DNA of 64,000 nucleotides. Source: Buxus sempervirens. Taxonomy: Eukaryota; Streptophyta; Magnoliopsida; Buxales; Buxaceae. The position numbers were made by a program, and so were the translations under genes. The first letter of the stretch is position 1. The number at the start of each line of letters is the position of its first letter. Location: assembly GCA_947561395.2 (NCBI GenBank), contig OX387193.1, positions 34,856,255 through 34,920,254 of the forward strand, in the 5' to 3' direction. The notes under the pieces are model-generated. The model worked only from the letters and a program-made list of their open reading frames with translations, did not search any database and was not told where the DNA came from. Below are positions 1-64,000 of the stretch, piece by piece.

Positions 1-284
1 TTGAACTTGAGCATCTTGTGTAATGGAGATTTGGGCACTAAAAACTTAGGGTTGAGCATTTTGTCTAATGGATGTTTCACTTCAAAAAATAATCATCTTA
101 AACTTTTTTGGCTGATTGAAAAGAAGTCCTAAGTGGGATATCATATAGGATGGCCATCAGAGAAGCTACCTTATGGGCCAAAATATCTGGTAAGTAGACA
201 GCAAAATCATTGATATGCTGAATGTTATTGGGATTCGGAAAATTTAGAGGATTATGAACAATTGGATTGGAAATGAATTTGTAG
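1..284. other. Left edge: repeat-like sequence, no gene
   Basis: No conserved coding region is seen. The minus-strand open frame at 98-394 runs from the LTR-type repeat that starts near 285 and has no recognised domain. The sequence just right of 120 resembles the stretch before the second repeat copy near 9865 (CCTAAGTRGGAT), so this is probably more of the same repeat family. Confidence 0.4.
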
Positions 285-614
285 TCCTTAACCCCAGACG
301 GCAACAGGTCTGAAAACAAATCATTTGAAAAGCAGTTGTGAGATGAAAGTCCCAACAAGCAACAATATGCATGCAAGTTTAAAACACAGTTCATGCTTTA
401 TCATTTGTAAAACGATGATGCATTTCCATGAGTATCAAAATCGCAATCAAGGAACCGCAATCATGATAATCAATAGTTTCAATAGCAAACATGCGATATA
501 TGATAACCACCATTCTCACTTTTCATGATCAATATGCATCAAAATAATTCACATTCTCAAGATGACTGAAGCATCTCATCACATTACAATAATTTGATCA
601 ATATGAAAATTATT
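285..614 (-). repeat. LTR-type repeat, copy A (left part), cut by LINE
   Basis: About 330 bp that recur at 9928-10256 with the same order of words (TCTGAAAACAAATCATTTGAAAA, then about 200 bp ending GATCAATATG). In copy A the LINE at 615-6576 separates it from its continuation (ATTCGTTTAGGTGG) at 6573; in copy B the two halves are directly joined. On the minus strand the GTTTTCAG at 310-317 corresponds to the acceptor-like block of the solo LTRs further right, so this is probably an old, truncated relative of that family (inference). Confidence 0.6.
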
Positions 615-854
615 TTTTTTTGATGAATAATGATGGTATGATTGTATAAATATAAAGAGAGCAAAATGTACAGCGGATCAAAGTATGCACAACCCGCATC
701 CTAATCGTATGAACATAGCAACTGCCCTAATCTACTCCCTAAGTATCATAATCACATAAAGACAAACCTGTCCTCCCTAAGACTGACCCGACCCACACAA
801 AAACAAACACCACAAACGATGTTGAATAAGAAATTCAACATAAAAAAAACCACC

Positions 855-2225
855 TCACTCCTCGCGTGAATCAATAATGACTCCTATTTGACTTGAACTA
901 CCCCTTCCACCCGACTCCATAAGAGACGAAAAACACCGCTGACGCCAATGTCTGACAATGTCTACAATCTGAATGTCACGGAACTCCGGTAACATCGTCA
1001 CCCAAGAAGGTACAACGATACGAATGGAGTCACTCAATTGCTCCACCGACCTCCAAGAGTCCTGAAAAATCCTCCTATTACGCTCCATCCAGATGTACCA
1101 TACCACTGCATGAAAAAGAAGGCTATAGATAAAGTCACCTCTCCTCCCCAAACCTTTGACCCTCCACTGATGAAACAATGCTGCAAGTGTGTTAGGCAGC
1201 ACCTAAGAGACTCTAACCACCCGGAAAAGCCCCATCCATATACTATATGCCACATGACACTGCAGGAAAAGATGGTCAACACTCTCTCCTCCTTCCATAC
1301 ACATAATGCACACATGAGGAGATAAAGCACACCTCTTCTATCTTTTTTGGAGATGATCAGCCGTATTTATCTTATATTGGATAGCAGTCCACAAAAAGGC
1401 CTTCATTTTGGGGGGAACCTTAGGCTTCCACAATTGAGATACAGGAAAGGATACTGAATGAGGAGACTTACTCTGATTGAGCACTTTGAAGAAGGATTTA
1501 CAAGAAAAGGAGCTAGAAGGAGAAGGAATCCAGATTGGCATATCATCATTGGATGGATCAATGAAGACATCTTTTAACTTACCTAGAAGAGAAGCCAAAT
1601 CCTGCATTTCTTCAGGCCGAAGATCTCTTCTAAATGCCAAGTTCCAAGAAAGATCCGACACTGACTGGGAAAGAATATCAGCCACAAAAGCGTTGGGAAG
1701 AGTGACTAATGAGAATAATTGAGGGAAGTGAGACGACAAGATAAGACTGCTCCACCACTGATCATGCCAAAATCGAACAGAATTCCCTAACTGAATGGCC
1801 ATCCTGACATGAGGGTAAAAAGACGATGCCATTCTCATAATAGCTTTCCATGGGCAGTTTCCTGCTGGACGAGCCCTCATATTTATTGATCGCCCATTAT
1901 CATCAACTCTATATTTGCTGATAATAATTTTATGCCACAGACTTTCTTTTTCAATGTTGAAATGCCACAACCATTTAGCAAGAAGAGAGGAATTCCGGGA
2001 AGCCACCCTCCCCAAACCCAGACCATCCTCGTCCCTAGCCAAGCAGACCTTATCCCACCCCACAAGATGCATTTTCTTATAACCCCTTCCCTCCCAAAGA
2101 AAATCCCTTTGAGCTTTCTCAATGATGACCACAACATGCCTAGGCATCCGAAACAAAGACATGAAGTACACCGGAATGTTAGCTAAAACCGCCTTAATTA
2201 AAGTGATGCGCCCCCCCAAAGACAA
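855..2225 (-). pseudogene. LINE 1 ORF2, C-terminal region with zf-RVT
   Basis: Frame 2225-1338 (MSLGGRITLIKAVLANIPVY, then VWAFLW-like PPKMKAFLWTAIQYKINTAD) is the conserved region after RT in plant L1 ORF2. The CCHC-like zinc-binding end (CALCVWKEERVLTIFSCSV) is in the frame 1330-1034, and 1202-855 holds the last part (YIWMERNRRIFQDS). Two frameshifts separate them. Confidence 0.85.
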
Positions 2226-2237
2226 GTAATTTTTTTT

Positions 2238-3947
2238 CTAGAAAGCCAATCTCCTCTCAACTTGCTCTATGACTGGCTCCCAAAAACTGATATTGCGAGG
2301 GGAGGCACCTAGTGGCATCCCAAGATAAGACGTAGGCCAGTCGGCCACCTGACACCCTAAGATCCTACTAAAACCCCCCATCTCCTCCTCATTGATGTTC
2401 ACCCCAAGTAATGAGCTCTTCCCCCAATTTACCCTTAATCCTGAGACCATATGGAAAGTGTGAAGAATACTCTTCAATCACACATTCTGATCAGTGGAAG
2501 CCTCTAAGAACACAAGAGTATCATCCGCAAATTGCAAATGAGAAACATTACACCCACTTCTACCCACACGAAAACCTTGCATAAAACCGTTATGATCACC
2601 ACAAGTGAAGAAGCTATGCACCACCTTAGCCACTAAAGTGAACAAAAAAAGGGATAGAGGGTCACCCTGACAAATACCCCTAGACGACGAAAAAAAGCCT
2701 TTTAACTACCCCGTTAACAAGAATAGAGAAATTGACCTTTTCTAAACATCCCCGAATCCACCTCCTTTATCTCAGCCCAAAGCCTTCCCATTGAAGCACC
2801 GAGTCAATAAAATTCCATTCAACACGATCATATGCTTTCTCAATATCCAATTTGCATACAATTATAGGCTCCCCAGATCGCCTTCTACCTTCCACGCATT
2901 CATTGGCAATTAATGAACAATCGAAAATCTGCCTATTTTCCGCAAAAGCACTTTGGTTGACAGAAATGATTTTTGACAATACAGCTTTCAACCTTAATGA
3001 GAGAACCTTGGCTACTATCTTATACAAACTGGTTGTGAGACTAATGGGCCGAAAATCCCTAATACCAACCGCTCCTGGCCTCTTGGGAATAAGAATTAAG
3101 AACGTGGCATTTGTCACCTTATGAATGACCCCACTCGAGTAAAACTCTGTAAACACCCGCATAAGATCATCCTTAATAGTGTCCCAATTTCTCTTAAAAA
3201 ATTCAATGGTAAAGCCATCAGGGCCAGGAGCCTTATCACCTTCCATCTCCCACATAGCCTCCTTGACTTCCTCCATCACAAACTCCCTTTCTAACCATTC
3301 GACCTGTTGACCACTCAATTTCTCTTGACCCATCTCTTTCAATTTAAACCTGTGTGATTGCTTCGACTTGAAGAGACTGGCATAAAAGTAGCATAAAGAA
3401 TCACTAATTACCCCCATATCCTCCACCATACTACCTTCAGCCTCCAAACGAGATATTATGTTCCTACTCCTTCTCCCATTGGCCACCTTATGAAAGAACG
3501 CCGTGTTCCATCACCCTCCTTCAACCAATTTATTCGTGATTTTTGCCTCCAGTGAATTTCTTCATACTTAAGAATTCTTGCTAAGCTATCTTTCACCTCC
3601 AACCTCCTTGCCTTATCATGCAAATCCCAATCCCCACTTGTTTCTTTTGCATCCAACATCTCCAACTTATCCAACGCCTCTTTTTTCTTTACTTCCACAT
3701 GCCCAAAATTCTCCTTATTCCAAACCTTCACACTACATTTAACCTGTTTTAACTGCCTCATGAAGGAGAAATCAGCCCAACCCCCACCCCGGCTTCTACC
3801 CTCACTCCACCACTCAATCACCAAATTAGAAAACAAGGGGTGTTCAAGCCACATGTTTTCAAACCGGAATGGGGCCGGACCACCCAGTCCCATTTCATTA
3901 GTCAATAAAACTAGACAGTGATCCGACACAATTTTGGGCATTAACAT
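2238..3947 (-). pseudogene. LINE 1 ORF2, reverse transcriptase domain, broken
   Basis: Frames 3947-3456 and 3486-2767 carry the linker and RT blocks: GDKAPGPDGF, LIPKRPGAVGIRDFRPISL, YKIVAKVLSLRLK, NQSAFAENRQIFD and CKLDIEKAYDRVEW. The catalytic FADD lies in a damaged stretch near 2530 (QFADDTLVF). The frame 2477-2238 continues with GLRVNWGKSSLLG and PTSYLGMPLGA. At least three frameshifts or stops interrupt the domain, so it is inactive. Confidence 0.88.
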
Positions 3948-4601
3948 CTAAACAACCGATCTAAAATGACCATCCCAAGGACCGGAAGCTAACCCTCTCT
4001 CTAATCTAGAACATAAGGGAGGGACTTGAAGGTTGGACCAAGTAAATTGCCCCCCGAGGAGAGGATAGTCAATTAACTGGCACTGCTGGATCCAAGAGGA
4101 GAAATCCCTCATACTCCTGGAGACTCTGGATGAAATCTTATTAGACTCATGAGTATATCTATAGACATTAAAGTCCCCCACCACTACCCATGCCGACAAT
4201 ATCCGTTGGACCTGCCAATTCAACTCTTGCCAAAACATCTCTCTCCCCTTTGCCCTACACAGACTATACACTGCTAACAAAGACCATTGCAAGTTATTGG
4301 CCTTGGATTCGAAGTCCACCGATATGGAAAAAGAGCCCATCTGACTAGCCGACAGATGCAACAAAATGGAATCCCACATGAGCAATATTCCTCCAGACCT
4401 ACCTGCAGACGGTAATAGCATCCACTCAATATCACCAATTCCCCACACACTTCTAATCACCCTAATATCCACTGCCTCCATTTTGGCGTCAACAATTACA
4501 ACCACCTCTGGTTTCCATTTTCTACACATTTCCTTAACTGCCAACTTCTTTTCCCTTCCCCCCAATCCCCTAACATTCCAAAATAAAATCTTCATGGACA
4601 A
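3948..4601 (-). pseudogene. LINE 1 ORF2, apurinic-type endonuclease domain
   Basis: Begins MKILFWNVRGLGGREKKLAV, the classical start of L1 endonucleases (exonuclease-endonuclease-phosphatase fold) that nick target DNA for target-primed reverse transcription. WNVRGLG, VVVIVDAKME (QE/xKxE site region), VVGDFNVYR (GDFN) and the downstream SDHCLVLL at about 3925 (SDH motif) are visible. One in-frame stop at 3948-3950 separates the two last motifs; the same frame continues to 3456. Confidence 0.88.
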
Positions 4602-4638
4602 CTTGTGGAGCCCTTTTCATATGCGACTCTAAATTCAT

Positions 4639-6412
4639 TTACCACCGTCGGAATTTCCACCCTTTCATCCCTGGCATTAACCACTTCATCAATGACCTTA
4701 TCCGAAAAAGCATAGACACAATCCCAAACCTTGCTAGTTTGTTGAGCTTCCTCCCCCTCCCTGCTCTCCCCATCTCCCTCATTAATGGACTTTCCTGGAA
4801 CAACCTCTTTCTCGCCCCCAGATAGGGGCCCATCAACATTGCAAAAACAGCATGACTTTCAGATATTGCTGCATCAGGAGATCGAGATAATAGACAATCA
4901 TTAAACTGAAAGCTAACCTCAGGAACCATACCTGTAGTTAAGCCATTAGGAGAAGAGGCAGGAGATGGGGGTCCTTGAGAAAAAGACCCCACTTGGTGAC
5001 GAGAGGAAACAGGAATTGGACAATGGGGCGAGCAAGAATCAACAGGAAGAGAGACCCTTGGACCACCCCCACGGCTCTCGGTCTCATGACTAGGTTCTGC
5101 TTCCCTTTGGCTGATTATCCCCAAATTCGACGAAAGATCTGCATTTACTCTTGATTTGTGCCTTCTGGAATAACATCTGAGATGCGACTGCACGCCTGAA
5201 ACCATCTTTCTCTTCTCCGTCACCTCCTTCTCGAAGAAATCTGAAAGTCTTCTCCCCACCGCACAACGGCCATCCTCCTCCCTCAACTTCATCGACCCAT
5301 TCTTCTCTTTTGAAGACAGAGGGGAAAGAGAAGATACATCATGTTTCGTACCTTTTCCTTTACTACTAGGATACTGAGCAGAGCATGACCCTTGCTTCTT
5401 ACTCTTTCCTTTGCTCCCATAAAGATTGAACCTTTGAATGTAGCGCTCCATCGTTGCTTCAACGCACTCTGAAATCTTTTCCTTCCATGACTCGTCACAC
5501 TCCATGCACCCTTGATTCTCCTTCGATTCCTCAGTCCGATCCTTATGATGAATGGACTCGCGATGATTCTCACGCTCTTCTGCTCTTCTTTGCTGATCAA
5601 TAACCCCTTTAACAGGAACTTCAACGTCGTTGCACTCTTCATTGCGAAGCAGAGAACTGATCGGCCTTCCATCGGGCGATCGACCCCTCCAGCTCTCAAC
5701 GCAAACAGGCCCACTCCTCCCATCCTCATTATGACTTGGCCCACAAGGGCCAAAATCACTTATCTAGCCCACTACATTCCTAACTTTAACCATACCAGTC
5801 GACTCATGTTTTTTCGACTTGGGCCAAAGCCCACTACAAACATTTGATTCGACCCACCCAGCCTCACCTTCCCTGAGCATCTTCAACCCTTCTCCTTCCC
5901 CTGCCACCACATCCCTGAAACTTATAGCACCTCTACCCCCTGATCTTTGTGACATATCCCTCCCCACACCTTCCCCCATTTTACCACTATTCCCTTCCCC
6001 CATAACGAAAATACTAATTTCGTATTTGACTGCCCCCTCCCACAAGTCAACCTTCCTAGGGATCCTTCTGTGAACCTCCTCCTTCAACTTAATAGAGAAT
6101 CCCCCAGCAAAAGCCCCTGATGAGCAAAAAGACCCTGCCTGGACCCAACCCCCAACAAGCGTCCCCAATAGCCTCCAATGTATCCTTTGCCCATAGATGA
6201 GTAGGAATTCCCATCACTTTTATCCATGTCCCACCTTTGGACCATGAAGCCCCATCAAAGATCTCCTCTGATCCCCATTGCTGAAAAGTAACCATAACGT
6301 TCTCAATTCTTTTTTGTCTCATTGCCAAGAGCTTATTGGCCTCCTCCACTCCATCCATACATAGGATGGCCTGAAATTGAGACACTGGTATGAATCTTAA
6401 AGTCTTCCCCAA
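4639..6412 (-). pseudogene. LINE 1 ORF1 (gag-like RNA-binding protein), broken
   Basis: Four overlapping minus-strand frames: 6412-6089, 6168-5764, 5759-5289 and 5505-4639, so about three frameshifts. The first frame holds SWSKGGTWIKVMGIPTHLW, the core of the DUF4283/RRM-like domain of plant L1 ORF1 proteins, which bind element RNA. The downstream part is Ser/Lys/Arg rich and low in complexity, as in other plant ORF1 tails. A start near 6412 is the first Met of the frame; the true start may be a little upstream. Confidence 0.75.
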
Positions 6413-6584
6413 CCCCGTGCCAACAGATCTAAGAGTCTTCTCCTAATTCGCCACCGGACCCGAAGAAGAACACAACAATAGATATCTCCATAAATTCCAG
6501 AAACGCCTGCCTCCCGAGCCACCGAGATCGAAGGAGGAGCTCCACACCCACATGACAGAAGTCTTCTCCCAATTCGTTTAGGTG

Positions 6585-7748
6585 GTTTTATATATAACAC
6601 CCATGACCACATCTAACCCCATTGGGTCAGGCATCCAACACGGATTTCACATAGTGTTGGGCATCCACATGCTGATTCCATGTAGCATTGGGCATCCATA
6701 CACCGATTCCACGTAGCGTTGGTTATCGGCACCGATTCCACGTAGTGTCGGAATTAGTACCCCCGATTCCATGCAGGGTTTCCAAAAGAAGTAACAATAT
6801 TGAACCAACGCCCATGGTATTATACTCCAAACACACCTATTTAAGACTATGGATTTATAGCTTAAGACACTTTGATTTTTCTTATTTTTTAGGACAAAAA
6901 CATTATTTGGGTCAATGCCCTGCATGCAATTCATGCTCAATCAATTAAATGACTTAGTGCCACACGTACTAATTCTTGGGGCCACTGCCCCTTCATGCTC
7001 AACTAGCATAAATAATCGAATGTTTCCTCTTACATCACAATATACATAACATTTCAATGCTAAGAAATTTGAATAGTAGATGGACACTAATAACATTCCC
7101 ACTTATCGCAAGATAATATAACTTCATGGATTTAAGAGCTAAATTCAATAAAGACAAACGTTCTCGTGCTTGACAAAGTCATAATTTCTTCACCCAAGAC
7201 CTCACATTCATATGAACACATTCACACTTGGTCTGGGTACAATATTCCTTTCCTAGAAGTCATTTGCCAAGTGTATACCACTTGGGTTTGGGTTGGAACC
7301 AATTGGAAATGCAAAAACAATGTAAATTAAAAAACTGCAGATCTGGTTTTTGACCTCTATAAAGTGTTAAACTTGAACCAATCTATGAAGAATTAGCAAG
7401 CGTGCTATACAACATTGGAAAGGTCTACGAGCCTAGTTTCCAACGCATCAAAGGGTACGCAAATTGGAGTTTTCTAGAGGAAGTTATGGCTATTCTTATA
7501 CATGTGGTTTTTAGCTACTGTTGTGGACAAACTCAAGGTTTTTTTTGTTCCTAACCTCATCCAATCTTTCAAATACATCTAATATGCTTCAAACATCAAT
7601 CTATTTTACTTCTAACACAATATGGTTCAAGTATCCTAGATTTTTCCTAAATTGAAAGGAATTTAACTCCTAACTATAACCAACTAATAATGACATTACA
7701 AAATTTGGAAATGGTGAAATTGTATAACTAAATAAGACTCAAAACACT
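6585..7748 (+). repeat. Left arm of a 1.16-kb inverted repeat
   Basis: From TATATAACACCCATGACCAC to GACTCAAAACA this stretch reappears as reverse complement at 8438-9587. The arm starts with a minisatellite of about 31 bp around GATTCCACGTAG (6628-6780). Identity looks around 85-90% by eye. No coding potential. Confidence 0.85.
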
Positions 7749-8437
7749 ACCTAAGCAAGAGGCTACACAAAAATACAAGCATGCAACCAACATTCAACAT
7801 ATGCACATAAAAAATCTCCCATTTCCATTTAAAAACAAAAAAGCTCAACAATGTTTTGAGTTAATGGTGTTACTTGCCTTTACCAAGCTACTAGTTGAAC
7901 CCTTGAGCTCTCCTAAGCTCAAATGTACATCCTCTTGCAAAAACGCCCAAAATCTAGGGTTTCAAGCTTTGGAATAATGGCTTCAATCCAATGCAAATAT
8001 TGAGTTATTGTTCTTCAATTTTTGTGCCCTTCACTTGGTTCTTCCTAAACCCAGCTATCACAATCTTTCTTTAACAATGGACATGAAGAAGAGGAGAAAA
8101 GAGTTAAGAGAAAGAAGAGGGCTCCTTGCCTCATACGTATGGGGTAAGAGTGAGTTTCTTTCTCTCCATAAAACTCCTCATTAACAAGTTTGCCATTCCT
8201 TCTTAAAATCTCCCATCTATTTACGACTTTGCCACCTTATTCTCAGCAACCACTATTTACAATCCTGCCATTGTCTCTACTCCTTCCTTATTTACAAGTT
8301 TGCCACTTAAAAAACTTACGAACAATATTACAGTTGTGACATTTTCTGCACGATCAAATAATAGTGTACTCAAACAAATTTAAGAAACTATCCAAGCTTA
8401 ACCTACCAAATAAAACTCACCTTTATTTATTCTTATC
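7749..8437. repeat. Spacer of the inverted repeat, shared with 10319-10730
   Basis: About 690 bp between the arms. Positions 7790-8190 recur as a direct copy at 10319-10730 (CAACATATGCACAT, CAAATGTACATCCT, GGGCTCCTT.CCTCATACG). On the minus strand GCAAGTAACACC at 7877 matches the donor-like block of the solo-LTR family. 8190-8437 is AT-rich with repeated TTTACAAGTTTGCCA words. Confidence 0.7.
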
Positions 8438-9587
8438 CTTGTTTTGAGTCTTTTTTTGTTATGCAATTTCACCATTTCCAGATTTTATAATATCATTGTT
8501 AGTTTGTTATAGTTAGGAGTTAAATTCCTTTTAATTTAGGAAAAATTTAGGATACTTGAACCATATTAGGTTAGAAGTGAAATAGATTGATGTTTGAAGC
8601 ATATTAGATGCATTTTGAATGATTGGATGAGGTTAGGAACAAAGAAACCTTGAATTCGTCCACAACAGTAGCTGAAAACCACCTGTATAAGAATAGCCAT
8701 AACTTCCTCTAGAAAGCTCCTATTTGTGCATCGTTTGATGCGTTGGAAACTAGACTCATAGACCTTTCCAATGGTGTATGGCACGCTTACTAGTGCTTCA
8801 TAGATTTGTTCAGGTTCAACAGTTTATAGAGGTCAAAAACTAGATCTGCAATTTTTGAATTTACATTGTTTTTGCATTTTCAATTGGTTCCAACCAAAAC
8901 CCAAGTGGTGTACACTTGGCAAATGACTTCTAAGAGAGGAATATTGTACCCGAACCAAGTGTGAATGTGTTCATATGAATGTGAGGTCTTGGGTGAAGAA
9001 ATTATGATTTTGTCAAGCATGAGAACTTGTGTATTTATTGAATTTAGCTCTTAAATCCATGAAGTTATATTATCTTGCGATAAGTGGGAATGTTATTAGT
9101 GTCCATCTACTATTCAAATTTCTTAGCATTGAAATGTTATGTATATTGTGATGTAAGAGGAAACATTCGATTATTTATGCTAGTTGAGCATGAAGGGGCA
9201 GTGGCCCCAAGAATTAGTACGTGTGGCACTAAGTCATTTAGTTGGTTGAGCATGAGTTGCATGTAGGGCATTAGCCCAAATAATGTTTTTGTCCTAAAGA
9301 ATAAGAAAAATCAAAGAGTCTTAAGTTATGAATCCAGTCTTAAGTAGGTGTGTTTGGGGTATAATACCATGGCTGTTGGTTCTATATTGTTTCTTCTTTT
9401 GAAAACCCTACATGGAATCGGGGTATTAATTCCGACACTATGTAGAATTGGTGCCGATGCCCAACACTACGTGGAATCGGCGTATGGATGCTCAATGCTA
9501 CATGGAATCGGCATGTGGATGCCCAACACTATGTGGAATTGATGTTGGATGCCTGACCCGGCGGGATTAGATGTGGTCATGGGCCTT
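8438..9587 (-). repeat. Right arm of the 1.16-kb inverted repeat
   Basis: Reverse complement of 6585-7748, including the minisatellite (CTACATGGAATCGG units, 9412-9550). Small open frames here (for example 9084-9266 and 9348-9542) are chance frames mirrored in the other arm and are not genes. Confidence 0.85.
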
Positions 9588-9678
9588 GATATACAACAAT
9601 ATACGGGGAATTTAGAACTTTGTAACAATAGTGTGCATGTGCATCAATATATACATGTGCACAACAAAAGTGGTGGAA

Positions 9679-10735
9679 TGTAATATCCTGCAAGTTGTGC
9701 TAAAACTAAGCACCGGCTACTTCTGTACCAATAGTGTAATAAGTGCATAAAAAAAAAGCCAACATGGCCACCAACAAGGTGATACAAATCGGTTATCTAA
9801 TACTCATCTCTCCAAAATATACATGTCCAAAAACAACAAGTCTATACCAAAAAAATTAAAGAAAGACCCTAAGTAGGATGATAGAAGTCCTCACGATACC
9901 CAGGCGCTTTCTCTTTTCCCTTGTTGTCCTTAACCCCGGAAGCCGACGGGTCTGAAAACAAATCATTTGAAAACCGGTTGTGAGACAGAAGTCCCAACAT
10001 GCAACACTATGCATACAAGTTTAAAACACAGTTCATGCTTTATCACTTGTAAAATGATGATGCATTTCCATGAGTATCAAAATCGCAATCAAGGAACCAC
10101 AGTCTTGATAATCAATAGTTTCAATAGCAAACATGCAATATATGATAACCTCCATTCTCACTTTTCATGATCAATATGCATCAAAATAATTCACATTCTC
10201 AAGGTGACTAAAGCATCTCATCACATTACAGTAATTTGATCAATATGTTAATTATTCGTTTAGGTGGTTTTGTATATAACACCCATGACTACATCTAACC
10301 CCACCGGGTCAAGCATCTAACAGTCAACATATGCACATCCAAAATCAACCATTTCCACTCAAATCCGAAAATACATTTTAAAAACAAGAAAGCTCAACAA
10401 TACTTTGAGTTAAAGGTGTTACTTGCCTTTACCAAGCTCCTAGTTGAACCCTTGAGCTCTCCCAAGCTCAAATGTACATCCTATTGCAAAAACGCCCAAA
10501 ATCTAGGGTTTCAAGCTTTGGAACAATGGCTTCAATCCAATGCAAATGTTGAGTTCTTGTTCTTCAATTTTTGTGTCCTTCACTTGGATCTTCCAAAACC
10601 CAGCTATCACAATCTTGCTTCAACAATGGAGATGAAGAAGAGAGAAGAGAGTGAAGAGAAAGAAGAGGGCTCCTTTCCTCATACGCACGGGGCAAGAGTG
10701 AGCTTCTCTCTCTACATAGAACTCCTCATCATCAA
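9679..10735 (-). repeat. LTR-type repeat, copy B (compact, uninterrupted)
   Basis: Left end TGTAATATCC at 9679 resembles the TGTAACGCC terminus of the solo LTRs. It then contains the exon-like block, TCTGAAAAC at 9951, the 330-bp stretch shared with 285-614, and the part shared with 7790-8190. Donor-like GCAAGTAACACC is at 10436 and acceptor-like TTTTCAG at 9952 (minus strand), 485 bp apart. The right end cannot be placed exactly; no target duplication seen. Confidence 0.55.
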
Positions 10736-10946
10736 ATATTTTCATCAGCATCAATATTTTCAAATTGGTCTTCTTCCTATATTTCCTGTTATTCTCAAAT
10801 ATGGCCAAGAGATTAACTTAAATTAATTATCATTATAAGTTAAAAAGTTTATTTAAAGGTGAAATTGTGTGTTTTAGTAAAAATATACATACAAGTATAT
10901 CATTAAGTGTCTTTACATGCACAAGCAACATAATGTATAGCATAAC
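10736..10946. other. AT-rich stretch, no gene seen
   Basis: Short AT-rich sequence between repeat copy B and the small LINE insertion; nothing recognised. Confidence 0.4.
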
Positions 10947-10960
10947 AAAATGAACTTGGG

Positions 10961-11085
10961 GTTTGCGAGTTTTGTTTTGAGTTTTTGAGTTTTAGTGTTT
11001 TCGTGTTATGATTGTACACTCCATACTTTATACTTTTTCCCATATGATATATTCACTCATCTTCATTATTCATCAAAAAAAAAAA
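10961..11085 (+). mobile_element. 5'-truncated LINE tail with target duplication
   Basis: A 125-bp insertion ending in CATTATTCATCAAAA and poly(A), flanked by the 14-bp duplication AAAATGAACTTGGG at 10947-10960 and 11086-11099. The tail matches that of LINE 1 (615-6576). It lies in the same direction as Nrap. Extreme 5' truncation is usual for L1 retrotransposition. Confidence 0.85.
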
Positions 11086-11099
11086 AAAATGAACTTGGG

Positions 11100-11463
11100 T
11101 GATTCCTTAAATCTCTGATGCTGTCTAGGGTAGTGCTTTTAAAGTAAGGAGATAAGAATGATATAGGTTGTGTATGTTAAATATGATCCAATGACAGTGT
11201 CACTGAGAAGGTTCACTCAATAGAAAGATCCTTAAAGGGAGTGGGGAAGGCATGGGTGGGCATGGCTAGAAATTTGTGAAGAAGGATCTATATGAAAGCA
11301 TGGGTTTAGAATATGATTAATTCTAGCTACCCATTCAATTGAGCAAAGACGTTGCAGCATCAAATATCAGAACCCCAACTATTTTTTTTTCTTTTTGAAA
11401 TTGCAAAATTATGCATGTATCATTTTTAAAATATATTTCTATTTATTATTCATGTGTTGACAG
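11100..11463 (+). other. Intron sequence upstream of first Nrap exon in window
   Basis: No repeat or gene recognised. It ends in a T-rich tract and TTGACAG acceptor at 11463, so it is read as the 3' end of an intron longer than 11 kb, unless an undetected exon lies within. Confidence 0.6.
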
Positions 11464-12466
11464 AGTGCTGTTTGCTTATCTGTGAGCATAGCCTTCAGGT
11501 TCACATCTGTCTTCCCTCCTCGACGTCATCCATTTGCTAGTGAAAAGGATGTTACTCGAAGACTGCAGCAGCTTTCAACTTGCATTCAACCTATGGAAGT
11601 TATGATTCAGGCATGATAGTTGGCAAATTGTCATTTTTTCCACCTGTTTATTCATATTCACATCTTTGAGGGCATTTCTATCTTATTGTTCATTTCTTGT
11701 TTCTTCTTTTTCTTTAGTTGGAGGGTTCTGGAAACTGGCCAATGGATAACATAGTTATCGAGAAGACAAAATCTGCATTCCTTCTGAAAATTGGAGAAAC
11801 GTAGGGCAGGCAGTGTTTTTTATATTGTGAAGCCACTTTTTTTTGCTTGGCTTCCCATATACAAGTTGAGTTTTTTTGTCTCATGACGATCTTTTGGTAG
11901 CCTGCAGAATAAATGGGGTATGACGTGTACAGCTACCGAAGATGTGGTGGATGTCCTCATGTTCGGATATGCATTTCGTCTAAGAATCTTGCATGAGAGA
12001 GGCCTGAACTTGTTGAAAAGGGAAGGTGAGGATTTTTAACTTGATGCATGCCTATTGCCTACATATTTAATGTTAGGTACTTCTTTCAGTATTCTTATAA
12101 TTTGTACTCATAGGGCCTATGTCTAATTGTAGCTGGAAATGGTCAAATGAAGCACATCTCGTCAATAGACAAGGACCTTTTTATCCGTTCTCAGCATTCT
12201 AGCATGATTAATGGTTTGCTGGGTCATTACCCTATGTATGGGCCAGTTGTCCGGTGAGTGTGAGTTTTTATTCTTTGAATTAATTTTTTCAATGTCAACA
12301 TCACTTATCCCATTTGATTTTTGTCAAGGCTTGCAAAACGATGGGTTGCTTCGCATCTCTTTTCTGATTCCGTGGCAGAAGAGGGCATTGAATTGATGGT
12401 TGCTTATCTCTTTTTGAAGCCTCTACCATTTTATGCTCCTTGCTCAAGAGTCACCGGTTTTTTGAG
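11464..12466 (+). CDS. NOL6: Nrap exons 1-5 of the window
   Basis: Five short exons separated by introns of 75-107 nt. Boundaries: 11464-11610 (FRFTSVFPPRRHPFASEKDV region), 11718-11800, 11901-12025 (YAFRLRILHERGLNLLKRE), 12133-12253 (DLFIRSQHSSMINGLLGHYP), 12329-12466 (VAYLFLKPLPFYAPCSRVTG). All introns are GT-AG except the one after 11610, which starts with GC. The last exon ends after AG of an Arg codon whose final G is supplied 17.8 kb downstream at 30240. In the family this part belongs to the middle poly(A)-polymerase/OAS-like folds (Nrap D4/D5); that domain assignment is from memory and approximate. Confidence 0.92.
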
Positions 12467-15400
12467 GTTTTTTTTCTTTTGACTCTTCCTACAAGGCAAT
12501 TTAGAATAATAAGCATGTCCACATTTTGTCACTTTTGCAGCTTTATAATAATTATAAAGCTCATTTGCTTTTTGTTTGGTTTGTTGTCTGGATTTCATTT
12601 CGTATTACACATACTTATTCATTATAGATATTTGTTGAAACGACAAGAAACTGTCTTAACCCAACTATTTGTGTTTGGCAATATGAATTGTTTTGCAAGA
12701 CAAATTTTCAAAAGCTATATCTTTGGAAATAACTTTAAGTATTTATATTATTTCTAACCTAGTCTGGAGGCCTAACATTGGGAAGTCCAATATACTTTAG
12801 GCATTACCTGAAGACCTCTATTTTCTACTTTCAACTTACAAGGCTTAGTCTGTTTATGTGTTACATTTTTCAGTTCCAACATCCTATTCTATATATAAAA
12901 TGAGGCCTAATATTGTGGAAGTGCAATATGAATTGGACTTAAGATCCTATACTCCATGCTTTTAACTTGGAGGGAGAGGAAAAGGAACCACAGCTCTGCT
13001 TTTAGACACTTTACCTATCGGATTTTTTGATCCTCTAAGTGAGAGGAAGAGAAGTCTGTTAGAGGATTTGGAAATGAATCTCATCATTCTATAAAGAAGC
13101 ATGACCATCTTACTTTTCCATTAGGCTTTATTTTATTGGATATTGTGGATGTTAAAAGTTAAAGTAATAAGATGATGAAGATTGTGTTAGAAGCAGGCGA
13201 GAAAAGGAGAGAATCCCTTTTCATTATATGCAGAAAATTGACACGATCAGTCCTGAATACTGTTTTGGTTATTCTCTGGTTTATTGAAGATATATATCAG
13301 TGCTTTCCCCAAAATAACCGTCACTAATAATGGAACATAAACACCAAATAACCCTCACTAAAAAGCAGCATATAAACAATAAAATAAATTGTGTCTTAAC
13401 ACTCGCCCTCAAGCTGGAGCATATATATTTCTCATGCCTAGCTTGAACCACATTATGAAATGATCCTTGAGAGATTGCCTTGGTGAATATCTATCACCTA
13501 ATTGATCTTCTGACTTGATGTATGGTGTACATACCTTCTTGTTCATAACTGCTTGGTTGTCAATAAAGGGTCATGGGCTTTATGTCAGTATTCACTCATT
13601 AGGGTATTCAGCTACATTAATTCACAAGCTGTATGGGCCATAGCCTTGTACTCTGGCTCAACACTAGATCTTACAATTACACTTTGTTTTTTACTCTTTG
13701 ATGTAACTACTTTAGGACCAATAAATGTGCACAACCAAAAGATAGAATGCCTAATAAACTTAGATCCATTTGCATCTGATAGTAGAGTCAAGTTTCCTTC
13801 TGGGCGATATACCAAACCTTCCCAGGAGTGCCTTTCAAATGGCATAATATTCTATTTACAATATGCAAGTGACATTTTTTGGGACTCTACATGAATTGAC
13901 TAACAACTCCAAAAGCAATAAAGATGTCAGGTCTCGTAACTATAAAGTACATGAGCTTCCCAACTTGCCCCTGTGTTGCTTCTTATCTTCAACCTCTTTG
14001 TCATCTTTATTTTCTTATGTAAATTTGTTTGAATTGGTGTATCAACAGGTTTGAGTCCCAACATATAAATCTCCTCGAGAAATAAACTAAGATATTTCCT
14101 TTGGGATAAAACGAAACATTATTGTCCATGAGCCACTTCTATATCCAAGAAGTAGTGTAGCTGTCCCAAATCATTGTAGTGAAAATGTTGCTTTAGATGG
14201 TTCTTAGTAGCTAATTCCTTCTATATCACTTCTATAAACAATGATGTCATTGACATACATAATTAGCAATAAACTCCAGAGATGTATGGTGTATAAAAAC
14301 CGATGATCTGCATGGATTTGATGGTGTTAAAAATTAAGCACTACCTGGATAAACCTTTTAAACTAGGCATGTAGACTTTATTTCAGCCTGTGGATGGCTT
14401 TCTTCAACATACACACTTTCTTTTCCTCCCCTCGAGTAAAAAACCTTGGTGGTTGCTCCTTGTACACTTATTCAGTTTGGTCTACTAGAGTGAAGATACC
14501 CATACAGAATTCAAGTGAGCCAAGTTTCAAAAAATTCAACTCTATAGGTTTGAGTATATCCTTTCGAGCTTTCAACCTATCAATAGTACCATCAGGTTGA
14601 TATTTGTTGGTGATTAGTCAATGAAAGTGAAAACCATTAGTAATTAGGTGGTGATGTGAGAAAAAAGTGCATCCATTTATTTGTCCTTTGCTTTTCAAAT
14701 AGAAGACGTCTTGAATATCAATAGTTTGCGTTTCAACAACACTTTGCTGAAATGGTGCCTCCTCCCCCAACCCAAAAAAAAAAAAAAAAGAGGCACAATT
14801 CAAGGTGGGGAATCGCCAGACTTATAAGAATAAATGCAAGATTCAATGATATGTAATTTTTTGCGTTTGCCATACTATGTTTTTTTGTGTGCATGAAATA
14901 TCGTGTGCATATGATTCGTCATGTGCAAGATCCGAGGGGTGAATCATAAAATCCAGTGAAATTTTGTTGCATTCGACGGCACGCCCTTTTTTTTTTTTTG
15001 AAATTTTTTCGTGTGCATCTGTGCTTGAAGCCTTGAACAACCCTTTTTGGCTCGATTTGGGTGAAATTGAGTGATTTATCCCCTTTTTCGTTGTTTTCTC
15101 TTCACAACTCAAAGTATCTATAATTTCTCCCTCAAATCGGTCATAACTTGAAGGGATTGTGTAGATCTACAGTGTAGATAAACTATAGACCTATTTTAGG
15201 TGGTATCTAGCTGGGATTATGGATTATAATTTGGATTTTGAAAATCCAGATTCTCATTACTAATTTTTAGAATCCAGAATTTTGTTTGGATACCATGGAT
15301 TTTAGAATTTAATTATGCAAGTAGAATCTAGAATCTCATTTGGTTGTGCCGATTATTGAGATTGATATTGTAGTTTTTGTACTAGTAAATGTATACAAAA

Positions 15401-18400
15401 CGTAATAAAATATATCTTACTAAATGTAATGCCTTAAAGATTTCTGTAATATATATATATACACTAGGAAATGTCAACGTGCGTTGCACGTTGACAATGA
15501 TTTCAAGTTTAAATTATTTTATTTCATGTTTATTATTTAGTTTAGTATATATTATTATTTTTCCATTTTCCTGAAAATTTATTTTGGGACTCTAAATATA
15601 AAAGAACATTTTTGTGCTATTTTTAATTTAATCTCCTTTATAAGGATTTTGAATAATAACAGGATTCACTTTTTGTTTTGATTCATTATTGCGTTAATTA
15701 GAAAATTAAATATAAGGATTTATGGTGAAAATGACATAAAATAAACAAAATTCTATTGTACAGCAAACTATTATTATGAATAGAAAAATAAAAAATAAGA
15801 ACAAATAATGCCTATTCTTTTAACACAAAAAAAAATGGATAAAAATTTCTAAGGGAAATAATATAAAAATTAGATAGAATACCAAAAAAAGGTAATGAAT
15901 TCCCTTTTTCTTAAAGACTTGCTCTAATCATATGGGACTTTAAAAAGGATAAAGATTTTAAATAAAAATATTGTAAAATTCAAAATTAGATAGGTTTATA
16001 GAAGGGGTAACGAATGATTATTAATAAGAAAATTTAATATAAGAATAAAATAAAAATATCCTTCTACATTATTAGTTAGATAAGATTTCTAATATTAAAT
16101 TAGTTAGATAATTATTTTAGTACAAATGAAAAATTGTATATATACATATTTATTTAATAAGTAGAAATATTTATTTTATTAATTGGAATTGTTGTTGCTA
16201 AATATAAAATCATGGTACGAATCCAAAGTTTTTTTTATTTAATAAGTAGAAGTAATTTCTTTTTTTGATCAGTAAGTATATGATGTTATATATTTATAAA
16301 TAATAAAATAGCCTGCAGAAGTTACAGGTACTCACACTGTGTACCAAAGAAAATGCTATTGGCTACATTTCCCTTTTAGAAAACACCGCCGCGCCCCCCC
16401 CCCCCCCCCCCCCCCATGAACACTATATATTCCTCTCAGGTACCATACAAAACCCCACCTAGATCAGAGAATCTATTACAGTTTAGGAAATCCTCTAAGG
16501 GAATTCTATCTCCTTCCGGGCAGCAAGCGAACCAACTGTAGAGCATTTTCAAGACATTTTTTTCCATGGAACTTAAGGTCCTTTCCACACTTCTGAAGGT
16601 TCTTCTATTTCTTTCACCCCATATTGTCCAAGCAATGGCTGCTGGGACTAAATTCCATATGATATCAACAGGAGCTCTACCTTTCCTCCAGCCCCATGCC
16701 TCTAAAAATTGCCTGAAATCCTTAGGATGTGCCCAAGATACATCAAACCTTCGTATTAGTGCATTCCACAGACTTGCTGCCCCTTTACAATAGACCAACA
16801 GATGTGCTACATCTTCTTCCTCTTCCTTACATATACAACATCTGTTTGGGAGCTGCGATTCCCGATTCTTCAAGTGATCCACTGTAAGAATCTTGTTCAA
16901 ACTTGCTGTCCACACAAAGAAGGCTACCTTGCTAGGAATCCGATGGTTCCAGATGCTTTTAGCTACTGAAAACTCCATATCTGATGCTGTTTGCATAGCT
17001 GAAAACACCGATTTGACTGAGAAGTCTCCAGATTTCTTAACTAACCAGATTTTGATATCTTCCTCCTGCCCCACCTCCTTACTATACAATTCCTTTAGTA
17101 GACTCTCATAGCTGCTGAACTCCCAATCTGCCAAATTCCTTCTGAGATTAATGTTCCATACAATTCCAACTTCCGATATTGATATATAATCACATACCAA
17201 TGCTTGTTTGTTCTTGCACACACTATAAATCAATGGATAAGACTCCTTTAACTTAGAACCACACCAAGCATCATCCCAAAACCTTATTCTTCTCCCATTA
17301 CCCACTTTAAATTGGCACAATTTCTTCACAGACATGGACAAATTCGCTATAGGTCTCCAAAGACTATACCCAAATGAATGTTTTGAGGGGATAGGAAACC
17401 AACAATTGGTGGAAGCTCCATATTTCTAAAAAATTATTTTCTCCATAAGTTGTCCGTCTCACACCCAAACCTCCAGATCCACTTTTGGAGATGGGCTTTA
17501 TTAAACAATACAAGCGGTCTCAACCCAAGTCCCCCTTTCTCTTTAGGCTTGCAAATTTGCTTCCATGCCACTAAATGTTATTTTAGATCTCCACCTGCTC
17601 CTTCCCACTGAAAATTTCTCTGAATTTGCTCTAATTTACTTGCTACCCCGCCTTAGGAATCTTTAGAATGGACATGAGAAATGTCGGAAGGCTTGATAAA
17701 ACACTTTTAACCAGTGCCAATTTGCCTCCTTTAGACAAAATACATCCTTTCCAACCAGCTAGTTTCTTCCCCATCCTTTCGATAACAGGATTCCAAATGG
17801 ATGTCTTCTTATAGGCAGCCCCCAAAGGCATCCCAAGGTAAGAGGTTGGCAGCTTCCCTACCTTGCATCTCAACTCCCTACTTAGATGAGCTATGTTCCT
17901 ACCTTCCCCAATACCGATCACCTCACTTTTAGTACGATTGATTCTAAGCCCTAAGCATGTTTCAAAACATAACAAGATCCCTCGTAACCACAAAATCTGA
18001 TGTTGAGTTGGCTTACAAAACACCATAATGTCATCTGCAAATAAGAGATGATTGATATTCATACCATTCCCGAATGACACTCCTCTCAACAAACCTCCTT
18101 CCATAGCCCTCACCATCATCCTGCTGAACACCTCCATAATAATAATGAAAAGGAGAGGAGACAAGGGGTCTCCCTGACGCAAACCTCTTGAGCTCTTGAA
18201 GAACCCGGCCACAGAACCATTTACCATAACCGAACTACACGAAGTTGATATGCATGTTAGAATCCTCTCCTCCACTTTGCACCAAAACCCATACGTTCTA
18301 GCATATATATCAAGAATTCCCAATTGACATGGTCATAGGCTTTATGGAGGTCAAGCTTACACAAGATCATTTCCTCCTTAATTTTAATACATGAATCGAT

Positions 18401-21400
18401 GCACTCGCTTGCCACCAACACGCCATCTTGTTGCTGCCTCCCCCCTACAAAGGCCCCTTGAAACTTAGAGATTAAGTGAGCCAGCACTGATCTAAGCCTA
18501 TTAGCTAGTAGCTTAGCTATAATTTTATAAACACTGCTAACTAGACTGATTGGCCGAAATTCCTTCAAATTATATGTGCCTTGCTTCTTAGGGATCAATG
18601 TTATAAATGACGTGTTCGTACACCTTACAAAGCTGCCATTTTTGTGGAAATCAGCAATAGTTGCCATTAAGTCACCTTTAATGATGTTCCAACAAGACTT
18701 AAAAAATGCTAAGGTATAACCATCCGGCCCCGGGGCCTTATCTCCATCAAGCTGCCACACTACGCCTTTGACTTCCTCTTCCAAGAATGGGCCTTCCAAG
18801 CTCATGTTCTCCTCCTCCGATATCTTCTTGAAATCCAAACCTTCCACTTTGGGCCTGAAGGTGTCTTCTTCCTCATATAACTTTGAGAAAGATTCAGACA
18901 TCTTCTTTCTTATAACTTCCTCCTCCATGTATACTGAACCATCTATCTCTATTTTAGAAATAGTATTGCAACGTAGGCGGGCATTAGCCATTCTATGAAA
19001 AAATCTCGTGTTCTTGTCTCCTTTCAACCATAAAGCCCTAGATTTCTGACGCCAACAGATTTCGTGCTTTCTAGCCTAAGTTTTGTACTCCACTTTGAGG
19101 CTTTCTCTTTTAACCCATTCCTTGGCATCTAGGGATGCATCTTCTTCCTTAGCATCTAGCTCCTTAATTTGTTTTAGTAGATCCGCCAAACAGCTGTCCA
19201 CCTTCCCAAATTCTTCTTTATTCCACATCTTAATCCTCTCTTTCAACAGTTTGAGTTTCCTACACAATACAAAGCTCGGGGTACCTTCCACCTCAAATTC
19301 AGCCCACTATTGTTCTACCTTCTTAGTAGGCTTTCGTCCACCAACCACATGTTCTCAAAACGGAAGGGGGCTGCCCATCTGATCTCATTTTCACACCTTA
19401 AAATCAATGGAACATGATCTGATGTTGGCCTTGGCATTGCTTCCACCCAAAAATCTGAAAACAAGCTTTCCCATTCAAGCGAAATCATAAATCTATCTAA
19501 CTTGGACAACGACGGATGAGACTGATTATTTGACCATGTGAATTTAGCTCTTTTCATTGGTATATCAATCAGTGCTGAACTATTTATGAAGTCAGAAAAC
19601 CCTTTCATTGCTGTGGAAATGTTCTTACAACCTTTCCTTTCCGAAGTAAACCGGATCACATTGAAGTCACCTCCTATGCACCATGGAAGCCTACAACCTT
19701 GTCTAACTTCTCCCAATTCCTCCCATAATTTTGGTAAATCAGCTTCTGAATTAGGGCCATACACACTGCTTAAGAGGACAGAAGAGGCTGCTTTGGAAAT
19801 TTGAATAGTGGTAGAAACTGAGAACTCCCTAATCCATGACTGTTCTAATTGAATTCCGTTGCTTCTCCAAGCCATAATAATCCCCCCAGCACTTCCTCTC
19901 AATGGAACACTTACCCATTGGATCCTATCAAGGTCCCAGATGCTTCTAATAACCTTGCTGTCAACAACTTCCAATTTCGATTCCTGCAGGAAAATAATAT
20001 CTGGATTCCAAATCCTTAACATAGTTCTCACTGCATCTCTTTTCTCCACTGCATTCAATCCTCTCACGTTCTAGGATAAAAGATTAAGCTTCATTACATC
20101 TGAGTGCTCCTTTCTTACTCTTCTTCCTACTGATATTATGCTTGCCACCTGATCTTGGCACATCTTTCACTGACCATTCGAGTTTTTGAAGTTCTCTAGC
20201 TGCCTTTCTTCTCATCTGCCTTGCTTTATTGTTTTGGGCTTCTATTGCAGAGAAAAGAGCCATAGCTTCCTCCTCAAATCCTTCAAATGACACCCCCAAA
20301 ACTCTGCTCATCAACATTATTTTGTCCAGCAGGTCTGCTGGCTCTCCTTCCTCTATGTCTGGCTCAACATCAAGCTCAGATACCACATTGACTCGTTGCT
20401 GGACTTTAGAAGGGGTCACCCCACTATTATTTTGCTCATCCTCCAGTGGAAGCATCACCTGAAGCGGAATTATGTTCTCATTAACCAACTGAAGGTCCAC
20501 TCTTTCCTGACTCAGCTCTGAAATTTCTTTGGTTAGATCAGGATGTCCATCGCTGTTTGAAATTACACCAGGCTGTCTCCCATCCTCGTTCCATTCATCT
20601 CCCTTATCACCTCTGCTCGTTTCCTTATCGACCAGTGACGGTACCACCTGTGCATCTTCTGAGCTCTTTTCTTTTGCTGCCAGCTCCTCCTCAGCTACAG
20701 AGAGAGGGCTAGTGGCAGACGATATTTCTGTCCTATTACGAACTGAACTTATCTCCTCCATAGAGCAAACAGAATCAGAGAAGGGTCCTTCTCCAACGAG
20801 TTCAGCTGATTCCATGTGGACTCTAGCTGGATAATCCCCATCTTCACAGGTTTCTCCTTGCGACACAGTTCGGCTTATCTCCAATACTTCTCACCCCTCT
20901 GCCTCAATGGATTTATCATGATTAAACAGCAACCCCTGAAATTCTCTGGATAGGACGATCCTACTAGGCTCATCTGAACTTTCTACGTCCAGATTCACGC
21001 TGTCTCCAAATATCAGCCCATTAAAACCCGAACACCTTTCATCTTCAACATTTTCACCCGATGCAACCTCATTGCCACTATGAGCCTCCTGGCCTGATAG
21101 CAGAATTACTCATAGGCCCAAATCTACCCCACACAATTTCAGACCTTTCAAGGGAGCCCGATCTCCTGATGGGCTGCACAACATTAACACTAAGATGTCT
21201 ACCCTCCAGCCCATAAGCCTTATGAGTTTGAATTGGAGACCTAACTGACTCTACACCTGCCACCCTGAAACCAGCCGCCTCTAAATCTTCCCCACTGTTC
21301 ACAGGACTGCCAGGGACCCTGCTGTTGGCTCCTGCGACGCTCCTCCTTCCGAGGCAGCTAATTCTTCTGGAGTTTGACCGCGAGACCCCCCTCCCCCAGC

Positions 21401-24261
21401 CACTTTCTTCTTCGGAATAAAGGCTACTCCAACTTTTAATCCGATTTTGATTCACCTCCGACGCAGGTAAAATTATAGTTTCAAAGTAGGACGACCCATC
21501 CCAAAGACAAATGGATCGAGGAATCCTCCTTAATATTTGCTCCTTTACCAACATGGACACCAAACACAGATCGTTTTGATTTGCTACAATCTCCCCCACT
21601 TTCAATAAGCCGCCACCAACGTTACCCAGCAAAAGGAGCATGGAACTGCCTAATAAATGAAGAGGAATTCCGTCAATTTTTATCCAAGTCCAACCTGCAG
21701 AAAAATCGCCAATGCTGATACCACCTTCTAGTTGGAGGCGGTGGAACGACAATCTTCCTCTTCTCCCCGTTCCTACTTCTTTCAAGTTCAACAGATTATG
21801 AAAGTCTTGAACTGATTGTGGGAATATTACAACCTTCCTTGGGGATAGCTCCGACATTGAACAATGAATGCCATGCACCTTGTGAAGCTCGGAAAGCGCT
21901 GATAGCCAGTTCAATGTAGATGCAGTCTGTTGAACAACCACTGCCAGGCTCCAATTGTTGTTCCTGGGGCATATACCAACAACCGGATTCCATCCTAAAT
22001 TCTGAATTTCGCCAACAACCTTATTAGATTTTACTAGAGCTTCCATCGTAAAGCTAAAATCTCTGCAGGTCGCCGAAGACTCTCTTCTAATCCCCTGGGC
22101 AGGAAACCCCAAGACCTTCTCCAAATCCTTCCACAAGTAACTCCAACCACCTTCTGAGGGATCCATAGGAATATGAGAGATATATTTCTGCCTTTCCCGA
22201 ATGAGCTCAGTTGCAGAAACCGACCCCACTCGTTGGACTTCCTCTCCAACATTAACTTTTGATCTCTGAACCTCCTGCAACCCAGAAACTCGTAACCACT
22301 GTTACTCCTTAAATCAGACTTCACTCGAGTGACCAACCAATTGCCTTTGTCACCTTGGATAATCATTCACCTTCGACGCCCATTAGAGTTCACCGTTATG
22401 AGAACTTCTTTGCATAAATGGCTGACGAATCCTTCCATTACTATCGATTTCTTCTGAATTCGGGAGTGACACTTCAGCACCCCTCTATTTGAAGCCGCCA
22501 TGATCCTCCCGAAAGGCTCAAGAGATCCTTAACAGTCCAGCCTCAAACACCAATACTCTGGATAGAACCTTCGCTAACAGGCTCCTTTTCCACGACACCT
22601 TCTAGAGACGCCTTCACGAAGAGAGAAAGAAAGAGACGTCTTCGAGAAGAGAGAGAGAGAGAGAGAGAGCCTGAGATTCGCCTTCGCCTTCAAAGTCTCC
22701 TTTGTCTCAGAGACTCGCCTACGACTTTGAGAAATGCCTTCATCTCAGAGTCGCCTTCGTCTCTGAGAGTAGCCTGTGTCTCTAAAAGTCGCCTTTGCCT
22801 TCAGAATCTCCTTCATCTCTCGGAGTCGCCTTCAGAAACACCTGCGTCTCTATAAGTAGAAGTAATTTCAGAATTACTATATGCTATTTTCTAAAATATT
22901 AAGTCTTAATTAATTTCAAAATAATTGACTGTGTAGAATTATTTTCCAATACTTATCTACTTAAAAGAATTTTAATAGAAAACATAAAAGTAAATTAAGA
23001 ATCTGATTATTATATTATTGATAGCTAAATTATTCTATTATTAATAGGCGTGTAGTTTCTAATAATTATTGTTGATAAGTATTAAATTATCGACCTCTAT
23101 TAATAAATCACTAAATAATTTACCTCAAACTTCTAAGCAATATCACAAATAAAATGTATTTATTTCATATAATAGAAATAAAATATTAAATGTTACTTAT
23201 CTATCTCATGTAGATAATTTATTTATCTACGTATTTGATATTCTGAAAAATATTAGCTTATTTTGATTACATATTTACTTTTATGTTTCTTATTCAAATT
23301 ACTTTAAGTGGATAAGTATGGGAAATTAATAAAATTGATAATTATAAATAAAATTTCTCAAATTTCCATTTATAATTAATTGGCTTATTTTATTAGTCAT
23401 TGTCTTTTTTTTTATATATTTACCATGTATAATTAATTGACTAAGTTGGTTATCCTTTTAACTTTCTTATATTTCTTTATATCAGGAACGAAAATAATAC
23501 AGATTAAAAATAGTTTTATATTTCTTTAAGATGAGAATTCTTATAAATAATAAGTCCTTTCCTTTTGTACACTCGACCCCTTCATCTTGGTGCAATTTTA
23601 TTTAAAAAACAAAAGGATTCATAAAAAAATTTTCTTTAAGATTGAGGATTATTTTAAATGGGGGCCTTAATTTGGAAACACAATTATGAAAAAAAAAAAA
23701 AAATGGTATGTCATGCTTTTATTAGTAATAATAATTTTTATTTTATTTTAAATAAATAATCATTATATTATATAATGAGATGAAATGACATATTAGAAAA
23801 TTTTTGTTATTATTATTGATATTATTTAATATTTAAATGTGTACTATAAATTGAGTAATTATCTATTTTTTAATAATCGTTAATTGGAGAGGAAATAGAT
23901 AATTATAAGAATAGGGAAGAAGTTTGATTTAATAGGACTCATATTTCTTCTCCAATTAAATATAATCTTTGATTTTAATTATCGTTAATTGGAGAACAAA
24001 TTGGATTTTAATAGATATTTTAAAACTATTAGTAAATTTACAAAATATAATAGATAATTATCAGGGAAGAAGCTTGATTTCATAGGACAATAATTATCGT
24101 TAGAAGGACATTTTACGTATTTATTTTTAGTTAGAAGGACAATAATTTAGTAGGACTCATGGCTATAATTAAAAATATAATTTTGATTATAGAAAAGGGC
24201 ATTCTAGGTATGTTAAGATTGAAAACTCTTAAGGTAGTTCGTGCTTTTAATAGTAGTATGT

Positions 24262-24306
<45 letters not shown>

Positions 24307-27300
24307 TAAAATTTTGTATTTATATTTCTATATTTTACAGATTATATATTTTATATTTATGGGTATATATATGTGTGTGTGTGTGTGTGTATGTAGAGAG
24401 AGAGAAAGAGAGAGTTAATAGAAGTTGTGCTTGCCTAATCAAACAAAGAAGCAAACACACAGCCCCCCACCCCAACAACAACCCAAAAAAACCCCAACCC
24501 CCACCATCCCCGAGCCAAAAAAAGGGGGGGAAAGAAAGAAAGGAAAACCAACCATGCTGATTCCTCTTAGAGAAGGACGAAGAAAAGGTAGCTCAGTTAC
24601 GCTCGCATCCCCACCTATCTCTCTTTTCTCTCTTCCTCCTTTTTTTTGTTGTTGTTGTGGTTTTGATCAGCTAGCACCAACACAACAGTGGAGGCGGTGG
24701 ATTCAGGTATGCACCCTTCGCTTCTCTTGTCCTTTTCCCTTCTTTCTCTCCCTCCTTGTCCCTTTTTTTTTAACAAATTCTGCATGGCACACCATGAGTG
24801 CCTTATGGAACCTCGCCATTTCAACGGCGGAAAGTGTGCCGTCAAAATAGAACTTACTTCGACTGCCACAAAGTGTAATATCACCTTTGCTGATCAGATA
24901 ACCTCGAGCGTAATCATGTGGATTTTGTTTCAAAATACTAGAACTTGTGGAAAATGGAATACACTGGTTTTGACGAATCTCAATTTACCTTCTTTCACTT
25001 TTTCTGGTGAACTATTGAAATTTCGGTGGTGTGTTGTCGAAATTTTGTTTTGTGCTTGGCCGGCATGCCCAGTGGCACCGAAACTGAAAACCTTGCTCTT
25101 AATGCAAGTTAGGAACAAATACAATAGAAAGGGATGAAGCAAGTAAACGATAATATGGATTTGGATTATCAAATGAAAGGAAATGAAAAACTAGGATGAA
25201 TAGTACACAAATTTTTACCTTTTCTCATAGCAATAGATAACTCGACATCTGTATTGTTGTATTGGATTTAAGACCCACCATCAAAATGAAAACATGTTGG
25301 AGAGGATTGAATGGCTGTACTTTTAGTTGTACCTTTATTCACTTATCTGTGATCTCAGTATTTGTATGTATGTATACTCTAATGTGTTGTCTAGTAATGG
25401 GGGAAAGAGTAGAAGAATTATTAGGGACAACTGGAAGTGATAATGCAGGTATGAGAAATGGTCATTTCAGAAGGAGAAGGAATCTTACTGGACAAGGAAT
25501 TTCCCCACTAGAGTAATATCGAGTGTCCTTAGAAAAGGAAGCATCAAAACTGATAATGGACTTCTGAGATATAGGATCAAAACACTTAAAACCCTTTTTA
25601 GCGCAAGAATGATCAAGGAATATACACTTTATTGCACGAGACAGTTTGTCAGGACAAGGATGCAGAACTTGAAGAAAACAAACAAAGTAAGGCATATAGG
25701 GAGGAACTTCGAAAATTTGAGCTTTAAGCTAAAGGTTAAAAAACTCGATGTCGGCCCTGATATCTGAATTGACTTGGTAGATTCGGTTAGTATTGGCTGA
25801 TTCGGGGTCAAGTCGTGTTGAGATGATCTGATCAGCCCAGAAAGTTTTAAAAAGGAACAAAAAGGAAGGAGAACACGGAGAAGAAGAGGAGAGGAAGAAG
25901 AAGAAAGAAGAACCAAATTTCCTGTTTGTGTGGACATAGGTTTGTATTTTTTTTTCCTTTTTTTCCCTTCTGCTTATTGTTGTTCTTCTTCTTCACCGTA
26001 TCCTCTCCTTCCATTCTTTTGTCTGGTACTTCTTTTGTTCCATGTTTCTTTCTGTTTTTTTCGTAGTTTTTTCTGATTTTTCTTTGTGTTTGTTTGTTTT
26101 TTTTTTCTTTCTGGTTTTTTATGATTTCTTCTTTATCGTCTCAGGCAGTCCCAAGTTGGTTTTACTCGAAACTAAGTCAACTCGGGTGGTACCAACTCCG
26201 TACCACCTGCATTGTTTCATTCTCGGTGGGACTCGACCATATTTGACCAAGACAAAGGGTTTTCAACAAAACCTCTATTGTCAGCCCTCATATTGCCTCA
26301 ACAAGAGCCAATATGTAATTGATTTTCTCGATAACACTCTGTATTAGGCAAGTTGTTAAACGTCATTTAAGATAAAGACTTTGAAATGGAATCTGGTTAT
26401 CCAAGACAAGGGCTGTCAACAAGTTGAATATGGGTCGAATCTACCTCTACTCATATTTGATCCGATAATTCGACAGTAAGATTTGAATTTAACCGATATC
26501 CATTGGATTCAATACATGTTGGTCTATTATTTGAATTCAACTTCCTTTCATTATATTCGCATTTGAATTCATGGCTGGTCTTAAAATAGTTCGATGGTTT
26601 AAACAGTTTGATTCCGAATTGTTTGAAATGTTTCAACCATGAATGGCAAGAAGAGATAAAAGGTCTCTTTATGGGAATTTTTGGTTGGGAAGAAGAAATC
26701 CTTCCCAGCAGAACCCTAGATAAGTGATGCCTTAAACCCTTTTCCTAATTAAGTTTGAATTAAACATTAAACAAGTTATATATATAGTGGCACAAGCGGC
26801 GTGCCGGTGAAATTTCAACAAAAATATCACATGAGGCCTCTAGCAAAACGGCATCGAAACCAGCATAGTGAACCTTGCTTGCATTTATTGGAGCGTGTAA
26901 TGTAGATGTCTTGTATTTCACTAGGCACCTAGTATCCATTGGGCCTTCCTGTGGGATAGTGCCGTTTGGGAAGGCCCACCGGGGGTTCGGGGGCGGAGAC
27001 CCCGACCAAAATTTTTTTAGGGTACTATTAAGGATTTGTTCTTTGTCTGTTAGGGTTATTATTACCGCACAGAGAGTTCTGTTTTGTAATCCTTGTTTTT
27101 GAGATAGCAGAAGCGTTCTCATCTTCTCTTTCTGTGGATGCAGGCTAAAAGCCGAACCACGTACATCTTGTGTTTTGTCTCTTTCTGTAGTTTTTGCTAT
27201 CATCTCGTTTGTCTATTTCATAACAAAGCGGGATTATATGAGATTGTCTTGTTGTATCATAATTGCAGGTATGTTATAAATTAAATCAGGAATGTGATAA

Positions 27301-30300
27301 TTAAGAGGATTAGACCTTTGTAATCATGTGAAGGTTTATTAGAACCAGACCAAAGTTTTCCGAATGGTTAATGCTTGTAAACTAATTGTTATTTTTGATG
27401 TTATTGATTTTGTTATGGTCTATTGGTGAAAGAAAAATTCTTATAAATGGAACTATAAGCAAGGAAGCTTTACATCTTTGGGAATCTACAAATCTATGCA
27501 TTCTCGTTGATAAAATCTGAGAGGGACCTGGAGAAGTCTTCCTGTCATATAACTTGTTCCCTCAAGTGTATTACAAAGTTTTGACTAAAAATGAGCTCCC
27601 TGCTTACGTTCCATGTTCCCAAAGTGAAACTCTGTATTATAGAAAAATTGACTTAATGCTGCAATCCCATATGCCTCTTTCAACAAGAGCCATGGCCAAT
27701 TTGCTTGCCCATTAACCTCAGAGCTCTTTCAATGCTTCAATCTTTATGTAATAGCAGATATTTAGCTGAGAAATGTTATGGTCAACAGCAAGGTCTGATA
27801 TTTTAGCAATTTTTGTATATCATGGCCCCAATAGAAGATGGAATCATGCTCATTTAAAGCCATAATTGGGAATCCCTTATAAACTCTTTGGAGACACCCT
27901 GACTCAGCTATCAAGCTGCTAATTGGTGATCTATTTTTGGGCAAAAATGGTGCTATCCAGGTGGATCCCGTAACCATTTCAACTGCTTGAGGACAAAGTT
28001 CAAATTGAGACCCCACTTCTTCAAAATGATGTTTTCATCCTGGTTATTGGCTTATTGCAAAAACCATCCATATGTCTCTAATAATTTAAAATAAAAATAT
28101 ATGCCTTAGAGCTTTTTTTGACTCGTATAGATTCATTGATATCTGGTTGTTATGTGGTAATCTTGTTTTCTTACCCTTGCCACTATATCATCTCCATTTG
28201 AGCAATTTTCCATCCAAATAACTCCAGGAATACATTGGCATGATGGAAATTTCTTGAATTTATGAGGACCATAACCTAGTGTGGGTCCCACCAAAGTATG
28301 GTACTGGGAAGGGTGGAATGTCAACATATCTAAACTTGGACATTTTTTATCTATGCCTATACTTGAACCCGTGTTCTAATGCTGGCAGCCTGAGGCTTTT
28401 ACAATCAGATATCCTGAATTCAAAATTTTCCAAAACTTCAGCCCTGATAATTTTTGTGCATGTACACCTATAAAACAGATGAGTCAAATGCTTAGGGTGC
28501 CTTGTAACGAAAGCAAAAAGATGACCTACTTATAATCACCTCTTCAACAAAATATCTTGTGTACAAAATCCTTGCAGACTGTAATAATGCTGTGAAAGAG
28601 TCTGTATGTTTCCTTTATATAGTAGCATAACTTCAGCCAGTTTACTGTACTATGAACCATTTCGTAAAGCATATTCTGGCCATCTTGTGCAGCTGTCCTG
28701 AGTCCTGACAGACTGATTGCTTGTAACTTTGGGTTTGTTTCAACAGTAAAGTCTTCCAGGCTGTGAAGCCTAAGCCGTTGTTCCTTGGTGAACAAATTAT
28801 AGCCCCAGCCCTTGCTCCTTGGTGCTAAAGCCACTTGTGTTAGCATAGCAAAACAATGCGTGAAAAATATAATGTACCACCAAACACTGTCTGAACAACC
28901 TCTATCCTGCTACCAAAAGATGAGGTATCAGATTTTCTTGCTTTTATCAAGATCACATCTTCCTTTGTTCCCAGAGAAGCACAATTCGCTCTCTATCTCA
29001 TCTTTACAAGCAAAAAAGATACAGAACTTTCCAGAATCAATGCAACCTGGACAGCTGGACAGAATTTATCAAGACTTGCTTAATCCCATTAGCTAAGTCC
29101 AATTCTGTAGCTACAATGACCATGAAGGGTCATTTGGGAAGGCAAGATGGGTGATCATGGGTTCTTGGCAGTGAGGATGTACTGCAAAATGCTACAGGAT
29201 TCTGCTCCATCCAACAAATCAGTAAAAACTGCACGACAAGAATTAGGGGGATCTCCTTGCCCTAAACTTTCAGTATAGGGAAATTTCGCACTCGTTATCC
29301 ATTTATCTTTATCATGTATTTAGGATTGGAAATGCATGATTCAGTCAAACTTAACATACTCTTAGGAAGAACCATCTCCTTCAAAAGCCTCAAAGGAATA
29401 TCCTGTTTGACTGAATCATTTGCTTTATAAATTTCCACCTCAACTGCCATTCTTGATGTACCATCCCTGTATAATAATTATGCACATGACCTTGACAAAA
29501 CTGAATGTTGACCACTAAGAATATGAGCTTCATGAAAGTAAATTGGCTGTGGCTCTGTGAAGAAGGCACAGCCTCCTACCTTCTGTTTGCTATAATTTAG
29601 TTAAAAGGAAAAAAAAAAAAATCCTTAAATCATTGTATACATTGATATGGAACTAAACTCAGAGCGTGAATAAGGTTGATTTTTTTCATAAACCATTTTC
29701 CTGTAGAAATTGTCATCTTAGTAGTCACTTAGAGGTTATCACGCATTGTTCTGTGCCTATATTATCCGTTTGTTTATTGTCTTCGGCAAACCAAAATTCT
29801 CACTGATGAATAATATAAAGATTGTTTTTCCCACCTCCAATGGATCTAAACTTGCATTTATAGTCCTTTTCTTCTAAAGCAATATAAGCAAAAGGTGGCA
29901 CCATCCCTCGGATGCTGCTTAGGTGGGACCTTCTCCGGGTTATCTTCCTTGTCTGTTTTGATTATTGTGGAAGGCCCCGAATGTTATGCTTGTCTGCCCC
30001 ATGTAAAACATGTAAGGAAAGCACCATCAGATCCTTTTTTATTGACTGGACACATTTTCGTATCATTTGTTTCACAAATTGATTTTATGTATTGAACAAT
30101 TTTCTGCTCCATTTGAATGTTTATCAATTTTTCAAATCTTTTATTTCTTTACAGGCTAGATTTGATTAAAAAAAAATTTGTTCACTGCTTTGAAGGCTAT
30201 GAGCATACTTCATTCTCATGGATATCATTCAATTGGCAGGTTCTTGCGGTTACTGTCAGACTATGACTGGACATTTTCTGCATTGATTGTTGATGTAAAC

Positions 30301-33299
30301 AGTGATTTGACTTCTATGGATGAAAAAGAAATCAATGTGAGCACTGTAATTTTGACTTTTATATGGTATCATTTTCATATTCTTCTTCTATGCATTTCCA
30401 GACCTTCCTGGAATAAGCACATGATTCCTGCATCTAAAAAATGTTGGATATTTTCTTACTTGTCCTGCCTTAGTTCCTTACCTCTTATTTTATTATTGAG
30501 ATTCTCATCTCTTTGTATTTGTAGATAATTGAAGGAAAATAATGACTTTGGTTGTTGTGGGATATCTCCTGGCCATCATGCTTTTTTAAATCTCTGTCCC
30601 TATGTATTATGTGGTAATTGTTGGACTCTAATTTTCATATGTTGAAGTACATCTTCATGTTTATATTTTTGCATGCACATGTATTGCATTAATCAACATT
30701 TTTCCATTTGAAAATAAAAATAAACCATACAGCCTCGTCTTGTGTAATCTCATTTGTTCTTGTAATGTTTGGGTAGGAAAGTGAAATCTATTGGCACTTA
30801 TTATCAATTGTTTAACAAGATAATTTCAATGGTTCAGAGAAATGGAAGATTGTTTTGAGGTTTGACTTTCCAAGCATGAAATTGGACCGGAGTTTTTTGA
30901 AACATTTTCTCATTTTATTCCTTGCTTCTCTCTCTCTTAGAAAGTGTTGTAGGGTGGATTACAAGCTCAGTCCCTCCAACCTTTTGGGAAGCATAGTTAG
31001 CTATGAAAATTTGATTTCTCTCATACACTACTGAATCTGTTACTACATGTTCTGTCCTTCCCGGCTTCATCTTTGATAGAGCTAAACATTCTTTAATTAT
31101 GGCTTCCATACTTTCACATTAGTATGTTTGCCCTTGATCTGTTTAGGCATTATCCTCCAGTGATTTCTTGTTTTCTAATCTGTGAAACTAATATCTATAG
31201 GTCTCTTCATTGATCATTGTGTCATTTTCTTTTTCCCTTGGGTTACCAAGAAAAAATTTTGCTTTCATTATTTAAGCTGTTCACCATTTTATAGAACACT
31301 ACAGTTCTTTTCTTTTCATTTTATTTTCCGTTATCCTCTGTCTTTAAAGAATCATTTTGGTTGTTGTTATCATGTATGATCATTTCAAATTTTTTTGATG
31401 AGTAATGAACATTCATTCAAATCAAAGTAGAGAGAGAAAGATCTCACAAGACGTGGGATCCTGACAGATATAATACATAATAAAAATAAACCACTAATCT
31501 GAACCTATGAGTAGTCCCTAGTGACTTCAAAAAGAACGAAACCAGTCATGAAGCAGAGAAACTGCAGCCGCACAGGAACAGCAACCAAAGGTAGACAATT
31601 GTAAGACACCAAGCTCCTGCTATCTCTGGATGCTAGTATAAATGTATAAGATGGTCAACAGATTAAGTAATGAAAGCAATATTTTTTCTGCTTTCTCTGG
31701 ACAAAGCTCCTGCAACCAAATCAGAAATGTATGATCATTTCAAATTATTTTCCTTATAATTTCATATTACTCTGATCTTTATATTTATTGGATAACCACT
31801 AATTGCATATTGCAATTGGATAGGAGAACTTTATGTTAAGCAGAAAATCTTATGAAGAAAATGCTCAAGATGTGAATCCGGCAATGTTCTTGGCCACATC
31901 TTATGACAAGGCTTCTGAAGCATGGACCAGATTCTCACCAAGCTCATCTGTGAGTACCATTCCTGATTTGAGCAACTTAACTGTTTTATCCTCTTCCTTG
32001 TTTTTTATAATAAAATCTTTATTATTCATCAGTGAAAAAATGATATAACAGGAAAATGTTGCGCATGCCAATCTGGTGAATTTTTGGTTGCTTCTTTGAT
32101 AAACCCATTCCTGTATGTCTGATAATCTCAGATGTTGAGGAATATACAGCACATATTTGAGAAAGTAGTTTATTCTGTTTTGAGTTATGATAACTCCAAC
32201 GTATGAGGCTTGGACATCATAATGAAACAAATTATCATTAGTGACCTTAGTTGTATGTGTTGTATTAGATCAATTTGAATATGTATCAAATATTCATTTT
32301 TCAAAAGTTGAAATTTGGTTTCCTCCCTCTCCCTTCCTCTCAATGTAAAAGGAGCTGAAAAGGATTGTGGCTTATGCTCGAAGTAGTGCAGACTTTCTCG
32401 CGAAACTCATTCTAGAGGATCAGACTGATTCACGCAGATGGGAGGTCAGCTCAACATATTGAATCACCATATTAATGCAGTCATTGTTTTTGGACTGATA
32501 AGCTCACAGCCTCACACCTGTGTTCTTTTCATGTTGCACATTTTGGTTTGCAGAGCATTTTCCGGACTCCTTTGAACAACTATGATGCTGTTATTCTTTT
32601 GCATGGGGACAGACTGCCTTTCCCCCAACGCCTTCTTTTCACATCTGAAGTAAACCATGGTACTTCTTGTTGCTTAGACATTCACACAGCTCTTACATGT
32701 TTTCCGATGTAGGCTGGTCTCCTGATTTGTATTTCATGAACAGGGAGGCATGTTGCTCAAGGAAGTGCTAGCAAGGATTTCGATCCCTTTCTGAGTGGGA
32801 GCTTGGAGGAGATGAAGAAAAAATTTATGGTAGACTTTGATCCAATGCGGTGCTTTGTCGATGATCTAAAGGTAAATATGGTGAAATGCTTTTTCTTTGT
32901 AACCATTACTAATGATGTTCCCCTACTGAAGCATTACTGAATTCTGATATATATCTCAAAGTTAAATTCATTTTCTTGTAGAAAGAATTCCCAGAGATAT
33001 TTAAGTTGTGGTATGATGCTCTAGGAGGTGATGCTATTGGCTTAACATGGGAGAGACGGGGTGCAAAGGTAACTGAGTACACATCTCTTAAAATTTCATT
33101 GGTATTGAATTGTAGCAATTCAGAAGATCTAATAAGCTGTTCCAACTGCTTCACATTTTCACTTAATTTCCAGAAAAGGGGACGAGAAGATTTTAAGGAC
33201 GAGAAAAGAGATCTGAACAATGTATTAAAAGGGGTTGGCGAAGTGGGCAGAGGGCTCGTCAGGAGTATTTATTTTCTCAAGGCTCCAAGGCTCAAATGA
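11464..33299 (+). CDS. NOL6: Nrap / nucleolar protein 6 (Utp22-like), 3' part of gene, 12 exons
   Basis: Homologue of NOL6/Utp22, an Nrap-family protein of the UTP-C module of the small-subunit processome; it acts in the nucleolus in early 18S pre-rRNA processing (family knowledge). Exons read from the sequence: 11464-11610, 11718-11800, 11901-12025, 12133-12253, 12329-12466, 30240-30336, 31824-31949, 32352-32444, 32554-32659, 32744-32871, 32982-33068, 33174-33299. All phases match, giving about 458 codons, less than half of the roughly 1,050-residue plant protein. Diagnostic stretches as I remember the family: LEGSGNWPMDN, WGMTCTATED, LAKRWVASHLFSDS, PCSRVTGFLRFLRLLSDYDW, NPAMFLATSYDKASEAWTRF, TPLNNYDAVILLHGD and the C-terminal GEVGRGLVRSIYFLKAPRL. 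The N-terminal exons lie left of the window. The start of the first exon is the least certain: an AG at 11490 is an alternative. No frameshift or premature stop was seen. Confidence 0.93.
12467..13379 (+). other. 5' part of giant Nrap intron, nothing else seen
   Basis: AT-rich intron sequence. Open frames such as 12440-12757 have no recognisable product and overlap the exon/donor. No repeat boundary was identified. Confidence 0.5.
13380..14640 (-). mobile_element. Ty1/copia fragment, broken
   Basis: Degraded copia pol remnant on the minus strand. Frame 13845-13612 carries the RNase H signature region (SKSKKQSVIVRSSVEPEYKA). The flank at 13405-13430 (CTCGCCCTCAAGCTGGAG) is typical of the sequence next to a copia 3' LTR. 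No pair of LTRs is visible; it looks old and has many breaks. Confidence 0.75.
14641..15463. other. Intron sequence, no gene
   Basis: Contains an A17-type homopolymer near 14772-14789 and a T11 tract near 14988. Minus-strand frames (14803-14618, 15112-14843) have no known domain. The 15190-15370 part has repeated GGATTTTGAAAATCCAGA-like words. The Helitron starts at 15464. Confidence 0.45.
15472..15496 (-). repeat. Helitron 3' terminal hairpin
   Basis: Perfect 11-bp arms TGTCAACGTGC / GCACGTTGACA with a 3-nt loop, a few bases inside the CTAG terminus. Such a GC-rich stem before CTRR is the standard Helitron 3' signal. Confidence 0.8.
16394..16417 (-). repeat. C24 homopolymer (G24 in the LINE 3' UTR)
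   Basis: A run of 24 C on the + strand, i.e. G on the LINE sense strand, about 20 nt past the end of ORF2. It could fold as a G-quadruplex. Homopolymers of this length are also prone to sequencing or assembly error. Confidence 0.85.
16436..17341 (-). pseudogene. LINE 2 ORF2, C-terminal region with zf-RVT
   Basis: 301 codons: KLCQFKVGNGRRIRFWDDAW at the start, VAFFVWTASLNKILTVDHLK in the middle and CCICKEEEEDVAHLLVYC, the zf-RVT zinc-binding motif, followed by WNLVPAAIAWTIWGERNRR. Ends at 16436. The link to the RT frame (17642-17342) is damaged. Confidence 0.9.
17643..19027 (-). pseudogene. LINE 2 ORF2, reverse transcriptase domain
   Basis: Frame 19027-18257 carries LKGDKNTRFFHRMAN-like start, QLDGDKAPGPDGYTLAFF, LIPKKQGTYNLKEFRPISL, GAFVGGRQQQDGVL and CKLDLHKAYDHVNW. 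Frame 18323-17643 carries RGLRQGDPLSPLLFI, NHLLFADDIMVF (catalytic FADD) and PTSYLGMPLGAA. One frameshift near 18290 separates them. Otherwise the RT blocks are well preserved. Confidence 0.92.
19315..20067 (-). pseudogene. LINE 2 ORF2, endonuclease domain
   Basis: MRGLNAVEKRDAVRTML, then IIFLQESKLEV (QESK site), CIGGDFNVIRF (GDFN), SKLDRFMIS and TSDHVPLIL (SDH), i.e. all main motifs of an L1 AP-type endonuclease. The frame begins just after the expected NVRGL block and ends at a stop at about 19315; a further in-frame segment runs 19291-19076. Confidence 0.9.
20084..22502 (-). pseudogene. LINE 2 ORF1 (gag-like RNA-binding protein)
   Basis: A likely start is ATGGCGGCTTC near 22502, followed by frames 22366-22034, 22280-21078 (400 codons) and 20884-20084. 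The central frame contains SAGWTWIKIDGIPLHLLG, the DUF4283-like core shared with LINE 1 ORF1. The C-terminal frame is acidic, then basic (MRRKAARELQKLEW, then SGGKHNISRKKSKKG). One stop near 22370 and one break around 20885-21078 interrupt it. Confidence 0.78.
22503..22851 (-). repeat. LINE 2 5' UTR with simple repeats
   Basis: Contains a GA run (22651-22668) and several diverged copies of GTCTCTGAGAGTCGCCTTC-like words (22670-22850). Tandem 5' UTR repeats are common in L1s and may act as promoter units; this is not shown here. Confidence 0.6.
24265..24303. repeat. (TA)n microsatellite at Helitron insertion site
   Basis: About 19 TA units directly right of the Helitron 5' end; the sequence left of the Helitron (15450-15463) is also TA-rich, so the element probably landed in a TA tract. 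Confidence 0.9.
24371..24415. repeat. (TG)n then (GA)n microsatellite
   Basis: About ten GT units followed by a short GAGA tract. Confidence 0.9.
24416..25439. other. Intron sequence, simple C/A- and T-rich tracts, no gene
   Basis: 24460-24545 is C/A-rich, 24610-24650 and 24720-24775 are pyrimidine-rich. Open frames here (24425-24850 +, 24688-25137 +, 24933-24703 -) follow low-complexity tracts and match nothing I recognise. Confidence 0.45.
25440..25700 (-). mobile_element. Ty1/copia integrase C-terminal fragment, broken
   Basis: Minus-strand frame with DKLSRAIKCIFLDHS and KGFKCFDPISQKSI, the conserved region after the copia integrase core. No LTR or other copia domain adjoins it, so it is an isolated relic. 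Confidence 0.75.
25701..26779. other. Intron sequence, no gene recognised
   Basis: Contains a purine-rich tract (25850-25915) followed by a T-rich tract (25945-26130). The frames on either strand have no known domain. Possibly further LTR debris. Confidence 0.4.
26780..27240 (+). mobile_element. LTR-like fragment
   Basis: GGGGGTTCGGGGGCGGAGAC-type GC-rich word, then TTTTTTTAGGGTACTA, GTTTTGTAATCC and a T-rich stretch resemble the R/U5 region of copia-type LTRs. Ends and target duplication were not found. Could equally be another transcription-unit relic. Confidence 0.35.
27540..29600 (-). pseudogene. Unidentified gene-like fragment, antisense in Nrap intron
   Basis: Several minus-strand segments read like ordinary plant protein rather than transposon: about 29600-29480 (GCAFFTEPQPIYFHEAHILS), 29470-29300 (DGTSRMAVEVEIYKANDSVK then LRLLKEMVLPKSMLSLTESC), 28846-28650 (SKGWGYNLFTKEQRLRLHSL then GLRTAAQDGQNMLYEMVHST) and 28016-27800 (STWIAPFLPKNRSPISSLIA). 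They are in different frames and separated by non-coding gaps, so this may be an old duplicated gene piece with introns, or a diverged pseudogene. I do not recognise the family and give no function. Confidence 0.4.
29601..30239 (+). other. 3' end of giant Nrap intron
   Basis: AT-rich, ends with a pyrimidine-rich tract and CAG acceptor at 30239. Frame 29895-30095 has no recognisable product. Confidence 0.5.
30240..33299 (+). CDS. NOL6: Nrap exons 6-12 of the window, C-terminus and stop
   Basis: Seven exons: 30240-30336 (RFLRLLSDYDWTFSALIVD), 31824-31949, 32352-32444, 32554-32659, 32744-32871, 32982-33068, 33174-33299. Splice sites are ordinary GT-AG. The protein ends in a basic KKRGRED segment followed by a hydrophobic tail typical of plant Nrap, with TGA at 33297-33299. 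The 105-nt intron 33069-33173 contains no stop in the reading frame. Intron 30337-31823 carries a LINE tail insertion (31391-31726). No regulatory element or poly(A) signal could be assigned with confidence beyond the stop. Confidence 0.93.
31391..31726 (-). mobile_element. 5'-truncated LINE in Nrap intron, 19-bp duplication
   Basis: 336-bp insertion flanked by ATGTATGATCATTTCAAAT at 31372-31390 and 31727-31745. Its + strand left end TTTTTTGATGAGTAATGAA is the complement of the LINE tail TTCATTACTCATCAAAAAA. It lies antisense to Nrap in the intron 30337-31823. No coding capacity remains. Confidence 0.9.
33069..33173 (+). other. NOL6: Stop-free 105-nt Nrap intron
   Basis: GT-AG intron (GTAACT...TTCCAG) whose length is a multiple of three and which has no in-frame stop, so unspliced mRNA would encode a protein with 35 extra residues before the basic KKRGRED segment. 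Confidence 0.8.
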
Positions 33300-34138
33300 T
33301 CCTGTCCTGGTGAGACACTGTAAATTTATCAAGAACTTCCGCCATTTATTTATATGGCAACATTTTCGCCTTATTATATATCAAAAGAGTTTTTATTAGT
33401 TATGGATCTGACTTTATTTACCATGTTACTTCATCAAAGTGTATGCAAAATGTTGAAAGGAGAGAAACTAATGAACCTTTGAAATTAGTAACACTTACCA
33501 TGTTGCGAGGTTAGTTTTGAAAAAGCTTTATTCTAAACAAAGCTTCACACGGCTCATTCTTCTTTTATGTGTAGTTTAGACGAGGATGTACTTATAAAAG
33601 TTTTCATAAAATGGGCCAAGCAGGATTTTATAATTGGTCAAAGTACATAAGCCTCTTGCGCACATGTACTTCCTCACAAGTTTAGATGTAGTGGTTCTTT
33701 GGTTTTTTGTTTTTATTTTTGCTTTTTGGGGTCGTGTTGGTGCATTGACAACAAATGGGATAAATGAGGCAGAAAATTCAAAAATAAAAATAAAAATGTA
33801 ATTCCTTAACCCTAGCATGTCACCCTTGGGATATAAAAGTCCTACTGCCATTGAGTGCATAATCCTTCTACGTGTAAGATGAGAAAAATAGCGTATGTGA
33901 GATCGCTTATAGCTGATCACTTGAAGAGTTGAAAAAAGAAAACCAATGGACTACGTATGGGAAAACAGCCGAGATTGTAAAGATAGTTTCTCCAATAAAA
34001 ATGTGGTCTTTATCATGTGCGTGAATTGAATAAAGCTATGTGTGTGTGTGGATATGCATTTAGGGTTCCTGGATCTACAACCCGAAACCATATTGCACTG
34101 AACATGGGCCTTTTTGGTTGTGTGAAGGTTCTTCATAT
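33300..34138 (+). other. Nrap 3' UTR and flank
   Basis: AT-rich sequence after the Nrap stop. A (AAAAT)n-like tract is at 33778-33800. The exact poly(A) site cannot be placed. No other gene seen. Confidence 0.5.
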
Positions 34139-34146
34139 ATTGCCAT

Positions 34147-34537
34147 TAGGGCTGCAGCTTGGTCCGGTTAAAACTGAACCTGAACCGACCCAAACCGACT
34201 TTGGTTTGGATTTTATAGTCGGTTCGGTTTTGGGTTGCATGCTCGGTTAAATTGAATCAAACCGAATTCATCTATATAATATATGTTAAACTTTCAAAGT
34301 TTAACTTTAAACTTTGAGGATATTACGAAAAAAAACCCTTGTTTGAGCATAAGAATGTATTGGTCTAACGAATCGAATAGTTTTCATGTAGTTCGGTTTG
34401 GTTCGATATGGGTTTCAGTTTTTCTATATTTGTTTAATTGTTTGGTTTTCAATTTGGTTTGGTTTGGCTATATATAATTTTTGTTTGGTCTTGGATTGAC
34501 CTCAACCCGAATCGAACCAACCCGAGCTGCACCCCTA
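34147..34537. mobile_element. hAT-type MITE (391 bp)
   Basis: Terminal inverted repeats TAGGGCTGCAGCTTGG and, in reverse complement, TAGGGGTGCAGCTCGG, flanked by the 8-bp duplication ATTGCCAT at 34139-34146 and 34538-34545. Rich in CGGTTTGGTT words near both ends. TAGGG ends plus 8-bp duplication are hAT hallmarks. No transposase; about 0.9 kb past the Nrap stop. Confidence 0.92.
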
Positions 34538-34742
34538 ATTGCCATGTATTCACTACTTTCAAGCGAGAGCAAGTAGCCAAGATTTTTATATAGGGTGAGC
34601 AGAGTAGACACAAAATGGAAGATGAATGCTTGAGATTGAAAGGATAGTATGCAAATTTAAAATTTTAGAGTGGGCAAAATCATGTAAGTAGCTATAATAA
34701 TCTTTTTTAGTTTTAATGTGTGCAACTATCCACCTTAACTTG

Positions 34743-35057
34743 TTTTGGTGATGGTATATAAAAATTGCTGCGATAAAGGAATACCTGTGATTCGCAAATC
34801 CAAACAAACTTTAGTTGTTGCGAACATTGAAAATTAGAAATTAGGGGAGATGGGTTGAGTCGCGGACTAGGTCACTCTCTTTAAGGTGATTCGTGCTATT
34901 GCGGGAAGAACAAGTGTGGCCGCTGAACCCAAACGCGTTACCCCCAGGATACAACATCGGTGCTTTGCCCAATAAAGAGTAGAAAACCACATCGGTGCTT
35001 TGCCCAATAAAGAGTAAATAAAAAAGGAGGAGAGTTAGGGTTTTTTGACGAAAAACG

Positions 35058-35138
<81 letters not shown>

Positions 35139-35598
35139 AAAAGTGAGTAGAGGCGTTAGGTTTTTTTTTCCTTTTTAATAAAAGTGTTGTAAAAGAAAGA
35201 GAATGGCAAGACAAGAAAGATTAGCAAGATAAGATAGACTCAAATGGAAGAGAAAATCAGCTCTCTCAAAAACTCAAGATCATTCACTAGTTAGCAAATT
35301 TGTGTTTTTTTTTTCATTCTGTACATCTCAAGACCCTTTTATAAATATGAAGAGGTGTATTGAAGAGGTGCATGTGGAATCCCAAGAGGTGTATCCTTGA
35401 AGAGATGCATGTTCAATCCCAAGAGGTTAAGACGTGCATGTTCAATGTTTCCCAATGGTCATCCATATTCAATGGATTCATAACAAAAAGCATATTGTTT
35501 GCACAAACCAATGGACACAATTTTTAGTAAAAAATGGTCCATCACGTGCAAACTAATAAAAGGTTTAATAATAATTTTTTTATTAAAATGCTCTAACA
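34743..35598 (-). repeat. Copia 3' LTR
   Basis: Shares ATGGTATATAAAAATTG, GATTCGCAAATCCAAACAAA, CCCAATAAAGAGTAAATAAA and the end TAATAATAATTTTTTTATT..CTCTAACA with the right LTR. Contains a (GA)n microsatellite at 35064-35136. The two LTRs differ in length. Confidence 0.85.
35064..35136. repeat. (GA)n microsatellite in the copia LTR
   Basis: About 36 GA units. The other LTR has only a short GAGAGA tract at the same place, so it expanded after insertion. Confidence 0.9.
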
Positions 35599-36222
35599 AT
35601 CCCCCACATATTTTAATAAAAATAGAAAAAAAATTGAAAGATAAAAGAAAATTGAAATACTGAGCAAAGCTAGAATAAATTGCATAATAGAGGTGACAAT
35701 GTCTTGAACCTCTATTTAGTGTAACTATATCTCTTGTATAAGAAACAATGGTGAACAAAGTCTTGAACCAAGTTTCTTGGGTATACAAAATTTATAGAAA
35801 CATACAAAGTATTCATTGGTGTCTATATATTCTCTCAAGCCAGCACATTATGGCCTTGTGCTTAATCCCGGATTCATAAGTGTTCTTAGAGAGTAAGCCC
35901 CCACTCTCAGAGGAAGCGGCCCCACTTCCGTACACTTATATATTGAGACTATCAAGGATGCTCCTGCAGCTAAACATCCCACTCATAAGAGCTATAGTAC
36001 TCATTAAGAGTTTAATACTCATCCTTTAACATCGCTACGGGACCATGCACTCACATCTAGGAATGGACAAAATAAAATAAATATAGTGCATGCTAATCTT
36101 AATTACACTATGACTTTATTTTTCCCTTTGAACCTAGTTCTTGGGATCTCCAGTCCCTAGGTTGGGTATCCATCATATGTAATTCTTGTCATGGGCTTTA
36201 GTCCCATCCCTTTAGATGTATT

Positions 36223-36888
36223 CTAGACCTTTTCTCTAGCAAGAGCTTTAGTCATAGGGTCATCAATGTTATCCCTGGATCTAACAAAATTTGCTGTAAT
36301 GGTACCATTAGTCAATAACTCACGGATAGCAGAATGCTTACATCTAATAGGTCTGGATTTACCCTTGTAATACTTATTTTGCACTCTACCAAGTGTAGCT
36401 ATGCTATCACAATGCATTCATATTGGAGGAAAAAGTCTTTCCTACGTAGGAAAGTCAGATAATAGGTTTCTCAACCATCCTGCCTCCTCACTAGCTGTGG
36501 CAAGTGCTATAAGTTCAGATTCCATAGTGGAGTGAGCAATTATATACTGTTTCTTTGACTTCCAAGAAACCGTTCCTCCTCCAATGGTAAACACATAACC
36601 ACTAGTAGACATGGAATCATCCAATAAGGTATTCCAATCGGCATCACTAAATCCTTCAAGGACCACGGGATACTTGTAATATTGAAGTCCATAATTCAAT
36701 GTTCTTTTCAGATACTTCATAATACTATCTACATCATTCCAATGTTCAAAATTAGGATTAGCAGTAAATCTACCAAGTACTCCTACAGCATAAGCTATGT
36801 CTAGTCTAGTGCAATTAGTAGCAAATCTCAAACTACCAATGATGCTAGCATATTCATGTTGATTTAGGCTACTTTCAGTTGTCAGCAC
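36223..36888 (-). pseudogene. Copia RNase H region, broken
   Basis: Minus-strand frames with NQHEYASIIGSLRFATNCTR, SFSDADWN-type region, SWKSKKQYIIAHSTMESELI and CDSIATLGRVQNKYY, the usual copia end of RT plus RNase H. Fossil. Confidence 0.88.
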
Positions 36889-39034
36889 CCCATTTTTGTA
36901 CCATAAAATTACCTAAGATGCATATCTTGAACTGGCACATATGTGGGCACGTAAATCGAGGTTTTTTTAATAGTAGACTCATCTTTTTGAAATAACAAGC
37001 CTACAATAAAGAGAATTCTGAGCCGACTCTGATGCACCAAAGCGTGCTCAAATCAGATCTTAAACGGCTAAGTTATGGATAAAAGAAATAAATGATAGTT
37101 TGAGGATTTCTGATAAAACCATAATTGGGTACCACATGGCAGCCACGTGTATGCTATGGTGGTTAAATAAACAAAGAGAAATGAGTTGGACGAATTGGTC
37201 CAACTCATGTTTTCTTGGGATTTTGAGACTAAGCTAAAATAAATAAGCCTAAAAAATATATTAGACAAATTGGTCCAACTAATGAGACTTGGAGACCAAG
37301 TCTAAATATGTGATGGTGTTTAAGAGAGGAAGAGGAGAGGTTAGGGAGATGAAAGGTCTAGGTGTTTAAGAGAGGAAGGTCTAGGTGTTTAAGAGAGGAA
37401 GAGGAGAAGTTAGGGAGATGAGAGGTTTAGGAGTTTAAGACAGGAAGAGGAAAGGTTAGAGGTTAAGAAGTTGAAGGGGTGGGAACTCTCTTATAAAAAG
37501 GAGAGGAGTCTTAGAAGTAAGGGGGTAGCAAGAAAGGAGAGTCTCTAAAGAAAAGAGAGGAGAAGTGAAGGAGGGGGAGGATGTTCATTAGCAAAGGTCG
37601 AGCATCTTAGAAGAAGAAGAGCTGCTGTCTAGCAACACCAAAGCTTTGATCACATGTTCCAGCTTAGAGAAACATGTATTTTTCTTGCTTAAACTATTGT
37701 GTGAAGTTATCTTTTCTTCACTAAAGTCTAAGATTCTTTTGTAATGTGCTCAGTGAGGATTTTGAGATGCTTTTAAAGTGGATTTGAACAAGGATAATCA
37801 ATAAATAAAAAAAAACAAAGACAAAGATGTAAAGTTATGAGTTTTTCTGCATTAGGCTTGCACCTGTTTTCCAGATAAACCAATTTTTTTTTACCTAGTT
37901 CTAGTTCGATTCAAGTCTGGAGTCCTTCATGAGATTTGTGGTAATTTTATTTTAGTTTAATGTAAAAATATGCTTGAGACCCTACACTATGAGTAGGTAT
38001 TTTATTTTTAATCTTTCTTTGGTTCAGATTTTCACAGGGAAATGTCTAACAGTAAATTTTGAAGCTTCATATTTCTTAAATGAAAATGAATTTTTGAAAA
38101 CTGCTATAGGTTATTTTAGTGCTTAAAGTTATGATTCTAAGGAATCAGATTTTGTACAATTTGGTTAAGAATTGAGGGAGATATGAATCTTTGAATTCTG
38201 ATAGCGTAGTAGTTCAGGTTGTTTCAAAAAAAAATTTTCTTTTTGTTTCCTTTGTTTATTGTGATTTTCTTACTTACATTTATTCTTGTTTTGTTTTATT
38301 TTTTTATTTTACTACATGAGATGTAACATAGTGGCCCTCCATTCTCCCAATGTAGATATGTTATTATAAATGAGAGTCTAAAACATTTTATTGGAAGTGG
38401 TCGAATCAGCCCCCATTTCTTATTCTTTTTAATTTGGGTTTCCTTGCTTTAGAATTCTTATGTGCATGTAGGATGTAGTATAGCAATCCCCCACTCCTCT
38501 AATCCCTTGTATATACGAGAAAGATAAAATTAAAAAAAATGGAAAAAGAAAAGAATAATAAAAAATAATAAATAAATAAATATTTTTTGGGGTAGCCGAG
38601 TACATTGCTCCATGTTGGAATCTTTGATTTGGATTTCTTTATTTTGGATTTTTTGGTACATATGTATTATGTTTTATTTTGTATGGTAGGTAGCATAGCA
38701 ACCCCCATTCCTCCAATGTTTGTATATATGTGATCATAAATAAATAAATAAATATATATATATAAGAAAAGAAATAAAATAATAATAATAATAAAAGAGC
38801 CCATTAAATATCCAATTAATTTAAGAGAACCCATTTTGGTGGGGCAACCCAGGGTGTTCAAGGACTTCCCTGGGTTGCAATCGGGTCACTTATTTGGAAT
38901 CACCGGTGCAGACCAAAAATCAATGGGTATCTACCTGCACCATTTCAGGTAGTGGCGACTCCATAATACATGTAACACGCTTTTTCCACGCGCCCGAGGT
39001 GCATACAGCTTGGCGACTCCACTGGGGATCGAAC
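36880..39034 (+). mobile_element. Ty3/gypsy-type LTR with primer-site remnant, inserted in copia
   Basis: Begins TGTCAGCACCCC at 36880 and breaks the copia reading between RT and RNase H. Near its right end GGTAGTGGCGACTCC and TTGGCGACTCCACTGGGGAT (about 38950-39030) are the sequence found around the primer-binding site of many plant gypsy elements. Related words occur at 62290 and 63330. No clean 5-bp duplication found, so this may be a truncated element rather than a solo LTR. No gene inside; 37320-37480 is a purine-rich tandem repeat, 38740-38795 a TA/TAA-rich tract. Confidence 0.6.
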
Positions 39035-39643
39035 CAAGAATACTTTTAATATTCTTAAATATTTTAATACTGGGGTCAGAAGGAGTACACACAGGTTTAC
39101 AATCAAAATATCCATATTTTTTTAAAAATGTTCTCAATACTATGAGACTGATCAAGTGTTATGCATTTAGATGATCTAGTGATTTTAATGCCAAGAATGA
39201 CATTAGCTTCACCAAGGTCTTTCATTTTAAAATTACTTGATAGTAATTCTTTAGTTTGGTTCACAACATGTATATCAGAACCAAAAATCAAAAGATCATC
39301 CACATATAAACAAATAGTAACATGGAAATCATCAATGACCTTATAATATATGCATTTATCACTTTCATTTATTCGTAATCCATTAGAAATAATAAAATGA
39401 TCAAATTTCTCATGCCATTGTTTGGGAGCCTGTTTCAATCTATACAAAGACTTAACAACTTACAAACTTTATTGTCATTTCCAGGAGATATGAATCCCTC
39501 TAGTTGGTCCATATAGATTGCTTCTTCCAAGTCACCATTCAAAAAAGTTGTCTTAACATCTATTTGATGAACAACTAAATTATAAATAGAGGCTATAGCC
39601 ATTAAAACTCTAATTGAAGTTATTCTGGTGACCGGTGAATAAG
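39035..39643 (-). pseudogene. Copia reverse transcriptase fragment, broken
   Basis: Minus strand: MYRLKQAPKQWHEKFDHFII, ICLYVDDLLIFGSD (catalytic YVDD) and FKMKDLGEANVILGIKITR. The upstream part of the domain continues beyond the nested LTR, at 44359 onward. Confidence 0.9.
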
Positions 39644-41322
39644 TGTAACGCCCCGAATTTGGGTTACATAATAAAACCGTAACTCGTTTTCAAAGGGTTA
39701 ATTTTTCACACAGGATTGCTATATCAAAGTGAAGAAAAACATGAAATAAACATATACCATAAAATCAGAATCAACTAAAACCCAACTCATTATAGAATAC
39801 CATATCTCTAATCTGAAACTCACATGAACCAAGCATCTACCCTATGATATCGTCCTCTCCAAAAGCAGCTGAAAACAAAATGGAATGAGATACGAATATC
39901 CCAGCAAGTAGTACATGCATGCACAAATACATTTTTCATTGTTATAAAACATGGATAAAATATAAAACATGTAAGAGTGGCGATAACACGATTAATCCGA
40001 GTAATTCCCCAATAATCTAGCAGTCAATATGATACAAATCCGTATATTCCATCATGTAAATCAAATCAGTAGTATCGATATCAAATCACGTATATAACCA
40101 TAAAACCAAGTATAACCATGTAACAACAGGTCGCTGAAACTAATATTCCCAAAAACAACCCAAATAGATATAGCTTCGATCATAACAAGTGTCAACATAG
40201 ACAATAGCCACATCATAGTCAAGTCCACGCCTCCATGTGTATATCCAGCCTACTCAAGGTTTCGGATATTGAAATGACGGCCTACTCCAAGTTTCGTCAT
40301 CCAATGCCGGCCTATTTCGGGTTTCGGCATTGACAACACTGGACTACTCATAGTATCGGTGCTGCTCTACATCGGTGGTGGAGATACAAATACCAATAAA
40401 CTCAATAAAGTAACAAACAAGTACCGATAAACCAGCTGACAAAACATCTTGTGTCAAAACAAGTCTCAACATAGGCCAATGTCATGTAGTTTACTTTAAT
40501 TGGGTAATTTAGCATGCCAGAGCGACATCCACACCTCCATGTACACAGTCCGGTCTACTCATAGTCCTAGTACTCTGAAATGATGGCCTACTCAGGGTTT
40601 CATCACCCAATGTCGACCTACTCCGGGTTTCGGCATTGAAAACCTAACCTACTATGGGTTTTGGGTTGCTCTACACTAGTCGTGGCAACACTCATGGCCA
40701 TGCAATTACAGTAATAAAGTCAACACATCACATTACTAAGCTTAAGTCATGGATCCAAGGCAAGCTAGACCAATTTAAGTAAGATTAAGCCATCAAGTAA
40801 GCCAACACGTAACCCAATGTGTTCAAGTATATAAACATGGGTAAATCATGACCAAATCCACTCTATCATGGAGGATCTCAAACACACTCCTTCAAGGCAA
40901 CTTTTCCATAACTGAAACAATATTTAAATCAATTCAATCATGATATAGAATAAGTAATCCAAATCTTTCCGAAAATCCCAAATTAGGCTAAATCTGCCCA
41001 AAGCAATAGAAAACCATAATTGTGCAATTTCAGAAGTTAAACATGTTATAAACCACTAATATAAGTGTATGAAACTTCAGATTTAATTAAAAATAGAAAA
41101 TGGAACATAATTCTCTAAATTCGTATATCAAGACCTATTTTAGAAGAACAAGCCTAAACTCTTCATTGTTTTGTATTTCAAAATAATTCTAGTGTGAACA
41201 TCTTCTATACATCAGTATTTTATTTTTTTACTTAAGTAGGATTTGGTTAAAATAAAACCCTTGTCAAAGTCCTCACCAATTAATTGAAATTCCCCTTTTC
41301 TGTGTTAATTTTTAGAACAGTT

Positions 41323-41539
41323 GCTCAACACATGGCCTAGACGATGTGTTGGGCGCCCTCTCTATTATTCCACACATATGGTCGCTCAACACATGGCCTA
41401 AGCGATGTGTTGGGCGCCCTCTCTATTATTCCACACATATGGTCGCTCAACACATTGCCTAGGCGATGTGTTGGGCACCCATTCAATATTTCCTAATATT
41501 GGTCGTTTGACCCAATTGCCTGAGTGATGGGTTGAGCGA
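41323..41539. repeat. 61-bp tandem repeat, about 3.5 units
   Basis: Units start near 41323, 41384, 41445 and 41506, each with GCTCAACACATGGCCTAG then GCGATGTGTTGGGCGCCC. The nested LTR begins exactly at the end of the last unit. Confidence 0.88.
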
Positions 41540-43372
41540 TGTAACGCCCCGGATCCGAGTCACATGAAAAACTCGTAACTCGTATCCAGAGGTTATTATA
41601 ATTAACAGGATCGCACTACCAGAGTAAAGAAAACATGAAACTAAATAGTTCTAAGCAATAGAGAGCGCTAAACAATCCCAAAGTAAAACTCACATGACTA
41701 AATTTCACTACCCGCAATTATCGGCTCTCCATACGTATCTGAAAAAAACAACCAGGCCTACTCAGGGTTTCTGGCTGCTCTACACCAGTCGTGGCAACAC
41801 TCCATGGCCATGCCATTACTCCAATAAAATAAAAGCATCACATTACTAAGCTTAAACATCTGGATCCAGGACAAGCTAGACCAAAACAGTAAAACATCGT
41901 ATAATCTCAATACCAATATCAAAGAAAAACCATTCATTCCACATCATGTAAAACCCATCACAGTTCATCACCTGTCCCTCTAGACCAAGCAGTATCTCAA
42001 GTACTTTCAGCATTTTCTCATTTTCGTAACACATGCCATTTGGAAACAAAACTCAATTCATTCATACCAAGGAAATCCTCACAACACATTTACAGTTTCC
42101 AAACACGTGAAACCAGAATAGAATAACTCCTCAATCAAAACAGTGTATAAAACAGAGTGAATGTAACTGGTAACTCTTAGTGGTTTGGCATCCGGCACAA
42201 CACTCATAAATAACCTAAATTCAACTTGGAAGCTTTTAAGAAGTTAACTAAATTTTCCTCTAATAATTTCATAGGCAAAGTAGATCCCAAAGTTCCCAAA
42301 CAAGTGAATAGTGAAGTGGTTTAACCCTTAAGACACCCAATTACTCTTGGCTAATTCAGATTTCCATTTCAGTAAGTAAAATAGGGTAGGCGCTCACTTC
42401 CTGAGGTGGGCGCTAGGTGGACGTCGGTCGGCGGTAAGAAAATTAGGGTAAAAGTTGCTTCCGCTCACTCGACGCTAGGTGAGCGCGAGATAGGCGCGAG
42501 CTGAGCGCCAGGTTCGCGCGAGCCGAGCGGCCGGTTTTCGGGTGCATGCGAGCTGAGCGCCAGGTTTGCGCGAGCTCGGCGGTAAGTCGAATTTTAACGG
42601 GGCGTCTAGCTAAGAGGTGAGCGGCAGTGGGCGCCGGGTTCGCGGATACCCCCTGCGATTTCCAGTTCTCTGTAAATTCGAGATCTATATCTCTGGCTGG
42701 TTTGTTTCGGTCTGTTATTGCTCCAATACCCTCCTAGTACTCCCAGAAGACTTCCCAACCACTTTTGGATTTAATCTAAATACATTTAATTTCAAGATAA
42801 AATTTCGGTCTCCGACTCTGTTTCATGCCATTCCAGAAAACCAGAAAACTCATACATCACTTAAAATACAAACCATGCATAAGAATAAGCCCACGAAAAC
42901 ATCAAACACAAAACCCAGTTGTAAATCAGTGCTACTCACCTTAGTATTGAAGACCTTCTTCAAACTTCCGGCCATCCTGGGGATTTGACTGCGAGACCTA
43001 ACCCGCCGGACTGCAGCCCTAACTTTCTCCTGAGCAGCAACTTTTCTCAAATCCCCGAAAACTTATAGGAGCTTCCTATTTATAGACATCGCAAAGTTTT
43101 GACCTAATTTCCCTTTTATTCCTCAAATCCCTGTTCTACCCTCTATTAGTGTAGGGTTTTCCCCGGATCTTAACTATTTACCCAATTTATTTCCGAGTCC
43201 GAATGTAACCTATTTATAATTCCACTTAAATTTCTTTAACACTAATGAACCACAAATTTCCTAGCAATAAATTCTTTCTTTTTATTTTATATATATATAT
43301 ATTTTTGACTTTTAATTTATTTTATTCTATTATTTTTATTATTATTATTTTTCTCAAAACTGGGGTTTTACA
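41540..43372 (-). mobile_element. Solo LTR, TGTAACGCC family, nested in copy 1
   Basis: TGTAACGCCCCGG at 41540 to GGGGTTTTACA ending 43372 (1,833 bp), flanked by AGCGA and AGTGA (four of five match). Same orientation as its host copy. Donor-like GTGAGTAGCAC at 42939 and acceptor-like TTTTTTCAG at 41739 on the minus strand. GC-rich island 42385-42640 with GAGCGC/GCGCGAG words. The open frame 42617-42988 on + has no known domain. Confidence 0.85.
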
Positions 43373-44358
43373 AGTGACCTCTGGTAAAACTCAGATCGAA
43401 CACAATCGTTCTCTATAAATAAAAAATCCTCACCTCTGTCTCAATTTTGCTCATTCAAAACACATCAACTAACTTCCTTAACCTCATTAAAACACCAATT
43501 CATGATCATTGATTTAATTAAACAACAATTCAATCGATTTTGCTAAATTATCCGATTATACGTATGAGATAGAATCCTCTTCAAACATGATCCAAATCTC
43601 ATTCAGACGAAATGAAAAGCTATAGATTAATGTTTGAAAGGTGCTACTTACTTCTAGGAAGCTCAATCAACACAATTCAATGCCTAGAACCTGAGAAGCT
43701 TCAGATTTCACTTTTCTCCACACTTTTCCCTTGTTTCATTCACCATTCACAACTGATCAGATCTGATCTAAACTATCTGAAACCCTCTCCTTAATTGTAA
43801 TATGATCAAGTTAATCTCTATTACCTGAGTTACAATTGATTTGAACGAATCCTTAAGTCTCCTCTACTCACGGTCACTAAAATGCTTTGTTCGCTTAACT
43901 CTTCAATTTCACTCCAGATCAGCCGTGAGGTTTCTCCTTCTTCTCAAACACTTCCAAATCTGGATCTGGTTTTCCCTCCTTGCTCTTCTTTTGATTTCCA
44001 TAAGGTTCTCAACTAACCAACAGATGAACCAACTAACTAACGACCTCCTTTTATACTCCCATGCTTTGCCGCCCAACTCTTTTAAACACACATTGATTTG
44101 CTGATTGCCACTCTACCATGCCAACCTACACTAAAACTATAAATTCTTCATTTAATTTAATTATAATATCTCTTGAATGCTCATACTACAAAATAAATAA
44201 CAACCATTTACCACAATTTATAATTCCTCTCTTCAATTAATCTCTGAAAATTCCCAAAATAGCCTTGCTCTCCATTTCCTAAGATTTCCACCAATATTAA
44301 TAATTAATATTACTAAAATAAATTCCAAATTTATAAATCAAAATTTTGGGGTTTTACA

Positions 44359-46998
44359 ATAAGTATCAAAGAAATCCATGTCTTCTTTTTGTTTATAGCC
44401 CTTAGCAACAAGACGGACTTTAAACTTATCAACTGTACCATCAAGTTTAAGTTTCTTTCTTATAACCCATTTACACCCTATGGTTTTGCATCCAAGTGGT
44501 AAGTTAACCAATTTCTAAGTTTGGTTATAAGTAAGAGAATCCATCTCATCATTGATGGCTTCTCTCCAAAATTCAGCATCTGGAGAAGAAAGTGCTTCAT
44601 CTAAGGATTTTGGATGTCCCTCAACCTTATAGATATAATAGTTAGATCCAAAATCCTTAGGAATTTTAGTTCTCTTACTTTTCCTAGGTTCCAATTCATT
44701 ATTATCATCTCTAGGTCTAATCAAAGTGGGTTCAGAAAATTTTATAAGTTCAGAGCCCCCACTATTCCTAGATTTAAAGGGAAACTTATCTTCAAAATAT
44801 TCAGCATCAACAGATTCAATTATAATATTGTTTTGAAGATCAAGGAACCTACAAGCCTTACTAGTTTGTGCATACCCTACGAATGCACATGTGGTAGTCC
44901 TATTTCCTAGTTTAGGTCTCTTTTGATCTGGTAATTTCACATATATGCTAAGCACCCCCAGACCTTAAGATAACCTAAATTAGGCTTTCTATCTTTCCAC
45001 AATTCATATGATGTAACCCTAGTCTTTTTATGAGGTACTCTATTAACAATATAACATGCAGTCAAAATAGCCCCTCCCCATAAATTATTAAGAGCTCCAG
45101 AACTCAATAACATAGCATTAGTTAGTTCAACTAATGTTCTATTTTTGCATTCTGCTACTCCATTTGAGGATGGAGAGTATGGGGGAGTAACCTCATGTAT
45201 GATTCCTAATGATTCAGCAAAAGCAATAAACTCATTAGATTCATACTTTCTTCCTCTGTAACTTCTCAATCTTTTGATTTTCTTATTATGCTGATTTTCA
45301 ACTTCTAACAAGAAGACCTTAAACATATCAAAAGCATCACTTTTATTTTTGATCAAATAAATATATGTATATTTGGAAAAGTTATCAATGAAAGAGATAA
45401 AGTATCTCTTTCCACCTCTAGTTAAAACACCATCTAACTCACATATATCATAATGAATAAGTTCTAACAATTTGGTGTTCTTTTCAACACTTTTAAAAGG
45501 CTTTCTAGTTATTTTTGACATGGCACATGATTTACATTTATCAAACATGTCATTCTCAAGTTTAGGAATTAAACCTAAATCACTCATGCATTTTACATAC
45601 TTGCTATTGATATGACATAAACAAGCATGCCAAAAATTAAAAGAAGAAAGCATGTAAATAGAAGAAGTAGATGCTTTATTCATATTCTCAATATTAAGTT
45701 TGAACATCCCATCACTTGCGTAGCCCTTCCCAACAAAGACACCTCTCTTTGTGATTACATATTGGTTAGACTCTATGGTCTGCCTAAACCCAGTCTTATT
45801 CAACAAGAATCCAGAAACCAAATTTTTCCTCATCTCTAGTGTATGAAGTACATCCTTCAAAATAAGGACACGACCAGATGTAAACTTGAGTTCTAAATCA
45901 CCAGAACCCAGAACAACAGTAGAAGATGAGAATCTCTAAGTAAGACAGATTTTTCCTTTTCCATTGGAGTGTAGGATTTGAACTAGTTTCTATCAAAACA
46001 GACATGCCTAGAGGCACCTGTATCAATCCATCACCCTTCACTGCCATTGAGGAGATTAACCTCAGTAATCATAGCCACAAAAGGCTCTTTGGTTACGTTA
46101 GCCTGTCCCACAGGTTCACATTTTCGGTATCTGTAGACACGAGTTGTATGCCCAAGTTTGCCACAACAATAGTAGAATATATTTTTGTTTTGCTTTCCAT
46201 GTTCATTTGTCTGCCTTGAAGGGGGTCCTTGGTTTGTATTCTTTCTGTTCCAGTTCTGACGCTGTTTGGTCTTCATATTCTTTCCTTTGGGTTTCAGTTG
46301 AGTAGGGGTAGAATGGTTGTGGATGTGGCTTGTTCTATATGACCAAATTCACCCTACTTTAAGGGTCCACATGATGTTCTTCATTTTTATCCTGAAGTCG
46401 GGCTTCCTCTTCTATCCTAAGTTTAGTAATTAGACTTTCCATGGAGAACTCTTTGGTTTTGTGCCCAAGTATAGTCTTAAACTCTTTCCATGAATGGGGT
46501 AATTTATCAATAACAGCAGCCACTCGGAACTGCTCATCTATATACATACCCTTAGATAGGATTTCATGGACTATAATCAACCATATGAGAAACTACAGAT
46601 TTATCATCAACCATATGAAATTTAAAGTATCTAGACACTGCATATTTTTTAGACCTAGCCTCTTTAGTGTCATATTTCTTTTGCAGTGCTCTCCACAATT
46701 CCTTAGCAATTTACATTTGCTTTAGAAATTGTAGAGGTCATCTGAGAGTGCATTCAGGATGTAATTCTTGCATTCATAATCACCATCTTTCCATTTGTTA
46801 ACAATAGATATGTATTCAAGGTCTTCTACAGTACGCCTTTGTTTCTTGGGGTCTTCATCGGTAATCACACAGGCTACCCTCATCAGATTAGACAAAAGAA
46901 CATCTTATGTTTCCATCTCCTAAAGCGTTCACCAGTAAACTTGAATGGTTTGTTCAAATCAGATGTGGAAGACACAGCCTTAACGTTCCCTCCCATCG
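44359..46998 (-). pseudogene. Copia gag, integrase and start of RT, broken
   Basis: Minus strand, from right to left: gag starting near 46998, a CCHC-type knuckle (FYYCCGKLGHTTRVYRYRK) at about 46180, GAG-pre-integrase (FWHACLCHINSKYVKCMSDL) and integrase core (YSPSSNGVAECKNRTLVELT) at 45860-44937, then the integrase end and RT linker (KSRNSGGSELI, PKSLDEALSSPDAEFWREAI) to 44515. Several frames; fossil. Confidence 0.9.
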
Positions 46999-47017
46999 GA
47001 TCGAATCACCTTAAAAT

Positions 47018-47564
47018 TATTGGTGATGGTATATAAAAATTGTTGTGATAAAGGAATACCTGTGATTCGCAAATCCAAACAAATTGTGCTTGTTGCGAAT
47101 ACTAAAAATAAAAAATCAGCAGAGATGGGTTGAGGCACAAACTAGGTCGCTCTTTTTAAGGCAATTCACACTCCTACGGGAAGAACAAATGTAGCCGTCG
47201 AACCCAAACGCGTCACCCCCAAGATACAACAGCCCAGTATCACCATTGTTAATGCTTGAATCCTCTACACATAGATCAGACAAAGAGTAGAAAAACCACA
47301 CCGATGCTTTACCCAATAAAGAGTAAATAAAAAAGGAGAGTTAGGGTTTTTTCACGAAAAACAAAACAGGCAAGAGAGAGAATTGAAAAAACGATAGAGA
47401 GAGACAGCGTTAAAAGTGAGATGAGGCATTAGTTTTTTTTTCTTTTTAATACAAGCATATTGTTTGCACAAACCAATGGACACCTTTTTTTTAGTTAAAA
47501 AGGTCCATCACATGCAAGCTAATAACAGGTTTAATAATAATTTTTTTATTTAAATACTCTAACA
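47018..47564 (-). repeat. Copia 5' LTR
   Basis: Matches the LTR at 34743-35598 at both ends and in several blocks. The gag start lies only a few tens of bases inside, so the leader is very short. Confidence 0.85.
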
Positions 47565-47569
47565 ACTTG

Positions 47570-49121
47570 TATGTAGCTCTGCCTCTAGCGAGAGGTCTAG
47601 TATTTGACTCCAGAGGATGAGTCTGCTACGGCAATTATTTGTATCCAAGGTGTAAAGTACATGCAGGGGAATTGTTGGGTAATCTTATCATATGTTGGGT
47701 CCTTTGATATTCGTATTTACACCATCACCTACACGTTTATCTTTGGATTCATTAGTTTTGAATGTTATTAAAGCAATAAGCTTGTGAAGAAGTAAGGACT
47801 AAATGAATATTGGTTTTAGGATATATTCGTTATTTAAAATTAGTTGGACTTTATTTGCCCCCTAAACTGCGCGTTTCTAATTTTGAAAGTCTGTTTGAGA
47901 CTGTGAAAGGTCATTGAGATATAGGGGTAAAGCGATGGGCGCTTAAGTTTGTTGATGACTACTAACAAGCCAATGTTGATGACACATATATCTAGAGCCA
48001 ATATTTAGAAATGAGTTACTTCTACAGAAGTATGAGCTCCAAAATCATATTTTAGAGGTCATATGTTAAATAGTGATTAGTGAAGAATATGACTTACAAA
48101 ATATCAAGAAAAAAATTGCTTAATTGAAAATTCTAAATGTTCCAACTAAACAAGTTTATGAAAATGATCTTTTAAATTTATGTCTGACTATTCAATCAAA
48201 ATCGTAGAGCGAACAATTAGTCTCATAAATAGTACTTTATCAATCAAATTACTTCGCTAAAAATCCTCAGATAAATATAGAAAAAACACACAATTAAAAA
48301 CCTATAGCTATGGTGCAAATAGCAGTCAAACCTCTTACAAGACAAGGATGGTTACAACATGTGTAAGTATCCAAATTTTGCTCAAGGCTAAGGGTGCTGG
48401 AAAATTTGCAAAATCCTAAATCAGTTTGAAATCAAGAACCATAAATTTTGAAATTTGAGGTAATTGGTCTCTTTTTTCTTTTTCTTTTTTTATTATTGAA
48501 AAGTAGACTTCGAGAATATTCCAATGCCACTAAATTTGCTCTAATCAAAGTCAAAACAGAGAAGATATGTCTAAAATAGTCTCAGGGGCAAAATTGTAAT
48601 TAATTGCATATTGGTTTTCCAAGTGGCAAATGAATTTAACACTTGGCAAAACATATATTATTTGAGGATAAACATAAAACAAAATATCTTGGTTACTTTA
48701 GAATTTAGAAATATAAAAATCTAAAATAACTTAATTAAAATATTAATAAAAGATGAAAATCTTAATAAATATATTAAAATATTAAAAATAAATTATTTTA
48801 ATAAAAAATCAATTCAGCAGCCAAAACAGTGGTTTTAGATAAAAATGCACTGCACCGTGCTCAGAGCACGGTGTCAATTGCACTATGCTTGAAGCATGAT
48901 GTAAAAGAAAATACAGTTGCACCATGCCACTGTTCTGGGGAGGCTCATTTTTCCATTTTGCTCCCATCTCCTGCTGCAGAAAATCTCTTGACTACTTTTG
49001 ATCAGGGAGTGCACTCCAACTGCTGTGAAATAATTTTGGGAACTTCAAACACCTCCCAACTCATCTCCTTTGCTAAGGTAAGTGAGCATGTCCCCATCTT
49101 TCATGCATAGAACTCCATACC
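47570..49121. other. Intergenic, no gene seen
   Basis: AT-rich. The only notable items are two short hairpins at 48853-48900. Frame 48829-49110 covers them and has no known domain. Confidence 0.45.
48853..48873. repeat. Perfect 10-bp inverted repeat
   Basis: CACCGTGCTC-A-GAGCACGGTG, followed at about 48881-48902 by a weaker one around ATGCTTGAAGCAT. Function unknown. Confidence 0.75.
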
Positions 49122-49151
49122 TAGGGTTGCTTATCGAGCCAACACGGGCAC
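49122..49151 (+). mobile_element. hAT-like element left end
   Basis: TAGGGTTGCTTATCGAGCC then AACACGGGCAC; continues after the inserted solo LTR at 54457 as GGCACGGTACGGCCCAGC. The matching right end was not found. Confidence 0.45.
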
Positions 49152-52100
49152 TGTAACGCCCTGAATCTGTGTTGTTCATTAAAGATATAACACATCTCAC
49201 GGAATGTTATGTATGGGCCCAAAAATGCCTACACCAAACTCATTTTCATAAATGAGTGACTTATATTAGAGTGCGGAAATTTAAAATATCTATTAAAGTG
49301 TGGAAACTAAACCAATCCATCAAAATATATCAATCATAAAGTCTGATAACAACATTAATCCCAATCAAAATACAAATTTGACAATAGTTCTATCAAATCA
49401 ACATCTTAACCTACAATGTCTAAGGAAGATAATAATTCTCCTCTTTATATGTAAAATCCTAGATTTTAGTAACTAGACTAATTGGTTAATAATATGCAGG
49501 AGATGAGATCTTGGTTCAACCTGGAGGAGTTCAAGATGAACCGGATATGATAGGAGAGCCTATATAAGGTGAGCTCTTAATTATTGATCAAATATAATTT
49601 TAATATATTAATTATTGTGCAATTATATTATATTAGTAAGAATAAAGTGAGAATTGAACAAGGAGAATAAAAGAATTTGGTCGAACCCAAGGATAGTGGG
49701 TTGACTCAAGGGATTGAGATGGTTTAAGAATAAGATGGTTTGATTTAAGTGGGTTTAATGAAGGAGGGGCAAATTAGTAAAAGACTTTAAATAAATTAAA
49801 CAAAGGCCTAGTAGTGCATGGAGTTATGCACGTCCAGCACAAAATTAGAAACCAGCCGTGAGGTTTCCTTGCTTGTTTCCCATCCTTTCTCTTAGTTGCC
49901 TTGTGATAAAAACCTAAACCCTAAACAAATTGTGGGAGCCGTCTTAGAGAAGAAGGAGGAGTATTTTCGTGCATAGAGAACTCAGGTAAGAACAAGTTCT
50001 GTTCTGGAGATTTTCATATGTTAAAGAGTTTTAAAAGTGTGATTCTTAACCCAGACGTGATCGGACTTGTTGGGATTGTTTGACAAAACTTTGGGGTGAT
50101 ATTTCAAGGCTCTTAGAGAAGATTTAAGTTCCTAAAACCAGGTAAGTAGTCCTTTGACACTTACATAAAATCTAAATTCGCGTTTAGACGATATTCATGG
50201 TTATTCGCTGTTTGATGCATTGATTTCGTTATTTATGATGTTTTATGTGTTGGGAATTGTTCTAGCATGTGTATAATGTATTTTGGAATGATTTAGAATG
50301 GTTTTTATGCATTGATTATTGAGTTGTGGAATTTTTATTAAATTTCGCAAAGTTACGGATTTTTCACGTATCAGACCGCCTGAGCAGTCGCTCGAGCGAT
50401 CTATGTATATAGTTGAAAACCTGAGAGCAATTTTACCCAGATTGTACTACCACTAAAACAGTCGCTCGAGCGACCTATCAAGCGACATACCCTAAAATTA
50501 CCTGTTTTGTAAGGCCGATCGAGCACCCTTGGCCGCTCGAGCGACCATTCTGTCAAATTTTGGGAAAATTGACTTTTCAACCTAGTTTTCACTAAGGAAG
50601 TGGTTCTATTTAATTTTAGCCTATGTACCATCAAGATTGGGGTATTTGGGAAGTGTTTGTATTGGTGGATGTTTAAAATTAAATTTTATAAAGATTTTGG
50701 GTAGATGTTTCTAAAGAAGAACTTTTACATGATTCTATTGTTCCAAAAGGTTTTAATTTGCACCAAGGTTGGTTTTGTGTGTTCATACACCTGTTTGGGT
50801 GATATGAAGGTATTGTGTACGTTGATGGAGTCGATACACATTCAGGACATATTGACCCGTTGAAACCTAGAGTTTTGGACATATGACTTGGTACATTCTG
50901 TTTGGTTTTTGGGTCACGTGGTGTAACAAGGCAGGTGCCTAATTTATTGTATCCCGCATGGGTGGATTTGGTTATAGATATGGTTACGTATTTGGTGGGT
51001 GTCATTGAGAAGTATGTCCATTACCTTGGTTGATTTTCTCATTGTTGAGTGGGCTTAGCAGTTATGTGGATCCATAGAATAGCTAGTAAGTGAAATGTGT
51101 ATTAGAGGGGTTTGAATTCTGTGTCTGAGGCATTTCATCATCTCGAGGATGGTACCGTTCCTGGATTGGTCGATCGCTACGTTATCCACTCCTGGATTGG
51201 TTGGGCCATACATGCTAACTCATGGTTGGGTTCTTCCGTTGGTGTTGAATAGCCAGACTGCAGGGCGGCTGGTCCATCGTAATTCGGTTAGGTAGCATAT
51301 TGGCACATGTCTACTCTCTTTATCTGGTATACTATTTCATGAGTCCCATGAGGTGGACAAATTGTATTTCAATGTTATCTTGATTCTTATTATGGTTATT
51401 CGGATTAAGCGATTGCATATTTTATTATGGTCAACTATTTGCATGACTGCTTACTGAGATAGTGTTTCTCATATTATTGTTTTATCGGTTTTGTTTTCAG
51501 ATATTCCTGGAGAGAACGTTGCCGGGGTAGAGACACCGGGAGAATACTGTGAATACCAGTAGGAAGATTATTTTATTCCTATGTAGGACTTAGAGAGACA
51601 TTTAGATTTATTTTCTTAGAGATTATTTTCAGTATTTTGATTAAGGATTTTGATTGTCATTTAAAGGATGATTGGTATCTTTAATTCACACCTTGGTGGA
51701 TGTTATTTATGTTATTTAGTTGAACCCTTTCCAGACTTCATATATGAAAAATAAAAGGATTATTTTGGTAGTTTAATTCCGCGCTTCTGAATGATGATTT
51801 TATTTCCGCACTCTGATATAATAAATGAAGTTGTTTAAGTCTGGAATAGTATTTTGGGCCATTTTCCCTAACGAACCAGATTTGGGTTTATGTGTTTAAA
51901 TAAACCTGGATCCAGGGCGTTACACTATCTGAATCCTCCGACTCTACCCCGGCAATCATGTCCTCTCCAAGATTGTCTGAATACAAACAAAACAAAAATG
52001 GAATGAGATAAAAATATCGCAGCAAGTAGTACATGCATGCTAAAATATTTTATCACATTTCTAAATCATGCCATGATAAAGAATTACAGTAAAATCAATA

Positions 52101-54456
52101 CTAACTCATGTAGAATTCAGATAAACCAATACGATCTCAATAACATCGATAATCAAGTAAAAACAAAAATAATCCTAAATCAAGTATCATCATGGGCCAA
52201 TGTTATACAATTCACTTTCATTGGGTAATTAACGTGTCGAAGCCAAAATCTACACCTCCATGTACACAATCCAGTCTACTTCGGGTTTTAGATTCTGAAA
52301 TGACGGCCTACCCAGGGTTTCATCATCAAATGTCAGGCTACTCCGAGTTTCGGGATTAACAACACCGGCCTACTCAGGGTTTCGGTGCTACTCTACACCG
52401 GTCGTAGCAACACTCATGGATATGCAATTACATCAATAAAGTCAACACATTACACTACTAAGCTTAAGCAATGGATGAGATCCAAGTCAAGCTAAACCAA
52501 AATAGCTTAAGACAAAATCAATATGTATTCAAATGTGCTCAACATGAAATCATGGGTTAATCAAGACGACAAATCCACCCCATCATAGAGGATTTCAAGT
52601 ACATGCCCTTCAAGGCGAATATCAATATCCAAAAACAAATCTTATATCAAATCATTCATGAGACAAAACATATAATCCAAATCTGTAAAAATAACTCACA
52701 ATAAACCAAATCCAATGCAAGTTTTCCAATCAAGTCCATTGTAAACCCAAGTAATTCAAAATATAGCTCAAAACACCGATTTCCCAAATCTAACCAGAAT
52801 TATGTTCTTAGAGGTTTATTTACCTTAAACATGTACAAGTATGAGAATTATACAAGTTGAAAACCTTAGAATCCTTACGAGTTAACTTGAAAACATTATA
52901 CCCATTTGAAACCCCAAAATGAACTAATTTGGAGGAATAGGTGGACAAGTATTTGGTATAAACTCATTCATACAATTGTCCTTTAGAAACACCTTAGAAA
53001 TGATCTCAGAACGACGTTACAAGTGGTAGAATCAAAATAAACTCATTCTATAATATTTTGGAACCAAAAGTCTCTCAAGAACTTAGTTTAGTAGAATGTA
53101 CCCAAACTCTTTGTTAAATGAAATGTTAATATAATTCCTGTGCAAGTACTTCTAAAATACCTAAATCTTATTTGTACATAGGTTGGATTTGAGTAAAAAC
53201 AATTCCATAGTCAAAATTACCTCAATTTGGAAAAATATGAAAATCTGTCTTGGGCACTCGAGCGTCCATGCATGCGTTAGAAGGTTTTAAAATCTAGAAA
53301 TGGGCGCTTGGCAGAGCGCTCGAGCATCGGGCAGAGCGCTCAGCTTAACAGGTTTTGACAACTTTCGGGTTATCAGTTTCAAAATAAAACACAGGCGGGG
53401 CGCTCAAGCACGATTCTAGACGCTCAGTCAAAGCACATATTTGTGAACAGTTTTCCAAATTTTCTAAGTTTTCAAAAATTAAACTACCAAAACCTAATTT
53501 AATCATTCTAAAATCATACGAACATCTTCTAAAATACTAATAGAAGCTTTCTAATTAAATCAACAACAATTTAACATGATTTATAAATCATATCTATATT
53601 TTCTCCTCAAATAGCTCAAAACTACTAAAACCTGAGTTCAACCATTCAATCTCAAATCACTTGCATCAAATCCAAAAATTCTAGGATAAAACTCGTTTAG
53701 AAAGGTGCTACTTACCTCTAGGAAGATTAGATCTGCTCCTGGAAGTCTGAATTTTTGAGATCTTCTTCTTCCTTCATCGAATTCCCCATTTTTAATGCAA
53801 TTTCCAAAAACCTCAAAGAATTATTCCCAGATCTACCTAGATCTTATCAAACACCTACGAATTCTCTATAATACATCATAATTCAATAATTAAGATCATT
53901 CTTACCTAATCCTTTCCAGATCTGAACAATTTCCTTCAACTTCTCTCGGAATTCTTCACCAACTCAACTTCTGAATTTGATTCTCTCTTCAGATTTCAAC
54001 TCAGCAACGATCGACAAGGTTAACTTCCTTTAATTTCTTCTCTCCAGGTCTGTATCTGAGCTCCTTTCCTTCTTCTTCTTCTTCTTCTGTTCTCCAGAAG
54101 ATTCCTAACTAGCCAAAACAGAAATCCAACTAACTCCTCTTATTTATACCCAATGGTTTTGCCACCTAAACACCCTTTCAAAGTTCCTTATGATCTGCTA
54201 CCTTGTCACTCTACCAATTTCCCCTACATATCCAAAGCCAAATCAATAATAAATCACATGATTTAATACTAATTATTAACATTATTGAATTATAATAATT
54301 TATTTACCTCATTTAAGTAAATCCCCTTCATTAAATTTCTAGAAATTCCATAAATATCCTCATTCTCCTTTTTCTGAAAATTTTAAAACAATAATAATAA
54401 TTATTATTCGCCATAATCAAATTTTAATTTATTAATTAGAATTTAGGGATTTTACA
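49152..54456 (-). mobile_element. Solo LTR, TGTAACGCC family, outer copy 2
   Basis: TGTAACGCCC at 49152 to GGATTTTACA ending 54456, duplication GGCAC at 49147-49151 and 54457-54461. Net about 2.8 kb without the inverted nested copy at 49450-51924. Minus-strand donor-like GTAAGTAGCACC at 53715, acceptor-like block at 51977. Minisatellite 52255-52400 and GC-rich island with GCGCTCGAGC words 53250-53430. No protein domain. Confidence 0.85.
49450..51924 (+). mobile_element. Solo LTR, same family, inverted, nested in copy 2
   Basis: TGTAAAATCC at 49450 to GGGCGTTACA ending 51924 (2,475 bp). Flanking 5-mers TTATA and CTATC agree only in part. Sense direction is +: TATATAAGG at about 49560, donor-like CAG|GTAAGTAGTCC at 50142, GC-rich CGCTCGAGCG palindromes 50373-50545, minisatellite (CTCCTGGATTGGT units) 51130-51290, TACTGAGAT and TTTTCAG| at 51500. 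Closely similar to 56651-59146. Confidence 0.82.
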
Positions 54457-55464
54457 GGCACGGTACGGCCCAGCATGCTTAAAGCGTGCTCGGCTCTGCT
54501 CGTGCTCGCCAGGCACAGTGGCTCGGCGCTCACGTGCTAGCCCAACGGCAGGCACTCGTGCGTGGCCTGAAAAACGGCTAGCCGTTCCCACCCCTCCCCC
54601 CACCACCAAAAGTGTTTTTACCTTCTTTTTTTTACAATTTTACCCCCAACAGCTATATGACAGCCATATTAGGGGGGCATATTTGTAATGACTGTAAATG
54701 GCCATTTCTACCCTTCTAACAACCAAATAACAGCTATATTTGAAGGTAGAGGTGGTAAAAAGCCACTTTTGGTTTTCTATAAATAGGCCTAATCCTTCCC
54801 ACTCCAAACCACACCTCTTCAAGACTTCAACAATCTCTCATCTCTTCTAAGAGTCTAATTTAAAGTTTTTGCCAATGGCCAACAAAGTGCTCACATGGCC
54901 GACTATTGGGCAAATCTTTAAACAAGACTCTTACAATGTTATCTTTTTTTTTTCTTTCTTTCTTCATTTTCTTTTTGTCCTAGTAATCAAGTTCTATTTC
55001 AAAATGGTTTTTCACATCTAAATAGAGTTTGAACTCTATTTAGACATGAAGAGCCATTTTGAAAAAACTCTTCAATTCTAAACAAGGTAAGGTTTTTCAA
55101 AGCATAGGGATGCAAATTGGGCTGAGCCAACACGGACACAGTTTTGTTTATGTGTATTAGCTATTGACATGTGGCTCACTAGGGTTTTGGGTCAACCCAT
55201 AACCCAAGATGGGCCTTGGGCCCGATGGCCTAGATTGAGTACTAGTGGGCCTTCCAACGAGGCCCACCCATTCCTACCAGCCCACTTTGATTAATTAAAA
55301 TAAGAATCCACTTAATTAAGGGCCATAGCCTTTGAGGCCCAACTAAAGCCCAACTGGAAACATGCTTGGATAGTTTAGATGGTTTGGCCGAAGACATTGG
55401 GTGTAGGCCTATCAGGCCCCATCTCTTTATTTAAAGAGAGCCCATTCAAACAAATTGAGAGAGG
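54457..55464 (+). mobile_element. hAT-like remnant with GC-rich subterminal region and TATA box
   Basis: Continues the end at 49122: a GC-rich stretch with GCTCGTGCTCGCC and CACGTGCTAGCCC (54462-54590), then TATAAATA at 54779-54786, as in the promoter region of a plant gene or transposase. No transposase frame follows. A second direct end, TAGGGATGCAAATTGGGC, starts at 55105 and runs into gypsy-type LTR sequence about 40 bp later. An imperfect hairpin lies at 54997-55064. Confidence 0.4.
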
Positions 55465-56025
55465 GAAGGGATACACATCCCCTTTACCCTGAAAAGTCTT
55501 AGGCCTTCAAGCCTAAGCCTAGGAGATGGGCCCCAAGCCCATCCCTAGTCCAACTGAATCTAGATCATAACATAGATAATAAAATTAAGGTTACAGTGAG
55601 CCCACCCAGAGGGCCCACAAATCATTCAACCCACTAAATAAGCATAAATATTAATCTTAACCCCTTTTAACCTCAATCTGATAAAATCAATCAAACTTAA
55701 AACCAAAACCCTAAAGGGCTTTTTAGGTTTAGATCAAGCCCACAAAAGGGACATGTGGGTTACACCTTAGCCCATCTGGGATTCCACAGGCCTTCCTACA
55801 GGGCCCACCCAATCAAACCAAGATCACCTAAATAAAGAAGATAAAATCAGATAAAAGGGGACCTACACCAGTTAAGTGGTCCTCACATAAGACCTAATCA
55901 AAATGGATGCATATCTGCTTAGGACGGGTGAAATAAAAAAATTGACTCTACCGAACTTAACTAGGATGACCCATGGGACCCGTCACCCGACAGGGCGGAC
56001 CGGGGTGTCTACGGATGTAGCGCCC
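55465..56025 (+). mobile_element. Gypsy-type LTR piece, left arm, first part
   Basis: Rich in GGGCCCACC and AGCCCA words. It is the reverse complement of the right edge of the window (63440-64000): GGGAAGGGATACACATCCCC here against the end of the window. Interrupted at 56026 by a solo LTR; continues at 62195. Confidence 0.65.
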
Positions 56026-59000
56026 CGGATCCGAGTTGTTCATTAAAGATATAACCTGCCTCACGGTAACACTATGCATGAGCCCATAGCAAGACAATGC
56101 CATAATATAATTCAACAATTATACTAATATCAGAGTGCGGAAACTAAAAGGGAAATAAAACAACTAAACTAAAACTTTATTACTTCATAAATAAAAGTGC
56201 TAATGATCCTCAAAATAAACTTCTTAATTCAATATATCAAATCTGAAATTTTAAATGGCAACTACCTATTCTAGACACTTCTCAACCTATCATAAAAGAA
56301 ATAACTCCTATACAAATCTCTTAATAGAATATAAAAGAAAACTAATAATCCATAAGATGCTCATCAAGGTCCTTTGCTGTACCCTCTGTATTATCTACCC
56401 CAACTTGCACGTCATCTTCAAGAGTATATGAAAACAAATATTAAAAACAAGGGTGTGATAAAAATCTCAGCAAGTAGCAACATGCATGCTATAAAACAAT
56501 CCATATAATTTATAAAACATTTCATAAGGTACAATGATTAAACCAAAGTTCATAATCCAGAAAATACCATATAAAGTCCAAAATCCAACAAGTTATAATC
56601 AAAAACCAACATAATATTCACACAACAAACCACACAACTGTGACATCACATGTAAAATCCCAGATTTTAGTGATAAATAAAACTAATTATTAAATAGGCT
56701 TATTGGGTTAATAATATGCAGGAGATAAGATATTGGTTCAAACCGAAGGAGTTTAAAGTGAACCGGAGGAGAACTTGGAGAGCTAATCTAAGGTGAGATT
56801 ATTCTTCAAGGAATTTTAGTTATAATTATTCAGATTATTAAAGTGAAGAGTAAATTAAAAATAAGGAATTAAGGGAGTTGGTCGAACCCAAAGAGGAATT
56901 GGGTTGACCTGGAATTAGTTGGTTTAAGGTTAAAGGCTTGATTGTAAATTGGTTTAATGAAGGAAGGGTATTTAAGTAAAAGACTTTAAAACAATTAAAA
57001 TAACCTAGCTATATGCATGAGTTATGCACGACCAACACATAGAGAAACAGCCGCACGTCCCTTCTATTCTCTTGTTTCTTCTCTTTGCTTCTTGTGATAA
57101 AAAACCTAACCCTAAACAACCTTTGGAGCTAATCTTTCAGAAGGAAAAGAGAGGATTTTTCATTCAAAAACTAAGGTAAGAGATAAGATAGAAAACAGTT
57201 TCTGTTTTGTGAGTTTAAGCATGTTTAAGAGTTCTAAAGGAGTGATTTTTGAATCAGACGAGATCAAGGCTTTGTGTGATTGTTGGAGCATATTTGTGGT
57301 GATATCTTAGAGCTTTTAGGAGAGGTTTTAGTTCCTAAAAACAAGTAGTCCCTTTAAACTTGCACAAAAATATTTTCGTGTTTCTTCGATATCCGTGATT
57401 ATCCGGAGGTTTGATGAGTTGCTTGCGTGATTTATGATGATTTATTTGTTGGAAATTGTTCTAACATGTTTTTAAAGTATTTTAGAATGCTTTAGAATAG
57501 ATTTGATGCATTGGATATTGAGTTGTGGAATTTTTATAGAATTTCACAAAAGTTCAGATTTTCTTCGTATCGGGCTGCCCGAGCAGTCGCTCGAGCGCCC
57601 TTTGTATTTTTTTAGAACCCAAGAGCAATTTTTCCATATTGAATTGACGCCCGAACAGTCGCTCAAGCGATCCATCGAGCAACCAACCCTGAAATGACCA
57701 AATTGTTAGGCCGTTCGAGCACCCAACTGCCGCTCGAGCGCCCTGTCTGTCAGATTTCTGAAAAGTTATCTTTCAACCTTGTTTTTCACTATGGAAGTGT
57801 TTTTATCCAACTTTAACCTATGTACCATCAAGTTTAGGGTACTTAGGGATTGTTTGCATTGGCGAATGTTTAAAATTCAATTTTATAAAGATTTTGGGTA
57901 GATGTTTCTAAAGAAGCACTTTTACTTGATACTGTTGTTCTAAATGATTATATTTCAAACCAAAGTTGTTTTTGTGAGTTCATACACCTGTATTAGGGTG
58001 ATATGAAGGTATTTGGTGCATTGATGGAGTCGATACACATCCGGGACATATTTGCCCGTTGAAACCTGGAGTTTGGACATATAAATTGGTACATCTTGTT
58101 TTGGTTTTGGGTCACAGTTGTGACAAGGCAGGTGCCTGTTTTCTTGGTTTCTGCAGGGCGGATTTGGTGATACAAATAAGGTTTTGTATTTGTGGGCGTT
58201 ATTGAGAAGTATGTCCATTCCCTAATTTGCTTTTCCACTGTTGAGTGGGCTTAGCGGTTATATGGATCCATAGAATAGCTAGTAAGTGAAATGTTTATTA
58301 GAGGGGTTTGAATTCTGTGTCATAGGCATTCCATCATCTCGAGGGTGGTACCGTTCCTGGATAGGTCGGTTGCTACGTTACCCACTCCTGAATAGGTTGG
58401 GCTGTACATGCTAACTCATGGTTAGGTTCTTCCGTTGGTGTTGAATAGCCAAACTACAGGGCAGTTGGTCCACTGTAATTCGATTATGTAGCATATTGGC
58501 GCATGTCTATTCTCATTTTCTGGTTTACTATTTCATGAGCCCCATAAGGTGAACAATTGGATTTGATCTGTTTTTATTATATTGTTGTTTGTATTGTATT
58601 ATGGTTAATCTGATTAAGCGTTGCATATTTTATTGTGGTCAACTATTTGCATGACTACTTACTGAGATGTTGTTTCTCACATTATTATTTATTGGTTTTG
58701 TTTTCAGATATTCCTGGAGAGGACGTTGCTGGGGTAGAGACTCCGGAGGATTACTGTGATTATCAGGAAGATGATTATTTCATTCCTGTGTAGGTCCAGG
58801 AGGACATGGAGATTTGATTTAGCTTTTTGTTTAGGGATTGACATTAGATTATTTTATTTGAGCATTTTGATGTTATTTGAGGGATTATTGGAAAATTTTA
58901 TTTACATAACTTTACTAGATGTCGCTTGTCTTATTTAGTTGAACCTTTCTAGACTTTATGAATATACTAATATTGGATTATTATTGGTGGTTAAATTCCA

Positions 59001-62000
59001 TGGTTCTTGAAGATTTGTCATTTATTTCCACACTCTGATATATTTAATGGAATTGTTCAAGTCTGGATTAGTTGTTTTGGGCTATTATACTAACGAATCA
59101 GATTTGGGTTTATGTTTTTCAATAAACTTCGATCCAGGGCGTTACATCACAAGACTCGTGAAATAAGAAATCTTTGAGAAGTTTAATACCCGATTCCAAA
59201 TGCTACTTCCAGACATATGCTAGCCGAGATACACGAACTACAACATAGGGGAATACCCACTCAGATATAAGGATTAAGGTTGGCATGTACAACCACACTT
59301 CCCACCGAGCTACGCGGATCAAGGAATATGATTACTGCGAGTTCCAACTTCCCACCGAGATACACGGATCAAGGAAGAGGATTGCTGAGATACACGGACT
59401 AAATTGCATAAATGGACCACGGGGTTAAATAAACAAAGAACGATCCACTCCACTATCTAGCTAAACTATGGATCCATAACAAGCTATGCCCACTAGACAC
59501 AAGGCAATCAAATACTCAAACATATTATTTTAGATACCAAAAACATCATCAATAATCCACAAGTCAATTCCAAGATACATGGAGGGAATCCAAGTCTCAA
59601 ACCCAAGCTACATGAGTGAGAATAACTACAAGTCAACTCTAAGATACATGGAGGAAAAACCACGTCTCAAACCCAAGCTACTAGAGTGAGAAATTCACTA
59701 CTCCAAGGTACACGGAGGAAAATAATAACAATAATAATCCACAAGCCAACTCCAAGATACATAGAGGAAATCCAAGTCTCAAACCCAAGCTACATGAGTA
59801 AGAAATTCACCACTCTGAGGTACACGGAGGAAAATAATAACAATTCCGCCTTAACAATTATGAAAACATCTTTAGGTAGGTTAAATACAAGTGTATGAAC
59901 CAGTAAAATCAAACCAAGTTAAAAGGAAAACGATTTGGAACAATAAACTCAAATAAAAGTCATTTTAGTAGAACGTACCCAAATTCTTTATAAAAATCCA
60001 AATAAATCATCAGCCGGTGCAAACACTCTCAAAACACCCTAATCTTATTGGTTCATGACTTAGAATTCAATAAAAACAATTTTATAATCAAAAACTAGGT
60101 CGAAAGATAAAATTTCAGAAATCTGTTAGAGAGCGCTCGAGGGCTGACGGGCGACTTGTCAGGCGCTCTTAGAAATCTGGGTTCAGGTTTTGGTTGCTTG
60201 GTGTGGCACTCGAGTGATGTCTCGGGCGCTCAGTTTAATCAAAATTTCTAGGTTTCAGGTTCTAAATTTTCTAGAAAAAACACAAACGGGGCGCCTTCAA
60301 TGGCGCTCGAGCGTCATTGCGGGCGTCCGTTGATTTTCTAAAAATTCTGGGTTTTACGAAACTTTACAAATTTTCTACTTATTTTTCAGTGAAAACCTCT
60401 TCAAAATACCTTCCAAAACTTTAGAATCTATTTGGGTATTCAAAGATATCATATGCAAATACAAAATAAATTTTAATGAATTATTATAGAATTTTAATCA
60501 TGTAAAGGTAAAATTTGTCGCCTACGAACAAGTAATATTCTAAATATCATAACTCGGTCATTTCTTAACCAAATTACCTAAAATTTGATTCATTGGATTC
60601 TTGACTCATAGTCAAAAAATAATTTATAGCAGTTTTTCAAAATTCTATGTGGTTAATTAATTATAGCTTTTTAAAGTTAACTTTTAATAAAAATCTATGC
60701 ATACCAGTAAGTAATAAAAAGTAAGTAAAAATTACTAAACGGTAGAATATTATTTAAATTATATTTTTACATGAAACTAGACACAAAAACCTACAACTTT
60801 TATGGAGATCAAATAACCTTAACCTCTCTCTAACTAAGTGTAACAATTCCATCTAATCAAAAAATAGCTGCAAAAATTTGGTTTTACGAAATTTTGTGAG
60901 TTTTCTATTTCTTTTTCTAAAACTTTTTTCTGTTATTCAAGATCACTTCTAATACATCTAAAATCATTCTCTAAACGAAATAAATCATTATTAAACAATT
61001 CTTAACAAATCAAATCATCCAAAATCATGTTTTTCATCCAAATATCAAAGTAGACAAAATTCTATCAAGAAGGAGAAGATATAATTTTTTCCATGCTTTA
61101 AACCTCAATCAAAAGCTTCCAAATCAACCTAAACATGTTTCTAAATCATCACAAATCCAAAGAACACAATATTTTTCGTCTGAATAATAAACCATGCAAG
61201 TTTTCTAAGATAAAAGGTTACTACTTGCCTTAAGATTGCAAAATCCTTCTTCTTTTTCAATAACCTCAAGTATAGCTGATTTTCTGAAATTCTCGCACAA
61301 CTCTAGGGATCTCCAAACACAATCCCCACCATTCAGATTGAAGAATCACCAGTCTAGAATAAAACCTCCAAATTTGAGGCCAATTCAACGGCTAGATCTC
61401 TGTAAATCGTCATTCGAAGTTTGCTGGTCGGACTTCCCTGCAACTTATCTTTTTCTCTAAAGTCTCTTATTTTCTCTCTACTTTTCCAGCCTTTATGTAC
61501 GAATTTCTCTCCCCTTTTCTCCTCCCAATTCAATTAATGGAAACCCTAAACCTTCCCTAATGCCTTACTTTTATAGGCTCACTCAAATACAAGTTCTAAT
61601 TGGATTAGGAAACCTTCTAACTAGGATTCCTAATTTTATTTGAAAGACTTTCCTATCTTATCCCTCCTTCTAATTATTCCCTCTTAAATCTAACTCATAA
61701 GAAACTTCTATTTTCTTTATTTTCGTGCTAATTTAATTCCTTATTTTAAAATATTACTAAAACACCCCAAAACTCCTTTTATACTCAAATTTAAGGCCCT
61801 TAATTAAGTATAATTACAATTATGTCATTTTCTCATCTTTTACACTATATATTTGGCTATTTTATCCAAATTTAATCTAACTTAAGTGTAATTGCTTATT
61901 TCAATCTCAATAAATATTTATTTTATTAATTTAATATTTGGCCATTGGGAAAAGACTAAAATACCTTTTTTCATTATTATACTATATTTGACCATTAGAT

Positions 62001-62189
62001 TTATTTCTAAATATCCAGATTTAATCTCCTCATTATTTCTCTTTATAATATGAGTGTGAATTATAATTTCAATCTTCCAAATACTTAGATTAAATATTTA
62101 TCTATTGATATTTAAATTTTTTTATTTTATTTCTTCTAATATTCAGATTTACAATTATATTATTATTTCCTAAAATTCGGGATTCTACA
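56026..62189 (-). mobile_element. Solo LTR, TGTAACGCC family, outer copy 3
   Basis: TGTAGCGCCCCGG at 56026 to GGGATTCTACA ending 62189, perfect duplication ACGGA at 56021-56025 and 62190-62194. Net about 3.66 kb without the inverted copy at 56651-59146. Minus-strand GC-type donor-like block GCAAGTAGTAACC at 61228. Minisatellites with GAGATACACGGATCAAGGA units at 59220-59410 and CCAAGATACATGGAGG units at 59570-59840. GC-rich island 60125-60330. No protein domain. Confidence 0.87.
56651..59146 (+). mobile_element. Solo LTR, same family, inverted, nested in copy 3
   Basis: TGTAAAATCCC at 56651 to GGGCGTTACA ending 59146 (2,496 bp), perfect duplication TCACA at 56646-56650 and 59147-59151. Collinear with 49450-51924: donor-like CTAAG|GTAAG at 57176, CGCTCGAGCG island 57580-57745, minisatellite 58330-58480, TTTTCAG| at 58707. 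Small open frames such as 57503-57697 are not genes. Confidence 0.88.
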
Positions 62190-62194
62190 ACGGA

Positions 62195-62403
62195 CTTCCC
62201 CGAATCGTAATCGAAACCTTATTCGAAATCTCAAGCTGCAAACCACCTAATAGAAATATCTTAGGCACCCAGGTGTTTGCCTGCACCCCATCAGGTAGTG
62301 GTGACTCTCCATTCCTCATTTCCTAAAAGGAGGCATGCACTCCCGTGGGCCTCCCAAAAGACCCTCAGTACGTGCGGCCCATGGATTGACGTGTGCGTAG
62401 GTA
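62195..62403 (+). mobile_element. Gypsy-type LTR piece, left arm, second part
   Basis: Continues 55465-56025 after the solo LTR. CTGCACCCCATCAGGTAGTG and GACTCTCC correspond to the GGTAGTGGCGACTCC word at 38950; reverse complement of 63181-63440. Confidence 0.65.
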
Positions 62404-63180
62404 ACATAGCACAATATTTGAAAATAACAAAAATATTGTGGGATTTTTGCTTGTTAATTTGTACGAAATAAGCACAAAAGGTATATAATAGTAAATACAA
62501 GTAAATGGCATGAGTTTACATTGATTAGAGAGTAAAAGTAGGAGTAATTTCACCTCAAACGACTAAAAAAACACAAAAACTCAAGTTGGTAGCCTTCCAA
62601 ACAACAAGTAGCAGTAGGTTTTAGGACAGATTGAAGGTTAGAATTGATTTGGATAAAGTATAGGGTGTTAAGGTTCTAGGAGGAATTGCATCCTAGAGAG
62701 ATTGGCAGTGTTCCCCACAAAGTCCCTAAATTAGTCCACAAATGGCCTATTCACAGAATTTTTTTTATGTTAACCGTCTCCCAAGGACAGTTATTATTCA
62801 TCATAGCCGTTGTACAAACAACCCATGGATCAAGACATGTCATGGTGATTTGAATTTGACCTTATCTCTAGCAACCATCCACAAAGGAATGTTGTGCATA
62901 TTTTCTTCCAACGCACATAAAAAAACTTCTAGGTTGGGGCACACATAGAAAAACTGAAAAATTGAAGTTTTGAATATAACTTTTCAATTGTTACTATTCA
63001 TCAGGAAATATTCAAGGACATTTTGAGTGGCCTTTTTAAAGGCTTTCTTCGGGAATTTCTAGGGACGGGTTTTTGGGGGAGTTGGACATGGTTTTCTTTT
63101 GGTCAATGAATTGACTAGGCAATGCAATTTTGGGTATGATTCTTCCTAGACATTTTTCTTTCATATAACTTGATAATGTC
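62404..63180. other. Spacer between inverted LTR pieces, no gene
   Basis: AT-rich; short frames on both strands (62742-62948 +, 62500-62291 -) have no recognised domain. Could be internal sequence of the element or the original genomic spacer. Confidence 0.4.
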
Positions 63181-64000
63181 CTTGGTACGTGTGCGTGTGT
63201 CGATCCGCAGGCCGCACTGGGAGGTGCACGTAAGTGCCTGCCTCCTTTAAGGGAATTGGTTCCCGGCGTGATATCTGGCAAAAAGCACAAAGGATTGCAT
63301 GCCTTCAGGATCGGGAAAAGGAAATGGGAAAGGGAGTCGGCACCTCCTGATGGGGTGCAGACACTTGGGTGCCTAGTGTTCATCTATTAAATGGTCTGTA
63401 GCTCGAGATTCTAGTTAAGTTCTAGGTCACGGTCCAAGGAAGTCCGTAACACCCCAATCCACCCCGTCTAGTGATAGGTCTCATTGATCATCCTGGTTAA
63501 TTTTGGTAGAGTCAACTCCTTTTGTCTCACTCATCCTAAACAGATATGCACTCGTTTAATCAGGTATGTATGGGGACCACATAAGTGAATTAGGTCCCCT
63601 TTATTTGGTTTTTATCTTCTTTTACTTTAGAGTGATCTTTGTCTGCTGGGCGGGTCCCATTGGAAGGCCCGTGGAATCCCAGATGGGTTAAGGCATAGCC
63701 CATATGTCCTATGTTGGGTTCATGCTAAGCCTAGTAACCCTTTAGGATGTGGTTAGGTTTAATTAATTATTGGTTATTAGGTTCAAGTTTAAAGAGATTA
63801 AACTTAAGGTTTTTCATGCTCTTAGTGGGTCTAGAAGGCTTGTGGTCCCTTTGAGTGGGCCTCACAATGGTTCCCTTCTAATTTATATTATCTTTATTTT
63901 ATTTTGGTCCAATTGGACTAGGAATGGGCTTGGGGCCCATCTCCTAGGCTTGGGTTAGAAAACCTAAGGTTTTTAAGGTTATGGAATATATATCCCTTCC
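63181..64000 (-). mobile_element. Gypsy-type LTR piece, right arm, cut by window end
   Basis: Reverse complement of 62195-62403 joined to 55465-56025, uninterrupted here (GTACGTGTGCGTGTGTCGAT, CTCCTGATGGGGTGCAG, GTCCGTAACACCCC, TTGGGGCCCATCTCCTAGG). It runs off the right end. The frame 63383-63036 lies in it and is not a gene. Confidence 0.65.

Follow-up and report, generated by a model that had tools for sequence, protein, structure and literature searches.

Intron-like signals inside the long terminal repeats of plant chromoviruses suggest a spliced leader RNA

Can the long terminal repeat (LTR) of a plant retrotransposon contain an intron of its own? The question is raised by the window, a stretch of 64,000 nucleotides from a 676.5-Mb plant genome, in which a first-pass annotation had described a solo-LTR family with a conserved internal intron-like structure. 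On their domain order and chromodomain match, the repeats are LTRs of Ty3/gypsy chromoviruses. Sense-strand copies start with TGTAAAACCCC and end with GGGGCGTTACA, and 2,567 sites in the genome match the 3' terminus pattern exactly, with none for the reversed-pattern control. L005/L007 is a full element: 5.9 kb separate its two LTRs, the first being followed by TGGTATCAGAG and the second preceded by a purine tract. This iMet-type primer-binding site, TGGTATCAGAG, also follows the LTRs of L042, L054 and L035, and the purine tract TAGGGGGAAAGAA^TG (here and below, ^ marks a boundary) precedes the LTRs of L007 and L013. In the autonomous relative L034/L035, profile matches above cut-off were obtained for Retrotrans_gag, RVP_2, RVT_1, RT_RNaseH and Integrase_H2C2 (L034 in pieces). 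The integrase core, rve, is also matched in pieces, just below cut-off, and Chromo scores 27.7 bits against a cut-off of 25.1, in a frame that differs from that of pol in this copy. The Gag start of this family matched 150 scored places among 3,871 candidates, and a number of these matches have an open frame of 1,566 residues.

Within the chromoviruses, the lineage is probably Del/Tekay, as judged by terminus, LTR length and chromodomain. The L005 LTR measures 2,348 bp, within the 1.1-4.8 kb of that lineage, and the 3' terminus of the sense-strand copies, GGGGCGTTACA, has the characteristic G at -6 and GGG at -8 to -10. The 5' termini are TGTAAAACCC and TGTAAGACCC; their Del/Tekay counterpart is published as a logo. 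The term solo-LTR family suits window copy A and half of a sample of 20 LTRs, namely the first 20 listed on contig C1 (L036-L055, in list order). In 10 of these the 5' end was found, and identical 5-bp duplications flank the TG...CA ends on both sides, so these are solo LTRs. The term is too narrow for the group, which also includes full-length chromoviruses, both autonomous and non-autonomous.

The features of the window copies are collected in Table 1. The donors annotated at 43651, 42939, 53715 and 61228 (minus strand) and 50142 (plus strand), and the acceptors at 39869, 41739 and 51977 (minus) and 51500 and 58707 (plus), are located at these positions, which denote the first and the last intron base, respectively. 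The ordered set of signals ascribed to the copies is complete in A, C and D, the only window copies with both a donor and a full acceptor block, but is broken in the others: the block is deleted in B, the donor of D2 is without its GT, and no matching acceptor block was found in E with the pattern used. Compared with its relatives, copy B has lost about 500 bp just before the acceptor (query overlap 1618-1625), which explains why its branch/hairpin block is gone and why TTTTTTTCAG sits at the deletion junction. Copy C is cut by the end of copy D slightly beyond its acceptor block. For the older relatives in the Nrap introns, the donor at 7877 was recovered, as were the acceptors at 310 and 9952, each of which has a comparable branch/hairpin/T-tract block, whereas the donor placed at 10436 is really near 10426, about 10 nt on. 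Three of the listed donors (61228, 7877 and near 10426) read GC rather than GT. Such GC donors with otherwise strong flanks are found in L041, L046 and L049 as well as in window copy E and the two Nrap relatives.

Table 1. Splice-like and associated features of the LTR copies in the window and of their older relatives (^, predicted exon-intron boundary).
Feature	Position	Strand	Remark
Copy A, solo LTR	39644..44358	-	flanked on each side by the 5-bp duplication CTTAT; split by copy B
Copy A, TATA-like box TATAAAA	44049..44055	-	about 400 nt before donor; putative function
Copy A, donor AGAA^GTAAGTAGCACC	43650..43651	-	
Copy A, branch-like and hairpin block TACTACTTGCTGGGATATTCGTATCTCATTCCA	39881..39913	-	
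Copy A, T-rich tract and acceptor TTTTGTTTTCAG^	39869..39880	-	
Copy A, second donor-like CAT^GTGAGTT	39822..39823	-	45 nt after acceptor; putative function
Copy B, LTR	41540..43372	-	inserted in A, with duplication TCACT/TCGCT
Copy B, TATA-like box TATAAATA	43077..43084	-	145 nt before donor; same spacing in L005
Copy B, donor CTAAG^GTGAGTAGCAC	42938..42939	-	
Copy B, TTTTTTTCAG remnant	41739..41748	-	at junction of a deletion (about 500 bp) that removed the branch/hairpin block
Copy C, donor AGAG^GTAAGTAGCACC	53714..53715	-	5' end of this copy: 54456
Copy C, branch/hairpin/T-tract block and acceptor	51977..52031	-	
Copy D, donor CCAG^GTAAGTAGTCC	50142..50143	+	LTR about 49450-51924
Copy D, branch/hairpin/T-tract block and acceptor	51445..51500	+	
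Copy D2, acceptor block	58653..58707	+	copy about 56651-59146; donor GT lost
Copy E, GC donor TTAAG^GCAAGTAGTAACC	61227..61228	-	copy 62189-56016; D2 nested inside
Old relative in Nrap intron, acceptor block	9952..10015	-	GC donor near 10426
Old relative in Nrap intron, acceptor block	310..372	-	
Old relative in Nrap intron, GC donor AAAG^GCAAGTAACACC	7876..7877	-	

The acceptor block comprises GCATGCAT..GCTRCTYRCTGRGATATTCGTATCTCA, then a T-rich tract and CAG^AT, and lies about 180-330 nt before the LTR end. It is present in 19 of the 20 C1 LTRs, with an intact AG in 17, since L049 is without the block and L041 and L044 read CAA instead. Exact matches to the core, GATATTCGTATCTCA...TTTTCAG, number 7,478 genome-wide (sites, not elements), whereas the reversed-pattern control has none; viral contigs yielded 0 matches. 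Conservation was measured in 15-column bins after aligning 18 LTR 3' ends, one from window copy A and the others from 17 of the 20 C1 LTRs. The six bins (90 columns) before the acceptor carry 1.08-1.58 bits, against 0.55-0.86 in the 16 bins further upstream. The expectation that the blocks are more conserved than their flanks is thus borne out on the intron side, but the bins from the acceptor to the LTR end, at 0.76-1.71 bits, are fairly conserved too. The CTTAC or CTCAC ahead of the hairpin we take to be compatible with a branch site. The hairpin is paired in 94.4% of the cells of the alignment and shows a double change in one aligned sequence; its covariation is not in excess of that of shuffles (100/500). 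By eye, folds of L036 and of the old copy at 9952 have a C-G pair with a shifted loop.

The donor motif AG^G(T/C)RAGTRG is mostly found 1.4-2.2 kb from the LTR end. Between 1,300 and 2,000 nt before the end, an interval chosen after the typical distances had been seen, AGG[TC][AG]AGT[AG]G occurs in 8 of 20 LTRs in sense, in 1 in antisense and in 0.18 after shuffling. With a donor score of at least 9.9, computed with approximate weights, the same interval gave 9 of 20, 1 and 1.69, respectively. A donor could be assigned in only 15 of the 20 C1 LTRs, 14 of them at 1.4-2.2 kb from the end and L040 at 3.8 kb; the assignment used motif and position, a selection that biases the information profile. 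Mean T content increases from 0.20 in the 60 nt before the donor to 0.45 in the 60 nt after it, with a rise in 11 of the 12 LTRs measured (of the 15 with a donor) and a slight fall in L049. The last 104 nt of exon 1 are enriched in GAA, AAG and AGA, with GTA the poorest, and a TATA-like box is located 113-294 nt before the donor in 10 of the 15 LTRs. We discarded a coding role for the exons, exon 1 having no consistent open frame in the 13 LTRs that were read. In one LTR class, exon 2 would translate into a similar peptide, ending in a stop, in several families.

The repeats display the sequence features of a U2-type intron: a GT or GC donor, a branch-like site, a T-rich tract, an AG acceptor and a composition step. 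An intron-like architecture inside the LTR, as the first-pass annotation had claimed, is well supported at the sequence level, and so is its retention across divergent families.

A further acceptor was found outside the LTR. In the autonomous family, the Gag start is preceded by TTTTGTGCTTA(C/T)AG^GTATACATGG in 11 of 12 loci (L062 has no match to the searched string), 148-149 nt past the LTR end in the 10 of these 11 loci in which that end was found. In the divergent, decayed family of L069 the corresponding site is GTTTTGTTGTATTTCAG^TTGATATGG. By pattern, TTTCAG occurs 5-6 nt ahead of the Gag start at 14 places, and the reversed pattern at none. Since this acceptor, 5-6 nt upstream of the Gag ATG, lies beyond both the primer-binding site and the LTR end, a splice from the LTR donor would remove these two. 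Its location directly before gag points to splicing of a whole-element leader rather than to splicing confined to the LTR. The BARE/EVADE type of short-Gag splicing, in which an intron behind or within gag truncates the frame, does not correspond to the sites studied, which are all before gag.

The distribution of ATGs bears on the same question. In L035, the 250 nt preceding the donor contain no ATG and the stretch from the donor to the Gag ATG contains 51, so that scanning ribosomes would arguably need the splice. Other observations speak against extending this to the whole group. Within exon 2, the initial 45 nt are not ATG-poor (16 found, 13.9 expected, 15 LTRs), and the leader would thus be nearly ATG-free only if exon 2 were skipped; ATG is scarce in U3 as well; and the non-autonomous L005 and L042, in which no gag was seen, retain the LTR splice-like signals. 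ATG depletion as a leader signature was dropped: exon 1 contains 15 against 44.9 expected (15 LTRs), yet this is weakened by exon 2 and by U3, in which ATG likewise falls short of expectation. Several trinucleotides, too, show a stronger depletion than ATG.

We consider it likely, from these arrangements of signals, that the RNA leader of these chromoviruses, most likely Del/Tekay, bears introns, and that an LTR-initiated leader would be spliced to give the Gag-Pol mRNA while the unspliced RNA would be the genome. In this model, of which we infer the start site, the splicing, the pairing of donors with acceptors and the division into mRNA and genome, a short, T-poor and purine-rich exon 1 would end at the strong donor AG^G(T/C)RAGTRG. 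The intron, of about 1.2-1.9 kb, would end at the branch-site/hairpin/T-tract/CAG block, still within the LTR, and autonomous members would have the second acceptor, past the LTR end and primer-binding site and 5-6 nt before the Gag ATG, at their disposal. RNA spliced to the gag acceptor would have a short leader without the primer-binding site and could act as mRNA only, while unspliced RNA would retain U5 and the primer-binding site and could act as template for new copies. Weighing against the model are the LTRs with no assigned donor or no TATA-like box, the hairpin covariation that stays within that of shuffles, the ATG counts of exon 2 and U3, the lack of a clear second donor in the autonomous family and the signals kept by elements in which no gag was seen.

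The same acceptor before gag, seen in both autonomous families, would also suit a single long intron running only from the LTR donor to gag, with the block in the LTR doing other work, such as serving, in the 3' LTR, as splice target of upstream donors. Exon 2, not ATG-poor and often containing an ATG, is consistent with this, as is the autonomous family, in which we found no clear second donor. We nevertheless regard a single long intron as unlikely. The internal acceptor block is the most conserved intron-side stretch measured and is kept in non-autonomous LTRs. In one LTR class, moreover, a strong second donor, CA(T/G)^GTGAGTT, follows the block by about 45 nt.

Slightly less likely still is that the block, close to the LTR 3' end, acts in RNA 3'-end formation or has another cis function, the donor-like motif being unrelated. 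Hairpins and U-rich tracts can be part of 3'-end signals too, and sequence by itself does not discriminate; against it, the tract ends in CAG in 17 of the 20 LTRs, the donor and the composition step look like splicing signals in their own right, and a separate acceptor is present before gag.

Beside the anatomy, its conservation and the gag-proximal acceptor, the analysis shows that a genome search turned up no intronless copies for the junctions tried. With up to 3 mismatches, there were 0 genomic matches to the exon 1-exon 2 junction of the autonomous type, to the exon 1-gag junction and to the spliced junction of the B family. The unspliced boundary of the autonomous type has 89 genomic copies, a denominator that covers this type only. 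A wider spliced-junction pattern also gave 0 matches, and it is blind to the autonomous-type exon 1 because it forbids T at -5. Zero spliced copies are expected if spliced RNA is not copied, and equally if there is no splicing; intronless copies were consequently dropped as proof of splicing.

The donor also marks a boundary between modules. Introns are mostly 93-97% alike between L021, the B/L005 family and the autonomous L020 group, with homology that starts at the exact base of the donor; the exon-1 ends of these elements, by contrast, are unrelated. Pairwise comparison of 21 donors gave 13 pairs alike on the intron side only, 4 on the exon side only and 2 on both sides, with 191 pairs alike on neither. 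This pattern may have arisen during reverse transcription, through template switching at the shared donor motif. That similar blocks persist without function in related LTRs, through shared ancestry and chance, is the least probable reading: the copies are all homologous, each motif is short and the donors were in part chosen by motif, but conservation is local rather than general, the donor is retained next to exon-1 sequences that can no longer be aligned, and reversed and shuffled controls are near zero.

Leader splicing and module exchange may be combined. Del/Tekay-type chromoviruses might splice their leader much as retroviruses do, with a donor and first acceptor in the LTR and a second acceptor before gag, so that the primer-binding site is removed and the RNAs for translation and for replication are kept apart by construction; the donor might in addition be the boundary at which promoter/exon-1 units are swapped between families through template switching. 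We put this combined reading forward tentatively, as plausible but somewhat short of probable. How one retrotransposon RNA can be both mRNA and genome is an old question, with experimental answers for few plant elements. If the reading is correct, an abundant plant lineage solves this conflict by means of an LTR intron, and thousands of LTRs in this genome bear a promoter, a first exon and a donor able to splice onto adjacent genes. A literature search by title and start of abstract, in which subscription journals were mostly outside coverage, retrieved no description of an LTR-internal intron in a plant element. The known plant cases are Ogre, EVADE and BARE1, none of them in the LTR.

Deltaretroviruses such as BLV have their donor inside the LTR. 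BLV has its donor in the transcribed leader and uses unspliced RNA as genome, as proposed here, whereas its acceptors lie in internal genes and not, as here, one in the LTR and another before gag (PMC1839114). A Del/Tekay survey describes elements like ours in chromovirus domains, long LTRs and a 3' terminus with GGG at -8 to -10, and finds the LTR variable and CpG-rich in a 5' stretch and conserved in a 3' one; it reports no splice sites in the part consulted, and neither "intron" nor "splic" occurs in its main text (PMC4029996). Two sunflower elements are reported to produce spliced isoforms (PMC7730604), and a tapeworm element to show splicing from solo LTRs and not a conserved LTR intron (PMC4558846). 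EVADE and Ogre are likewise plant LTR elements and have functional introns, which lie in the protein-coding or intergenic part and not in the LTR (PMC12786077, PMC6317226). Cauliflower mosaic virus, which has no LTR, is described as having a pregenomic RNA whose 5' region contains several donors and a single acceptor (PMC4498817). Finally, BARE1 of barley, a Ty1/copia element, keeps separate RNA pools for translation and replication, as we propose here, but its intron is just past the gag domain rather than in the LTR and yields a Gag-only RNA (PMC3735527).

An almost identical predicted intron is common to different LTR families, at the chromovirus loci L005 and L020-L032 and in copy B of the window (donor at 42939). 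The shared sequence starts exactly at the donor, and exon 1 (the part preceding it) is unrelated between families. GC donors are unusually frequent among the LTR donor sites, being found at loci L041, L046 and L049, in copy E (window 61228) and in the old relatives within the Nrap introns (7877 and near 10426); the flanking consensus is strong in every case.

In one LTR class, the sequence following the acceptor translates to a similar peptide, roughly GEDDIxGVExxxDYxEYRxEDYFVE, which is present at loci L040, L050, L054 and L020 and in window copies D (51501-51570) and D2 (58708-58777). The peptide is followed by a stop in some copies, and exon 1 of this class contains no frame matching it. 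A 394-residue antisense open frame in a non-autonomous relative (L033:987-2171, minus strand; element C9:22728421-22736700) matches Transposase_32, a putative plant transposon protein. At L042/L043 (contig C1:7759178-7762546), two near-identical LTR 3' ends are inverted and outward-facing, with about 3.4 kb between them.

Local sequence features of copies A and B
Feature	Window position	Strand	Location
Tandem units, 3 x 61 bp, 77-95% alike	41320-41502		Inside copy A
Stretch visibly rich in CG	42440-42700	minus	Copy B intron, 240-500 nt past donor

The CG-rich stretch may correspond to the variable 5' CpG island that PMC4029996 describes as a feature of Del LTRs.
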